From assembly GCA_019930625.1 (NCBI GenBank), contig CP082844.1, forward strand, positions 5,456,001-5,520,000: 64,000 nucleotides of DNA. Reading direction: 5' to 3'. The DNA is from Nocardia asteroides. GTDB lineage: Bacteria; Actinomycetota; Actinomycetes; Mycobacteriales; Mycobacteriaceae. The notes beneath the pieces were generated by a model, which was not told the origin of the DNA, did not search any database, and worked only from the letters and a program-made list of their open reading frames with translations. Positions 1-64,000 of the stretch are shown here, piece after piece. The position numbers and the translations under genes are program-made. Each line of letters begins with the position of its first letter. Position 1 is the stretch's first letter.

Positions 1-1
1 C

Positions 2-610
2 GCGCTGCGCCTTCCCGGGACCCAGCCTGGGGAACCGCTGCCCGGCTCATGGGATGCGTTGCTGGACTGTCTGGCGATGGCCGTGGCAGAGGTCGGCGAC
101 CGGCAGCCGATCGTTCTCGTCGGCTATTCGGCGGGCGGTGTGATCGCGCAGGCGCTGGCACATCGCCTCGAGCGGAGCGGGCGCGGGCCTGCGGGGGTGA
201 TCTTGCTCGACTCCTATTCGCCCGACGATGCTGAGCACAACCATCGGGTCCTCGCGAGTGCGGTCGGCTCCGTGCTCGACCTGGACCACGAGGTCACCGA
301 GATCGGTGATCATGGCTTGGTCGCCATGGCGAAGTACGCGCAGATATTCGACGAACGGCAACCCGTGTCGATCACCGCGCCGACGTTCGATCTGCGGGCA
401 TCGACACCGCTGCCCGGGCTGGATGATATCGCCGAACTGGTGCCCGCGTGGCTGCACGCCGGCAAGACGGTCGAAATCGAGGCGGACCATTTCTCGATCA
501 TCGGAGCGGCGTCGTCCGCGGCGGCGGACGAGATACGGCACTGGCTCGCCGAACTCGGCGACGCCGAGTCGAGCACGATCGTGACGCCTGGCATCGAAGA
601 AGCGAGATAG
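2..610 (+). CDS. PKS terminal thioesterase domain (5'-truncated gene)
   Basis: This is the C-terminal end of a protein that begins left of the window. It is an alpha/beta-hydrolase thioesterase of the kind fused to the last module of type I PKSs, which releases the finished chain by hydrolysis or macrolactonisation. The nucleophile motif GYSAGG has its Ser codon at 128-130. An Asp in LLDSY lies exactly 27 residues later, the Ser-Asp spacing I recall for the erythromycin PKS thioesterase, and the His is in ADHFS. The lead-in [13 protein letters not shown] is typical of fused PKS thioesterases rather than free type II editing enzymes. It stops 10 bp before the loading-module PKS gene, so it probably shares that operon. 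Whether the missing part carries PKS modules cannot be seen; a discrete thioesterase is the alternative. Confidence 0.85.
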
Positions 611-620
611 AGGAATTCCC

Positions 621-3600
621 ATGGTTGAACCAGCGAGTGATATCGCCATTGTCGGAATGTCGTGCAGGATGCCAGGAGCTTCCGACCTCGAGCACTTCTG
701 GCGATTGCTGCGCGAGGGCCGCGATGCCGTCGGATCGGCTCCCGCCGACCGCCCCGGAATCGATGAGACGGCGGGATTCCTCGATTCGGCAACAGAATTC
801 GACGCCGACTTCTTCGGCGTGCCGCCGAACGAAGCGCATTCGCTCGATCCCCAACAGCTACTCGGCCTCGAACTGAGCTGGGAAGCGTTGGAAGACGCCG
901 GATTCGGCGACCGCGCGGGGACGCGAGCAGGCGTGTTCTTGGGTTGCACCGGCACCGATTTCGCCGAAATTGTCGCGTCACGAGGAAAATCCAGCATCGG
1001 TCGGCATTCGCTGTGGGCGGTCGGTCGAGGAGTTGCCGCTAACCGAATCTCGAATTACTACGGGTTCACCGGACCGAGCTTGGTCGTCGACAGCGGGCAG
1101 TCCTCGTCCTTGGTCGCGGTGCACCTGGCCTGCGAGTCGATCCGCGCCGGTGATTGCGATGTGGCCGTGGCAGGCGGGTTGAATCTCATCCTGTCTCCGT
1201 TGAGTGGTGAACGGTACGAACAGTTCGGCGCGCATTCGGCGACGGGGAAATGCCACACCTTCGATGACCGGGCCGACGGCACCGTACGCGGCGAAGGCGG
1301 CGGCATGATCGTGCTCGAGCCGGTGGCGCGTGCGATCGCGGCGGGACACCGGATCTACGCCGTGATCCGCGGCAGCGCCGTCAACAACGGCAACGAGCGG
1401 CAGGTGTTGAGCGCACCCAGCGCCGCTACCCAGTCCGCCGTCATCCGGGCCGCTCTGACGGCGGCCCGGATCGACGGCTCATCGGTGCAGTACGTGGAGC
1501 TGCACGGCACCGGTACGCCCGCGGGCGACCCGGTGGAGGCGGCAGCTCTGGGCGAAACATACGGGGCGGGCCGTCCGGCGGGTGAGCCGCTCGCCGTGGG
1601 GTCGGTCAAAACCAATATCGGGCATCTGGAAGGCGCCGCGGGAATCGCGGGTTTGATCAAGACCGCACTGTGCCTGCGGCACGGACAGCTGGCGCCCAGC
1701 TTGAACTTCCGCAATCCCAATCCCCGGATCCCGCTGGAAGACCTGAGGCTCCGGGTGCAGACCAGCACGCAGCCATGGGCAGACGAGGTGCCTCGCCGGG
1801 CCGGTGTCTCGTCGTTCGGCATGGGCGGAACGAACGCGCACGTAATCCTCGAGCAGGCGCCTGCCACGGCTGCCGTCGAGGTGGCCGGCACCAGCGGCGA
1901 GCCACGGCCCGCAGTGTGGGTTCTGTCGGCTCGGAGCCGAGAAGCCTTGCGGGAGCAGGCTGTTCGTTTGCGCGATTGGCTGGCGGACGGCCCGCAAGCC
2001 GGTGTCGCCGAGGTGGCGTACTCGCTCGCCCATACCCGGACTCCGTTGGAGTGGCGGGCAGCGGTCGTGGGGTCCGGCGCCGATCGGATGAGCGCAGGGC
2101 TCGCCGCCCTGGCAGAACCGGTGCCGGCGACGGCCGTCGGCGATGCCACCGTGGTGTCCGGCCGGGCCGCCGCGCGCCGGGTGGTGTTCGTGTTCCCGGG
2201 CCAGGGCAGCCAATGGGTGGGAATGGGCGCGGAACTGCTGGTGTCGGACGAGGTCTTCGCGGCATCGATCGCGGACTGCGAGGCGGCGCTGGCGCCGTTC
2301 GTGGACTGGTCGTTGACCGAGGTGCTGCGGGGGACACCGGGCGCCGCCTCGTTGGATCGCGTGGATGTGGTGCAGCCGGTCCTGTTCGCGATGCTGGTAT
2401 CGCTGGCACGGCGGTGGCAGGCCGCCGGGGTGCGACCGTCCGCCGTGGTGGGGCATTCCCAGGGCGAGATCGCCGCCGCGGTGGTGGCCGGTGGATTGTC
2501 GCTCGAGGACGGGGCGCGCGTGGTGGCCTTGCGGTCACGCGCGGTCGCGGAACTGCTGGCGGGATCGGGCGGTATGGCGTCGGTCGGCTTGCCTGGCGAC
2601 GCGGTCGCGGACCGGCTGGCGGCCTTCGGTGGCCGGTTGTCGGTGGCGGCGGTGAATGCCCCCGGCCAGACCGTGGTGTCCGGGGCGGCCGACGCGATCG
2701 AGCAATTCCTCGCCGATTGCGCGGCCGAGGGGATCTGGGCGAAACGTATTCCGGTGGACTATGCGTCGCACTCGGCGGCGGTGGAACGGATTCGCGGCCG
2801 GGTGCTGGCCGATCTGGCTCCGATCCGGCCGAAAACCGGCGATATTCCGTTTCTCTCGACGGTGACGGCCGAGTTCGTGGACACGGCCGGGCTGGACGCG
2901 GCGTACTGGTACCGCGGGTTGCGCGAGCAGGTGCGCTTCGCCGAGGCGATCGAGGCGTTGCTGAGCGCGGAGATGACCGCGTTCGTGGAGACGAGTCCGC
3001 ATCCGGTGGTCGCCTCGGCGATCGAACTGGTGGCTGCGGCACTGGGCGCGGCCGACCGGGTGGCGGTGGGCGGGACCCTGCGGCGTGGTCACGGTGGACC
3101 CGAGGAGTTCGCCGCGGCATGGGCCCGGGCCTACTGTGCGGGTATCGACGCGCTGGCGGCGGAGTTGGCCCCGCCCGCCGCGCGAGTGGACCTGCCGGTC
3201 TACGCGTTTCAGCGCCGCCGTTGCTGGACGCCGGAGGCCGGCTCCGGCGCGGGTGCGGCGGATATGCGCCGCGCCGGGCTGATCGCGCCCGCCCATCCGA
3301 TTCTGGGCGCCGCCGTGGCGGTGGCGGAGCGCGACGAATGGCTGTTCACCGGGCTGCTGGCCCCCGACACACACCGCTGGCTGGCGGATCATGTCGTCTT
3401 CGGGGCGCCCGCGGTCCCCGCGGCGGTATGGCTCGAGGCCGCGTTGAGCGTGGGCGTCTGGGTGGGCGCCGCGGAGGTCGAGGAGCTGCGGGTCGAGACG
3501 CCGCTGCCCGCTAACCTGCCGTGGGCGATCCAGTTGCGCGTGGCGGCGGCCGGCGAGAGCGGGCGGCGGGCGTTCACCGTCCACGCACGCCCGGCCACCG

Positions 3601-6600
3601 AGGACGACCACGCCGCCGTGGAATGGTCGCGGTGCGCGCAAGGGATGCTTGCCGGAGACCGCGATGAGCTCCCCGTCCCGCCGGGCGTCGAGTGGCCCCC
3701 CATCGGAGCCGAGCCGTTGGCCGCCGAAGAACTATACGACCGGCTGGCTGGTCGTGGGCTCGGCTACGGCGTGGCGTTCCAGGGAGTCACGGCGTCGTGG
3801 CTGCGAGGCGGCGAAGTGTTCGCCGAGGTGTCGCTCGATGAGGCGGTGGGCGATCAGGGCCGGTTCGGTATCCATCCCGCGCTGCTCGACGCCATGGCGC
3901 ACGCCGCGACGGATCTACTGGCCGACGACTCGCCCACCCGGACCGCGATGCCGTTGTCGTTCAGCGGCGTTCGGCTGTACCGCGACGGGGTCGCCGCCGC
4001 ACGGGTGCGGATCGAGCGTCTCGGTGACGACACCATGCGCGTGACGGCAATCTCCCCGGACGGCGACCCGGTGCTCATGATCGGGTCGCTGCGGCTTCGC
4101 AGTGTCGATCGGATGGTGGACGAGCCGCAGTCGGCGGCGGCCGCGGCTGCGCCGGCCGTTGTTCCCGCCCGCCGCAGGCGTGCCGCGGTGGAGGGGCCGC
4201 TGGCGCCGCGGCTGTTCGCCGTCCCGGAGCCGGAGCGCGACGCGCTGGTGTTGAAAGTCGTCGCCGAGCAGGCCGCGGCGGTACTCGGTTACGAGTCGGC
4301 CGAGGCCGTTCCCGCCGATCTGCCGTTCACGGCGTTCGGGTTCGACTCGCTGAGCGGAGTCCAGTTGCGCGACCGGCTGGCCACTGCCACCGGGCTGGCA
4401 CTGCCCGCGACGCTGATGTTCGACTACCCGACGCCCACCGCGGTGGCGCGGCTGGTGCGCGCCCGGCTCGAAGGGGTGGATCTCGCCGGGCCGCGCACCG
4501 TGCGCCGCGCTCGATCCGACGAGCCGATCGCCATCGTCGGGATCGGCTGCCGTTTCCCCGGCGGTGTCGGGTCGGCCGAGGACATGTGGCGTCTCGTCGC
4601 GTCCGGAAGCGACGTGATCACGCCGTTTCCCGAGGACCGGGGGTGGGATCTGGAGCGGCTGTTGCATCCCGATCCGGATGAGCCTGGCACGGTCTATATC
4701 CGGGAAGGCGGATTCCTGGCCGCCGCGGCGGATTTCGACGCCGGGTTCTTCGGGATCGGGCCGCGTGAGGCAGCGGCGATGGATCCGCAGCAACGGCTGA
4801 TGCTGGAGGTCGCCTGGGAGGCGCTGGAGGACGCGGGCCTCGACCCTGCCGCGCTACGCGGTACGGACACCGGCGTGTACGTCGGCGCCTGCGCCTCGGG
4901 CTACGCGGAGGGCGTGACGGGGGAGTACGAAGGTTTCCGGCTGACGGGGACGTCGCACAGCGTGATCTCCGGCCGCGTGGCCTACGCCTTCGGTCTGGAA
5001 GGCCCGGCGGTCACGGTCGATACCGCCTGCTCCTCCTCGCTGGTAGCCATCCATCTGGCCTGTCAGGCACTCCGTCAGGGCGAGACTTCCCTGGCGCTGG
5101 CCGGTGGGGTCAGTATCTCGGCGAGTCCGGCGCTGTACGTCGACTTCGCGCGCCAGCGGGGCTTGGCCGCGGACGCGCGGTGCAAGCCGTTCTCCGCCGC
5201 GGCCGACGGCGTGACCTGGTCCGAGGGTGTCGGCGTGCTCGTCGTCGAACGCCTCGCAGACGCCCGTCGCCTCGGGCACCCGGTACTGGCGGTCGTGCGC
5301 GGTAGCGCGATCAACCAGGATGGTGCGAGCAACGGCCTGACCGCGCCGAACGGTCCGTCGCAGGAGCGGGTGATCGCGGCGGCGCTCGCGGACGCGGGGT
5401 TGACGCCGACGGATGTGGACGCGGTCGAGGCGCACGGCACCGGTACCGCCCTGGGTGATCCGATCGAAGCGCAGGCGCTCATCGCCGCATACAGCGCCGA
5501 ACGGGCGGAACCGCTGCGCATCGGATCAGTGAAATCGAATATCGGTCACGCCGTCGCGGCTGCGGGTGTGGGTGGTGTGATCAAGATGGTGCAGGCGTTG
5601 CGGCACGAAACCCTGCCGAAGTCATTGCATCTCGCCGCGCCGAGCCCGCATGTGGACTGGTCGGCGGGGTCGGTGCGGCTGCTGAGCGAGCCCGAGCTCT
5701 GGCCGGCCGGCGACCGGGTGCGTCGTGCCGGGGTGTCGTCGTTCGGGATGAGCGGGACGAACGCGCACCTCATCCTGGAAGAGGCGCCGGCGGTTCCGGC
5801 CGAAAGACCCCGTCCCGCGGCCGAGCCGGGTGATCGTGATCGGGGTGTCCGGACGTGGACCGTATCCGCGCGCACCCCGGCAGCCCTGCGAGCGCAGGCC
5901 GTTCGGCTCACCGAATGGCTGACCGCGCGGGACGACGTGAACGTGGCGGACGTGGCGCACACACTGCTGCGCCACCGCGCGCAGCTGGAATATCGCGCCG
6001 CGGTCCTCGGGCGCGGACTCGATGATCTGCGGTCCGGGCTCGCGAGTCTGGCCGGACCCGCGACCGCCGAGAGCGATCTCGTGGTCACCGGCCGGGCCGC
6101 GCCGCGGCGGGTGGCGTTCGTGTTCCCGGGTCAGGGCAGCCAGTGGCCTGCGATGGGCGCCGAACTGCTCGCCGCGAACCAGGTTTTCGCCGGCTCGATC
6201 GCGGAATGCGAGGCGGCGCTGGCGCCGTTCGTGAACTGGTCGTTGACCTCGGTGCTGCGGGGGGAGCCGGGCGCGGCATCGTTGGACCGGGTGGATGTGG
6301 TGCAGCCCGCGCTTTTCGCGGTGCTGGTGTCGCTCGCGCGAGTGTGGCGGGCGAGCGGGGTGGAGCCCGCGGCGGTCGTGGGGCACTCGCAGGGTGAGAT
6401 CGCGGCGGCCGTGGTCGCGGGCGGGCTTTCGCTCGCCGACGGTGCGCGTGTGGTCGCCGTCCGGTCCCGGATCGTGGCCGAGGAACTGGCGGGAGCCGGC
6501 GGCATGGTGTCGGTCGGTTCGGCGGCGGATGCGGTCACGGATCGGTTGACCCGGTTCGGGGACCGATTGTCCGTGGCGGCGGTGAACGGGCCGGGGCAAA

Positions 6601-9600
6601 CCGTGGTGTCGGGGGAGACGGCGGCCGTGGAGGAATTCCTGGCGGCCTGCGCGACCGACGGCGTGTGGGCGAAACGGATCCCGGTGGACTACGCGTCGCA
6701 TTCGGCCGCGGTGGAGTCCATCCGCGATCGGGTCCTGGCGGAACTGGCTCCGGTCGCGCCGGTACCCGGGTCGGTGCCGTTCTTCTCGACCGTGTCCGCG
6801 GACTACGTCGACACCGCGATGCTGGACGCCGCCTATTGGTATCGCGGCCTGCGCGAGCCCGTCCGGTTCGCCGAGGCGGTCGAAACGCTGCAACGCGCGG
6901 GTGTGAACGCCTTCATCGAGGTCAGCCCGCACCCGGTGCTGACGGTCGGGATCGAGCTGACGGCGGACGCCCTTGGCGGGTCCGGCCGTGTGGCCGTCCT
7001 CGGCACTTTGAAGCGCGAACACGGGGGGCCGGAACAGCTCTCGCTCGCGCTGGCGCGCGCCTATTGTGCCGGTATCGACGTGGCGGCGCCGGTATTGGCG
7101 CCCGTCGCGACCCGGGTGGATCTGCCGCGTTACGCCTTCGAGCACAAGCGGCACTGGCTGGTGCCTGGCGGTGCGCCGGATATCCGGCAGTCGGGCCTGG
7201 ATGAGGTGGCGCATCCGTTGCTGGCGGCGATGGTGCGGTTGCCGGACACCGACGAGGCGGTGTTCACCGGCAGGCTGTCGCGGGCGGCATATCCGTGGCT
7301 GTCCGATCACGCTGTCGCGGGTGTGGCCTTGCTTCCCGGCGCCGCCTTCGTGGAACTCGTCCTGCATGTCGGCGCGGTGGTCGAATGCATGCGGTTGTCG
7401 GAACTGGTGCTCGAGGCACCCCTGGTGGTGCCGCCGTCGGGGACCGTCGAGCTACGGGTGGTGGCCGGCGCTCCGGACGAGTCACGCACCCGCAGGGTGC
7501 GGGTGTACTCACGAACGGAGGAGGCCGCACCTCGCGCCGAGCGCGGTCCGGCCGACCGGATCTCGGACGGGAACTCACCGCGGTGGGTCCGGCACGCCGC
7601 CGCCACGATCACCGCCGAAACGGACGCGGCTGTGGCCTCGGCCGTGGCTGTGCGCCCACCGGCCGGTATGGCCGCGGTCGATGTCGCCGATATCTACGCG
7701 GAATTGGCCGAGCGTGGCTACGAATACGGTCCCGTGTTCCAGGGGCTGACCGCCCTGTGGCGCGGAGACGGCGAAGTCTTCGCCGAAGTGACGCTGCCGG
7801 AACCGGGCCGGGCCGGGGTCGCCGAATTCGGGCTGCATCCGGCGCTGCTGGACGCGGCGCTGCATTCGGTTCTGCTCGGTGGGCTCGTATCCGACGCGCC
7901 GGAGGGGACAGTCGCGGTGCCGTTCTCCTGGGAGAACGTCAGGTTGTATGCGACGGGAGCGACCGCGCTGCGGGTCCACGCGGCTGTGAGCGGGTCCACG
8001 GGCGCAGGACCTCGGATCGCGATGACCCTCACCGATACATCGGGTATGCCGGTGGCCGAGGTGGGCACGTTGACCATGCGCCCGATCCCGCTCGACACAC
8101 TCGGACGTTCCCGGCCGCAGAGCGAGGGACTCGGCTACCTGGTGGAGTGGGTCGCGTTGTCCGCGCCGGAAGATGAAGCCGCGGCGGACGCGGTCTGGGG
8201 TGAAGCCGAGGACGGCGAGACCGTGACGATCTCGGGACGGGTGGCGACGGTGATCCGGCTCGATGAGACCACCGACCGCGCTCTGCCGGGAGTGGCACGT
8301 GATGTGGTGACCGCGGTGACCACACGGGTGCAGCGGCTGCTGGATCGGGAGGACCCGATCGTCGTGGTCACCCGGCGGGCCGTAGCGGTGCATCCCGGCG
8401 AGCCGGTGGATCTGTCCGCGGGTGCGGCGTGGGGGTTGCTGCGCACCGCCCAGAGCGAGCACCCGGACCGGATCCTCCTCGTCGACGTCGACGATTGGGC
8501 CGGCTACCGGCACGGTGTCGGCCTCGCGATGACTACGAGCGCCGAGCCCCAGTTCGCCGTCCGTCGTGGTATCGCGCACGTCCCGCGCCTGCGACGGGCC
8601 GCCGACGACATCGGGAACGCGAGTGTGGCGATGCGGGCTCCGGCGTGGGCACTGACCCACCATGGCAGGGGCACCCTGACCGGCGACAACCTGACGCTGG
8701 TCGAGACGCCGGAGGCATTGCGGGCCCTAGCCCCCGGCGAGGTCCGGGTGGCCCTGCGGGCGGCCGGTCTCAATTTCCGCGATGCCCTGATCGCCCTGGG
8801 CATGTATCCGCAGCCCGACGCTGTGTTGGGTGTGGAGGGTGCTGGTGTGGTGGTGGAGGTGGGTGCGGGTGTGTCGGGGTTGGTGCCTGGTGATCGGGTT
8901 TTCGGGTTTGTGACGGGTGTGGGGTCGGTGGTGGTGGCCGATCACCGGTTGTTGGTGGTGATGCCGGTGGGGTGGTCGTTCGCGCAGGCGGCGGCGGTGC
9001 CGGCGGTGTTCGCGACGGCGTTCTACGGGTTGGTGGATGTGGCCGGGGCGCGGGCGGGGGAGACGGTGTTGGTGCATGCGGCCACGGGTGGGGTGGGGAT
9101 GGCGGCGGTGCAGTTGGGTCGTTGGTTGGGGTTGCGGTTGCTGGTGACGGCGAGTCGGCCGAAGTGGGATGTGTTGCGGGGGTTGGGGTTCGGTGTGGAG
9201 GAGATCGGTGATTCCCGGTCGTTGGAGTTCGAGGGGCAGTTCCGTGGGGTGACCGGTGGTGCTGGTGTGGATGTGGTGCTGGATTCGCTGGCGGGGGAAT
9301 TCGTGGATGCCTCGCTGCGGTTGCTGCGGCCGGGGGGACGGTTCGTGGAGATGGGGTTGCTGGATCGCCGCGACCCCCAGCAAGTAGCGGCTGTCCATCC
9401 AGGGGTGCGGTACCAGAGTTTCGTCCTGTTGGAGGTGGCGCCGGATCGACTGAGGGAGATCCTGACATCGGTCGTAGAGTTGTTCGAGGCCGGGATCTTG
9501 ACGCAGTCCCCGCTTACCGCATGGGATTTGCGGCAGGCGCCGGAAGCGTTGCGGTTCATGAGTCAGGCGCGGCATATCGGGAAGAACGTGCTCACCGTGC

Positions 9601-12600
9601 CGACGCCGCTGTCGCCTGAGGGCACGGTGCTGATCACCGGTGGTACCGGAGGATTGGGTGCGTTGGCCGCTCGGCATCTGGTCACCGAGTACGGCGTGCG
9701 CAGACTGATATTGGCCAGCAGACGCGGCCCGGAGACGCCCGGTGTGGGGGAACTGCGTGACGAGCTCGCCGCACTCGGCGCGCACGTGGACGTGGTCGCC
9801 TGTGACGCCGCGGACAGGAACGCCCTCGAGACGACGCTCGCGGCGATCCCGTCCGAGCATCCACTGACCGGGGTCGTCCACGCTGCGGGGGTGCTGGCCG
9901 ATGGCTTGTTCACCGCTCTGACGGCGGAGCGGATCGAGCAGGTGTTGCGGCCGAAGGTGGACGCGGCGTGGAACCTGCACGAGGCGACACGGCATCTGGA
10001 TCTGTCGATGTTCGTGCTGTACTCCTCGATCGCGGGCGTGATCGGCAACGCGGGCCAGGCCAATTACGCCGCGGCCAATACGTTCCTCGACGCGCTGGCA
10101 CACCACCGGCACGTGACCGGTCTGCCCGCGACCTCGATCGCGTGGGGGTTGTGGCAGCAGAGCACCGGCATGACCGGGGCACTCGGCCGAGCCGATATCG
10201 CCCGGTTGCGGCGGGAGGGCTTCCCGCCGCTGGGCGAGCGGGAGGGTATGGCACTGTTCGACTCCGCACTCGCGGGGGGCGCATCGGCGTTCGTGGCTGT
10301 CCGCGTCGACCGCGACGCGCTGGCGGAAACGGTACCCCGTGCCCTGATGCGCGGTTTGGTACGGCCGTCCCGCCGCCGGGTCGCCGGTGACGTGGCGCAG
10401 CGTCCGGAGCTGGCCGCGCGACTGGCGGGTCGTTCGGCTGCCGAGCAGGATCGCGTCGTCCTCGACCTCATCCGCGCCCAGGCCGCGGCGGTGCTGGGGC
10501 ATACCGGCATCGAATCGATCCCGGCGGACAAACCGTTCCGAGATATCGGATTCGACTCACTCGGCGTCATGGAATTCCGCAACAGGCTGTCGGAAGCCAC
10601 CGGGCTCCAGCTGCCGTCGACACTGGTCTTCGACCACCCGACCGCCACCGCGATGGCGAAGCTGGTGCGCTCCCTGGCGGTGCCGACCACCGCGGACGAA
10701 TCCGCCGAGCGGGCTCCGCGCCCGGAGCGTGTGGTGGATGACCCGATCGCCATTGTAGGCATGAGCTGCCGCTTCCCCGGCGGAGTCACCTCACCGGAGA
10801 GTCTCTGGGAATTGCTGGCCTCCGGCACGGACGCGAGCACAGATTTTCCCACCGACCGTGGCTGGGATCTCGAGCGACTGTTCGATGCGGACCCGGACAA
10901 ACCGGGTACCTCCTACACCCGGCGCGGCGGATTCCTGTCCGGCGCCGCGGATTTCGATGCCGGCTTCTTCGGCATCGGTCCCCGGGAGGCGTCCGCCATG
11001 GACCCCCAGCAGCGCCTGCTGCTGGAAGCGACCTGGGAGGCCCTGGAGAATGCCGGTATCGACCCGGTCGCGTTGCGTGGCAGCGATACCGGCGTCTTCG
11101 CCGGAGCGTGCTCATCCGGCTACAGCGAGCGGATCACCGGAGAACTGGAGGGCTACCGTCTCACCGGCACCACGCACAGTGTGGTCTCCGGCCGGGTGGC
11201 CTACGTTTTCGGCTTCGAAGGTCCGGCCGTCACCGTGGATACCGCGTGCTCGTCGTCGCTGGTCGCCCTGCACCAGGCCACCCGCGCGCTGCGCCAGGGA
11301 GAGACCTCGCTGGCACTGGCGAGCGGTGTGACGGTCGCGGCCAGTCCATACCTCTACGTCGATTTCGCCCGGCAGCGCGGCCTGGCGCCCGATGGACGCT
11401 GTAAGTCGTTCTCCGCCGACGCCGACGGCGTCGGTTTCGCCGAGGGCGTCGGGGTGCTCGTACTCGAACGGCTCTCCGACGCCCAGCGCCTCGGACACAC
11501 CGTTCTGGCTCTCGTGCGCGGTAGCGCGATCAATCAGGACGGTGCGAGCAACGGCCTGACCGCGCCGAACGGTCCGTCACAGGAACGGGTGATCGCGGCG
11601 GCGCTGGCCGACGCGGGGTTGACGCCGACGGATGTGGACGCGGTCGAGGCGCACGGCACCGGTACGACATTGGGCGATCCGATCGAGGCCCGGGCACTGA
11701 TCAATGCCTACGGGCGTGATCGTGCCGGTCGCCCGCTGTTCATCGGGTCGGTCAAATCCAATCTCGGCCACACCATCGCCGCCGCGGGTGTCGGTGGTGT
11801 GATCAAGATGGTGCAGGCGTTGCGGCACGAAACCCTGCCGAAGACACTGCACGCGGACGAGCCGAGCCCCCATGTGGACTGGTCGGCGGGCAACGTTCGG
11901 CTGCTGGCCGAAGCCCAGGCGTGGCCCGCCGGGGAGCGCGTCCGGCGGGCCGGCGTGTCGTCGTTCGGTGTCAGCGGCACCAACGCACATGCCATCCTCG
12001 AAGAGGCGCCCGCGGCTGCGCCGTCATCGGTCGTGCCCGCTCCCGGGCGCCGTATCGAGACGGTCGTGCCCTGGCTGGTGTCGGCCGATTCCGAGTCCGG
12101 CCTGCGGGCGCAGGCCGAGCGGCTACGGGAGTGGGCGATCCACCATCCCGCCGCCGGACCCTGGGACACAGCTCACGCGCTGATCACCTCCCGCGCACAG
12201 CTGCCGTGGCGTGGCGCTGTCGTCGGACGTGACCGAGACGAACTGCTGACCGGGCTGGCCGAATTGGCCGCCGGTAGCACGGGCGCGATCGCGGCGAAGT
12301 CGAATACGGCAGGCCGGACGGCGTTCCTGTTCACCGGTCAGGGCGCGCAACGTGCCGGGATGGGCGCCGGTCTGTACACGGCTTTCGGTGTGTTCGCCAC
12401 GGCCTTCGACGAGATGTGCACCCATATCGATCCGCTGCTCGGCCGTTCGCTGCGAGAGCTGGTCTTCGACCCGGACGGTGCGCGGCTGTTGGATCGGACC
12501 GAGTTCACCCAGCCCGCCTTGTTCGCGTTCGAGGTAGCGCTGTTCCGGCTGCTGGAATCGTTCGGCGTCGTTCCGGACGCGCTCATCGGACATTCGATCG

Positions 12601-15600
12601 GCGAGCTGACCGCCGCGTATCTCGCCGGAGTGTGGTCGCTACCGGATGCGTGCGCGCTGGTGGTGGCGCGCGGACGGTTGATGGGCGCGCTACCCGGCGA
12701 CGGCGCGATGCTGGCCGCGGCGATACCCGAGGAACAGGCGGTGAACCTGCTCGACGAATTCGGCGGTCGGGTGTCGATCGCCGCGGTGAACGGTCCGGGA
12801 TCGGTGGTGTTGTCCGGTGCGGCCACCGTGATCGACGCGATCGCCGATCGTCTGGCCACGGCGAATGCGCAGACCTCGCGACTGCGGGTGAGCCATGCGT
12901 TCCATTCGGCATCGATGGAGCCGATGCTCGACGAGTTCCGCGGAGTGGCGCGAGGTTTGACCTACCATCGGCCGGCCGTCCCGATCGTGTCGAACGTGTC
13001 CGGCGCCTTGGTCGACGCCGAACTGACCGACCCCGACTACTGGGTCGCCCAGGTACGCGGGTGTGTCCGGTTCGCACCGGGGATCGCCACCCTGATCGAG
13101 GACGGCGTCCGGCGGTTCTTGGAGGTCGGCCCGGATGCCGTACTGGCCGCCATGGTTCGGCAGTGTCTCGCCGAAACGCCGGCCACGGAAGCGGAGTCGA
13201 TCGTCGTCGCGGCCGCTCGACGCTCGACCGACGAGGCCGATCGGTTCGTGACCGCGCTGGCGCAAGCCGGCGCGGGAGGGGTGCCGGTGGACTGGACGCC
13301 GCTGTTCGCGGGCCGCGCGATCGAGCGGGTGCCGCTGCCGACCTACGCGTTCGAGCAGCGGCGGTACTGGTTGCCCCCGGCACGCGTGTCGGATGTATCG
13401 CGCTCGGGTCTGGACGACGCGGGCCATCCGCTGCTGGGCGCTCTGGTGCGGTTGCCGGATTCGCCGGATGTCGTGTTCACCGGTCGACTGTCCGGAGCGG
13501 AACATCCGTGGCTGGCCGATCACGCGGTCGGCGGAGCGGTCGTGTTCCCCGGCGCCGCCTTCGTCGAACTCGTCCTGCACGTGGGTGCGGCCGCGGCATG
13601 CCCCGCGGTGTCGGAGCTGGTGATCGAGGCGCCCCTGCCGATGCCATCGACGGGCGCGGTCGATCTGCGGGTGGTCGCCGGTGGGCTGGATGAATCCGGT
13701 GCTCGGGCAGTCGCGGTGTATTCGCGGTCGCTCGACGGTGCGGAGGCCGGGGCCGACTCCGCTCAATGGGTTCGTCACGTGAGTGCGACGGTGACCGCGC
13801 GGACGGGCGGCCGGTCGGCCGCCACGGTGGCAGCGAGTTGGCCCCCGGCCGACGCGACCGTGCGGGAACTCACCGGCGCCTACGCGGATCTGGCCGGACT
13901 GGGCTACGAGTACGGTCCGGCTTTCCGGGGACTGACCGCGCTGTGGCGCGGCGACGGTGAAGTCTTCGCCGAGGTCGTGCTGCCCGAATCCGCTCGAGCA
14001 GAGGTCGACGGGTACGGAGTGCATCCGGCGCTGCTGGACGCGGCGCTGCACTCCATCCTGCTGGGCGGGCTGACGTCCGAACCGGTGGCCGGTGCGGTGG
14101 CTGTGCCGTTCTCGTGGGAGAACGTCAGGTTGTATGCGACGGGAGCGACCACGGTGCGGGTCCATGCCGCCGTGTCCGGCTCGGCGGCGGAGGACACGCG
14201 GATCGCGGTGACGCTCACCGACACCTCGGGGCGGCCGGTGGCCGAGATCGGTGCGCTGATGCTACGTAGCCTCTCGGCCGAGGCCTTCGCGGTAGGGCAC
14301 CGCGCCGTCGGCTACGGACTCGACTGGTTCGCCGTGCCTGCCGTCGAGCCGGGCGCCGCCGGCGACTGGGACGTTGCCGGTGACCTCGAGACCGTGTACG
14401 TCGCGGGGCGGGTCGCGACGGTGGTCCGCCTCCACGAGGTCGGCGACGGCGACATGCCCGCTACCGTGCGGACGGTGGTGACCGCGGTGACGGCGCGGGT
14501 GCGGGACCTACTGGACCGGGACAGCCGAGTTGTCGTGGTGACCAGGCGGGCGGTGGCGGTCCATGCCGGTGAGCCAGTGGATCCGGCCGCGGCCGCGGCG
14601 TGGGGGTTGCTGCGCACCGCCCAGAGCGAGCACCCGGACCGGGTCGTCCTCGTCGACGTCGATGAATGGAATCATCTGCGGCAGAGTGTCGTACTGGCGC
14701 TGACGCTGGACACCGAAGCTCAACTCGCCGTCCGCGGCGGCGTCCCCCACGCACCGCGACTCCACCGCGCCGGGCATGCGGGCGCCGCCCGCCTGCGCGA
14801 CGCGGAGCTTCTGGGCACCGCCGCGTCCTCCGACCGCCGGGAATGGCGACTCGCGCCGATCGGGAAAGGCACGTTGAGCCCGGACAATTTCGGCCTGCGC
14901 GAACTTCCGGACGCCTGGACGCCGCTGGCTCCGGGGCAGGTGCGCGTGCGCGTGAAGGCAGTGGGCCTGAACTTCCGGGACGTACTCGTCGCGCTCGGCA
15001 CCTACCCCGACCCGGGCGCTGTGTTGGGTGTGGAGGGTGCTGGTGTGGTGGTGGAGGTGGGTGCGGGTGTGTCGGGGTTGGTGCCTGGTGATCGGGTTTT
15101 CGGGTTTGTGACGGGTGTGGGGTCGGTGGTGGTGGCCGATCACCGGTTGTTGGTGGTGATGCCGGTGGGGTGGTCGTTCGCGCAGGCGGCGGCGGTGCCG
15201 GCGGTGTTCGCGACGGCGTTCTACGGGTTGGTGGATGTGGCCGGGGCGCGGGCGGGGGAGACGGTGTTGGTGCATGCGGCCACGGGTGGGGTGGGGATGG
15301 CGGCGGTGCAGTTGGGTCGTTGGTTGGGGTTGCGGTTGCTGGTGACGGCGAGTCGGCCGAAGTGGGATGTGTTGCGGGGGTTGGGGTTCGGTGTGGAGGA
15401 GATCGGTGATTCCCGGTCGTTGGAGTTCGAGGGGCAGTTCCGTGGGGTGACCGGTGGTGCTGGTGTGGATGTGGTGCTGGATTCGCTGGCGGGGGAATTC
15501 GTGGATGCCTCGCTGCGGTTGCTGCGGCCGGGTGGACGGTTCGTGGAGATGGGGTTGCTGGATCGCCGCGACCCCCAGCAAGTAGCCGCCGAACACCCGG

Positions 15601-17120
15601 GCGTCACCTACCGCGGTTTCATGCTCATGGATGTAGAGCCCGATCGGCTCCACGAGATTCTGACTCGTGTTGTCGATCTCTTCGAGGCGGGTGTGCTCAC
15701 CGCGTCTCCACTCACCGCATGGGACATACGGGATGTGCCCGAGGCGTTGCGGTTCATGAGTCAGGCGCGGCATATCGGGAAGAACGTGCTCACCGTGCCG
15801 ACGCCGCTGTCGCCTGAGGGCACGGTGCTGATCACCGGTGGTACCGGAGGACTCGGTGCGTTGGCCGCTCGGCATCTGGTCACCGAGTACGGCGTGCGCA
15901 GACTGATATTGGCCAGCAGACGCGGCCCGGATGCACCGGGGGCCGAGGAGTTGAGTGCTGAACTCGTCGCCTTGGGCGCGCACGTGGACGTGGTCGCCTG
16001 TGACGCGGCCGACCGAGCCTCGGTGGATGCGGTCCTGGCGGCGATCCCGCCGGAGTATCCGTTGACCGGTGTCATCCATCTGGCCGGGGTGCTGGCCGAC
16101 GCACTTCTGGAGAACATGACGGCGGAGCGGATCGAGCAGGTGTTGCGGCCGAAGGTGGACGCGGCGTGGAACCTGCACGAGGCGACACGGCATCTGGATC
16201 TGTCGATGTTCGTGCTGTACTCCTCGATCGCGGGCGTGATCGGCAACGCGGGCCAGGCCAATTACGCCGCGGCCAATACGTTCCTCGACGCGCTGGCACA
16301 CCACCGGCACGTGACCGGCTTACCCGCGATTTCCATGGCCTGGGGGCCGTGGGAGCAGAACACCGGCATGACGCGGGCGCTCGATGACGCCGACTTCGCT
16401 CGGTTGCGGCGGGAGGGCTTCCCGCCGCTGGGCGAGCGGGAGGGTATGGCGCTGTTCGACGCCGCGGTGGCCGACGGCAGGGCGGCGTTCGTCGCGGCCC
16501 GCATCGACCGATCCGCGCTCACGGACAGCGGCGATCACGACCCGCGTCCGATCATGCGCGACCTGCTGGGACCCACCCGGCGCCGAGCCGAGACCGCGCT
16601 GGGTGGATCGCCCCAACCGGTGCACCGCCTGGCGGGCCTGTCGACCACCGAGCAGGACCGTATCGTCCTCGATCTGATTCGCGGCGAGGCCGCGGCGGTT
16701 CTCGGCGGCGACGCCGAGACCATCGCCGCCGACAAACCGTTCAGCGATATCGGATTCGACTCCCTCGGTGTCATGGAATTCCGCAACCGGTTGAAATCGG
16801 CCGTCGGCGTTCAGGTTCCCGCGACAGCGATGTTCGACTACCCGACTCCGATGGATCTGGCCGGCTACCTCCGGCAGGAGATCGCTCCGGTGGAGGACCC
16901 CGCGAAACGGATCGCGGCCGACGTCGAAGCGCTGGCCCGCAGTTTCGCCTCCGCCGACCTATCCGCCGCCGACCGGTCGTCACTGGCGACCACATTGTCC
17001 GCCCTGCTGCGCGAACTCGAAGGCAGGGACGCCGGGGATGCCGATCCGGGTGGCGACGCCGACCACCTCGACACCGCCGACGATGACGAACTCTTCGAGT
17101 TCATCGACAACCTCAGCTGA
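621..17120 (+). CDS. Modular type I PKS: loading module plus modules 1 and 2
   Basis: 5499 residues; GAGGA lies 7 bp before the ATG and no N-terminal docking helix is present, as expected for the first protein of an assembly line. Loading module: KS about 6-412 with Gln160 replacing the active Cys (SGQSSS, a KSQ decarboxylase); AT with GHSQGE and YASH (Tyr714), predicting methylmalonyl-CoA and so a propionyl starter; DH with His924 and Asp1090; ACP Ser1243. Module 1: KS Cys1470, AT with YASH (Tyr2024, methylmalonyl), DH His2230/Asp2411, ER about 2690-2990, KR Tyr3149, ACP Ser3313. Module 2: KS Cys3543, AT with GHSIGE/HAFH (His4092, malonyl), DH His4301/Asp4473, ER, KR Tyr5215, ACP Ser5381. 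Both KRs have LAD where B-type KRs have LDD. The last 100 or so residues form a helical acidic C-terminal docking region ending [14 protein letters not shown] in a loading module is odd. Product assignments follow known PKS motif rules and are inference. Confidence 0.97.
8820..9388 (+). repeat. Near-identical ER tract, copy 1 (module 1)
   Basis: 569 bp inside the module 1 enoylreductase that recurs at 15018-15586 with a single mismatch (cggggggac here, cgggtggac there). The tract is unusually rich in G and T on the coding strand, with runs of gtg/ggg/ttg codons, whereas flanking DNA prefers C or G at third positions. Shorter near-identical blocks follow at about 9547-9733, 9921-10127 and 10205-10252, each with a counterpart 6198 bp downstream. 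Recent gene conversion or module duplication is the likely cause. Confidence 0.93.
15018..15586 (+). repeat. Near-identical ER tract, copy 2 (module 2)
   Basis: Partner of 8820-9388 at a constant offset of 6198 bp, with one mismatch in 569 bp. It covers the central part of the module 2 enoylreductase, including the Rossmann motif GGVGM. Identity stops abruptly at both ends, where codon use returns to that of the rest of the gene. Confidence 0.93.
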
Positions 17121-17145
17121 ACTTGCAGGATCAGGAGCCCCACCG

Positions 17146-20100
17146 ATGGCCGACACCGACGAGCTACGCCGCTACCTCAAGAAGACCGCGAAGGAGCTCT
17201 ACGAGACCAAACAACACCTGCGTGAACTCACCGATCGAACGCGGGAACCCATCGCCATAGTCGGCATGGCCTGCCGGTACCCCGGCGGAGTTCGTTCACC
17301 CGAGGATTTGTGGCGCGTCGCCGCCGAGGGCGTGGACGCCGTCGGAGGGTATCCCTCCGACCGTGGCTGGGACCTGGAGCGGTTGTTCGATCCCGATCCG
17401 GACGTACCGGGGACGATCTACACGCGGGAGGGCGGATTCCTCGATTCGGTAGCCGACTTCGACGCGGGTTTCTTCGGCATCAGCCCGCGCGAGGCCGCCG
17501 CGATGGACCCACAGCAGCGTCTGATGCTCGAGGCGGCCTGGGAGGCACTGGAAGACGCCGGCATCGACCCGGTATCGCTACGCGGCAGCGATACCGGCGT
17601 TTTCGCCGGGGTGGCCCACCAGAACTACGGGCCCCGCGGCGGCTCCCCGGATATCACGGCCGAAACGGAAGGCCATGTCTATCTCGGCACTTCCAACAGT
17701 GTGCTGTCGGGCCGGATCGCCTACACCCTCGGGCTGGAGGGTCCGGCCGTCTCGATCGACACGGCATGCTCGTCGTCACTGGTCGCCCTGCATCTCGCGT
17801 GCCGGGCGCTGCGCAACGGTGACGCCACCCTCGCCCTGGCGGGCGGGGTCACCGTGATGTCGGACCCGTCCCTGCTCATCGCGTTCGCGCGCCAGCGCGC
17901 CCTCTCACCCGACGGCCGGTGCCGGGCGTTCGCCGCGGCGGCCAACGGGACGGGTTTCTCCGAGGGGCTCGGCGTGCTGGTACTCGAACGGCTCTCCGAC
18001 GCACGGCGGCTCGGGCACACTGTCCTGGCGGTCGTCCGCGGCAGCGCCATCAATCAGGACGGCGCGAGCAACGGGCTGACCGCTCCGAACGGACCGTCGC
18101 AGGAAGCCGTTATCGGGCAGGCGTTGCGCGACGCGGGCCTGGAGCCGGCGGATGTCGACGCGGTGGAGGCGCACGGCACGGGCACGATGTTGGGCGATCC
18201 GATCGAGGCCCGGGCCCTGATCAACGCCTACGGCGCCCGGCAGACCGACGTGCCCTTGCGTCTGGGGTCGCTGAAATCCAATATCGGTCACACTTCGGCC
18301 GCGGCGGGTGTCGGGGGAGTGATCAAGATGGTGCAGGCCATGCGGCACGAAGTGCTGCCGAAGACCCTGCACATCGACGCGCCGACCCCCCATGTGGACT
18401 GGTCGGCGGGTACGGTGCGGCTGCTGAAGGACAGCGAGCCGTGGCCCGCCGGTGCGAGAATTCGCCGCGCCGGCGTGTCCTCATTCGGCGCCAGCGGCAC
18501 CAACGCCCACGTCGTCCTCGAGGAAGCTCCCGCCGAGTCCGCTGCCGCCGAGGCAGACTCCGAGCCTGCTCCCACGGAGCAGGCCGGGTCGAATCACACC
18601 TCGGTGGAAACGATTCCGTTGCTGTTGTCGGCGGCTTCCGGCGCGGCCCTGCGGGCACAGGCGGATCGCCTGCGGCGGTGGATGGGGGACGATCCGGAGG
18701 CGGACCCGCGGGATATCGCGCATTCGCTGCTCACCTCCCGCGCCCGGCTGGAGTGGCGCGGCGCGGTCGTCGGCCGCGACCGGGACGAACTCCTGGCCGG
18801 TTTGGCGGCGCTCGCCGAGGTGCGTTCCGCGCCGGGCGTGGCCGAGGGTCGCGCGGGCTCGGGGCGCACGGCGTTGCTGTTCACCGGCCAGGGTGCGCAA
18901 CGCGCCGGGATGGGGCGAGAACTGTACGACGCGTTCCCGGTGTTCGCCGCGGAACTGGACAGGGTGTGTGCCGAGTTCGATCCGCTGCTCGGACGGTCGT
19001 TGAAGGACCTGATCCGCACAGAAGCGCCGGCCGGCGACAGCGCGCCGGGACCGCTCGATCGAACCGAGTTCACCCAACCCGCCCTGTTCGCCTTCGAGGT
19101 GGCGTTGTACCGGCTCGTCGAATCATTCGGCCTGACACCGGATGCGCTGCTCGGCCATTCCATCGGTGAACTCGCGGCGGCGTATGTCGCCGGTGTGTGG
19201 TCGTTGCCCGACGCGTGTGCGCTGGTGGCGGCGCGGGGACGGCTGATGGGCGGACTGCCCGCGGGCGGCGCGATGCTGGCCGTGGCGGTGTCGGAGGAGA
19301 AAGCAGCCGCCGCGCTCGATGGATACCTCGGCCGGGTGTCCGTGGCCGCGGTGAACGGTCCCTCGTCCGTGGTGCTGTCCGGTGACGCCGACGCTGTCGC
19401 CGAGGTCGAGCGGCTCTTCGGTGACCAGGGTCGCCGGACGAACCGGCTGCGTGTCAGCCATGCCTTCCATTCGGCGCGGATGGAACCGATGCTGGCCGAG
19501 TTCCGGGCCGTGGCTCGCGGTGTGACCTATCGGCAGCCGACGATCCCGATCGTCTCGAATGTTTCGGGCGCACCAGCCGGTGACGAGCTGACCGATCCGG
19601 AGTACTGGGTCCGTCATGTCCGGGCGGCGGTGCGGTTCGCCCCGGGAGTCCGGGCGCTGGCCGCGAGCGGGGTCCGGCGCTTTCTGGAAATCGGTCCCGA
19701 CGCGGTGCTGGCCGCGATGACCCGGGAGTGTCTGGCCGAACAACCCGACATCGAGGCCCGCTGCACGGTGGTCGCCGCCGCGCGACGTGGGGCGGACGAG
19801 GTCGGGCAGTTCACCGCTTTCCTGGCGGCCGCCCACGCCGCGGGCGTCGACGTGGATTGGCGACCGGTGTTCACCGGTCAGCCGCCACGCCGAGTGCCGT
19901 TGCCTCCTTACGCCTTCCAGCGTCAGCGGTACTGGTTGCCTCCGGCCGACGGTATCGGCGACGTGGGCCGCGCCGGACTGACGGCGATGGACCATCCGCT
20001 GCTCGGCGCTGCGCTGGCCCTGGCCGGTACCGACGAGTGGCTGTTCACCGGCCGCCTGTCCACGGTGTCGCAGCCGTGGCTGGCCGACCACACGGTGTTC

Positions 20101-23100
20101 GGCACGGTGCTGTTGCCGGGAGCCGCGTTCGTGGAGTTGGCGTTGGCGGTCGGCGCGCGACTGGATGCCGGGACGGTCGACGAACTGGTGCTCGAAGCGC
20201 CGCTGCGGTTGGACGAGGGGACCGAGGTCGATATCCAGATCAGCGTCGAATCGCCCGATGACACCGGGCGCAGAAGTTTCGTCATCGCGTCGCGGGCAGT
20301 AGGTGACCGGACCGCCGGATCCACGCACGCGCGCGGTGTGCTCGCTCCCGATACGGGGGACGCGACGGTGTCCGCCGGTACGGACGGATTGTCTCTGGAC
20401 GAGGACGCGACGACCGGAGACGCGCTGTACCGCCAACTGGCCGCGCGTGGTCTCGACTACGGGCCCGCGTTCCAGGGCGTGCGCCGATTCCGGCGTCGCG
20501 GCGACGCCGTCCTGGCCGAGGTGCGGCTCGGCGAGATGACGTCGGACGCTTCCCGTTTCGGCGTGCACCCAGCCTTGCTGGATGCCGCGCTGCACACCGC
20601 CGTCGACGAATTGGCCGCTGATTCGGCCGCGCACCAGGCGCCGCTGCCGTTCTCCTTCACCGGCGTGCGGTTGTACCGCGGTGGTGCGAGCGCGGCGCGC
20701 GCGCGGATCCAGCGGACGGGCGCCGAGGGGGTGCGGGTCGAGCTCCGCGACGATGCGGACGCGGTGCTGCTGACGGTCGATGCGCTGCAGGCGCGGCCGG
20801 TCGACAGCGACGCGGTGCATAACGCGCGCCCCGCCGGGCCGCACGGTCTCTACGACATGCACTGGGCCGCGGTGGAATCAGATGCGCGATCCGGCGCGGT
20901 GCGGCTGACCGCGGTCGGCGGACCATCGCAGTCCGCTTTCGACGAAAATCATTCGGATATGGCCGCGCTGGTAGCGGCCGCCGCGACCGACGCCCCGGGC
21001 TCGAACGCTCGAGCGCATGCCGACGCGGTCGTGTGGTTCGCCGAGCCCGGACCCGGGCACACGGACCGTGCCGAGGCCGACAGGGTGCGCCGGAGCGTGA
21101 ACGCCGCGCTGGCAGCGGTGCAGTCCTGGTTGCGCCTATTCGAGTCCGGCGACACCCAGCTGGTCGTGGTCACCCGCAACGGCGCCGGGCTGGGCGGCGA
21201 GGACCCGGACCTGGCCGCCGCGGCGACTTGGGGTTTGCTGCGCAGCGCGCAATCGGAGCATCCCGGCCGCATCGTCCTGGTGGACGCCGAAAGCGACGTG
21301 CTGGTCGGGCCGGAGCTGATCTCGGCCGCCCTCGCGACCGATGAGCCGCAGCTGGCGGCCCGTGCGGGCGAACTGCTCGCGCCCCGGCTCGCCCGGCGGG
21401 ACGACGTGTCCGGCTCAGCCGTCACCATGGGTCCGGGCACCGTGTTGATCACCGGCGGCACCGGTGGATTGGGCGCCCTCGTGGCCCGGCACCTGGCGGC
21501 CACGCACGGGGTGCGCGACCTGGTACTGGTTTCACGGCGCGGCGAACGAGCCGACGGTGTGCGTGAACTGGTGGCCGAACTCGCCGTACTCGGTGCGCGA
21601 GCACGGGTGCTGGCCTGTGACGTCGGTGACCGCGCCGCGGTAGGTGCCCTGCTCGACCAGCTGGCCGAAGGCCCCGAGCTGACCGCCGTCGTCCACGCCG
21701 CGGGCATCTTGGACGACGCGACTCTCGACGCACTCACGCCCGACCGGATCGAGCGGGTATTCGCGCCGAAGGTCGACGCCGCACTCCACCTGGACGAACT
21801 CACCCGTGACCGGAACCTCTCGGCGTTCATCCTGTTCTCGTCGATCGCTGCCGTCTTGGGCTCGGCGGGCCAGGGCAACTACGCCGCCGCGAACTCGGCG
21901 CTGGACGCGCTGGCCCGGCGCCGCGCCGCGGCGGGTCTGCCCGCGGTGTCGGTGGCCTGGGGCCCGTGGAGCCAGAACGTCGGGATGACCGCCGAACTGG
22001 GGCGCGCAGGCCTGGACCGCTTGTCGCGCATGGGCTTCCGGCCACTGACCGAGGCCGACGGGATCGCGCTGTTCGACCGAGCCACCGGCGCGGACACGCC
22101 GCTGGTCGCCGCCGTGGACTTCGACACCGCGGCATTGTCCGCGCAGGCCCGCGCGGGTTTGCTGCCGCGGCTGCTGCGTTCGTTGGTATCGGTACCGCGC
22201 CGCGCCGAGGGCGGTGGCGGCGATCTGGCGGCGCGGCTCGCGTCGGTACCGCCGGACCGGCACGACGCGATCGTGCTGGATTTCGTGCGCCATCAGGTCG
22301 CCGGGGTGTTGGGACACGCCACGGGCGACCTGATCGAGGCCGACAAGCCGTTCAACGAACTGGGATTCGATTCGCTCGGCGCGGTGGATCTGCGCAACCG
22401 TCTCACCAAGGCCACCGGTCTGCGTCTTCCGTCGACCCTCGCCTTCGATCATCCGACCTCGGCGGCCGTCGCTCGACTGCTGCGTTCCCGGATCGACGGT
22501 GCCGGGCCGGGGGTTCGCCAGACGCAACGGCGCACGCGAGCCGACGAACCGATCGCGATCGTCGGTATGGCCTGCCGGTATCCCGGCGGTGTGGCGTCTC
22601 CGGACGATCTGTGGGATCTGGTGGCATCGGGAACCGACGCCATCTCCGAGTTCCCGTCGGATCGCGGCTGGGATCTCGATCGTCTGATCCATCCGGATCC
22701 CGAGCACAGCGGAACCTCCTATGCCAAAGAGGGCGGATTCGTCACCGGTGTGGCCGATTTCGACGCCGGATTCTTCGGAATCGGTCCGCGGGAGGCGAAT
22801 GCGATGGACCCGCAGCAGCGTTTGCTGCTGGAGGTGTCGTGGGAAGCGCTCGAGCACGCGGGGATCGATCCGACGTCGCTGCGGGGTACCGACACCGGCG
22901 TCTACACGGGGGTGATGTATCAGGACTACGAGGTCTTGACCCGCAAGGCCGGGCCCGAGGCCGAAGGCTACGTGGGGACCGGCTCCGCTGCGAGCGTCGT
23001 CTCGGGGCGCATCGCCTATTCACTGGGCCTGGAAGGCCCCGCGATGACGGTGGATACGGCGTGCTCCTCCTCGCTGGTGGCACTGCATGTGGCGTGCCGG

Positions 23101-26100
23101 GCGCTGCGGCAGGGAGAGAGTTCGCTCGCCCTGGTAGGCGGTGCGACGGTGATGGCCACCCCCACGGTGTTCGTCGAATTCTCCCGGCAACGCGGCCTGG
23201 CCCCGGACGGACGGTGCAAATCGTTCTCCAGCGCCGCCGACGGTGTGGCCTGGGCGGAGGGTGCGGCCGTCCTGGTGGTCGAACGGCTCTCGGACGCCCG
23301 CCGGCTCGGGCACAACGTGCTCGCGGTGGTGCGCGGCAGCGCGGTGAACCAGGACGGCGCCAGCAACGGTCTCACCGCGCCGAACGGTCCGTCGCAGGAG
23401 CGGGTGATCGCGGCGGCGCTGGCCGATGCCGGGCTCGGCCCGTCGGACGTGGACGCGGTGGAAGCGCACGGGACCGGAACGACACTGGGCGACCCGATCG
23501 AGGCGCAGGCATTGCTCGCCACTTACGGGCAGGGCCGCCCGGATCGCCCGCTGCGTGTCGGTTCACTCAAATCCAATATCGGGCACAGCCAGGCGGCGGC
23601 CGGTGTGGGCGGCGTCATCAAGATGGTGCAGGCCCTGCGCCATGAAATGCTGCCCAAATCCCTGCATGCGGACGAACTCTCCCCGCATGTCGACTGGACG
23701 GCCGGATCGGTGCGGGTGCTGACCGAAGCCGAGCCGTGGAACTCCGGCAGCCGGGTACGTCGCGCGGGGGTGTCGTCGTTCGGGATCAGCGGTACGAACG
23801 CGCATGTGATCCTCGAGGAAGCGCCGCTGGCCGCGCGTGACGTGCGTACGACGGGGAACCCCGATCCGGCGGCAGGCGCCGCGGTCGCCGCGGTGCCGCT
23901 CGTGGTCTCGGCGAGATCCGCGGAAGCCCTGCGCGGTCAGGCCGAACGGTTGCGCTCCTGGCTGGCCGGTGCGCCGGATATCGAGTCGTGGCGGGTGGCG
24001 CGTGCGCTGCTCGACTCACGGGCGCTACTGGATCGCCGCGCTGTGGTCGTCGGCGGCGATCGGCAGGAACTGCTCGCCGGGCTGGCCGCGCTGGCGGCGG
24101 GGGCGGCGTCCCCGCACGCGGTCGAGACAGAGGTGGTGCCGGGTACGACGGCTTTCCTGTTCACCGGTGGTGGTGCGCAACGAGTCGGCATGGGTGCGGG
24201 CCTATACCGGGCGTTCCCGGTCTTCGCGACCGTGCTGGACGAGGTGTGTGCGGAGTTCGACCGGCATCTCGGGGGTTCGCTGCGGGAGGTGATGTTCACC
24301 GACGAGGCCGGGGTATTGGACCGGATGGACTGGATGCAGCCCGCGTTGTTCGCGTTCGAGGTTGCGATGTTCCGGCTGCTGGAGTCGTACGGTCTCCTAC
24401 CGGATGTGCTCACGGGTCACTCGCTCGGCGAACTCGTCGCGGCGTATGTGTCCGGGGTCTGGTCGCTCGCCGACGCCTGTGTGCTGGTGGCGGCGCGGGG
24501 ACGGTTGATGGGAGCGGCTCCCTCGGGCGGGGCGATGCTGGCGGCCGCGGTGTCGGAGACGGAAGCGGAGGAACTGCTGACCGGTCTCGGCGACCGGCTC
24601 GCGCTGGGGGCGGTGAACGGTCCGGAGTCGGTGGTGTTCTCCGGCTACGCCGATGCCGTCGCTGAGATGCAGCGGCGGCTGACCGAGGCGGGCCGGAAGA
24701 ACACCGTGCTGCGAATCTCGCATGCGTCTCATTCGATGCTGATGGAGCCCATCCTCGAGGAATTCCGTGCGGTGGCCGAGGGTCTGACCTATGGCGAGCC
24801 CACCGTGCCGATCGTGTCCAACGTATCCGGCGCACCAGTCGGCGACGAAGTGCGCGATCCGGGCTACTGGGTGGCGCAGGTGCGCAGCTGTGTGCGCTTC
24901 GCTCCCGGGGTGCGCAGTCTCCTCGACTCCGGGGTGCGGCGTTTCGTCGAGGTCGGACCGGACGCGGCGCTCACCGCGATGACCGGAGAATGCCTGGCCG
25001 AGCGTCCCGAAATAGCGGCGAAGTCGATGGTCGCCGCCTCGTCTCGACGCTCGGTCGACGAGGTGACACAGTTCGTCACCCTCCTCGGCCAGTCCTTCGC
25101 GGCCGGCGTACCGGTGGACCTGCGGTCGCTGCTGCCCGGAGGAGACCTACGGGTGACACTGCCGACATACGCGTTCCAGCGCCGCCGCTACTGGGTACAG
25201 CCCGCTCCCGAGGCCGTGGCGGGCTCGTTCGGGCATCCATTGCTGACCAGCGCGGTGCCGCTGGCCGGGAAGGACGAGTGGTTGTTCACCGGCCGGTGCT
25301 CCATGCGCACCCAGCCGTGGATCGGCGACCACGCGGTCTTCGGCTCGGTGTTGCTTCCCGCGACGGCTTTCGCGGAGATGGCGCTGGCCGCGGGCGCGCA
25401 TCTGGACGCGGGGGACGTCGACGAACTGTTGTTGCAAGCCCCACTGCTGCTCACCGCGGGCGCCGAGACCGATCTGCAATTGAGCGTCGGCGCGCAGGAC
25501 GAGCAAGGGCGACGGAGCTTCGCCGTCCACTCCCGCGCTGCGGAGCGGGACTCGGCGGACGCGGGCGCGTGGGTGCAGCACGCCAGTGGGGTGTTGATCG
25601 CCGCCGACGATCCGGCGCCGGTGTGGAGCGAACCGGTGTGGCCGCCCTCCGGCGCCGAGCCATCGGAGGGCTCGCTCTACGACCGGCTGGCGGAGCGTGG
25701 CTTCGACTACGGTCCCGGTTTCCAGGGCGTGACCGCGCTGTGGACTCGCGGCGAGCAGACCTTCGCCGAGGTCTCCCTCGACGAATCCGCAAGTGTCGCG
25801 GCAGCCGCGTTCGGCATCCATCCGGCGCTGCTGGACGCATGCTTGCATGTGGCGCTCGACGATCTGATCGAAGGCCTGCCCGCCGAGCAAGTGCTGTTGC
25901 CCTTCTCGTTCGCCGGTGTGCGGTTGTGGCGACCCGGCGTCACCGCGGTGCGTGTCCGCGTCGTCCGGGACGCCGAAGGACGGGCCGAGATCGACATCGC
26001 CGACGACACCGGCGCGCCCGTGGCGCGCATCGATGCGGTCACCGCCCGTCCGATCGCCGCCGACGCGTTGACCGCGGCGAACGCCGCGCAGGGTGCGGCG

Positions 26101-28011
26101 CCCCTGTTCCTGCGCTGGATGCGCTCGGAACTCCCTGCGTTGCCTGCCGCGCCCGCGGGCGTGACCGCGACGATGGGGCGGGTGCGGGTGTCCGGCGTCG
26201 ATGCGCACTACGCCGATGTGGCGGAAGTGGCGGCGGCCGAAGAAGTTCCGGCTGTGGTCGTCTGGTCGCTGGGCGAGTTGCCCTCGGCCGAGCTGGACCG
26301 GTCCGGTGATTCCGTGCTCGACGGACGTGCCCGGGCAGTCCGGCATGCAACCCTGCGGGCCTGGGAATTGTTGCGGTCGTGGCTGTCCACCGAGCGGCTG
26401 GCGGACACCCGCCTCGTGGTGGCGACCCGCCGGGCGACAGGCTTGGACGGCGAGCCGGTCGATCTGACCGCTGCCGCGGTGACCGGCCTGGTCCGTAGCG
26501 CGCAATCGGAACAACCGGGCCGGATCGTGCTCCTGGATCACGACGGCGACCTGGACGCCGACACGGTGCTCGGCGTGATCCGATCAGGGCACGCTCAAGT
26601 GACGGTCCGCGCCGGAGAGGCACACCTGCCGCGCCTGTCCTATGGTGACCTACCCGCCGCAAAACCGGGCCACACAGGCGCTTTCGGCAACGGCACGGTC
26701 CTGATCACCGGCGGGACGAGCGGGTTGGGTGCGGTGATCGCGCGGCACCTGGTGGCCGCACACGGCGTCGGACACCTGCTGCTGGTGTCGCGTCGTGGTG
26801 CCGCGGCCGATGGGGTCGCGGAGCTGGTCGCCGAGCTGGAACAGCTCGGCGCGCGGATCCGGGTCGCCGCGTGCGACGTGGCCGATCGCGCCGGCATGGC
26901 GACCGTGCTCGAGTCGATCGCGAAGGAGCATCCCTTGACGGCGGTGGTCCACTCCGCCGGCTTGATCGACGACGCCACTATCGAGACGATGACCGAACGG
27001 CAGATCGAGCGCGTGCTCGTGCCCAAGGTCGACGGGGCGCTGATCCTGGACGAGCTCACCCGAGGGCACGATCTGGCCGCGTTCGTCGTATTCTCCTCGG
27101 CCGCGGCGATCCTCGGATCACCCGGGCAGGGGAACTACGCGGCCGCCAACGCGTTCCTCGACGGGCTCGCGCACGCCCGCCGTGCGCAAGGATTGCCCGC
27201 CCTGTCGGTCGCCTGGGGACTGTGGAACCAGGGCACCGGCATGACCGGCGAGATGGACCGCGCCGCGCTGGCGCGACTGGAGCGGATGGGTCTGCGGATC
27301 CTCGGTGACGCCGACGGGACGGCGTTGTTCGATGCCGCGGTCGCGATGGACGCGGCCGTCGCCGCCTGCGTGGAATTCGACAAGCCCGCCCTGGCGGCGC
27401 AGGCACGCGCCGGCCTGCTGCCCGAGGTGCTGAGCGACCTGGTGCCCAGCCGCGCGCGACGGGTCACGCGCGGAAGCGGCCGGGGCGGGCTGCTGGCCGA
27501 CCGGCTCGCCGCCGCACCGGAGGACGAACGCGATGCGTTGGTACTCGGATTCGTTCGCGAACACGCCGCGGCGGTGCTGGGATTCCAGTCCGCGGCTGCC
27601 ATCGATCCCGAAACCCCGTTCCAGGAGATGGGTTTCGATTCACTCGGTGGCGTCGAGCTACGGAATCGGTTGTCGGAGGGCACGGGTACGCGGCTGCCGT
27701 CGACGCTGGTGTTCAACTACCCGACGGTGAGCGCGGTGGCGAAACTGCTGCGGTCGCAATGGGAGGACACCTCGACCAGCTCGGCGATCGACGACCAGAT
27801 CGCCGCGCTCACCGCGTTGTTCGCGACGCTGCCGTCCGAGGAGGACAAGGCGCGGCTGGCCGAGCGGATCCGCGCGACACTGACCGAGGCCGTGGACGGA
27901 CCCGAGCCCGATTCCGACTCCGTCGGTGCTCATGGCCGCGACGCCGTCGAGGCGGCCGCGACCGCGGACGAACTGTTCGCTCTCATCGACCAGCAGATCA
28001 CCGGAAAGTAG
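17146..28011 (+). CDS. Modular type I PKS: modules 3 and 4 (KS-AT-DH-KR-ACP twice)
   Basis: 3621 residues from the ATG at 17146, chosen over an upstream in-frame ATG because CAGGAG precedes it and the product then begins with a coiled-coil docking helix ([19 protein letters not shown]) just before the first KS. The upstream gene ends 25 bp earlier. Module 3: KS Cys208, AT with GHSIGE/HAFH (His772, malonyl), DH His982/Asp1146, KR with LDD (B-type) and Tyr1579, ACP Ser1743. Module 4: KS Cys1973, AT Ser2426 in GHSLGE, DH His2729/Asp2897, KR with IDD and Tyr3331, ACP Ser3499. Each module should leave an alkene. The module 4 AT is odd: GGGAQ (Gly2342) replaces GQGAQ and HASH (His2526) replaces HAFH or YASH, so its extender cannot be assigned. 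The tail ends [14 protein letters not shown], a docking region and not a thioesterase. Confidence 0.96.
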
Positions 28012-28020
28012 AGGAAGCTC

Positions 28021-28554
28021 ATGGCACAAGACCACGTATCGACGATCGCAGTGACCGATGGCGTACGCTCGCTGCACCTGGAGTGGGACGATCCCGGCAT
28101 CGCCGTACTCGGCATGATCCAGCTCACGCGGGACGAACTCGTCGAGCGCATTCGCACCGGTGAACTGAAACTGCCGCCGCTGGCCAAGCTGCTCAATATC
28201 GAGGTGCTCGACGCGGAGCCGGGGCGGATGACCCTGAGTCTCACACCGGACGAGCGCCACGTGAACTTCCTCGGCGTGGTCGGTGGCGGCGTCGTCGGCA
28301 CCGTGCTCGACGTCGCGATGTGGGGCGCGGTCCAGCTGTCGGTGGAGGACAAGTCCATGCTCACAACCGTGAGCATGAACACCAACCTGGTGCGCGGGGT
28401 CTCGCACACCCAGGGGCCGTTGCGGGCGGTCGCGGAGGCGGTGCACGTCGGCCGGACGACGGCGACCGCCGAAGGCCGCCTCATCGACGCCAACGGCAAG
28501 GTCTATGCCACAGCCACCGCCACATTCGTGCGGATGGGCGGCGGAAACAGGTGA
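28021..28554 (+). CDS. PaaI-type hotdog-fold thioesterase-like protein
   Basis: 177 residues, starting 9 bp after the PKS stop with GAGGAAG as ribosome binding site, so it is the last visible gene of the PKS operon. The core (about residues 75-175) matches the PaaI/hotdog pattern: HVNFLGVVGGGVVGTVLD, then a strand ending TTVSMNTNLVRG and a closing ATATFVRM strand. Family members hydrolyse acyl-CoA or acyl-ACP thioesters as dimers or tetramers in the cytoplasm. The usual HGG turn reads GGG here, so the commonly conserved His is missing; activity is uncertain and a binding role is possible. The operon position suggests editing or release of chains from the neighbouring PKS, which is inference. 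Confidence 0.75.
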   Translation: MAQDHVSTIAVTDGVRSLHLEWDDPGIAVLGMIQLTRDELVERIRTGELKLPPLAKLLNIEVLDAEPGRMTLSLTPDERHVNFLGVVGGGVVGTVLDVAMWGAVQLSVEDKSMLTTVSMNTNLVRGVSHTQGPLRAVAEAVHVGRTTATAEGRLIDANGKVYATATATFVRMGGGNR

Positions 28555-28558
28555 AGCC

Positions 28559-28593
28559 CGGTGGGCCCGGGGGATCGAGCCCCGGGCCCACCG
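28559..28593. terminator. Strong hairpin between convergent PKS operon and dienoyl reductase
   Basis: A perfect 14-bp stem (28559-28572 with 28580-28593) and a 7-nt loop lie between the stop of the hotdog gene and the stop of the convergent reductase gene. It begins 5 bp after the TGA. There is no T tract, which is usual for high-GC actinobacterial terminators; it probably acts in both directions. Confidence 0.85.
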
Positions 28594-28600
28594 TCCACGA

Positions 28601-30631
28601 TCAGAGTTCGGCCGCGAGCTGGGTACCCTGCTGGATGGCGCGTTTGGCATCGAGTTCCTTCGCTTCGTCGGCGCCGCCGATGAGATGCACCCGAACACCC
28701 CGTGATTCGAGCTGGTCCTTCAGGTCGCGGACCGATTCCTGGCCCGTGCACACCACCACGTTGTCGACTTCGATCACCCGGCCGCCCAGACGTTGCGGGC
28801 CGAAGCTGAGGTGCAGCCCCCGATCGTCGATCCGCTCGTAGTTGACGCCGCCGATCTGCTCGACACCGCGCGCCTCCAGCGCGGCGCGATGGATCCAACC
28901 GGTCGTCTTCCCCAAGGTCAGTCCGAAGGGACCCGACTTGCGTTGCAGCATGGTCACTTCTCGGATAGCCCGGGCGGGCCGACGAGTGCGCAGCTGGCCG
29001 GGAGCGTGGATGTCATCGGTGACACCCCACTCGTCGCGCCATTGATCGAGTGCGAGCGCGGTGTGGTGGTTCGCGGTGAGGAATTCGCTGACATCGAAAC
29101 CGATTCCGCCCGCGCCGATGACGGCCACCCGGTTGCCGACGGGCCTTTCCTTCCTGATCAGTTCCGGATACGACAGCACCATGGGGTGATCGATGCCGAG
29201 GATGTCGGGAACGCGGGGACGCACGCCGGTCGCCAGCACCACCTCGTCCCAGCCACCCGCGGCGAGCTGCTCGGCGGTGGCGCGGACGTCGAGATGCACG
29301 GTGACGCCGGTGAGTTCGAGCTTGCGGCGGTAGTACCGGATCGTCTCGTCGAACTCCTCCTTGCCGGGGATGCGGCGGGCCAGGTCGAACTGGCCACCGA
29401 TCCGGTTCTCCGCTTCGAAGAGCTCCACCTGGTGTCCGCGTTCGGCCAGTCCGATCGCGGCCGACAACCCGGCGGGACCGGCGCCGACGACGGCGACGCG
29501 TTTGGCCCGCCTGGTGGGCAGCAGTTGCAGCAGCGTCTCATGGCAGGCGCGGGGATTCACCAGGCATGACACGGTCTGCCGGGTAAAGGTGTGGTCCAGG
29601 CAGGCTTGGTTGCAGGCGATGCAGGTGTTGATCTCGTCCACGCGCGACTCGGCGGCCTTGTTGACCCAATCCGGGTCGGCCAGCAGCGGACGGGCCAGAG
29701 AGATCAGGTCCGCGTCGCCGCGCGCCAGGATGTCCTCGGCGATCTCGGGCATGTTGATCCGGTTCGACGCACAGACCGGGATCGTGATGTGCTCCTTGAG
29801 CGCCGCGGTATATCCGACGAACGCGGCCCGCGGCACCGACGTGACGATCGTCGGTACCCGCGATTCGTGCCAGCCGATATCGGTGTTGATGACATCCACC
29901 CCGGCGGCTTCCAGTTCCTTCGCCAGGTCGATGATCTCGGCGAAGGTCTGTCCGTCCTCGACGAATTCGGCCAGCGACATCCGGAACATGATGAGTAGGT
30001 CTTCGCCGACGGCGGCCCTGGTCCGGGTGGCGACCTCGACCGGGAAACGCCGCCGGTTCGCCGCCGATCCGCCCCAGCGATCGGTCCGGGTGTTGGTGCG
30101 CGGAGCGAGGAATTGGTTGATCAGGAAGCCTTCCCCGCCCATGATCTCCACGCCGTCGTATCCGGCAAGCTGCGCCAATCGCGCGCAGCGCACGTGGTCG
30201 GCGATCGTAGTCTCGATCTCCTGCTCGGTGAACGCCCGCGGCTCGAACGCGGTGAGCGGCGACGCCACCGCGGAGGGCGCCAGATTGGTGGGAATGTTCG
30301 AATCGCGTCCACCGTGCAGGATCTGCAGGGCGATCTTGCCGCCCGCTTCGTGGACCGCCTCGGTGATCACCCGGTGCCGCTCGGCGTCGGTCTCGTCGAG
30401 CATCGCGCACGCGAACGGCCAGAGCCATCCCTCGCGGCTGGGGGAGTAACCCCCGGTGACGATCAGCCCCACTCCGCCGCGTGCGCGTTCGGCGAAGAAC
30501 GCTGCCAGGCGGTCGATGTGCCAGGCCCGATCTTCCAGGCCAGTGTGCATGGAGCCCATCACAACTCGGTTTCGGAGCCTGACCCTCCCCAGCTCGATCG
30601 GCGACAGCAAATGAGGAAAGGTGCAGCTCAT
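28601..30631 (-). CDS. fadH: NADPH-dependent 2,4-dienoyl-CoA reductase, FadH type
   Basis: 676 residues, the usual length of the one-polypeptide flavoprotein. The N-terminal half is an Old-Yellow-Enzyme-like FMN TIM barrel, followed by a [4Fe-4S] Cys cluster (CIACNQACLDHTF then SCLVNPRAC) and a C-terminal FAD/NAD(P) module with VAVVGAGPAGLSAA and VAVIGAGGIGFD. Family members reduce 2,4-dienoyl thioesters to 3-enoyl thioesters, normally in beta-oxidation of unsaturated fatty acids. It converges on the PKS operon and is separated from it by a terminator, so it is not co-transcribed. The PKS is nevertheless predicted to make a 2,4-dienoyl thioester, so a link is possible but unproven. Related family members act on other enones; the exact substrate is inferred. 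Confidence 0.85.
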   Translation of the reverse strand: MSCTFPHLLSPIELGRVRLRNRVVMGSMHTGLEDRAWHIDRLAAFFAERARGGVGLIVTGGYSPSREGWLWPFACAMLDETDAERHRVITEAVHEAGGKIALQILHGGRDSNIPTNLAPSAVASPLTAFEPRAFTEQEIETTIADHVRCARLAQLAGYDGVEIMGGEGFLINQFLAPRTNTRTDRWGGSAANRRRFPVEVATRTRAAVGEDLLIMFRMSLAEFVEDGQTFAEIIDLAKELEAAGVDVINTDIGWHESRVPTIVTSVPRAAFVGYTAALKEHITIPVCASNRINMPEIAEDILARGDADLISLARPLLADPDWVNKAAESRVDEINTCIACNQACLDHTFTRQTVSCLVNPRACHETLLQLLPTRRAKRVAVVGAGPAGLSAAIGLAERGHQVELFEAENRIGGQFDLARRIPGKEEFDETIRYYRRKLELTGVTVHLDVRATAEQLAAGGWDEVVLATGVRPRVPDILGIDHPMVLSYPELIRKERPVGNRVAVIGAGGIGFDVSEFLTANHHTALALDQWRDEWGVTDDIHAPGQLRTRRPARAIREVTMLQRKSGPFGLTLGKTTGWIHRAALEARGVEQIGGVNYERIDDRGLHLSFGPQRLGGRVIEVDNVVVCTGQESVRDLKDQLESRGVRVHLIGGADEAKELDAKRAIQQGTQLAAEL

Positions 30632-30865
30632 GGGATGAACCTAACGGCATCGACGTGCCTCCGCAATCGCTGGGCGTCTACCCATGTCCAACAGTCCGGC
30701 GTTCGATGGCGTGCTGTCTTCTGATCACGAATGACGTCCCGCTGCACGCCGCAACTCCGTCAGCTGCGGGCGACCTGGTGCGGTCGATGATCTTGCGCAT
30801 CGTGCACTGCTTTTCTGTCGATGACCCAGCCGCTGTACCCGGCGGGAAACATCGGAAAGATGTGT

Positions 30866-31139
30866 GCGCGGAGTCGTGACGTCACCCTCCCGGTAAGGGA
30901 AGGCGCAGTTCTGTGACGGCGATGCGGGCGGATTCAGCGATGGCGGCGTCAACCACGGGCAGGTGCGGGTCCGCGCGGGCCGCCCGGGTGAATATCGCGA
31001 CCGCGACGGGGTGCTCGCCGGGAAATTCGACGACCGCTACCTCGTTGCGGATGACCCCGATTGTTCCGGTTTTACCTGCGACCGACACACTGCGGTAGGG
31101 GAATCCGGCGGTGACGCGGTGCGGCCAGACTTGGTGGCG
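30866..31139 (-). repeat. 274-bp inverted repeat, left copy (3' end of serine hydrolase gene)
   Basis: Read on the minus strand, this matches 42160-42433 on the plus strand over 274 bp without gaps and with six mismatches by eye. It covers the last 86 codons of the serine hydrolase plus 16 bp beyond its stop. All six mismatches fall at third codon positions and are synonymous. Confidence 0.93.
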
Positions 31140-31781
31140 CATGACGGTGCGGACGAATTCGGTCTGCTCGTCGGACAGCACCGCGCCGCTCCACAGTGCG
31201 CGCAGGAGACGGGTCATTTCCTCCGGTGTCGTCGCGCTCGTGTACGCCGGGTCGTACGCCGACACCGACCATGCATCGTCGTTCTCGGCGAGCACGGCGA
31301 ACGCCTCGGCGGTGGTGTGGGTGTCGGTGTCGCGGACGAGGCTGCGGTGCAGGTCGGCGGTGCCGCCCACGATCCGGGTGCGGGTGAGGCCGAGATCGTC
31401 CAGCAGGCCCTCCACCGCACCGAGGCCTGTCGCGCCGAGCAGGACATCGGCCGCGGCGTTGTCCGAGACGGTCATCATCGACGTCGCGAGGTCGCGCAGG
31501 CTCATGGTCACCGGATCGCGCATGACGGCGATCCCGGTGGGCCCCGGCGTGCAATCGGACGGTGCGACCGTCAGCCGGGTAGCAGGATCGATGCGCCCTG
31601 TGTCGACGAGGCGGCAGAACGCGACGAACAGCGGCAATTTGTACACCGACGCGAGCACCACCCGTTCGTCGCCGCCCACGGAGATCTCGGTCACGGAGCC
31701 GTCGCACCGGCGGGCGTGCAGCCAGCCGCTGCATCCCGCGTCCGCGAATACGGCGCGGATCCTGTCCTGGGCGGTGCTCAT
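30882..31781 (-). CDS. Beta-lactamase-fold serine hydrolase (class A-like)
   Basis: 299 residues with the penicillin-recognising motifs in order: Ser45-x-x-Lys48 (SVYK), SDN at 106-108 and KTG at 237-239. No signal peptide is visible, so the product looks cytoplasmic, and I find no ExxLN omega-loop motif carrying the deacylating Glu of true class A enzymes. It may therefore be a penicillin-binding or esterase-like relative rather than an efficient beta-lactamase. The ATG overlaps the LysR stop (ATGA), so the two are translationally coupled. Its last 86 codons are duplicated in inverted orientation at 42160-42417. Confidence 0.8.
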   Translation of the reverse strand: MSTAQDRIRAVFADAGCSGWLHARRCDGSVTEISVGGDERVVLASVYKLPLFVAFCRLVDTGRIDPATRLTVAPSDCTPGPTGIAVMRDPVTMSLRDLATSMMTVSDNAAADVLLGATGLGAVEGLLDDLGLTRTRIVGGTADLHRSLVRDTDTHTTAEAFAVLAENDDAWSVSAYDPAYTSATTPEEMTRLLRALWSGAVLSDEQTEFVRTVMRHQVWPHRVTAGFPYRSVSVAGKTGTIGVIRNEVAVVEFPGEHPVAVAIFTRAARADPHLPVVDAAIAESARIAVTELRLPLPGG

Positions 31782-32653
31782 CGCAGGCGCTCCCGATACA
31801 GCACCCGGTCGACGGCATCGGCATGGGCATCAGCGCCCGGACGGTAGACGACGCGGACTCGCAGGGCGACCGCCTGCGGCGCGATGCGCAGCCAGGTCAC
31901 GCCGGGCGTGGATGACGGAGGCATGGCGGTGAGCCCGAAGCTCGTTCCGGCGGCCACCGCCGCGAACACGGCCCGATCGTCGGGCGCGGGCACGGCCGGT
32001 GCGTCCAGGCCCCGCTCGCGCAACAGATCCACAATGGTGTCGAAGGCAGGAGGATTGGCGGCGCGCGGTGGGCAGGCGAAACTCAATCCGGCGAGCATGG
32101 GGAAGGTGGGGCGTTCGGCGCCGGCGCTGCGATGATCCGACGGCACCACGAGCCACCGCGGAATTCTGACGACCGGGCGGACCTCGACGCCGTCGACCAG
32201 CGCGGGATGCTCGACCACGGCGACGTCGCACAGTCCCGAGCGCACGTCGGCGACCAGGTCGACGCTGGCGCCCACCGTCGTGGACACCGCGGTATCCGGG
32301 ACGACCGCCGTGCGCAGCGCACCCACGCACGCCGTGACCACCCGGTCGGGCAACGCCGCGGTCGCGCCCCAGTGCACGGCGCCGTGGGCACTCGCGATGC
32401 GGTGTGACTCGGCGAGCAGGCGCTCGGCGTCGTCCACGAGCAGCCGAGCGCGCGGGAGCAGCTGTAGGCCTGCCGACGTGAGCACGGCCCCCTGCCGGGT
32501 GCGGTGGATGAGGTCGACGCCGAGATGCCGTTCGAGCCGACGGAGTCCCTGCGACAGCGGTGGCTGGGTCATGTCCAGCGCGGCCGCCGCCCTGCCGAAG
32601 TGTCCTTCCTCCGCGATGGAGACGAAGAACCGAAGGTGGCGGATCAGGTCCAT
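31778..32653 (-). CDS. LysR-family transcriptional regulator
   Basis: 291 residues starting at MDLIRHLRFFVSIAEEGHFG, the standard LysR N-terminal winged helix; a longer upstream reading is dismissed because its extra residues are arginine-rich and featureless. The helix-turn-helix is followed by LERHLGVDLIHRT and a periplasmic-binding-protein-like effector domain. The 3' end overlaps the serine hydrolase start by 4 bp. Divergently, 164 bp away, lies a true class A beta-lactamase gene, the classic AmpR/bla arrangement, so it probably controls that gene and its own operon (inference). A penicillin-responsive role is plausible but not shown. Confidence 0.9.
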   Translation of the reverse strand: MDLIRHLRFFVSIAEEGHFGRAAAALDMTQPPLSQGLRRLERHLGVDLIHRTRQGAVLTSAGLQLLPRARLLVDDAERLLAESHRIASAHGAVHWGATAALPDRVVTACVGALRTAVVPDTAVSTTVGASVDLVADVRSGLCDVAVVEHPALVDGVEVRPVVRIPRWLVVPSDHRSAGAERPTFPMLAGLSFACPPRAANPPAFDTIVDLLRERGLDAPAVPAPDDRAVFAAVAAGTSFGLTAMPPSSTPGVTWLRIAPQAVALRVRVVYRPGADAHADAVDRVLYRERLR

Positions 32654-32744
32654 GCGGTCATTGAACCAGCGGATTCGCGGAGATCGGTTCCGCTGTCCCA
32701 CCGGGCACGCCGACCGGCGCCGAACCGCAGGCGGGCCTGCGACG

Positions 32745-32781
32745 ATATCCAACTCGACTCGCCCATGCCTGGGCCGGATAT
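32745..32781. promoter_or_regulatory. Possible LysR operator between LysR and beta-lactamase genes
   Basis: The 164-bp divergent intergenic region holds an inverted pair atatcc (32745-32750) and ggatat (32776-32781) separated by 25 bp. LysR regulators bind AT-rich interrupted dyads in such intergenic regions. The arms are short and the call is tentative. Confidence 0.25.
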
Positions 32782-32817
32782 TGGCGTCGGCGGCGGTGTG
32801 GATGATGTGGTGCGGCA

Positions 32818-33747
32818 GTGACCCTTTCTGCTCTTGCTCACCGTGCCCCGCTCGGTCGTCGCCGGCTCCTCGCCGCTGTGACGGTGTCCGCGCTGTCTCT
32901 CGCCACCGCCGCGTGCGGGTCCGGCGCCGATACGCCAGCGGCCTCGAACACCACACCCGCGGCCACGATTCCGTCGTTCGCCGAGATGGAGACGACACAC
33001 TCCGCACGGCTGGGTGTGTATGCGATCGACACCGGCACCGGCCGCACCGTTGTCCATCGAGACGGGGAGAGGTTCCCGATCGCCTCCACGTTCAAAGGTC
33101 TCGCGTGCGGGGCCCTCCTGCGCGACCATCCTCTGGCAACGGGTTACTTCGATCAGGTGATCCACTATTCCCGGTCCGAACTCGTCCTCAACTCGCCGGT
33201 GACCGAGAAACATGTCGACACCGGCATGACCGTCGCCGAGCTGTGCGATGCCACGATCACCCTGTCCGACAACACCGCGGGCAACCTGCTGCTGAAGCTT
33301 CTCGGCGGCCCGGAAGGCTTCACCGCGTTCCTGCGGTCCATCGGCGACACCGTCTCCCGCCTGGACCGCTGGGAGCCCGAGTTGAACACCGCCATTCCCG
33401 GCGACGAGCGGGACACCACCACAGCCGCCGCCCTCGCCACCGATTACCGCAACCTCGTCCTCGGCGACATTCTCGCCGAACCCGAGCGAGCGCAATTGAA
33501 GTCGTGGCTGGTCGCCGCCAAGACGGGGGACGCACGCATTCGTGCCGCGCTGCCCGCCGACTGGACCGTCGGCGACAAGACCGGCAGCCCCGCTTACGGC
33601 GGCGCGCTCGACGTCGCGATCGCTTGGCCGCCCGGACGCGCTCCGCTCGTCATCGCCGTGCTTTCCACGAAATTCGAGCAGAACGCCGAAGCCGACAACC
33701 CTCTCGTCGCCGAGGCCGCCCGCGCCGCGGTTGGTGCGCTCGGGTAG
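32818..33747 (+). CDS. Class A beta-lactamase, lipoprotein
   Basis: 309 residues from a GTG; an in-frame TGA at 32803-32805 rules out a longer start. The N-terminus is a lipoprotein signal with lipobox TAAC (Cys33), so the enzyme should be anchored outside the membrane. All class A motifs are present: STFK with Ser90 and Lys93, SDN at 150-152, EPELN with the general-base Glu186, and DKTGS with Lys254. It should hydrolyse penicillins and perhaps cephalosporins. Chromosomal enzymes of this lipoprotein type are known in Nocardia, which agrees with the suggested host. It is divergent from the LysR gene that probably regulates it. Confidence 0.93.
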
Positions 33748-33931
33748 ACCGAGCGCCCTTGCCGCAGCGCGCCGTGATCGGCGACTGGACTCCCGATCGC
33801 GGCGCAGGCCAAGCCCCGCAAAAGACCCAGGCCGGTTCGCTCCAATGATCTGGAAAGCCAAGGCGCACAATGTCGCCCGGCCTTCGGTCCGCACTCGCCG
33901 GTTGCGTCACAGACGTGCAAGGATACCCGGC

Positions 33932-34936
33932 ATGCCCGAGCCCGAGAATGTATCGCTCGCCGCCCCACAGCGCCGCTGGAAGAAGAAGCGCTACTGGATG
34001 CCCGTCACAGTGATCGCGCTGCTGGCCGGGTTCCTGTTCGCCAACAACACAACGCTGCTCGCGGCCGAGCCCGAGGGCAGGCCGCTGGTGCTCGCACATC
34101 GCGGAATGGCGCAGACCTTCGCCATGGACGGCGTCGATGCCGACACCTGCACCGCCTCGCGTATCAATCCGCCGGTGCACGACTATCTGGAGAACACCAT
34201 CGCCGGGATTCAGGCCGCCTTCGACTCGGGCGCGGATCAGGTCGAGTTCGACGTCCACTGGACCGCCGACGGCGAGTTCGCGGTCTTCCACGACTGGACG
34301 CTCGACTGCCGCACCGACGGCACCGGCACCACCCGTGACCACACCATGGATGAGCTGCGAAAACTCGATATCGGGTACGGCTATACCGCCGACGGCGGCA
34401 AAACCTACCCGTTCCGTGGGAGGGGCGTCGGTCTCATGCCCACGCTCGACGAGGTGCTCGCCACCTTCCCCACCCAGTCGCTGCTGATCCACATCAAGAG
34501 CAACGACCCCGCCGAGGGTGCGGCCCTGGCGGATCGGCTCGCCGCTGAAAAACCGGACCGGCTCACCGTCTACGGCGGCGACGAACCGGTCGCGGCCGTC
34601 CATGAGCGCTTGCCGGACATGCGCGTCATGTCCAAACAGATCATGATCGACTGCCTGGGCCGGTACGAGGCCCTCGGATGGACCGGCGCGGCCCCCGGCG
34701 CCTGCCGCCACACCCAACTGCATATTCCCGAAGGCTACGCGCCCTGGCTGTGGGGCTGGCCGCACCGATTCGCCGAACGCATGGCCGACGCGGACGCCCG
34801 GATCGTGCTGGTCGCCGGATCCGGCGGGTTCTCCGAGGGCTTCGACACTCCCGAAGCCCTCGGCCGAATCCCCGCTGGTTTCACCGGTCTGGTCTGGACC
34901 AACCGAGTCGACACCATTGCGGCCGCACTTCGGTAA
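33932..34936 (+). CDS. Glycerophosphodiester phosphodiesterase family protein
   Basis: 334 residues from the ATG at 33932, preceded by AAGGA; the reading frame is open further upstream but without family similarity. Residues about 20-45 form one hydrophobic segment (uncleaved anchor or signal), so the catalytic domain should lie outside the membrane. The domain opens with LVLAHRG and carries EFDVHWTADGEFAVFHD, the metal-binding and acid-base residues of the GDPD TIM barrel. These enzymes release glycerol-3-phosphate from phospholipid head groups; some members act on other phosphodiesters. It lies 184 bp after the beta-lactamase gene and no operon partner is obvious. Confidence 0.88.
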   Translation: MPEPENVSLAAPQRRWKKKRYWMPVTVIALLAGFLFANNTTLLAAEPEGRPLVLAHRGMAQTFAMDGVDADTCTASRINPPVHDYLENTIAGIQAAFDSGADQVEFDVHWTADGEFAVFHDWTLDCRTDGTGTTRDHTMDELRKLDIGYGYTADGGKTYPFRGRGVGLMPTLDEVLATFPTQSLLIHIKSNDPAEGAALADRLAAEKPDRLTVYGGDEPVAAVHERLPDMRVMSKQIMIDCLGRYEALGWTGAAPGACRHTQLHIPEGYAPWLWGWPHRFAERMADADARIVLVAGSGGFSEGFDTPEALGRIPAGFTGLVWTNRVDTIAAALR

Positions 34937-35056
34937 GCACCGGCGCAGCGACCTCCCCGGAAAAATCAACGCAGAGGTCAGCGTGAGAAACGCGGATGAG
35001 GACGCTGAAGACAGGTCGCCTGAACCGAGCCGGGCGATCATGACAGGATCTCGATC

Positions 35057-35473
35057 ATGCCGATCGCCACCAGTTCGTTCGACCATGTCCGCTTGACAGT
35101 GACCGACATCGACAGATCCCGGGCCTTCTATGACGCCGTCTTCGGATGGCCGATCGCCTGGGAATGTCCCGTGGACGCGGACGAAGACACCCGTGCGCGC
35201 TTCGGGTTCCTCTTCGGCGGTGTGATCTACCAGATGGGTGATGCGCTGCTCGGACTTCGCCCCGTCGCCAGCGACGAGTTCGACGAAGATCGAGTGGGAC
35301 TCGACCACCTCGCCTTCACCCTCGCCACTCGGTCGGATCTCGATTCGGCGGCTGCCTTGCTCGACGAACTCGGCATCGCGCACGCGGGAGTGAAAGACCT
35401 CGGTCCCATGTACATTCTCGAATTCCGCGACCCGGACAACATCGCGCTGGAATTGGTCGTACGCAAGCAGTAA
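35057..35473 (+). CDS. VOC-superfamily (glyoxalase/bleomycin-resistance fold) protein
   Basis: 138 residues, a single chain with two beta-alpha-beta-beta-beta units: FDHVRLTVTDIDRSRAFYD at the start and LDHLAFTLATRSDL followed by FRDPDNIALELV at the end. The His of FDH and the Glu of ALELV sit where the fold usually binds a metal. Members range from glyoxalase I and ring-cleaving dioxygenases to antibiotic-binding proteins, so the substrate cannot be named. It is monocistronic, with an AGGA ribosome site about 10 bp before the ATG. Confidence 0.82.
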   Translation: MPIATSSFDHVRLTVTDIDRSRAFYDAVFGWPIAWECPVDADEDTRARFGFLFGGVIYQMGDALLGLRPVASDEFDEDRVGLDHLAFTLATRSDLDSAAALLDELGIAHAGVKDLGPMYILEFRDPDNIALELVVRKQ

Positions 35474-35689
35474 TCGCCACTTCCCGCGCGTGGGCGCGGC
35501 ACCGCGGCTGCCGCGTCACGCCGGTGAGTACCTGACTGCGCCGGCCGGGCCGCACCGACCTGCTCCCCGGCGTGATGAGCCGCCGACGCCGCAGGCCGAG
35601 TCAGGTCCGTACGGCGATAGCCGTCCGGCGTCAGCGATCGCACGACCCCAGCACACTCGGTACCGGCTCGTAGGGGCTAGATTCGGATT

Positions 35690-36436
35690 GTGGATGAAAT
35701 CGTCTATCCCTTCGCGGTTTTCATGGTGAAGGCCGCTCAGCGCGTATTGCGCCTGCGGACTCGGATAGTCGATGAATCACACCTGCCCCCTGTCGGGGGT
35801 GTGGTGGTGGCCAGCAATCACGTGTCGTATCTGGACCCTTTCGCTATCGCGCTTGCTGCGGACAAGGTGGGCCGGGTGGCGAGGTTCCTCTCGACGCGGG
35901 AGCATTTCGACCATCGGGTATATGGCGCTGCGATGCGCAGTATGCGGCACATCGCGGTGGGTTCCGGCGGTGATGGCGAGGCCTACCGCGCCGCGGCCGC
36001 CGCACTGGCCGCAGGGGAGCTCATCGGGGTGTTTCCGGAGGCGACGATCGCGCGATCGTTCACCGTCCAGCGGTTGCGGACGGGAGCAGCACGGTTGGCG
36101 GCAGGGTGCGGGGTGCCGCTGGTGCCGGTGGCGGTGTGGGGCACGCAGCGGCTGTGGACCACCCACCACCGTGAGCTCGGTCAGCGGGGTCTACCACTCA
36201 CGGTGATCGTGGGTGAGCCGATGTTCCCCGCGGCTGACGACAACCCTGACTACGTCACCATCCAGTTGCATGACCGTATGAAGGATCTTTTGGACCGGGC
36301 ACAGCGGGAGTATCCCGATTCCGGGACGGGACAGTGGTGGCAACCCCGTCATCTCGGCGGGTCCGCACTCACCCCGGCCGAGGCTGTGGCCCTGGATGCC
36401 GCGGAGAATCACGCACGGGATCGGCGCGAACCGTGA
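35690..36436 (+). CDS. PlsC-type 1-acyl-glycerol-phosphate acyltransferase family protein
   Basis: 248 residues from a GTG. The acyltransferase block NHVSYLD gives the catalytic HX4D (His44, Asp49), and FPEATIARSF matches the third block that binds the glycerol phosphate. Family members move an acyl chain from acyl-CoA or acyl-ACP to lysophosphatidate or to related glycolipid acceptors at the inner membrane face. It heads a run of three genes joined by short overlaps; the next gene starts inside its stop (GTGA). Partners with PIG-L and CocE domains suggest an acyl acceptor other than plain lysophosphatidate (inference). Confidence 0.88.
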   Translation: MDEIVYPFAVFMVKAAQRVLRLRTRIVDESHLPPVGGVVVASNHVSYLDPFAIALAADKVGRVARFLSTREHFDHRVYGAAMRSMRHIAVGSGGDGEAYRAAAAALAAGELIGVFPEATIARSFTVQRLRTGAARLAAGCGVPLVPVAVWGTQRLWTTHHRELGQRGLPLTVIVGEPMFPAADDNPDYVTIQLHDRMKDLLDRAQREYPDSGTGQWWQPRHLGGSALTPAEAVALDAAENHARDRREP

Positions 36437-37218
36437 CATCCCGAACCGCTGTCGAGTGCCTCGGCGCGCCGGATACGCCCTGGGTCTTCGTGCACGCCCA
36501 TCCCGACGACGAATCACTGTTGACGGCGGGAACGATGCGCAGGGTCAGCGAGGCCGGACGGCGCACCGTCGTCGTGTTCGCGACCGATGGCGCCGCGGGA
36601 CTCGCGGATTCGCCACCAGGTCCGCAGCTCGCAGCGCGTCGCGAGGCGGAGGCGTTGGCATCAGCCGCGGTCCTGGGATGCGACCGGGTGGAATTCCTCG
36701 GGTACGCGGATTCCGGACTCGACGGTCATGTGCCAGGCGGCTTCTGCGGCGTCCCTGTCGCCCAAGCGGCCGAGCGGCTTGCCGCCCTCTTGATCGAGGA
36801 GCGGGCGGGTGTGGTCACTTCCTATGACTCATCCGGAGGTTACGGGCATCCCGATCACGTGCAGGTTAATCGGGTGGTTGCGGCGGCGGCGCGGCAGGCC
36901 GCCACACCGTTGTTGCTGGAGGCGACAGTCGATCGCGATCAGCTACTGCGGGTATTGCGCTTGATACATGCTGTGGGATTGTTGCCCGCGGGGGTAGCGA
37001 TGGATCGGTTCAGCACGAGCTTTGTCCCCGGCGCGGACATCACCCACCGGGTCGACGTGCGACGCCATGCGAGCGTCAAGCGCGCCAGCATGATGGCCCA
37101 TGCCAGCCAGGCGGGTGGCGGTGACGGCTTGCGCACCCTGCGCTTGTTGGGGCGGCTACCGATGCCGCTGTTCCGACGAATCTGCGGCACGGAATGGTTT
37201 GTACAGCGGAATGTTTGA
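36433..37218 (+). CDS. PIG-L (LmbE-like) zinc deacetylase
   Basis: 261 residues from the GTG that overlaps the acyltransferase stop; a longer upstream reading adds only arginine-rich sequence. HAHPDDE at 21-27 is the metal-binding signature (His23, Asp25 as base, Asp26, Glu27), and GGYGHPDHVQVNR supplies the second metal His. Family members remove an N-acetyl group from amino sugars, for example GlcNAc-inositol in mycothiol synthesis and GlcNAc-phosphatidylinositol in GPI synthesis. The facing operon encodes two glycosyltransferases, so the substrate may be a lipid-linked amino sugar (inference). The stop overlaps the next start by 8 bp (ATGTTTGA). Confidence 0.9.
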   Translation: MTSRTAVECLGAPDTPWVFVHAHPDDESLLTAGTMRRVSEAGRRTVVVFATDGAAGLADSPPGPQLAARREAEALASAAVLGCDRVEFLGYADSGLDGHVPGGFCGVPVAQAAERLAALLIEERAGVVTSYDSSGGYGHPDHVQVNRVVAAAARQAATPLLLEATVDRDQLLRVLRLIHAVGLLPAGVAMDRFSTSFVPGADITHRVDVRRHASVKRASMMAHASQAGGGDGLRTLRLLGRLPMPLFRRICGTEWFVQRNV

Positions 37219-38740
37219 CCTGCGGATTGAGAGAGACCTGTCCGTCCCGATGCCGGATGGTGAACGCCTGCTCGCCGACCGGTACTACCGTGCGTCGGCT
37301 GCACCCGGACCGACCATCCTGGTGCGATCCCCTATGGGACGCCGACCGCTTGGCGTCATCTATGGGTTGTACTTCGCGCGCGCGGGATTTCAGGTGGTGG
37401 TGCAGGACGGCCGTTCGGGCGAGGATGTGCTGCCGCTGAGCACCGAGCGTGCCGACGGGTTGGCGACGATCGAGTGGCTTCGAGGTCAGGTGTGGTTCGA
37501 CGGCAGGTTGGCGTTGCATGGCATGAGCGCGATGGGGTTCGCGCACTGGGCTATCGCGGCGGACATCCCCGAATTGCTCGCTGTTTCAGTTCATGTCGCG
37601 GCCTCATCGGTTGCGGACACGATCTTCACCGGCGGTTCGACTGCGCTGGAGTCCGTGCTGATCTGGTGTTCGAATCACAGTTTCATCACCGCGCTGCGGG
37701 CGCCCCGTCGAGCGCGCCGGGCGATCGCGTCGGGGCGCCCGGCCGCGGAGTTGGATGTGCTGACCGGCGGTCGAACGGTCTCGTTCTATCAAGCCGTGAT
37801 CGCCGACATCGGCGCGGGCAGCCCGTTGCGGGAACTTCTCGACCACGCTCGCGCACCCGCGGAGTGCGCCGGAATACCGGTGCATCTCGTCGGCGGCTGG
37901 TACGACATCTTCCTGCCGGGCCTCGTCCGCGACTATGTCGCATTGAGTGCGGCCGGTGGTGCGCCGCGACTCACTATCGGACCATGGGGGCATTACAACC
38001 TCCGCCAATTCGTCGTCGCGAATCGTGAGGCCCGGCAGTGGTTCGACACCCACCTGCGTGGAAGCGAGGATCGCTCGTCTCGCGGGCCCGTTCGCCTGTT
38101 CGTCACCGGAGTCCGGCGCTGGCGCGAATACGTTTCGTGGCCTCCACCCGGAACCAGTCTCGTACGATGGCATTTGCGTGAGTCTGGGCGGCTGTCGCGT
38201 GTGTCTGCTGAGCAGGCGGGAAGCGATCATTTCCGATACGACCCTGCGGACCCCACGCCCGCTCCCCGTGGTCCCGTGATCGTCGGGTTCTCGCGGCCAC
38301 AGGACTGTCGGCAGATCGAAAGTCGGCCCGACCTGCTGACATACACCAGCGACCCGCTTGACGCACCGCTCGAGATCATCGGAACGGTGGTCGCCGAGCT
38401 TCGGTTGCGCATAGCCACCGCACATTCGCCGCGCGGGCATGGCGTCTGCGATGTCGTCGTGCGCGTGTGCGACGTTCATCCCGGTGGGCGATCTTTCAAC
38501 ATCTGCGAAGGCGTACAGCGGGGCGAGCCACCAACCGACGAGGACGATATCCGGGTCGAATTGTGGCCGATCGCGCACCGGTTCGCCGCCGGACATCGGC
38601 TGCGCGTGCAGGTATGCGGCGCGGCGGTTCCGCGCTACTTACGGCAGCCGGACCCGGCCGCATACGAGCTCATTCGTGACCCGAACGGTACCTCGTCCGT
38701 GATTCTGCCGACGGTCCCCACTGGTCTCGGAATGTGCTGA
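37211..38740 (+). CDS. CocE/NonD-family alpha/beta hydrolase (peptidase S15 type)
   Basis: 509 residues from the ATG at 37211, inside the end of the PIG-L gene. The catalytic triad is visible: Ser106 in GMSAMG, Asp232 in GWYDIF and His261 in GPWGHYN. The C-terminal jelly-roll domain of the family follows, with SGRLS, PRGPVIVG and the late VQVCGAAVPRYLR strand. Characterised relatives are acyl esterases, amidases and X-Pro dipeptidyl peptidases. No signal peptide is seen. The 3' end overlaps the convergent glycosyltransferase gene by 71 bp, so coding sequence is shared on both strands. Confidence 0.88.
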   Translation: MFDLRIERDLSVPMPDGERLLADRYYRASAAPGPTILVRSPMGRRPLGVIYGLYFARAGFQVVVQDGRSGEDVLPLSTERADGLATIEWLRGQVWFDGRLALHGMSAMGFAHWAIAADIPELLAVSVHVAASSVADTIFTGGSTALESVLIWCSNHSFITALRAPRRARRAIASGRPAAELDVLTGGRTVSFYQAVIADIGAGSPLRELLDHARAPAECAGIPVHLVGGWYDIFLPGLVRDYVALSAAGGAPRLTIGPWGHYNLRQFVVANREARQWFDTHLRGSEDRSSRGPVRLFVTGVRRWREYVSWPPPGTSLVRWHLRESGRLSRVSAEQAGSDHFRYDPADPTPAPRGPVIVGFSRPQDCRQIESRPDLLTYTSDPLDAPLEIIGTVVAELRLRIATAHSPRGHGVCDVVVRVCDVHPGGRSFNICEGVQRGEPPTDEDDIRVELWPIAHRFAAGHRLRVQVCGAAVPRYLRQPDPAAYELIRDPNGTSSVILPTVPTGLGMC

Positions 38741-39584
38741 GGGCGACGGCCTCGTTACGGCCGGACCTGTTCACTGTGTGGTGCAGCGCGCCTACGAACG
38801 CGCCCGCCGCCTCGATCGGCACCCCGCGTATCGGTATCACCAACCGCGGCACACCCCGGCGCGCCAGGTGCCCGGATATCCAAACGTCGTCCTGCCAGCG
38901 CATTTCCGGCGGCCAGCCCTCGAAATCGTGGACATCGTCGTCCAGCGCTCCGGGCGGGATCAGATATCCCCACATACCCATCAGCACATCGACTGGGGTG
39001 GCCTCGGACACCGCGGTTCCGCATACATGTCCGGAATAGCGTGGATCGCGGTCGAACCACGCGCTCGATCCACGCACTCCCACAGCGGCTTTCGGCTCCG
39101 CGCGATGCCCCGCGAGCAGATCCGCGACGAACGTATCCGGATAGATCGCGTCATCGTCGACCACCACGATGACGGCGTCCGGCTCGGCGAGCAGCGTGGG
39201 CAGCAGTTTTGTCGCTGGGCCCAGATCCGTACACCGCAGCACCTTCACACCCGACGGCAGTGCCGGCGGTTGCGGGTAAGGGTCACCCGTGCGTAGCGAG
39301 TGCCGCGGCCAGGTAAGTACCAACCGATCAGCGGGTTCGGTCTGGTCGAGCAGGCTGCGCAGCACCGGACCCAGGTACTGCACACGGTGCGGCACAGTCG
39401 ACAAGGTGATGACCACGCGCTCGGCGCGGGCAGGCACCGTACGCGTCGGCGGATCCCGGTGCAACAGCCGGACGGCCCGCGAGAGGTCATGAGCAAGACC
39501 GCTGATCGTCGTATTGACGAACCGTTTTCGGAAATGTTCGACGTTGCTCCACCCGATGCGGGCGACATGGGTCGGCGAGATCAT
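38670..39584 (-). CDS. Putative glycosyltransferase, GT2-like
   Basis: 304 residues from the ATG that overlaps the preceding GT4 stop (ATGA). A central VVDDDAIYPDTF supplies the nucleotide-sugar and metal-binding Asp cluster of GT-A enzymes, preceded by VVITLSTVPHRVQYLGPVLRSLLDQ, the usual opening strand and helix. Later WQDDVWISGHLARRGV fits an acceptor-site motif. No membrane segment is visible, so it should act in the cytoplasm on a lipid- or protein-linked acceptor. It forms a two-gene unit with the GT4 gene, facing the PlsC/PIG-L/CocE operon. Donor and acceptor are unknown. Confidence 0.75.
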   Translation of the reverse strand: MISPTHVARIGWSNVEHFRKRFVNTTISGLAHDLSRAVRLLHRDPPTRTVPARAERVVITLSTVPHRVQYLGPVLRSLLDQTEPADRLVLTWPRHSLRTGDPYPQPPALPSGVKVLRCTDLGPATKLLPTLLAEPDAVIVVVDDDAIYPDTFVADLLAGHRAEPKAAVGVRGSSAWFDRDPRYSGHVCGTAVSEATPVDVLMGMWGYLIPPGALDDDVHDFEGWPPEMRWQDDVWISGHLARRGVPRLVIPIRGVPIEAAGAFVGALHHTVNRSGRNEAVALSTFRDQWGPSAESRTRYRSGHE

Positions 39585-40687
39585 CCGAGCGCGTCCTTCC
39601 CGTTGGCCGCGGCGGTGACGTGCCGTGCGGCATCGTCGTAGCAGGTACGCAGCCGATCCAATACGACAGGCCAACTGAATTCGGCAGGGGGTACGGCTCG
39701 ATTATGGGCGCTGATGCGATCGCGCAGCGTCCGTCGCCGGCCCAGCGATACCAGTGCGGTGACGAGGTCCTCGGTGGAGCGGCCCAGCAGGCCCTCGCGG
39801 CCGTCCTCGACGAAATCCGCGACGCCGGTGCCGGATCGAGCGATCACTGGAACACCGGCCGTTCGAGCCTCCAAAGTCGCCAATCCGAAGGCCTCGCGGC
39901 GGGTGACATTCAGGTACACATCCGCCGACGCCAAGATCTCGCGCACCGCCCGATGATCCTGCGAACCCACCAATCGCACCCACTCGGCCATGCCATGCCT
40001 GCGCAGATAACGGAGCATCGCACCGCGGCGCGGGCCCGAGCCGACGATCGTGGCGCGCACCCGCACCTCACCGGCCAGCCGGTCCTGCGCCAGCCGAAGG
40101 ACCTCGAGCAGCTTCAACGGTTGCCTGCGCGTGACCAGCCTGCCCACCGAAACGACATGCAGACCAGTGCCACTCGTGGACGGCACCTCCCACAGGTCAG
40201 TTGCCACCGCGTTGGGCACTACGACGGGAGTACTGGACAACGCACGCCCGACCTGATCGGCGACGACTGTACTCACCGCCGTGAACACCATGCCGTCGTG
40301 CCAGCCCGCCAGCCGCCCGAGCAGGCTGTAGCAGGCCCGGACCGGAGGATCCCACATGCTGTGCACCGTGACCACGAGCGGGATACACAACCGAAGCGCG
40401 TGGTGCGCGGAGTAGACCGCCAGCGGTGACGCCACACTCACATGAATGTGCACGACACTGGGCCGCAGTCGCCGAAGTATGCCGCGCACGTCGGTCATTC
40501 GGCGTGCCCGGTGGACCTGAAAGGGCAGTTCCGAGTCGCTGCCGCCGACGGTCCCGGTGATCACGTGAACTTCCTCGCCGACAGCGGTCTGTGCGCGAGC
40601 CAGGGACTCGACCAGCACCTCGATGCCCCCGACGCGGGGCGCGAAAACATCGGTCAGATGCACTATCAACGCCGACCCCTGCGCCAC
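39581..40687 (-). CDS. Glycosyltransferase, GT4 family (GT-B fold)
   Basis: 368 residues from a GTG with GGGGG just upstream. The N-terminal half has HLTDVFAPRVGGIEVLVESLA, the glycine-rich acceptor-domain loop; the C-terminal half has VVSVGRLVTRR and the nucleotide-sugar EX7E motif in REAFGLATLE. Relatives transfer mannose, glucose or GlcNAc from activated donors, including the GlcNAc transferase MshA of mycothiol synthesis. Together with the PIG-L deacetylase of the facing operon this suggests a step order of sugar transfer then deacetylation, but mycothiol itself is not implied because its other enzymes are absent here. Confidence 0.88.
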   Translation of the reverse strand: MAQGSALIVHLTDVFAPRVGGIEVLVESLARAQTAVGEEVHVITGTVGGSDSELPFQVHRARRMTDVRGILRRLRPSVVHIHVSVASPLAVYSAHHALRLCIPLVVTVHSMWDPPVRACYSLLGRLAGWHDGMVFTAVSTVVADQVGRALSSTPVVVPNAVATDLWEVPSTSGTGLHVVSVGRLVTRRQPLKLLEVLRLAQDRLAGEVRVRATIVGSGPRRGAMLRYLRRHGMAEWVRLVGSQDHRAVREILASADVYLNVTRREAFGLATLEARTAGVPVIARSGTGVADFVEDGREGLLGRSTEDLVTALVSLGRRRTLRDRISAHNRAVPPAEFSWPVVLDRLRTCYDDAARHVTAAANGKDALG

Positions 40688-40771
40688 AGTAAGTCCCCCT
40701 GTATGTCAACAACCTTCGGACGAATAACGCTGGCGTACAAGCAATCCGAAACTTGACGCATAATCCTCGGC

Positions 40772-41902
40772 ATGGATGAGATGCGGATCATCACCGAGGA
40801 CGGCGTCGGACTGCATGTCGAACTCGACGGAGACCCGGCCGGTCCGCACACCCTCCTCTTCGTCAACGGTATCAATACCGGCTTGATCTATTGGGGCCAT
40901 CAGCGCGCGACTCTCGCCGACCTGGGCCGCATCGTGCTGTTCGACCACCGTGGGCACGGCCGCTCCGACGAACCGGTGACCGGCCGTGCGACGGTCGCGC
41001 AGCTAGGGCGTGATATCGGAACGGTCATCGACACTATCGCATCCGAGCGTCCGGTAGTGATCGTCGCGCACTCACTGGGAGGGATGGCGGTGTCCGCCTT
41101 GGCCGAACAGCGTCCAGAGCTGTTCGGACGCCAGGTGGCCGGAGTAGCACTCCTGGACTGTGTTGCGCGAGGATGGGGTGGAATCGCCTTGCGCCTACCT
41201 GATTTCGTTGTCGGTCCGGTGGTGCGGATGCTCTGGTGGGGGATACCCCCGCTGCGTCGCCTGCTCACCGACACCAGCGAACGCCGACACCCCGAACTCG
41301 CCGGAGGCCGGACTGCGCCGAGCAGGCGCACGCCATTCGTCTCGCTACGCCGGGCCCGCAGGCTGATTGCTTCCCTGCGAACGATGACGTTGCTGTCATT
41401 GCTGGCCGATGTGTCGACCTGTGACCACAGCGCCGGCCTCTCGGCTCTCGGGCGCGCACAGGTCCTGGTCATCGCGGGCGCCGAAGACCGTATGATTCCT
41501 CTGCGACACAAGGTGCGCGCCGCCGCCCGGATACCCGGTGCCGAGCTGGTGATCGTGGCCGATGCCGGTCACCTCAGCTCGATCGTCAAACCAGACTGCG
41601 TCGATGGGCACCTGCGCGCCTTCATCAGCGCACTACCAGCCCCGCACGTACAGGTGAATAGATCCGCCGCCGCGCCGCCCACATCACGATCGTCCTCGTC
41701 GGCTACCCCGCGGCCATCTGCCTCGACAGTGGCCGCAGCACCCATCCGCTCTGGGCGGCCGACGCCAGCTATCTGCGGGCCGAAACCGGCCAACTCAACA
41801 CCGTCATGGCCGCCGAAGCCGCCGAACACACCACATTCGTCAGCCTGGACGCCTCGACGCGAGGGCACGACGCCTGCGCCACGCCCGGCGAACGATGGGT
41901 GA
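40772..41902 (+). CDS. Alpha/beta hydrolase with an abnormal C-terminal extension
   Basis: 376 residues as read. Residues 1-290 are a normal alpha/beta hydrolase: AHSLGG holds the nucleophile, GAEDRMIP the Asp and DAGHLS the His, and such proteins normally end about there. From about residue 291 the reading becomes low-complexity (Ala/Pro/Ser/Arg) because it runs out of frame through the remnant of another gene, a GDSL/SGNH lipase read in frame 1 from 41662. The native stop seems to have been lost at a recombination junction near 41640-41660. The enzyme domain may still fold; the substrate is unknown. Confidence 0.8.
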   Translation: MDEMRIITEDGVGLHVELDGDPAGPHTLLFVNGINTGLIYWGHQRATLADLGRIVLFDHRGHGRSDEPVTGRATVAQLGRDIGTVIDTIASERPVVIVAHSLGGMAVSALAEQRPELFGRQVAGVALLDCVARGWGGIALRLPDFVVGPVVRMLWWGIPPLRRLLTDTSERRHPELAGGRTAPSRRTPFVSLRRARRLIASLRTMTLLSLLADVSTCDHSAGLSALGRAQVLVIAGAEDRMIPLRHKVRAAARIPGAELVIVADAGHLSSIVKPDCVDGHLRAFISALPAPHVQVNRSAAAPPTSRSSSSATPRPSASTVAAAPIRSGRPTPAICGPKPANSTPSWPPKPPNTPHSSAWTPRREGTTPAPRPANDG

Positions 41903-42027
41903 CCGGCCTGATTGCCATGATCATCGACGCACCGACGCCTTCGCATCCCAACGCAGCCAACCACGTTCGATCCGGCACTCGCGCTGGGCGAAGACCGTCG
42001 CCGCGATGTCGCCCGCAAGACCCGTGA
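41662..42027 (+). pseudogene. SGNH/GDSL lipase, 3' remnant
   Basis: In frame 1, directly after a TAG at 41659-41661, the DNA encodes the C-terminal half of an SGNH hydrolase: IRRRAAHITIVLVGYPAA, then ADASYLRAETGQLN, and the catalytic-block sequences STRGHDAC and PTPSHPNAANH. The N-terminal half with the GDSL serine is missing, so the fragment cannot be active. It overlaps the out-of-frame tail of the alpha/beta hydrolase gene and ends just before a strong hairpin. Confidence 0.8.
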
Positions 42028-42043
42028 CGGGTTGGAAGCCGCG

Positions 42044-42083
42044 GCCCACCCGCGGCCGCGAGGGCAGGCGGCCGCGGGTGGGC
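42044..42083. terminator. 16-bp GC hairpin after lipase remnant
   Basis: A perfect 16-bp stem (42044-42059 with 42068-42083) and an 8-nt loop sit 17 bp after the stop of the lipase remnant. It is probably the original terminator of that gene, kept after the gene decayed. Confidence 0.8.
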
Positions 42084-42159
42084 GCCGCGCGATTCCGGCT
42101 CGTCACGCTGAGGGACAGTCGCGGCGCTAGATCGCCCGCGGGGTCGGGGGGCTGGCTGT

Positions 42160-42417
42160 CGCCACCAAGTCTGGCCGCACCGCGTCACTGCCGGATTCCC
42201 CTACCGCAGTGTGTCGGTCGCAGGTAAAACCGGAACAATCGGGGTCATCCGCAACGAGGTAGCGGTCGTCGAATTTCCCGGCGAGCACCCCGTCGCGGTC
42301 GCGATATTCACCCGGGCCGCCCGCGCGGACCCGCACCTGCCTGTTGTCGACGCCGCCATCGCCGAATCCGCCCGCATCGCCGTCACAGAACTGCGCCTTC
42401 CCTTACCGGGAGGGTGA
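42160..42417 (+). pseudogene. Serine hydrolase (beta-lactamase-like), 3' remnant
   Basis: The last 86 codons and the stop of a gene matching the intact serine hydrolase at 30882-31781, here on the opposite strand. It includes the KTG motif (GKTGTIG) but lacks the active-site Ser and the SDN. Similarity begins abruptly at 42160 and runs past the stop to 42433. All six differences from the intact copy are synonymous. No promoter or start is needed: it is the tail of a gene split by recombination. Confidence 0.93.
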
Positions 42418-42433
42418 CGTCACGACTCCGCGC
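42160..42433 (+). repeat. 274-bp inverted repeat, right copy
   Basis: Inverted partner of 30866-31139, gap-free, with six mismatches (about 98% identity by eye count). The two copies bound 11.0 kb. Inversion between them would rebuild a full serine hydrolase gene at this end. Confidence 0.93.
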
Positions 42434-42525
42434 TCGCGACCTGGGGCACTGGCCGCCGCCGTGCTGAACGTGCTGCCGCCCGCCCGGGCAGCTCCCACAC
42501 CACCGACCTGCGTGAGTTCAACGAG

Positions 42526-43830
42526 TCAGCCAATGGGCTGGTGGCTGCGGACGCGTGGACCGGTGTGTGCGGGAAGGCGTTCGTAACCGTGCAGGGTGAA
42601 CAGCGGCCTCCGGGTAGGCGGATCGGTCAATCGCAGGTTCGGAAACGCCTCGAACAGCGCGCGCAGGGCATGCGTCGCTTCCATACGGGCCAGAGCGGCG
42701 CCCAGGCACACGTGGGCACCGCTGCCGAAGGACAGATGATTCTTGGCGTTGTCCCGGGTGATGTCGAAACGGGCCGGGTCGGTGAACACGGCGGGGTCGC
42801 GGTTCGCGCCGGCCAGCGACAGCACCACGGTCGACCTCTCGCGCAACCGGACACCACCGATCTCCAGCGCTGTCCGCGTGGTGCGAGCGGTGGTCTGCAC
42901 CGGCGGATCGATCCGGAGGATCTCCTCCACCGCATTGGGCCAGAGTTCCGGCGCGGCGCGCAACCGGTCCACCTGCTCGGGGTGACGGAGCAGCCAGATG
43001 ATGCCCTTGCCGATCAGGTTGACCGTGGTCTCGAAGCCTGCGGCCATCAGCAGGGTCGCCGACGCGCACAGTTCGTAGGTGGACAGTTCGCCTGCGGTGA
43101 CCAGGCTGCTGAGGATATCGTCGCCGGGTTCGGCGCGGAGTCGCTCGACGTGCTCGATGAGATACCGGTGCACTCGCTCCGAGGACTCCATCGCCCGCTG
43201 GTGCGTCTGCCAGGAGATCCCGAGGTCGAGCAACGGACTGATGTCGTCACCCCAGCGCAAGAACATCTCGCGGTCGGAGTCCGGGAAGCCGAGCATCTCG
43301 GAGATGATGGCGATGGGCACCTGCGCCGCGTACCGCGCCACCAGGTCGGCGGGGCCGTCGTCGGGGAGGGCAGCGAGCAGTTCCTCGGTGACCGTCTCGA
43401 TCCTGTCACGCAGTCGGGCGACGGCCCGCGGGGTGAATGCTGCGGTGACCGGTTTGCGCATCCGCGTGTGCTCGGACTGGTCGATCACCAGCATCGACGG
43501 CGGGTCCACCGGATTCGGTGGGAGGGGCCGATGCTCCAGCGCGCTCAGCACGGGCTGCGGGATACCGAATACGGTCGGTATCCCGACACCGAAACGGTTG
43601 TCGCGCAGGATTTCCCGGACCATATCGTGATCGAAGGTGATCCATACCGGAAGGGCACGGTGTAACCCACCCTCCCCGCGCATCTCCTCGATCAGACCGT
43701 ACGGATTCTCGATACCCTCCGCGCTGCCGATCAACCGAGCGAACAGATCACCACGACGGAGCAGTATCGTATTGAACAGGCGGATCAACCCGTGATTGTT
43801 GACCCACCGATACACGTAATGCGGTTTCAT
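42526..43830 (-). CDS. Cytochrome P450
   Basis: 434 residues, soluble bacterial type. The oxygen-activating I-helix is AGFETT, the K-helix ExxR appears as EEILR and the haem ligand is Cys375 in FGSGAHVCLG. The enzyme should hydroxylate or epoxidise a small hydrophobic substrate using ferredoxin and a reductase that are not encoded nearby. Its distance from the PKS genes (14.5 kb) and opposite strand give only weak support for a tailoring role. A 23-bp palindrome lies 138 bp upstream of its start. Confidence 0.93.
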   Translation of the reverse strand: MKPHYVYRWVNNHGLIRLFNTILLRRGDLFARLIGSAEGIENPYGLIEEMRGEGGLHRALPVWITFDHDMVREILRDNRFGVGIPTVFGIPQPVLSALEHRPLPPNPVDPPSMLVIDQSEHTRMRKPVTAAFTPRAVARLRDRIETVTEELLAALPDDGPADLVARYAAQVPIAIISEMLGFPDSDREMFLRWGDDISPLLDLGISWQTHQRAMESSERVHRYLIEHVERLRAEPGDDILSSLVTAGELSTYELCASATLLMAAGFETTVNLIGKGIIWLLRHPEQVDRLRAAPELWPNAVEEILRIDPPVQTTARTTRTALEIGGVRLRERSTVVLSLAGANRDPAVFTDPARFDITRDNAKNHLSFGSGAHVCLGAALARMEATHALRALFEAFPNLRLTDPPTRRPLFTLHGYERLPAHTGPRVRSHQPIG

Positions 43831-43967
43831 CGAGCCCCTCCATCATCGAACCGTCGCGCCTCTTGGGCGTAACGAATATCACAGATCTCGCGGAACCCGA
43901 CGGAGTGGCATCTCGAAACCTACCGTGGTAGAGGATGCGGCCTTCGGAGCGTGCGTGTCTCCAGGCG

Positions 43968-43990
43968 CCGATCCCACAGTGTGGGATCGG
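43968..43990. promoter_or_regulatory. 23-bp palindrome upstream of the P450 gene
   Basis: Perfect dyad with 11-bp arms around one central base (ccgatcccaca, g, tgtgggatcgg). It lies in the 430-bp stretch between the P450 start and the SARP stop, where no intact gene is visible. The size suits a TetR- or GntR-type operator; it could also act as a short hairpin. No regulator gene is adjacent except the SARP gene. Confidence 0.5.
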
Positions 43991-44028
43991 GAGATCGGGA
44001 TTGGTCACCTGCATCAGCTGCGCCCCGG

Positions 44029-44113
44029 CCGACCAGATCAGGGTGTTCTCCATGAAATCGCCGGGACACAAGTGGGTCCAGGCCGAGCCACTGTCCTCGA
44101 CAGCCGTGCAGAC
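44029..44113 (-). pseudogene. NmrA-like NAD(P)-binding protein, short remnant
   Basis: About 28 codons read AVEDSGSAWTHLCPGDFMEN and a little beyond, resembling the stretch AVEDSGLAWTHLRPG..FMEN found in NmrA-like NAD(P)-binding reductases. Similarity is lost on both sides and no start fits. It is the only protein-like signal seen in 43831-44260. Confidence 0.4.
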
Positions 44114-44260
44114 GCCGCAAAGGCGATCGCGGTGCGGTCGCTGGTCGTGGGAAGGAGCCGACACCCGCGCGGCGGATCATACGGTGCGCGGCCGGAAGCG
44201 CACCGGGTTCATCCTGTTCGAGTTTCGCAGGTGGCCTCAGATGTAAGTTCGGTATATCGA

Positions 44261-47041
44261 CTACCGGCCCACACCGGCGTCGAGGAGCTTGGTTTCGACC
44301 TCGACGGCGTCAGGGTGGGCCAGCGGTTCGAGGACATCGAGCGCTCGGGTCCATGCTTCGAACGCTCCGGAATGGTCACCCGCCGCCTGCAATGCATCGC
44401 CGAGGTGGTTGAGGCTCTTCGCCTCCAGGTAAGGGCTGTCCAGTTCGCGGAACAGGACGAGCGAGTCGCGGTAGCACCGCGCGGCCTCGGTGTACTGGCC
44501 GAGATTGTGGTGTGCGCGCCCGAGGCAGTGGAGGTTGTGGGCGGTGCCGTCTCGGTCTCCGATCCGGTCCAGTAGTGGTTTCGCCTCGATGCAGTGGGCG
44601 AGGGCTTGCGCGTGGTGGCCTGCGTTGCCGTGGCACCAGCCGATGGCGGTGAGGGTGAACGCCTCCCAAACGTGGTCGCTCGCCTCGCGAAACAGCCGCA
44701 GCGCGTGGCGGGCATGCAGCAGTGCCCTCGTGTGGCGCTGGCCCAGGTCGTAGGCCGAGCTGAGGGAGAAATGGGTGATGGCCATACCGGTGGTGTCGCC
44801 GAGGCGCATGTAGAGGCCGAGGGCGCTTTGCAGGTGCTCGAGAGCCTCGTCCTGATTGCCCAACAGGATTTCGGCTCTGCCGAGGAGGTGGTGACAAGAG
44901 GCCCGGGCGTCGTCGTCGCACAGGCGGTCGGCGGCTGCGAGTGCCGTGCGCTGCGACTCGGCGCGGTGCGCCAGATATCCTCGCCTGCTCAGGTACGTGC
45001 TGTGCACCCAGGGCAACTGCCATGCGTGCACGTCCAGGCCTGCGCGGACTGCCTCAGCCGTCGCGGCCAGCAGCGTGTCGTGCTCAGCGGTGAGCCATTC
45101 CATGGCCTGGTGGTAGTTCGTGATGGGCAGGTGCGGGACGTGGTCCTGCGCTGCGGTGGGTTCGATCGGTGGCCAGTGCGGTGCCAGATGCCGTTCGGCG
45201 GCGAACCCGGTGTGCAGGTAGAAGTCGAGGCATCGTCGCAGTGCCATTCTCCGGTCGTGCTCGGTGTCCTCCAGCTCGGCCAGTTCCGCCGCATACGCGC
45301 GGAGCAGGTCGTGCGAGCGGAAGCGGCCGGGGCGGTGCTCGTCCACGAGGTGCGTCCGCGTCAGCTCGTGCAACAGCGTGCGGGTGTGCGACAGGTCGAT
45401 CCCGGCGAGCGAAGCCGCGGCGAACCGGTCCGAGTCGGGGCCGGGGTGCAGGCTCAGCAGCCGGAACAACCGGGCCGCTTCGGGACTCAGCGTGCGGTAG
45501 GACCAGCAGAACACCGCTCGCACGCCCGACGTTGTGTCGTCTGTCTCCAGCGCGTCCAGCCGCGCTCGCTCGTCACGCAGTTCACCGGCGAGCGCGCTCA
45601 GCGGGAACGCCGGGTTGCTCACGCCGCGGCCCGCCACCACAGCCAGGGCCAATGGAAGTCGTGCGGCGTGCGCGACGAGCCGTGCCACCGCGTCGGGTTC
45701 GGCGGCAACCCGGTCGGGTCCCAATCGCCTGGTGAGAAGCGACACGGCTTCGGTCTCGTCGAGCACGGTCAAGGGAACGGGCACCGCCCCCTCATGGGCG
45801 ACCAAGCCGGAAGACCGGTCCCGACTGGTGATCACCGTGAGGCAGTTCGCCTCGCCGGGGAGCAGAGGTCTGACCTGTTCGGCGTCGTAGGCGTTGTCCA
45901 GCACCACGAGCACTCGTCGGCCCGCCAGCAGGCTGCGGTACAGCGCGGCCCGCGCGTCCAGACCGGCCGAGATCTGCTCTGGCTGCACGCCGAGTGCTTC
46001 CAGGAAACCTTGCAACACATCCGTCGGAGGCAACGGGTTGCCCACTCGGTCGAAACCGCGCAGGTTCGCGTAGAGCTGTCCGTCCGGGAATCTCCAGGCC
46101 TCGCGGTGCGCCCAGTGCAGCACCAACGACGTCTTGCCCGCCCCGCCGGTCCCCGTCACCACGACGATGCCCGCGGCGGCGTTCAGTGCGTCCTGGAGCA
46201 GACCGAGTTCGCGAGTACGGGAGACGAACCACGGGGACGGTGCCGGTAACTGCCGCGGCACCGGCTCCCAGACCTCCACCGTTCGCCGTTCGGCGGGAGG
46301 AGGCGGTACCTCCGAGGCGAGCATCTGCTGGTGCAGACGTCGCAGTTGATCGCCGGGTTCGACGCCTATCTCCGCCACGAGCCGGGTACGAAACGTGCGG
46401 TACCGCGTCAATGCCTCTGTCCGGCGTCCGCATCGGTACAGGGCGAGCATGTGCTGACCGGCGAGCCGCTCGTCGAACGGGTTCGCCGCCGTCGCGGTCG
46501 TCAGCTCGGTCAGCAGTTCGGTGTGCATCCCGAGGTTCAGTGCGACGTCGTAACGCTGAATCTCGGCGGTGAACCGCTCTTCCCGCAGTCGGTCGCGCAC
46601 CGACGCCAGCCACGGGCTGTCCAGCCGGTCGAAGGGCACGCCTCGCCACATTCGAAGGGCACGGTCGAACAGGGCCAGCGCTCGCCGTCCTTCCGCCGCT
46701 CCGCGAGCCTGTCCGAGAAGGCTGTGGAACAGGTGCATGTCGACGGTTTCGGTGTCGATGTGCAGCACATACCCGCCGTCCCGGCGAGCGATGTCGAATC
46801 CCGCGACGTCGTCCTCCAGCACGGCCCTGAGCCGAGACAGGTAGCTGTAGAGCGTATGTCGAGCCCGTACGGGAGGATGCTCACCCCAGACACGGTCGAC
46901 GAGCTGGTCGGCGGTCACGATCCGACCTGCCTCGACGAGCAGGATGGCGAGCACGGTCCGCCGGCGAGCGTGCCCGATGTCGAGATCCCGTCCGTCGACC
47001 TGGACGCGAACGTCGCCGAGCACGGCGAACTCGACCCCCAC
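44261..47041 (-). CDS. SARP-family regulator with BTAD, NB-ARC and TPR domains
   Basis: 926 residues. Residues 1-95 are an OmpR-like winged helix (FAVLGDVRV, then RRRTVLAILLVEAGRIVT and YLSRLRAVL), followed by the bacterial transcriptional activation domain to about 245. A STAND-type NTPase has Walker A GTGGAGKTS (Lys303) and Walker B VLVVLDN. The C-terminal 350 residues are TPR repeats (for example HLLGRAEILLGNQDEALEHL). Such AfsR/DnrI-type activators bind direct repeats near -35 and often control secondary-metabolite clusters. It is divergent from the three small coupled genes at 47185-48469, its most likely local target; control of the distant PKS operon is possible but not shown. Confidence 0.92.
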   Translation of the reverse strand: MGVEFAVLGDVRVQVDGRDLDIGHARRRTVLAILLVEAGRIVTADQLVDRVWGEHPPVRARHTLYSYLSRLRAVLEDDVAGFDIARRDGGYVLHIDTETVDMHLFHSLLGQARGAAEGRRALALFDRALRMWRGVPFDRLDSPWLASVRDRLREERFTAEIQRYDVALNLGMHTELLTELTTATAANPFDERLAGQHMLALYRCGRRTEALTRYRTFRTRLVAEIGVEPGDQLRRLHQQMLASEVPPPPAERRTVEVWEPVPRQLPAPSPWFVSRTRELGLLQDALNAAAGIVVVTGTGGAGKTSLVLHWAHREAWRFPDGQLYANLRGFDRVGNPLPPTDVLQGFLEALGVQPEQISAGLDARAALYRSLLAGRRVLVVLDNAYDAEQVRPLLPGEANCLTVITSRDRSSGLVAHEGAVPVPLTVLDETEAVSLLTRRLGPDRVAAEPDAVARLVAHAARLPLALAVVAGRGVSNPAFPLSALAGELRDERARLDALETDDTTSGVRAVFCWSYRTLSPEAARLFRLLSLHPGPDSDRFAAASLAGIDLSHTRTLLHELTRTHLVDEHRPGRFRSHDLLRAYAAELAELEDTEHDRRMALRRCLDFYLHTGFAAERHLAPHWPPIEPTAAQDHVPHLPITNYHQAMEWLTAEHDTLLAATAEAVRAGLDVHAWQLPWVHSTYLSRRGYLAHRAESQRTALAAADRLCDDDARASCHHLLGRAEILLGNQDEALEHLQSALGLYMRLGDTTGMAITHFSLSSAYDLGQRHTRALLHARHALRLFREASDHVWEAFTLTAIGWCHGNAGHHAQALAHCIEAKPLLDRIGDRDGTAHNLHCLGRAHHNLGQYTEAARCYRDSLVLFRELDSPYLEAKSLNHLGDALQAAGDHSGAFEAWTRALDVLEPLAHPDAVEVETKLLDAGVGR

Positions 47042-47184
47042 AACATTCTCCTGACTCCGTCAAGTACCCGTCTCACCTGCTGATTCAAGGTTAGTGCAAG
47101 GTGCGTACAGGACTCGTCGCCCAAAGTAGTAGTCCCGAGGCCGGCGCTCGTGCCGGCTCCAGCACAGCGCACTGGAGGGTGACG

Positions 47185-47331
47185 ATGGACGAGGTGCTCG
47201 GCGCCGGTGGCGGTAAAGGGCTGGGATACGAACCCGATCCGCACCGACGGACCATAGCGACCTTCGCGGTAATCGGTGGCGTCCTCGCGCTGGTGCCGCT
47301 GCTGCTTACGTGCGTGGTGATGTGTTCATGA
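47185..47331 (+). CDS. Small single-span membrane protein, unknown function
   Basis: 48 residues from the ATG at 47185, chosen because GGAGGG lies 7 bp upstream. A polar, glycine-rich N-terminus is followed by one hydrophobic span (TFAVIGGVLALVPLLLTCVV) and a very short tail MCS. It has no recognised domain. The stop overlaps the next start (ATGA), making it the first gene of a coupled trio. It may anchor or target the proteins encoded downstream. Confidence 0.65.
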   Translation: MDEVLGAGGGKGLGYEPDPHRRTIATFAVIGGVLALVPLLLTCVVMCS

Positions 47332-47627
47332 AGGGGGGGACCATCGAGGGCAATGTGTACGGCAATGTGGTCATGTGGGAGGGCGCGACCATCACAGGCG
47401 ATGTTCACGGCGACGTCGTCCAGCTCGGCCCGGCGAATTCGATCGACGGTGACGTCGGCCAGCTCAGTTCGGCGGGCGCGAATTCGATGAACGGTGATGT
47501 CGGCCAGCTCAGCTCGGCCGGCGCGAATTCGATTGGCGGTAGCGTGCAAGGCAAGGTAGTCCAAGCAAGACGTATCTCGGGCAAGATCACAATCGGCGGT
47601 CGCACGATCGATTCACCGGTCAGGTGA
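47328..47627 (+). CDS. Short-repeat protein with bactofilin-like pattern, unknown function
   Basis: 99 residues made almost wholly of short beta-type repeats: GGTIEGNVYGNVVMWEGATI, then a 13- to 15-residue unit GDVGQLSSAGANSMN occurring three times with small changes, then GKVVQARRISGKITIGG. Alternating Val/Ile and Gly with regular turns is what beta-solenoid and bactofilin-like proteins show, but no family is recognised with certainty. It lacks a signal peptide or membrane span. Start and stop both overlap the flanking genes (ATGA, GTGA), so the three products are made together and may form one complex. Confidence 0.65.
   Translation: MKGGTIEGNVYGNVVMWEGATITGDVHGDVVQLGPANSIDGDVGQLSSAGANSMNGDVGQLSSAGANSIGGSVQGKVVQARRISGKITIGGRTIDSPVR
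47409..47537 (+). repeat. Tandem 39/45/45-bp coding repeats
   Basis: Three in-frame units: 47409-47447 (39 bp), 47448-47492 and 47493-47537 (45 bp each). The last two differ at only a few bases. They encode the GDVGQLSSAGANS-type repeats of the short-repeat protein and could vary in number by slippage or unequal recombination. Confidence 0.85.
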
Positions 47628-48469
47628 ATGGGTCTATGGAGCGCGAACTCTATGTCACGGACCTCGGGAAGCTGCTTGGCGGCTGGACGGTCAACGTGGT
47701 CGGCACCGAACTCGGTGAGCACAGCCGTCTGCTGTGCGCCCATGGCTCCCGTAGTTCCGGTTTCTCTTCGGACAGGGTCATCAGGGCGAGCCCTGAGGAT
47801 CACGCCCGGTGGTGCTCGGCGACACACCGGCTGCTGGTCGAGATCCGCGCCCTGCAGGAGCGCGAGGAAGCCGCCAGTCTCCACCTGCGTGCGCCGTTTC
47901 GGGGCGGCTTGTGGTGGCGGATCAGGTACGCGCGGCGGAACTGGTTGCTGCGCAGGGGATATGACGAGGCGAGCGTGCAACTGCGATCGGACTTCGACAC
48001 CGCCCTCGCGGCCTACCGGAATTGCACCGGTGACCTCCCCGAGTACCTGGAGGAATTCGCCGAACTGGAGAAGGAACGCAAACGGCGCGAGGAGGAACAG
48101 GCCAGGCAGAAGCGAGCCGAGGCCATCGCCGACGCGTCCGGCACGGTGTGGTCCTACGAGATCAGCAAGTATTCGGGCGGACGCAGCTTCTGGATCTACC
48201 TGAGGAACCTGGACGACGGAGGCAGCGGCGAGCACACGGCGCAGGAGGTCCACGCGGCATTGACCGCGGAGCGGGCGGAACACCGATACACCCGTGTGCG
48301 CTGGGGGCAGGAGACAAAGCGCGCGTTGGAAGAGAAATACAAGACTGCGGTATCCGGGTGGGCGCGGCTCACCGGCGAAATCATCATCCCGGACCCACAC
48401 GACCCGAGCAAGCCGCCGATCTGGTCGAAGTACCACGGCGGGCCGACCAGTAACTACGGCAGTTTCTGA
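47624..48469 (+). CDS. Charged protein with coiled-coil segment, unknown function
   Basis: 281 residues from the GTG overlapping the previous stop; an ATG four codons later is the alternative start. I recognise no family. Residues about 140-170 (YLEEFAELEKERKRREEEQA) should form a charged coiled coil that divides an N-terminal region rich in Arg/Trp from a C-terminal domain with YEISKYSGGRSFWIYLRN and repeated Trp/Tyr. No signal peptide or membrane span is visible. It is the last gene of the trio; with the membrane peptide and the repeat protein it may form a membrane-linked assembly (inference). Confidence 0.75.
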   Translation: MNGSMERELYVTDLGKLLGGWTVNVVGTELGEHSRLLCAHGSRSSGFSSDRVIRASPEDHARWCSATHRLLVEIRALQEREEAASLHLRAPFRGGLWWRIRYARRNWLLRRGYDEASVQLRSDFDTALAAYRNCTGDLPEYLEEFAELEKERKRREEEQARQKRAEAIADASGTVWSYEISKYSGGRSFWIYLRNLDDGGSGEHTAQEVHAALTAERAEHRYTRVRWGQETKRALEEKYKTAVSGWARLTGEIIIPDPHDPSKPPIWSKYHGGPTSNYGSF

Positions 48470-48618
48470 CACAAATCCACCAGCGTCACGGTTCATGGCT
48501 TCCGCTCTGCACGAAGCGTCTCGCCGAAACCCCTGCGGTCGGTATGCGGCATGAATGGGGGGTCGTGCTGCAACAGGTTTCGTGTGCCGTCCCGTGCTCC
48601 GGTTCCGGACCGGGGGTC

Positions 48619-49200
48619 TCACAGCTCTGCCGCGTGCGCTTCCAACACGGCTCGAATTGTTGCCGGTTCGACCGATCGGTGGGCGGGTGACGGCATTCAG
48701 GGAGAGGCCGGAGATGAGAGCGGCCAGGCGGACGGCTTCCCGGGCGGGGTCGGCGGCGCCCATCGTGGTGATCGCCTCGGCGAGCACTTGGTGCAGGTCC
48801 GAGGCCATCTGTCGCACCACGGGTGCGAATGCAGGGTTCAACCGCGAAGCGGCGATGATCTCCAGGAGAACGACGGATTCCCGATGCCTCTCCTCGTCCA
48901 CGGGCACCAACTCGTCGAGTACATCGAGCAGGTGACGTTTCGCGGCCTGGCGGTCCCCGAACCGGGGGGTGCGCAGTGACGGGTGAGACGCCGCTCCATC
49001 CGGTCTCCTACCTCGGTCGCCATGGCGACGACCAGCGATTCGTGATCGGTGAAGTAGTGGCGCACCGACCCGATGTTCAGACCGGCCTCCGCGGCGACCT
49101 TCCGGAAGGTCGCCGCGCCGACACCTCCGGTGACAACGAGCCGCAGAGCGGCCTCGACGATGTGGCGCCGTCGATGTCCACGGGCTCGACCTCTGCCCAA
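48619..49200 (-). pseudogene. TetR-family regulator with two frameshifts
   Basis: The N-terminal helix-turn-helix (IVEAALRLVVTGGVGAATF, then AEAGLNIGSVRHYFTDHESL) reads in one frame until about 48970. The effector domain (RHLLDVLDELVPVDEERHRE to LISGLSLNAVTR) continues in a second frame, and the end (RAVLEAHAAEL, stop at 48619) is back in the first. A run of six C near 48964-48969 that would need a seventh, and one extra base near 48690, explain the shifts. The start is uncertain; TTG at 49200 follows AGGAAAGGAG. Either a decayed gene or assembly errors. Confidence 0.8.
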
Positions 49201-49515
49201 CTCCTTTCCTGGGAGATCACCGACGACTACCTCGGCGGTGGTGGCAGCCGAACCTACGACAACGCAGGCGGCTACACCGATAACTCGGACGGGCAGATCA
49301 CCCACGTCACCGTCTACGAGTGGCGCCACGCCCTGAGCGATGTCATCGGCGCACTACTGCGGGCCGGACTCCACATCGAAGCAGTGGCCGAACTGCCCTA
49401 CATGGATTGGCGCGGCTTCCCCGAACTCGTTGCCTGCCCACAAGGATGGGCGCTGACGGACGGGGCGCCTCGGATCCCACTGAACTTCGCCGTCACCGCC
49501 CGGCGGACGGGATGA
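49196..49515 (+). pseudogene. SAM-dependent methyltransferase, 3' remnant
   Basis: The end of the frame encodes SWEITDDYLGGGGSRTYDNA, GGYTDNSDGQ, VTVYEWRHALSDVIGALLRA and ELPYMDWRGFPEL, a pattern of the C-terminal part of class I methyltransferases of the type-11/12 group. The SAM-binding N-terminal domain is missing: upstream the frame runs antisense through the TetR gene and has no similarity. It was probably cut off when the TetR gene was placed next to it. Confidence 0.7.
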
Positions 49516-49571
49516 CGCCACGCTCCTGGGCCACGTAAACAGCTATCGGTGGATAGCGATGCGTGCGCATG

Positions 49572-49745
49572 CACCCACGGCAGGTGATGGCCGAGGCGTT
49601 CGAGCAGTCCGTTGTAGCGGCGGTCGTCGAACGCTGCTTCAACCGGCTCGAGCAATACCGGGCCATCGCCACCCGATACGACAAACAGCAACCCCCCTAC
49701 GGCGGCATGCTGAACCTCGCGACCCTACTCATGTGGCTTATGAGG
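49572..49745 (+). mobile_element. IS5-family transposase, 3' remnant
   Basis: The frame encodes VVERCFNRLEQYRAIATRYDK followed by LNLATLLMWL, the C-terminal end of the DDE domain of IS5-type transposases, including the catalytic Glu context. The remaining element, including inverted repeats, was not found; the 5' side turns into unrelated sequence near 49600. It marks an old insertion in a zone full of broken genes. Confidence 0.75.
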
Positions 49746-49760
49746 ACACTGCTTGGCGGA

Positions 49761-50867
49761 TCAGAGCTCGGCGACCAAGTCCGCCGCGGCTTCGATCGCC
49801 GTGGCCTCGTGCTCGAGGAGGACGTCGCCACCCTGCGTCGAGACGATCGGCGTGTACGGATCGTCCACGAATTCTTCACCGAGCAGCTCGCGCACCACCG
49901 CGAGCCCGCAGAACGGAACATAGTGCGGGCTGTAGCCACCTTCTTGCACGAAGGCGATGCGGCCCGCGCAGGTTCCGTCCGCGATCTCCAGCATCCGGCG
50001 GGTCAGGTGCTGGAAGCCGCCGCTGGTGACCATCTGCCGAGCCAGCGGATCGAGGATGCTCGCGTCGAAGCCCGACGCCACGAGGATCAGTTCGGGCGCG
50101 AAGGCGCGCAGCGCCGGCTCCACCACTCGGTCGATCGCGTGCGAATACGCGGCGTCGCCGCTGCCCGGCGGAAGCGGCACATTGATCGCGTAACCGTATC
50201 CGTCGCCCGCGCCACGCTCCTCCCGGTAACCGGACTCCGGCGGGAAGCAGAGGTGCTGGTGGATCGAGATGGTCAGCACCGAGGGATCCTCATACCAGAT
50301 GTCCTGGGTGCCGTTGCCGTGGTGGACGTCCCAGTCCACCACGGCGATGCGCCGCACACCGAGAACATCTTTCGCGTAGGCGGCGGCGACGGAAACGTTG
50401 TTGAAGATGCAGAAGCCCATGCCGGTAGCACGGGTCGCGTGGTGACCCGGCGGATTGACCAGCGCATAACCATTGTCGACCGTCCCGTCGAGCACTTGCT
50501 GGACGAGCGCGATCGCGCCGCCCGCCGAAAGCGCGGCGATCTCGTACCCGCCCCTGCCGAAGGACGAGACCCCGTCGCCGGCGTCTCCGCCCTTCGGTTG
50601 CAAGCTCTCGGCCTTGATCCGCTCCAGATGTTGCACCGTGTGCACGCGCAGTATGTCGGCCTCGGTAGCGGGCACCGCCTCGATCGGATGCAACTTCTCC
50701 AACAGGCCGGACACCGCGACCAATTCATGGAATCGTCGCTTGGTATCGGGGTGCGCGAGGTGGTGGCCGATCGGCTGGAGACCGACCGTGACGTCGGACG
50801 GGAACAGGCTTCCGCTACCCGTGTCGGCCCACCCGTAGAGGGTGTTCCACACGTATCCAGTTGTCAT
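49761..50867 (-). CDS. HDAC-like deacetylase (acetylpolyamine amidohydrolase / class II HDAC group)
   Basis: 368 residues with the zinc-deacetylase signatures: NPPGHHATR (charge-relay His pair), DWDVHHGNGTQDI (zinc Asp and His) and SGFDASILDPLA (second zinc Asp). Bacterial members remove acetyl groups from polyamines, acetylated lysines or similar amides in the cytoplasm. The neighbour on the other strand, 262 bp away, encodes an amino-acid-binding lipoprotein, so uptake and deacetylation of an acetylated amine could be linked (inference). The gene is complete and uses an ATG. Confidence 0.9.
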   Translation of the reverse strand: MTTGYVWNTLYGWADTGSGSLFPSDVTVGLQPIGHHLAHPDTKRRFHELVAVSGLLEKLHPIEAVPATEADILRVHTVQHLERIKAESLQPKGGDAGDGVSSFGRGGYEIAALSAGGAIALVQQVLDGTVDNGYALVNPPGHHATRATGMGFCIFNNVSVAAAYAKDVLGVRRIAVVDWDVHHGNGTQDIWYEDPSVLTISIHQHLCFPPESGYREERGAGDGYGYAINVPLPPGSGDAAYSHAIDRVVEPALRAFAPELILVASGFDASILDPLARQMVTSGGFQHLTRRMLEIADGTCAGRIAFVQEGGYSPHYVPFCGLAVVRELLGEEFVDDPYTPIVSTQGGDVLLEHEATAIEAAADLVAEL

Positions 50868-51129
50868 GGTGACTCCCAGCAGTCAGCGGACCACCACACC
50901 GTCCGCTCGTTCCGAACTTGGTCTCGAGGGTGACCGGCCCCATTAGAAGCACAGCAGCGACCACTCCGCAACCGAGAAGATCGCCAGCAGTGGCGGCGTC
51001 GGCAAGCTTTCCACTGGCGGGGAGGCCATCGATAGGGGGCACCGGGAGTTTCCGGGAAACATGACGTGTCGTCAGCACCCGGCGGCCGGGCCCGGCCTGG
51101 CAGCTCAGCCTGAGAGGGAACCGAATTCG

Positions 51130-51966
51130 ATGAGGACGCACCGAACATTTTGCCTCGCCATCGGGGCGATCGCCGTCGCCCTCGTCGCCACCGCCTGCGG
51201 TGGCGGCAGCGACACCACGACCACCGAAGACCACGTGCGCGAGGGCAAGCTGACTATCGGCATCAAGTTCGACCAGCCCGGCCTGGGCTTTCGCGAGGCG
51301 GACGGCTCGTACCAAGGCTACGACGTGGAGATCGCCAAGTATGTGGCAGGCAAGCTCGGCGTACCGCCCGGCGGCATCACCTTCAAGGAGACGCCGACGG
51401 CGCAACGCGAGGCCATGATCATGAATGGCGAGGTGGACTTCATCGTGGCCACCTACTCGATCACCGACGAACGCAAGCAGAAGGTCGACTTCGCCGGACC
51501 GTACTTCGTTGCCGGGCAGGCCCTGCTGGCGAGGAACGAGACCACCGATATCACCGGCGTCGAGTCGCTGGCCGGAAACAAGAAACTGTGCTCGGTCAAA
51601 GGCTCCACTCCCGCGCAGTATGTCAAGGACCACTACGCCAGAGACGTTCAGCTGGTCGAACTGGACAACTATTCGCAGTGCGTCCAAGCGCTACGCAGCG
51701 GTGCGGTCGACGTGGTGACCGCCGACGACATCATCCTCGCAGGGTTCGCCGGACAGGTGTCGGGCGAACTGAAGCTGGTCGGCGACGCGTTCACCACCGA
51801 GAAATACGGCATCGGCCTGAAGAAGGGCGACCAGCAGACCCGCGCCAAGATCAATGACGCGATCGAGCAGATGATCGCCGACGGCTCGTGGCACAAGGCC
51901 TTCGAGAACACGATCGGTCCGCTCCGCGACTCGACGCTGACGCCACCCGCCATCGATCGTTACTGA
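51130..51966 (+). CDS. Amino-acid (glutamate-type) ABC transporter substrate-binding lipoprotein
   Basis: 278 residues from the ATG at 51130, preceded by GAGAGGGAA. The signal ends in the lipobox VATAC, so it is a membrane-anchored binding protein outside the cell. KLTIGIKFDQPGLGFREADG, EIAKYVAGKLGV and VDFIVATYSITDERK are the family-3 solute-binding hallmarks, nearest in style to actinobacterial glutamate-binding GluB. No permease or ATPase gene follows; a hairpin terminates it at once. It must either share a transporter encoded elsewhere or act as a sensor. Confidence 0.9.
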   Translation: MRTHRTFCLAIGAIAVALVATACGGGSDTTTTEDHVREGKLTIGIKFDQPGLGFREADGSYQGYDVEIAKYVAGKLGVPPGGITFKETPTAQREAMIMNGEVDFIVATYSITDERKQKVDFAGPYFVAGQALLARNETTDITGVESLAGNKKLCSVKGSTPAQYVKDHYARDVQLVELDNYSQCVQALRSGAVDVVTADDIILAGFAGQVSGELKLVGDAFTTEKYGIGLKKGDQQTRAKINDAIEQMIADGSWHKAFENTIGPLRDSTLTPPAIDRY

Positions 51967-51975
51967 CAGGCCCGC

Positions 51976-52015
51976 ACGCGCGGGTGGCTCGGCGAGCCAC
52001 CGAGTCCCCGCGCGG
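51976..52015. terminator. Hairpin after binding-protein gene
   Basis: An inner 8- to 9-bp stem (ggtggctcg with cgagccacc) is extended by an outer gcgcggg/cccgcgc pair, 10 bp after the stop. The rest of the gap to 52279 shows no gene. Confidence 0.65.
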
Positions 52016-52279
52016 CGCAACGCCATAGACGACGCATGCACAAACGCCTAACTTCTTCGCGTAGAGACACGCCAGGAAGTCGCCTGCCAGGGGGGTATCG
52101 CTGGTCCGCTGTCGCCTGTCGCCCGCCGTCGATCCGCCCGGATCGGCGGCAAGGTGCTCCGCCCGCGCGGCTTGCCAACGCCCGATCCGGGTCAGCAGCC
52201 GGAAATCTCGGAGACTTCAGCGCCGTGAGCAGCGGCATCAACGATCACGAAGTCCGGCCGGAGTAATTAGAATGACGAT

Positions 52280-53512
52280 GTGCAGCGCGCTGCGGTGACC
52301 GATCCTTCGCGTGTCGTGGTTCTCGGGTCCGGGTTTGCGGGTCTGTGGGCGGCGCTCGCGGCGGCGCGGCGGCTCGACGAGCTCGGTGTGGCGGTCGGAA
52401 CCGTCGATGTCACGATGATCAGTTCCACTCCGTACCACGACATACGCGTGCGTGACTACGAGAGCGATCTGAGCACGGCCCGCATCCCATTGAGCGCTCT
52501 TCTGGATCCGGTCGGAATCGAGCACATCATCGGCGAAGTGACGGCGATCGATGCCGTGGCGCGGGTCGTGGAATCCACCGCGGGCGCTCACGGCTACGAC
52601 CGGCTGGTGCTCGCGGTGGGCAGCCGGGTGGTCAAGCCCGATATCCCCGGCCTGCGGGAGTTCGGCTTCGACATCGACACCCATGACGCAGCGACCGGAC
52701 TGCAAGCCCACCTGCGCAGGCTTGCCCAGGGCCCCGCTGACCCGGCGGCCGCGACAGTAGTCGTCGTCGGGGCAGGTTTGACGGGCATCGAAGAAGCGAC
52801 TGAGCTGCCCGCGATGCTCGCCGACGCCTTCGCCCCGCGTGCCGTCGCACCGCGGGTCATCCTGGTCGACCGCAATCCGTTCGTCGGCTCGGACATGGGC
52901 GCCTCGGCGCGACCGGTCATCGAGGCGGCGCTGGCCTACACCGGGATCGAGACCAGGTTGGGCGTCGGGGTCGTCGCCATCGGTGAGCGCGGCGTGACGC
53001 TCTCCTCGGGTGAAGTGGTGACCGCTGCCACCGTCGTCTGGTGCGCCGGCATGCGGGCCAACCCGCTGACCGCGGACTTCGGCGTCGACCTTGACCGGCT
53101 GGGTCGACTCCCCGTCGACGATTATCTGCGGGTCTGCGGTGTGCCCGGGGTATTCGCCGCCGGTGACGTCGCCGCCGCACAAATGGACGACGAGCATATG
53201 TCGGTGATGTCCTGCCAGCACAGCCGCCCGATGGGCCGATGGGCCGGATACAACGTCATCGGCGATCTTCTCGGCGAGCCCATGAAGCCGTTGCGGATCT
53301 CCTGGTATGTCACGGTTCTCGATCTGGGACCGGCAGGAGCGGTGTATACCGAGGGCTGGGACCGCCACGTGGTCGCGTGCGGCAAGGCGGCTAAAGACAC
53401 CAAGCGCGCCATCAACACCCGGCGTATCTATCCTCCGTTGAACCGTGACCGCGATGCATTGCTGGCCGCCGCCGCGCCCGAACTGCAGACCGCACCCGAG
53501 CACGGACACTAG
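52280..53512 (+). CDS. NDH-2-like FAD-dependent pyridine nucleotide oxidoreductase
   Basis: 410 residues from a GTG; a second GTG six codons later is equally possible. The FAD-binding Rossmann motif is VVVLGSGFAGLWAALAAA, the NAD(P)H motif VVVVGAGLTGIEEATEL and the second FAD contact VFAAGDVAAA. The order and spacing fit type II NADH:quinone dehydrogenases and related flavoproteins, but the C-terminal amphipathic membrane helix of NDH-2 is not obvious, so a soluble oxidoreductase is possible. It is followed by a hairpin and stands alone. Confidence 0.82.
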   Translation: MQRAAVTDPSRVVVLGSGFAGLWAALAAARRLDELGVAVGTVDVTMISSTPYHDIRVRDYESDLSTARIPLSALLDPVGIEHIIGEVTAIDAVARVVESTAGAHGYDRLVLAVGSRVVKPDIPGLREFGFDIDTHDAATGLQAHLRRLAQGPADPAAATVVVVGAGLTGIEEATELPAMLADAFAPRAVAPRVILVDRNPFVGSDMGASARPVIEAALAYTGIETRLGVGVVAIGERGVTLSSGEVVTAATVVWCAGMRANPLTADFGVDLDRLGRLPVDDYLRVCGVPGVFAAGDVAAAQMDDEHMSVMSCQHSRPMGRWAGYNVIGDLLGEPMKPLRISWYVTVLDLGPAGAVYTEGWDRHVVACGKAAKDTKRAINTRRIYPPLNRDRDALLAAAAPELQTAPEHGH

Positions 53513-53541
53513 TCTGCCAGGCGCTCCGCGCAGCAGGTTCC

Positions 53542-53566
53542 CCGGTGGCATGCGCTCCGCCACCGG
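53542..53566. terminator. Hairpin after oxidoreductase gene
   Basis: A perfect 8-bp stem (ccggtggc with gccaccgg) and a 9-nt loop, 30 bp after the stop. Confidence 0.6.
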
Positions 53567-54089
53567 ATGCGATGGTCGCTACAAAAGTGTTCGGTGGGGG
53601 ACAGGCCGCCAGGCCGCTTCATAGAAAGCAATCTCGACCGCGCCAGGGAGGCCATCCGACTCACTGACGATGCTTCGTCCGTTACCGAGTGCGGCCTCAC
53701 CTATTTTCCCGATATGCGCCGATGTCGAACAGCAGAGAACCCATCAACGGCAGGGCATGAACCTGGACGCCGCTGGCGGGCAGAAGATGCAGCGGTGCCT
53801 TACGGCGGGGGAGCCATCGCCGCGGCGCACCACCCGAGCAGCAGGGTTCGGAGGTCGCCGGAACCGGTCAGGCAAACTCACAGCGAATTTTCAGCATCAA
53901 TCGACGCAGAAACGATGCATTCGAGCGCGATCGGTGCAAGACTTCCTGAAGTGAACATCCGCTCGTGCGGCTCTCCTGCACGGGGCGCGTGAACGCGGCG
54001 GTGGCTGTTCCAGCCTGCCGCAGCGGTTGGGTACTCGCGCGCAATGACAACCACGACCGCTGCGGTCAATCCGAAGGAAGCAACCGAAC
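53567..54089. other. Non-coding stretch, nothing recognised
   Basis: Short open frames exist on both strands but none has a good ribosome site, sensible composition or a family motif. It presumably holds the promoter of the fasciclin gene; no clear promoter boxes were identified. Confidence 0.5.
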
Positions 54090-54749
54090 ATGCGAAACGC
54101 GAAACGATCACTTCTGCTGGCTACGGCCCTCACCGCCACCGTCCTGGGGGCGGCGTCCTGCGCGGATGACAACGACACATCCTCCGCGACCTCGACAACC
54201 AGTCCGGCCGCCGAGACGACGGCGACGACATCCCCGTCGACGGGAACACCCGCGTCGGCTCCCGTCGGCCCAGGCTGCGCCGCGTACGCCGAGCAGGTGC
54301 CGACTGGCCCGGGTTCGGTGACCGGCATGGCGACCGAACCCGCATCGGTCGCCGCATCGAACAACCCGATGCTCACCACGCTCGTCGCCGCGATATCCGG
54401 TCAGCTCAATCCGCAGGTGAACCTGGTGGGTACCCTCGACGGCGGACAATCCACCGTGTTCGCACCGGTCGACGCGGCCTTCGCCAAGGTCGATCCCGCG
54501 ACGATCGAAACGTTGAAGACCGATTCGGCCGCGCTCACCAAGCTCCTGTCGTATCACGTGGTGCCAGGACGGGTGGGGCCGGGCGAGATCGCGGGGGACC
54601 ACAAGACCGTCGAAGGTTCCACGGTCACCGTGACCGGCAACGGTGACGATCTCAAAGTGGCTGATGCCGGCGTGATCTGCGGCGGACTCCAAACCGCGAA
54701 CGCCACCGTGTACATGATCGACACGGTGTTGACGCCCCCTGCGGCATGA
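54090..54749 (+). CDS. Fasciclin-domain lipoprotein (MPT70/MPT83-like)
   Basis: 219 residues with a lipoprotein signal ending GAASC (Cys24) and a Ser/Thr-rich linker to about residue 60, a likely glycosylated spacer. The rest is one FAS1 domain: [10 protein letters not shown]-type opening, then [14 protein letters not shown] and the H-box [11 protein letters not shown], ending [11 protein letters not shown]. The mycobacterial homologues MPT70 and MPT83 are secreted or surface-anchored and bind host or envelope partners. The gene seems monocistronic. Confidence 0.9.
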
Positions 54750-54769
54750 CGCAGTCGACCTCGGGCGGA

Positions 54770-55026
54770 TCGGGCCGGTGATCAGCCGCTCGCTCCGCCC
54801 GGGTCCGCAGGATTCGGCCTGGCGCCGAGAGCGCCATCGCGCCCGGCTCGGCGAACGAGCCCGAGATGCGCAGTGCTTCCAGTCGTTCGACCAGCGCCAC
54901 CTCGACAGCCCCGCGCGTTCCTGCAACTCGAGGCGCGTCAGCGGGCCTGCCGTACACAGCAGGCCGGGCACATGGCCGGGCGAGGTGCGGCTCGACGGCG
55001 GCGAAGTTACGCAGGCACATTGACAA
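54770..55026 (-). pseudogene. ROK-type repressor, N-terminal winged-helix remnant with frameshift
   Basis: One frame reads LLCTAGPLTRLELQERAGLS, the start of a ROK-type winged helix; the next piece, VALVERLEALRISGSFAEPG, continues in another frame. One missing G near 54910 (aggtggcg for agggtggcg) would join them. The kinase-like sugar domain is absent. ROK repressors usually lie beside sugar ABC transporter genes, and this fragment is divergent from one, so the transporter may have lost its local repressor. Confidence 0.6.
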
Positions 55027-55099
55027 TATCCCTCAGCGCACTTACGTTGACCAACCTGACATTTGCCTGAAACAGGTTGTGCGCGAAGAGGAGCCATGC

Positions 55100-56410
55100 A
55101 TGCCGGTACCCGGTTTGACGCGCAGATCCTTTTTGCGCGCGGCGGGTTCCGGCGCGGCCGCCCTATCCGCCGCGGCCTGCACCGGATTCGCCACCAGCGG
55201 CAAGGGCGGAATGATCTTCCTGTCCACACAGTTCCGGCCCGCCGACGAGGCGGAACGCTTCCGTGGTCTGCTCGCCGATGCCGCACCCGGTGTCGGCTAC
55301 GTGACCATCGAAGAGAGCCCCTTCGCGAGCCAGGTGCGTAGTCAGGTCCACGCGGGCGCGACGCAGATCGGCCTGCTGGGCGGCCTGCACGGCGACATCG
55401 CACCGCTCGCCGACGGCTATCTGGAAGACCTCACCGGCTTACTCGCCGACCTCGGCTCCCGCGGCTGGCCCGCCGACTACCTGGACCTGGCCAGGGTGGG
55501 CACCGATCGTACGTGGTACATCCCTTGGGCGACCGCGAGTTACGTCCTTGCCGCACACGCGGATGCGCTCGAGCACCTGCCGTCCGGCGCGGATGCCGTG
55601 TCGCTGTCCTATGACCAGTTCCTCGACTGGGCCATCGCCGCGCGCCGCGGCAATGGCAATCGCCCTGTGCTGGGCCTGCCCGCGGGCCCCAAGGGTCTGC
55701 TGCACCGATTCGTCCAAGGTTTCCTGCTGCCTTCCTTCACCGGCGGCCAGATCACCACCTTCCGCTCGAACGAGGCGGTGACGGCGTGGCGGTATCTGCG
55801 TGAGCTGTGGGCGAATTGCGTCCCGGCGAGCACGAACTTCGACTTCATGCAGGAGCCGCTCGACAGCGGCGAGGTTCGTCTGGCGTGGGACCACGTCGTG
55901 CGCCTCGCGCGCGCCCCGGAGCGCGATCCGCGCAATTGGCGGATGCTTCCCGCGCCCCGGGCTGCGCACGGACTCGGCTACATGGCAGTGATCGCCGGAC
56001 TCGCGATTCCCGCGGGTAGCTCGGACCCCGAACTGGCGCAGCGGACGATCGACACGCTCACCCGCCCTGAAACACAGTTGCGGTTGCTCCGTTCCAACGG
56101 CTTCTTTCCGGCGGTCGACACGGCGATCCCGAGCGACCTGCCACCGGCCATCCAGCTCGAGGCCGATGCGGTGCGCAGGCAGCAGCAGGCGCCGGGTGCC
56201 ATTCTGTCGTTACCTCCGGCCGGGCTGGGCCAGCGTGAAGGCGAGGTGAGCAAGGTTTTCAAGGACAGCTTCCGCTCGATCGTGCTCGACGGGGCCGATA
56301 TTCGCTCCACGCTGGACCAGCAGGCACGGGTCCTGCAAAACATCCTCGACGATGTGAAAGCGCCGTGCTGGGCTCCCGACCCCGCCGCCGACCTGTGCCG
56401 GGTGGGCTAG
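55100..56410 (+). CDS. Sugar ABC transporter substrate-binding protein (Tat lipoprotein)
   Basis: 436 residues from the ATG at 55100 (AGAGGAG upstream; a second ATG at 55096 is out of frame). The signal has a twin-arginine motif LTRRSFLRA and a lipobox SAAAC, so it should be exported folded and lipid-anchored. The body fits the family-1 solute-binding fold with FLSTQFRPADEAERFRGLL near the start and YDQFLDWAIAA and a late LQNILDD helix. First gene of a four-gene importer with two permeases and an ATPase; the sugar is unknown. Confidence 0.88.
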   Translation: MPVPGLTRRSFLRAAGSGAAALSAAACTGFATSGKGGMIFLSTQFRPADEAERFRGLLADAAPGVGYVTIEESPFASQVRSQVHAGATQIGLLGGLHGDIAPLADGYLEDLTGLLADLGSRGWPADYLDLARVGTDRTWYIPWATASYVLAAHADALEHLPSGADAVSLSYDQFLDWAIAARRGNGNRPVLGLPAGPKGLLHRFVQGFLLPSFTGGQITTFRSNEAVTAWRYLRELWANCVPASTNFDFMQEPLDSGEVRLAWDHVVRLARAPERDPRNWRMLPAPRAAHGLGYMAVIAGLAIPAGSSDPELAQRTIDTLTRPETQLRLLRSNGFFPAVDTAIPSDLPPAIQLEADAVRRQQQAPGAILSLPPAGLGQREGEVSKVFKDSFRSIVLDGADIRSTLDQQARVLQNILDDVKAPCWAPDPAADLCRVG

Positions 56411-56412
56411 CC

Positions 56413-57258
56413 ATGATGTCACGACTGCGCTCGCCGTGGATGCTGCTGATGCCCTCGATCGCCCTGATGACGGCGCTGTTCGGCTGGCCGCTCGTGCAGG
56501 GCGTGCTGGAGGCGTTCCGCGGCGACCACGGCTTCACCCTCGCCAATTGGGGGCGACTGATCGATGATCTCTATGTCCGCACCGCACTGCGCAACACCCT
56601 CCTGCTGATCGTCATCGTGGTGCCGGTCCAGCTCGCGCTCGCCGTCGGGATGGCGCTGCTCATGCAGGCGCGGCCGCGCTTCGCCGGCGGCCACTTCTAC
56701 CTGTGGTGCCTGCCGCTCGCGGTCTCCGAGCTGGCCGCGGGCCTGGTGTGGCTGTCGGTTTTCGACAATCGCGGCTACCTGAATTCGCTGCTGGTCGGCA
56801 TCGGGGTCTCGGATGACGGAGTGCAGTGGCTCAGCTACCAGAACGCGGGCACCATGCTGCTCGTCGTGGTGGTCGCCGAGATCTGGCGCGCGACGTCACT
56901 GGTGTTCGTGATCGTGGTGGCGGGCGTGCAGATGATCCCGCGGGACTACGACGAGGCCGCGCAGGTGTTCGGCGCGAATCTCTGGCAGCGGACGCGGCAC
57001 GTGACGTTGCCGCTGCTCGGGCCGAGCCTTCAGGTGGCGCTGATCCTGCGGACCATCCTCGCGCTGCAGGCTTTCGCTGTGGCGCAGGCGCTGACCGGGC
57101 GGGACTTTCCCCTGCTGGTGGGTGAGACCTACGAGTGGTACGCGAATCTGCAGAATCCCGCGGTGGCCAGCGCGGTCTCGCTGGTCGTGCTGGCGATCTC
57201 GCTCGCCACCGCGGTGTTCTACCTGCGGGCGGTCCGGCAGCCCGAGCAGGCGCCATGA
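56413..57258 (+). CDS. Sugar ABC transporter permease (MalF/UgpA type)
   Basis: 281 residues, about six membrane spans, starting 2 bp after the previous stop. The cytoplasmic EAA loop, which docks the ATPase, is EAAQVFGANLWQRTRHVTLP. It pairs with the following permease to form the sugar channel. Confidence 0.9.
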   Translation: MMSRLRSPWMLLMPSIALMTALFGWPLVQGVLEAFRGDHGFTLANWGRLIDDLYVRTALRNTLLLIVIVVPVQLALAVGMALLMQARPRFAGGHFYLWCLPLAVSELAAGLVWLSVFDNRGYLNSLLVGIGVSDDGVQWLSYQNAGTMLLVVVVAEIWRATSLVFVIVVAGVQMIPRDYDEAAQVFGANLWQRTRHVTLPLLGPSLQVALILRTILALQAFAVAQALTGRDFPLLVGETYEWYANLQNPAVASAVSLVVLAISLATAVFYLRAVRQPEQAP

Positions 57259-57325
57259 GACACCTTCGCCGGCCGTTGATCGAGGCGACGGGGTGCGGGT
57301 ACGCCCGCGGAAGCCGAGGAACGCG

Positions 57326-58195
57326 ATGAACCGTACCGAGGCGCCGCCGCGGCGCGCGCTGCCACCCATCGATCGCGCACCCGTGCGCAGGCGCCGCAGA
57401 CGCGCGGTGTGGGTGCAGATGGCCTGCTCGGCCGTCAGCCTTTTCATGGTGTTGCCGATCGTTCTGATCGGCCTGGCCGCGGTGTCCTCCCGTGAGGCGC
57501 TCAGCGAGTTTCCGAAGCCACTGATCCCGAGAGATTTCTCCATCGAGACTCTGATGTCGTTCTTCCGTGCCACGGGAACGGTCGAGGCACTGGGCAATTC
57601 GCTGCTGGTGGGCCTCTACACGGTGTTCTGGTCCTTGGTGATCGGCGCACCCGCGGGATACGCGCTCGCGCGCCACGCGTTTCGCGGCAAAGACACATAC
57701 CAGGTCTTCATCCTCTTCGTGCGCGCGTTGCCGATCGTGGTGCTCTCGGTGCCGCTGGCCACCGTGTTCCTGCGCATCGAGGTGTACGACACGGTGCTGG
57801 CCGTGACGCTGGTGCACACCACGCTCGCGTTGCCGACGACCGTGCTCATCACGGCAAGCATCTTCGTCGCGGTGCCTCCCGATCTGGAGGAGGCGGCCCA
57901 GGTCTTCGGATGCAACCGCTGGCAGGCCGCACGCCGGATCGTGGTGCCGCTCGCACTGCCGGGGCTGGCCGCGTCGTCGATCTTCACGTTTGTCCTGTCG
58001 TGGAACGAGATCCTCGGCGCGACGATCGTGACACTCGGGCACCGCACGCTGCCCGCTCAGGTGCTCACGGCATTGGACGAGGCGTCGATCGCGTACCGCT
58101 TCGCGGGTGGTTTCGCGTTGATCATCCCGGCGCTGGTGTTCATCTTCGTCATGCGGCGCTACCTGGTGAACATGTGGGGGACGACGCTGCGATGA
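57326..58195 (+). CDS. Sugar ABC transporter permease (MalG/UgpE type)
   Basis: 289 residues from the ATG at 57326 with CCGAGGA upstream. An Arg-rich cytoplasmic N-terminus precedes about six spans, and the EAA loop is EEAAQVFGCNRWQAARRIVV. A gap of 67 bp separates it from the first permease gene. Confidence 0.9.
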   Translation: MNRTEAPPRRALPPIDRAPVRRRRRRAVWVQMACSAVSLFMVLPIVLIGLAAVSSREALSEFPKPLIPRDFSIETLMSFFRATGTVEALGNSLLVGLYTVFWSLVIGAPAGYALARHAFRGKDTYQVFILFVRALPIVVLSVPLATVFLRIEVYDTVLAVTLVHTTLALPTTVLITASIFVAVPPDLEEAAQVFGCNRWQAARRIVVPLALPGLAASSIFTFVLSWNEILGATIVTLGHRTLPAQVLTALDEASIAYRFAGGFALIIPALVFIFVMRRYLVNMWGTTLR

Positions 58196-58208
58196 CAGGG
58201 GTTCGCTG

Positions 58209-59297
58209 ATGGCTGAAGTGGTTGTCCGTGATCTGGTGAAGACCTACCCCGGCGGCACGGCGCGTGCCACCGACGAGGTCTCGCTGGAGATTTCCGACGG
58301 TGAGTTCATGGTGCTGCTCGGGCCGTCCGGCTGCGGCAAGACCACCTTGCTGCGCATGGTCGCCGGTTTGGAACTGCCGGACTCGGGACAGATCGTGATC
58401 GGCGGCAAGGACGTCACCTATCTCGAGCCGCGGCGGCGCAATCTTTCGATGGTGTTCCAGTCCTACGCCGTGTTTCCGAACAAGAAAGTCGCCGAAAACA
58501 TCGGCTTCGGCCTTCGCGTGCACGGCGTGCCACATGACGAGATCCGTCGCAAAGTCGCCTGGGCCGCGGAGCTGTTGCAGCTGACCCCGTACCTGGACCG
58601 GTACCCGGCGCGGCTGTCGGGTGGGCAGCGCCAGCGCGTCGCGGTGGCGCGGGCGATCGTGATGGATGCCGACGTGCTGCTCATGGACGAGCCGCTGTCC
58701 AACCTGGACGCGCTGCTGCGGCTGTCGTTCCGGGCCGAGCTGAAAAGACTCGTCGCCGAACTCGGCACCACCACGATCTACGTCACCCACGATCAGGTCG
58801 AGGCGTTGTCGCTGGGCAGTCGCGTCGCAGTGATGCGTGCCGGGGCGATTGTCCAGTGCGGCCCGCCCACCGAGGTCTATGACGACCCGGCGACGGAATT
58901 CGTCGGCGGCTTCCTCGGCAGCCCGCCGATGAACTTCCTCACCGGCACAGTCCGCGCGGCGGAGACGGGGCTGCGCATCGACCTGGGTGGGCAATCGCTC
59001 GCCGTTCCCGCCGCGCTGTCCTCGTTCGAAGGCCAGACGCTGCGGCTCGGTATCCGACCCGAGGCGATCGTGGTGACCGAAGGACCGGCGGCCGCGACGG
59101 TGCGGGGCGAACTCGAAGTGCTCGAGCCCCTCGGCTCCTCGACTCTGCTCACCACCCGCGTCAGCGGGCAGACGGTGAAGGTTCAAGCGCCGCCCGGATT
59201 CCGCGCCTACGAGGGCGGCCCCTCGAATCTGTACCTGCCGCCCGAGGCATGCCGCTGGTACGACCCGGAGACCGGAATGCTCTTGGAGGTCGCATGA
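58209..59297 (+). CDS. Sugar ABC transporter ATPase (MalK/UgpC type)
   Basis: 362 residues. Walker A GPSGCGKTT, signature LSGGQRQRVAVARA, Walker B VLLMDEPLSNLDA and switch His in YVTHDQVEAL are all intact. After about residue 240 comes the MalK-like TOBE regulatory domain (LRLGIRPEAIVV). It starts 13 bp after the permease stop and completes the importer. The stop overlaps an ATG (ATGA at 59294-59297) that opens only a short frame, as if a fifth coupled gene had been lost. Confidence 0.93.
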   Translation: MAEVVVRDLVKTYPGGTARATDEVSLEISDGEFMVLLGPSGCGKTTLLRMVAGLELPDSGQIVIGGKDVTYLEPRRRNLSMVFQSYAVFPNKKVAENIGFGLRVHGVPHDEIRRKVAWAAELLQLTPYLDRYPARLSGGQRQRVAVARAIVMDADVLLMDEPLSNLDALLRLSFRAELKRLVAELGTTTIYVTHDQVEALSLGSRVAVMRAGAIVQCGPPTEVYDDPATEFVGGFLGSPPMNFLTGTVRAAETGLRIDLGGQSLAVPAALSSFEGQTLRLGIRPEAIVVTEGPAAATVRGELEVLEPLGSSTLLTTRVSGQTVKVQAPPGFRAYEGGPSNLYLPPEACRWYDPETGMLLEVA

Positions 59298-59448
59298 TTA
59301 CCATCGCGGGTGACGCGATATGTTCATCTCGATCGAGCTGCCCTACCTCAACGTGAACCGTGCCGTCACGGAACCAGGCACACTGCCGGCCGCGCGATGA
59401 AGTGACGGGATGCGCCGGGCTCGCCGCACCGGTTAGGATTCACATGTC

Positions 59449-61755
59449 ATGGGGCAGCGCAGGCCCGTATGCGGAGCCGGTAATCTGCCGTCGGCGGTCA
59501 CGAGTTTTGTGGGTCGACAGCGGGAGATTCGTGAGGTCCGGGCACTGCTGGCGACTGCCCGACTCGTCACTCTGACCGGAGTGGGTGGGGTGGGGAAGAC
59601 CCGCCTTGCCACGGAGGTAGCCGCTGCGTCCGGCCGCTCGTTTCCGGATGGGGCGTGGTTGGTCGACCTGGCTGCCGTGGATGATCCGCAACGGGTGGCG
59701 CGTGCGGTGGTGACCAGCCTCGGGATGCCGGATCTGTCGCACCGGACAGCGGAGCAGCAGATCGTGGAACGGCTCGCCGACCGGCAGGTGCTGCTCGTGC
59801 TGGACAACTGCGAGCACCTGCTGGACGCCTGCCGTGTGCTGTGCCACCACCTGCTGCGTGCCTGCGCGGGACTGCGGATCTTGACCACCAGCCGCGAACT
59901 GCTGGGCGAAGCGGGCGAGCACGTCTATCCGGTCAGCCCATTGTCGATGCCTGCTTCGGATGAGTCCGTCACAGCTGGGGCGGTGGCGGGGTTCGACGCT
60001 CCGATGCTGCTCATGGAGCGTGCTCGGGCGGTGCGCCCGGACTTCGCGGTCACGGAGCGTAATGCGGGCACGGTGGTGCGGGTGTGTGAGCGGTTGGACG
60101 GGATTCCGCTCGCGATCGAGCTGGCCGCGTCCCGGCTGCGATCACTGCCGTTGCAAGCGATTCTGGACCGGCTCGAGGATCGGTTCGCGTTGTTGACCGG
60201 GGGTGCGCGAGCTGCGCTGCCACGACAGCGGACTCTGCGTGCGCTGATCGACTGGAGCTATGAGCTGTGCTCGCCGACCGAACAGCTGCTGTGGGCGCGA
60301 CTTGCGGTGTTCGTCTGAGGGTTCACCCTGCATGCCGCGGAGGACGTTTGCGCAGGTGAGGATCTGCCGCGTGGGCAGGTGCTCGACCTGATCGATCACC
60401 TCGTCGCGCAGTCGGTCGTCGTGCTTGTCCCGGCCGACGATCAGACGCGTTATCGGTTGCTGGAGACGATCCGTGAGTATGGATGGCAGCGGGTGACCGA
60501 CCGCGGCGAAAGCTCCACGCTGCGTGACCGGCACCGCGACTACTATCTCGCGTTCGCCGAGCAGATCGCCGGACAGTGGAACGGGCCCGGCCAGGAGACC
60601 GGCCTCGCCCTGTTGCGCGCCGACCGGGGAAATCTCGGAGGGGCGTTGGAGTGGGCGACCAGCACTCCGTCGAGTTCCCGCGAGGCGCTGCTATTGGTCA
60701 CGGCACTGCGCTATCACTGGTGCGCCGATGGATTCCTCGGCTCCGGGCGACGCTGGATCGACCGCGCCCTACGGATTGCCGCGGACTCGGATGCCGGGCG
60801 GATCTCCGCACTCTGGGTAGCGGGATGGGTGATGGTTCTGCAGGGCGACCTCGACGCGGCTGAGTCGGTGCTCGATGAATGCGTGGCCCTCGCCGCAGAA
60901 GCCGGAGACCGCCGTGCGCTCGGCTGGGCCAGTAGCCTGCGCGCCACTGCCGCGGGCTTCCGTGGAGATCTCGCCGCTGCCGTGACAGGTTTCGAACGAG
61001 CGGTCGAGAGCTTCTCCGAGGATGACGAGCTGGTCCGGATGACCCTCTTCCAGCTCGCGGTCGCCTATACGCACGCGCATGATCCGAGAGCATGCGCGAC
61101 GGCTCGGCGAGCGATAGAGCTGGCAGACCGGTGCGGCGAGCAGTGGACGAAGTCGTACGCGGTCTGGGCACTCGGCTACGATCAGCTGGTCCGGGGCGAC
61201 TACGACCAGGCGATGGCTTCGGCTCACGCCGCCCTCGAGATCCAGCGCGAATTCAACGACCATGTCGGTGCAGCGCTGATGATCGAGCTACTGGCCTGGA
61301 CCGCGGCCGCCCGCGGCGAGCACCGCCATGCGGCTCGACTCCTGGGAGCGATCCACACGATGTGGCGGCGAATCGGTACCTCCATCGCAACGTTCGGGCC
61401 TTATATGTCCGAGCGGCACGCAGCGTGTGAGCACGTCGTGGCCGATGCGCTTCCTGAGGCGATCGTGCATGCGGAACGGGTGCGGGGCGAAGGACTCGAT
61501 CACGGCCAGGCGATCGCCTACGCCCTCGACCGGAGTGCGGGCGCCCCGCAACCTGCAACGGTGCAAGCGGGGGTGCTGACAGCACGCGAGCGGCAGGTCG
61601 CCGAGCTACTCGCACAGGGCCTGAGCAACCGGCGGATCGCCGAGCGACTGGTGGTGTCGCCTCGAACGGTCGATCGGCACGTCGAGAACATTCTCTGCAA
61701 ACTCGGCTTCTCTTCTCGCGCGCAGGTCGCGGCCTGGACCGCGCGTCCGCACTGA
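59449..61755 (+). pseudogene. LuxR-family NTPase regulator interrupted by an in-frame TGA
   Basis: One reading frame of 768 codons encodes a large LuxR regulator. It has a STAND NTPase (SFVGRQREIREVRALL, Walker A GVGGVGKTRL, VLLVLDNCEHLL), a TPR-like middle and a C-terminal LuxR helix-turn-helix (LTARERQVAELLAQGLSNRR, then SPRTVDRHVENIL). A TGA at 60316-60318 breaks it in LAVFV-stop-GFTLHAAE, where relatives usually have Gly (AGGF or VGGF); GGA to TGA is one substitution. No other stop or shift is seen, so the change is recent, a sequencing error or a read-through site. The first part alone has the NTPase but no DNA-binding domain. Confidence 0.85.
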
Positions 61756-61970
61756 GCCTGTTGTTCTGGCGCACCGGGGCACTCTACGACGCCCTGCCCC
61801 CGGCTTCTCACCAACGAGATCGGCGCCGGACCGGGTCGTCGTTGCCGGGCACATGACGCTTCAGGCGCCCTCGAGCTGCGCAAATGGGTAATCGAGTGGG
61901 TGTTTCCACCCATGCCGTGCGGTGCCGGATCTGTGATGCTCGACAGATCTCGACGAGCAGGAGGTCGGCT

Positions 61971-62033
61971 TTGACAGTATTCGACATCGCCGCGGAGCGC
62001 CGTCGGCAGCCGAATGGGGCCGGAGATGAATGA
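61971..62033 (+). CDS. Possible 20-residue leader peptide with strong ribosome site
   Basis: A perfect AGGAGG at 61959-61964 lies 6 bp before a TTG that opens a 20-codon frame (MTVFDIAAERRRQPNGAGDE). Its TGA overlaps the ATG of the next small gene (ATGAATGA). It may be a leader controlling that gene by coupling, or the true start of a frameshifted product. Confidence 0.35.
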   Translation: MTVFDIAAERRRQPNGAGDE

Positions 62034-62286
62034 CGTCCGTCGAACCGAGGCAGAGGGCCTGGGCGTCACGTGGCGCTTGCTGCAGGACCATTTGATTTCG
62101 ATTCTTGCGGTGCATAATGCATGCGATACAGCGCCGATCGTCTCCTTCGGCCCCGACACCTACCCAGATCTCGTGCAAGCACGAGAACTTTTTCCAGAAT
62201 TGACGAATTTGTGGGACGCGGTGCGCCACGAATTCTGGGCATGGCTCATTCCGCCACCACCTCGATCGCCGCAATCAGGGCGATAA
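62026..62286 (+). CDS. Small hypothetical protein
   Basis: 86 residues from the ATG at 62026. No family is recognised. The middle (WRLLQDHLISILAVHNACD) looks like an amphipathic helix and the end is Pro/Arg-rich. Base composition is more AT-rich than the surroundings, a hint of foreign origin. It is coupled to the short frame upstream and followed 61 bp later by a strong terminator, which supports a real transcript. Confidence 0.45.
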   Translation: MNDVRRTEAEGLGVTWRLLQDHLISILAVHNACDTAPIVSFGPDTYPDLVQARELFPELTNLWDAVRHEFWAWLIPPPPRSPQSGR

Positions 62287-62347
62287 GCGCATATAGTGCC
62301 TACCTGCCCGGTGGCCGGGCAAACAGTGATTCGCCGCCCTCGATGGG

Positions 62348-62397
62348 GGAGCGGTCACGGGGCGGTCCGCGTCGGCGGCCCACCCCGTGACCGCTCC
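62348..62397. terminator. 15-bp hairpin terminator
   Basis: A perfect 15-bp stem (62348-62362 with 62383-62397) encloses a 20-nt loop. It follows the small hypothetical gene. Confidence 0.8.
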
Positions 62398-62516
62398 TCA
62401 ACGGCTCGGGCTACCTGGAGTCGCTGATGAACGAGTTGAAGCCGCCCTCACGGTGGCCGTCGTGGGCATGCGCCAACTGACGTTCCAGTGCGGAACGCAG
62501 CGCGGGGCTGGCGACG

Positions 62517-62700
62517 GTGCGTCACCCTGCGGTGACCTGCTCTGAGCAACTGCACCACATATTGCTCGGGAAGCTCGGTAACGGTCCGATCCCAGTCGAT
62601 CACGCGGCACGCCGAATGGCGACGAGTGCCCACAGCCTGCAGCGGGAACTGGCGGGCGAAGGCACCACATGGCGCCGCGAACTCGACCGTGCTCGCCGGC
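62517..62700 (+). pseudogene. AraC-family regulator, helix-turn-helix remnant
   Basis: The frame contains ILLGKLGNGPIPVDHAARRM, SAHSLQRELAGEGTTWRREL and DRARR, which match the first half of an AraC C-terminal DNA-binding domain (pattern VEEAARRLGVSPRTLQRRLAEEGT). Similarity ends at about 62700 and the second helix-turn-helix is missing. No N-terminal sensor domain is present. Confidence 0.6.
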
Positions 62701-63023
62701 ATCCGCGACCACACCGAGAAGCGGCCCAGCACCGGCCCCGCCTGCCTCACCACGCTAGAGCCCACTCCCATCGCTACCTTTCGCAGCTTGCCGCTACACC
62801 CGAACACCACGCTGATGGGATTGCTACCGACTGGCCGATCGACCCCCGCCTGAGCGTAGATGCCCAGCGCCCTGTTCGAAACGGCCCACACCGAAAATTA
62901 ACTTTTCTGACAAAAACAAACTCGGGATAGCGAGAACCGCTCTCTTCGCCCGGCACCTCGGCCTGGACGGCTGGCAGCACTGTCCGGCCGATCATTCCAG
63001 CCGGTCCTCCCGGGCAAGCCGGA
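62701..63023. other. Stretch without a recognisable gene
   Basis: No protein motif, repeat or hairpin of note was found between the AraC remnant and the CGNR gene end. Confidence 0.4.
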
Positions 63024-63611
63024 TCAGATGACACCCGTCCGTGCGGCAGTCCTGGTCTTGCGCTGGTTGGCATTGAAGCGCGCCTTCTTCTGACGATTCC
63101 CGCACGTGTTCATGTCACACCATTTGCGGGTGCGACTCTGGCTGGTATCGAAGAAGGCGGCTCGGCAGGTTGGCGATGCGCACAAGGCCAATTTTCCGTC
63201 TCGTTCGCCTGCGATGATGCTGATCGCGTCGGCGGCGATCACGCCTAGGGCATCTTCTACGCTGGAAGCCGAGCTGAGTCGCCATCGACGGCTGCCCTCG
63301 GGCGTCAGGACGGCCGCCGCCCGACCCTGAATGCTGCAGTCATTGATGACTTGAACAGCAGACGCAGGAAGACCGTCTCCGATCGCGGCCGCTGTCGCGG
63401 CGGCGTGAATTGATTCCCTCAGTTCCCGAGCGAGTTCGAGCTGGGCTGCGGTGCAGGCGTCCACGGCCAGGCCGTTCACGACCAGCCAGTCGACGAGTCG
63501 CTGCGGCGTGGGAATGCGTTCCACCGGGTCGCCATGACGCTCCGACAGAGTCCCCGTGAAGCTGGTCGCTAGCACGTTACCGAGGCGAAAGTCAGGGAAC
63601 CCAGCAGGCAT
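63024..63611 (-). CDS. CGNR zinc-finger transcriptional regulator (ABATE domain)
   Basis: 195 residues from the ATG at 63611. The N-terminal part is the stress-linked ABATE domain (FRLGNVLATSFTGTL at the start, LVDWLVVNGLAV later). The C-terminal zinc finger is complete: CASPTCRAAFFDTSQ, RTRKWCDMNTCGNRQKKARF, giving Cys-x4-Cys and the CGNR signature. Such proteins are presumed DNA-binding regulators. It is divergent from an epoxide hydrolase gene, and two matching operator-like sites lie in the 103-bp gap, one touching its own ribosome site, so autoregulation plus control of the hydrolase is likely (inference). Confidence 0.88.
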   Translation of the reverse strand: MPAGFPDFRLGNVLATSFTGTLSERHGDPVERIPTPQRLVDWLVVNGLAVDACTAAQLELARELRESIHAAATAAAIGDGLPASAVQVINDCSIQGRAAAVLTPEGSRRWRLSSASSVEDALGVIAADAISIIAGERDGKLALCASPTCRAAFFDTSQSRTRKWCDMNTCGNRQKKARFNANQRKTRTAARTGVI

Positions 63612-63612
63612 G

Positions 63613-63630
63613 GAACCACCTTAGCGGGTT
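63613..63630. promoter_or_regulatory. Operator-like site 1 (next to CGNR start)
   Basis: GAACCACCTTAGCGGGTT matches site 2 (63655-63672) at 15 of 18 positions, with the same imperfect GAACC/GGTT dyad around a CTTAGC core. It sits 2 bp from the CGNR start codon and overlaps its ribosome site. Confidence 0.55.
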
Positions 63631-63654
63631 GCCGGCCGCCGCCGGGGCATGTTA

Positions 63655-63672
63655 GAACCGTCTTAGCCGGTT
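63655..63672. promoter_or_regulatory. Operator-like site 2 (upstream of epoxide hydrolase)
   Basis: GAACCGTCTTAGCCGGTT is the second copy, exactly 42 bp (four helical turns) from site 1 and 43 bp before the hydrolase start. The phasing would let one protein bind both sites on the same DNA face. Confidence 0.55.
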
Positions 63673-63714
63673 CCAGGTAAGCCGTTGCCGGTTCCGCGAT
63701 GACCAGGAGGTCTC

Positions 63715-64000
63715 ATGCCCACACTTGGCCACCTCGACCCCGTTCTCACGCCCGCCCCCGTAGTGGTGCATGCATTCGAAGCCCACGCACCTGACGCCGA
63801 CCTCGACGATCTGCGCGCGCGGCTGGCCGTAGCGCGGCTACCGGAGACCGAGACGGTCTATCGCGCCGCGCCCGGCCCTCGCCGATGGGAACAGGGCGTC
63901 CCTCTCGCCGACCTCGTCGATGTCGTGAACTACTGGCGCACCGGGTACGACTGGCGTTCGTTCGAAGAGCGCCTCAACCGGATCGGCCAGTTCCGCACGA
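63715..64000 (+). CDS. Epoxide hydrolase N-terminal part (cut by window edge)
   Basis: The first 95 codons of a gene continuing beyond the window, from an ATG with CAGGAGG 5 bp upstream. LDDLRARLAVARLPETE and DLVDVVNYWRTGYDWRSFE, ERLNRIGQF form the EHN domain that precedes the alpha/beta-hydrolase core of microsomal-type epoxide hydrolases. The catalytic residues lie beyond the edge. It is divergent from the CGNR gene that probably regulates it. Confidence 0.88.
   Translation, partial: MPTLGHLDPVLTPAPVVVHAFEAHAPDADLDDLRARLAVARLPETETVYRAAPGPRRWEQGVPLADLVDVVNYWRTGYDWRSFEERLNRIGQFRT

Follow-up and report, generated by a model that had tools for sequence, protein, structure and literature searches.

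The window analysed here, a 64-kb stretch of a Nocardia chromosome that is assembled as one contig, harbours a conserved trio of genes, which consists of a class A beta-lactamase gene (32818-33747, plus strand), an open reading frame for a LysR-family regulator running in the opposite direction (31778-33007, minus strand) and a gene for a BlaB-like protein (30882-31781, minus strand). The beta-lactamase gene marks the end of the trio, and its product scores 331 bits as compared to a cut-off of 200 for the NCBIfam class A beta-lactamase family. The end of the LysR open reading frame overlaps the start of the BlaB-like gene, whereas its true start probably lies further in than the first possible codon, as the HTH match begins only at residue 122. 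The BlaB-like gene is intact, without interruption between start and stop, and encodes a protein of 299 aa with a beta-lactamase fold, which matches PF13354 and, with 115 bits, stays below the NCBIfam class A cut-off of 200; the closest protein of solved structure is the beta-lactamase regulatory protein BlaB (2wuq, E 1.3e-18). An arrangement of this type is given by blaL-blaA-blaB, the regulatory locus of Streptomyces cacaoi, which the Nocardia trio appears to fit by sequence similarity and position only: here as there, a class A beta-lactamase gene lies opposite to a LysR gene, which is followed by a BlaB-like gene. What sets the two loci apart is the genus, and the fact that the Nocardia blaB-like gene possesses a 3' scrap 11 kb away. 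The BlaB1 described in a passage of PMC9146315 is a different, class B enzyme, and the passages of PMC13140225 considered here are without mention of LysR or a regulator. Next to the trio, a GDPD-family open reading frame is found (33542-34936, plus strand; domain match at residues 194-323), and further on follows a block (35656-41661) with genes for an acyltransferase, a CocE/NonD hydrolase, a group 1/4 glycosyltransferase and an alpha/beta hydrolase.

A repeat search of the window identified two inverted and gap-free arms of 274 nt each at 30866-31139 (left arm, minus strand) and 42160-42433 (right arm, plus strand), which is an exact match to what the first-pass annotation had claimed. The arms are separated by 11020 nt and agree at 268 of 274 positions (98% complementary), with 128 nt being the longest identical run between the six differences. 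As had also been claimed, the left copy is the native 3' end of an intact gene, which was then named a serine hydrolase and turns out to be the BlaB-like gene. The arm spans codons 215-299, the stop codon and 16 nt further; the right copy is a scrap of 274 bp with the same content, having neither a start codon nor the 5' part. In the inverted-pair search of the window, which was carried out with a minimum length of 60 nt and a seed of 16, this was the sole pair of at least 60 nt to be reported, and a genome-wide search with the arm revealed two places only, with no third copy among the best 40 of 86 candidates. A BLAST self-comparison of 584 contiguous kb of this chromosome yielded seven repeat alignments with a length of at least 150 bp and an identity of at least 88%, a count which excludes repeats within longer alignments of lower identity, such as the repeated gene modules at 1-28 kb; three of the seven are inverted, and among these only the pair at 30866 and 42160 is less than 100 kb apart. 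The repeat is real and locally unusual, and chance is excluded. A simple duplicate introduced as an assembly artefact is disfavoured, with the copies differing at six sites in a single 7.36-Mb contig.

As the arms are gap-free and equal in length, the reading frame would be retained upon a flip of the segment in between, and the earlier frame arithmetic is correct; the geometry likewise agrees with the idea that recombination between the arms would move all enclosed genes together. Frame-preserving inverted repeats inside a coding frame, a property of invertible gene-end switches, are hence present at this locus. Such switches obtain a different protein from their alternative ends, which was not found here. 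The proposal that a full gene with another 3' end results in either orientation holds with respect to geometry but not with respect to distinct 3' ends, as all six differences between the arms are synonymous; for the same reason a flip would be predicted to rebuild the same protein and to switch nothing.

Comparison with relatives made it possible to judge which of the two junctions is old. Six relatives were mapped, namely N. exalbida, N. asiatica, N. xishanensis, N. beijingensis, N. niwae and the genome G122, with one genome being used per species and most of the relatives used being drafts. In six of six, similarity covers the trio and ceases at 33748-33756. On the other side, similarity to N. 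exalbida runs from 33748 through the BlaB-like gene and beyond the left arm to 30242, while similarity to N. asiatica extends to 30819, i.e., 47 nt beyond the left arm. Because the flank is common to N. exalbida and, for 47 nt, to N. asiatica, the left junction is the older one, and the left arm together with its flank represents the older arrangement. A search with the arm was carried out in 148 genomes of the genus including the own one, whereby the best five candidates per genome were considered: two long matches were found in the own genome, a single long match (193-275 nt) in 73 of the 147 others and two in none of them, the remaining matches listed were 152 nt at most, and 50 of the 148 genomes had no match. 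As judged by these matches, the right copy is private to the window genome. The flipped form requires a P450 gene adjoining the BlaB-like gene, and at this place none of the six relatives mapped yielded a P450 match with an identity of 80% or more; in N. exalbida the P450 match and the BlaB-like gene share a contig, at a distance of 37 kb. The opposite arrangement, which the first-pass annotation had suggested to look for in related genomes, was thus not found among the relatives, each species being represented by one genome. Inversion of the segment, as proposed earlier, is allowed by geometry, but an alternating or regulated functional inversion is not supported.

The right arm is located at the end of a string of broken genes. 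The block at 35656-41661 exists as one piece elsewhere in N. exalbida and in the genome G017, with an identity of 92% in both (the extent in G017 being 35583 to 41658), and in N. exalbida it resides on a different contig from the BlaB-like gene. N. exalbida and G017 keep the 3' end of the alpha/beta hydrolase gene (40772-41661, plus strand), whereas in the window genome this end is lost and the gene is cut at a breakpoint at 41661. The following piece (41660-41965, plus strand) is a C-terminal part of an SGNH/GDSL hydrolase, for which BLAST similarity extends to 41958 and local alignment to 41965; Pfam gave a single weak GDSL match (E 0.01) and the NCBIfam search nothing. Next comes what is left of a small serine recombinase, a decayed C-terminal part (41947-42161, plus strand), which shares 63% identity with residues 106-179 of a recombinase (192 aa) from another Nocardia (E 4.8e-16) and contains one internal stop. 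This assignment is drawn from protein similarity, as the piece before the stop had no Pfam or NCBIfam match of its own. For neither of the two scraps was a close copy found elsewhere in the own genome, where the other resolvases are at most 39% identical. Between the recombinase piece and the BlaB-like scrap, about 2 nt are shared. Both ends of the right arm are cut, and ahead of it lie three further incomplete coding pieces of the same direction; it is truncated and cannot encode the whole protein alone, as is typical for a gene remnant, and the class A motifs SxxK and SDN both fall into the part which it is missing. Adjacent breakpoints, a further trait of remnants, are given by position 41661 (versus N. 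exalbida and G017) and by the joints between hydrolase and recombinase scrap and between recombinase and BlaB-like scrap. Beyond the right arm, a spacer (42434-42525), for which none of the compared loci of other genomes gave a match, leads to a cytochrome P450 gene (42526-43830, minus strand), the match to which starts at 42525 in G017, G059 and N. exalbida, within other surroundings. No intermediate stage of the scar was identified among the genomes compared. In N. exalbida the block comes after sequence that matches position ~137.6 kb in the numbering of the window, and at ~137.6 kb the own genome carries a 359-bp relic of the block, which is 95% identical; short leftover scraps are thus seen at two places in the region.

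Over 255 coding nt, the arms differ by six synonymous and no non-synonymous changes, all of which are located at third positions, and relative to the left arm the right scrap shows no frameshift, stop or amino-acid change. Within the same 255 nt, N. exalbida shows eight synonymous changes and one amino-acid change relative to the left arm, and seven and one relative to the right arm; outside of the arm, its gene differs from that of the window genome by 12 synonymous and nine amino-acid changes. In a short alignment the arms have four changes in common that set them apart from N. exalbida and N. asiatica, and they group as a clade with a support of 96/96. Measured against these two species, the right arm has two changes of its own and the left arm one; each of the three differing sites that are left shows one arm in agreement with one of the two species. 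A random change in the arm stretch is synonymous 27-30% of the time, and the chance of an all-synonymous outcome is 4e-4 to 7e-4 if all six changes occurred in an unconstrained copy. If two to four changes fell into a dead copy, this being the number assignable to the right copy, the chance becomes about 0.09 to 0.006, and the pattern would then be weak evidence; the selection argument is carried by one short alignment. As no amino-acid change is found, the data suggest that the scrap diverged while being part of a working gene, perhaps that of a sister strain, and that its truncation is recent. The allele combination of the right arm is carried by none of 106 aligned homologous loci (of 109, several of which stem from the same genome twice), and at these 106 loci no second match to the arm was found within the DNA compared.

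Four broken genes in a row, a right copy private to this genome, a left junction shared with N. exalbida and a divergence that is synonymous only are observed, and the inverted repeat is likely to be a by-product, the right arm being a scrap that stems from illegitimate rejoining and has its opposite orientation by accident. In the suggested course of events, the conserved BlaB-like gene has its native 3' end in the left arm, and the right arm is a dead 274-bp scrap of it, which would most simply derive from a slightly diverged sister-strain allele. The block (about 35.6-41.66 kb), which resides elsewhere in relatives, would have been joined to the P450 region by illegitimate recombination, i.e., by end-joining or via microhomology. 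The right-arm scrap would have been left at the joint together with two other gene scraps and the cut alpha/beta hydrolase gene, whereby its orientation may have been a matter of accident. Any RecA-dependent flip between the arms would be rare and close to silent. Against the reading as a relic stands that a supposedly dead scrap shows six differences and yet no amino-acid change, that the right-arm alleles were found together at none of the 106 loci and that no genome compared shows the scar at a halfway stage.

Concerning the source of the scrap, a variant which overlaps with the relic reading takes the right copy to be a local duplicate of the left gene that was used as filler DNA during break repair, with both copies having diverged since. 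The well supported grouping of the arms and their four shared changes point to such a duplicate, but a depth of divergence of six changes between the arms, as compared to nine and eight from N. exalbida, would without any amino-acid change be unlike a dead copy of that age, and a local source is considered possible though rather doubtful. Considerably less probable is a reversible inversion by homologous recombination, where each arm would in turn serve as the 3' end of the gene and both would be kept free of amino-acid changes. Gap-free arms in matching frame, the 128 identical nt in a row and the exclusively synonymous differences are in line with this assumption, and the same all-synonymous pattern would be expected of a gene which flipping keeps in use; this is the main reason why the question is not closed. 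However, neither a flipped arrangement in the six relatives mapped nor a second long copy in the 147 other genomes was found, frequent exchange should have homogenised arms which differ at six sites, and a protein that is identical either way offers no obvious benefit. Phage_integrase (PF00589) and Resolvase (PF00239), the two families searched, gave 17 and 11 matches genome-wide but none in the window; a RecA-type flip would need neither and, as a rare event within the species, is possible albeit unobserved. Slightly more improbable still is a protein-silent invertible segment, with two interchangeable blaB-like 3' ends, a trio that moves between orientations, selection acting on both ends in turn, and solely the genomic context, i.e., strand and neighbours, being different. 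The least probable explanation regards the inverted duplicates as product rather than substrate of one past staggered-break inversion, whose mark in Drosophila inversions is indeed a pair of inverted duplicates at both segment ends, but it was rejected, as the 3' end of the ancestral intact gene would have to face the P450 side while N. exalbida shares the present left junction, and as it would give no account of the remaining scraps at the right end.

Gene remnants and partial gene duplicates occur at rearrangement junctions, and the locus is most likely another case of this known kind, hence an ordinary rearrangement scar rather than a genetic switch. As in other remnants, the right copy has lost sequence at both ends, including the 5' part and start codon, and is found together with other truncated genes where a relocated block ends; unlike them, it faces the intact parent gene at a distance of 11 kb, with the frame being preserved and no amino acid being changed. 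Switching of gene ends by inversion is known from shufflons, and repeats of the hsdS type lie inside coding sequence. At the hsdS loci of Streptococcus pneumoniae (PMC4948785, PMC6620402), the 5' part of a gene is linked to a different 3' end by inversion, a swap which according to PMC4948785 changes the allele. An inversion at the Nocardia locus would similarly join the 5' part to another 3' end, but here the 3' ends encode the same residues, the window holds no intact recombinase of the two families searched, and the other orientation was not seen. Site-specific inversion by a nearby enzyme was rejected on the grounds that PF00589 and PF00239 are without match in the window and that the recombinase piece next to the right arm (41947-42161) is a decayed fragment. 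The expectation of a nearby recombinase is not absolute, because the pneumococcal spnIII locus was reported in a passage of PMC6620402 to recombine without all known pneumococcal recombinases. A narrow search of the open-access literature returned no account of this repeat or of an inversion affecting a Nocardia bla locus.

As a general caution, a clean and frame-preserving inverted repeat can be the relic of a rearrangement, and it is the junction-by-junction comparison with relatives which answers most of the question. A silent flip, if true, would mean that a homologous inversion can persist without any protein change. For Nocardia, the locus documents that gene blocks around the beta-lactamase trio have been reshuffled between species, with short scraps remaining.

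Within window 1-28011, stretches of sequence recur at intervals of about 5.3-6.6 kb and a single ORF of 3657 amino acids is found; by its look, the region resembles a large modular synthase, with a polyketide type being the candidate. One relative's genome (G090) retains window 16.3-30.7 kb at 93% identity. The repetitive gene cluster to the left of the bla trio (BlaB-like gene, LysR ORF and class A beta-lactamase gene) seems to have been lost in N. exalbida, where the two matches meeting at the joint G052:C46:12413-12418 (window 30242 and -12449, the latter in flanking chromosome) overlap by 6 nt, and where the 5' piece of an OYE-type oxidoreductase gene remains.

In both arms of the 274-bp inverted repeat, at window 30876-30885 (left) and 42414-42423 (right), the BlaB-like gene's stop codon lies within a 10-bp palindrome, GTGACGTCAC. 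Elsewhere in the same genome, the chromosome (G000:C1) has a 978-bp direct repeat (99.8% identity), perhaps a mobile element, with one copy at window coordinates -163818 to -162842 and the other about 103 kb away at -59905 to -58928. Resolvase genes with identical scores lie on the chromosome (G000:C1:5230242-5230838) and on the small contig (G000:C2:52085-52681), and are probably the same gene.

Outside the window, G000:C1:5593605-5593963 (window coordinate about 137605-137963) holds a 359-bp inverted relic, 95% identical to window 36412-36770 of the acyltransferase block. This site corresponds to the place of the whole block in N. exalbida, while in the own genome the whole block is located at 35.6-41.7 kb of the window instead.

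The sequence adjoining the bla trio at window 33750 varies with the species: in N. exalbida, window piece 63006-63324 (63.0-63.3 kb) lies beside it, in N. asiatica window piece 49756-53522 (49.7-53.5 kb) in inverted orientation, and in N. niwae window piece 55019-59298 (55.0-59.3 kb), also inverted. The region around the bla trio has been reshuffled from one species to another.
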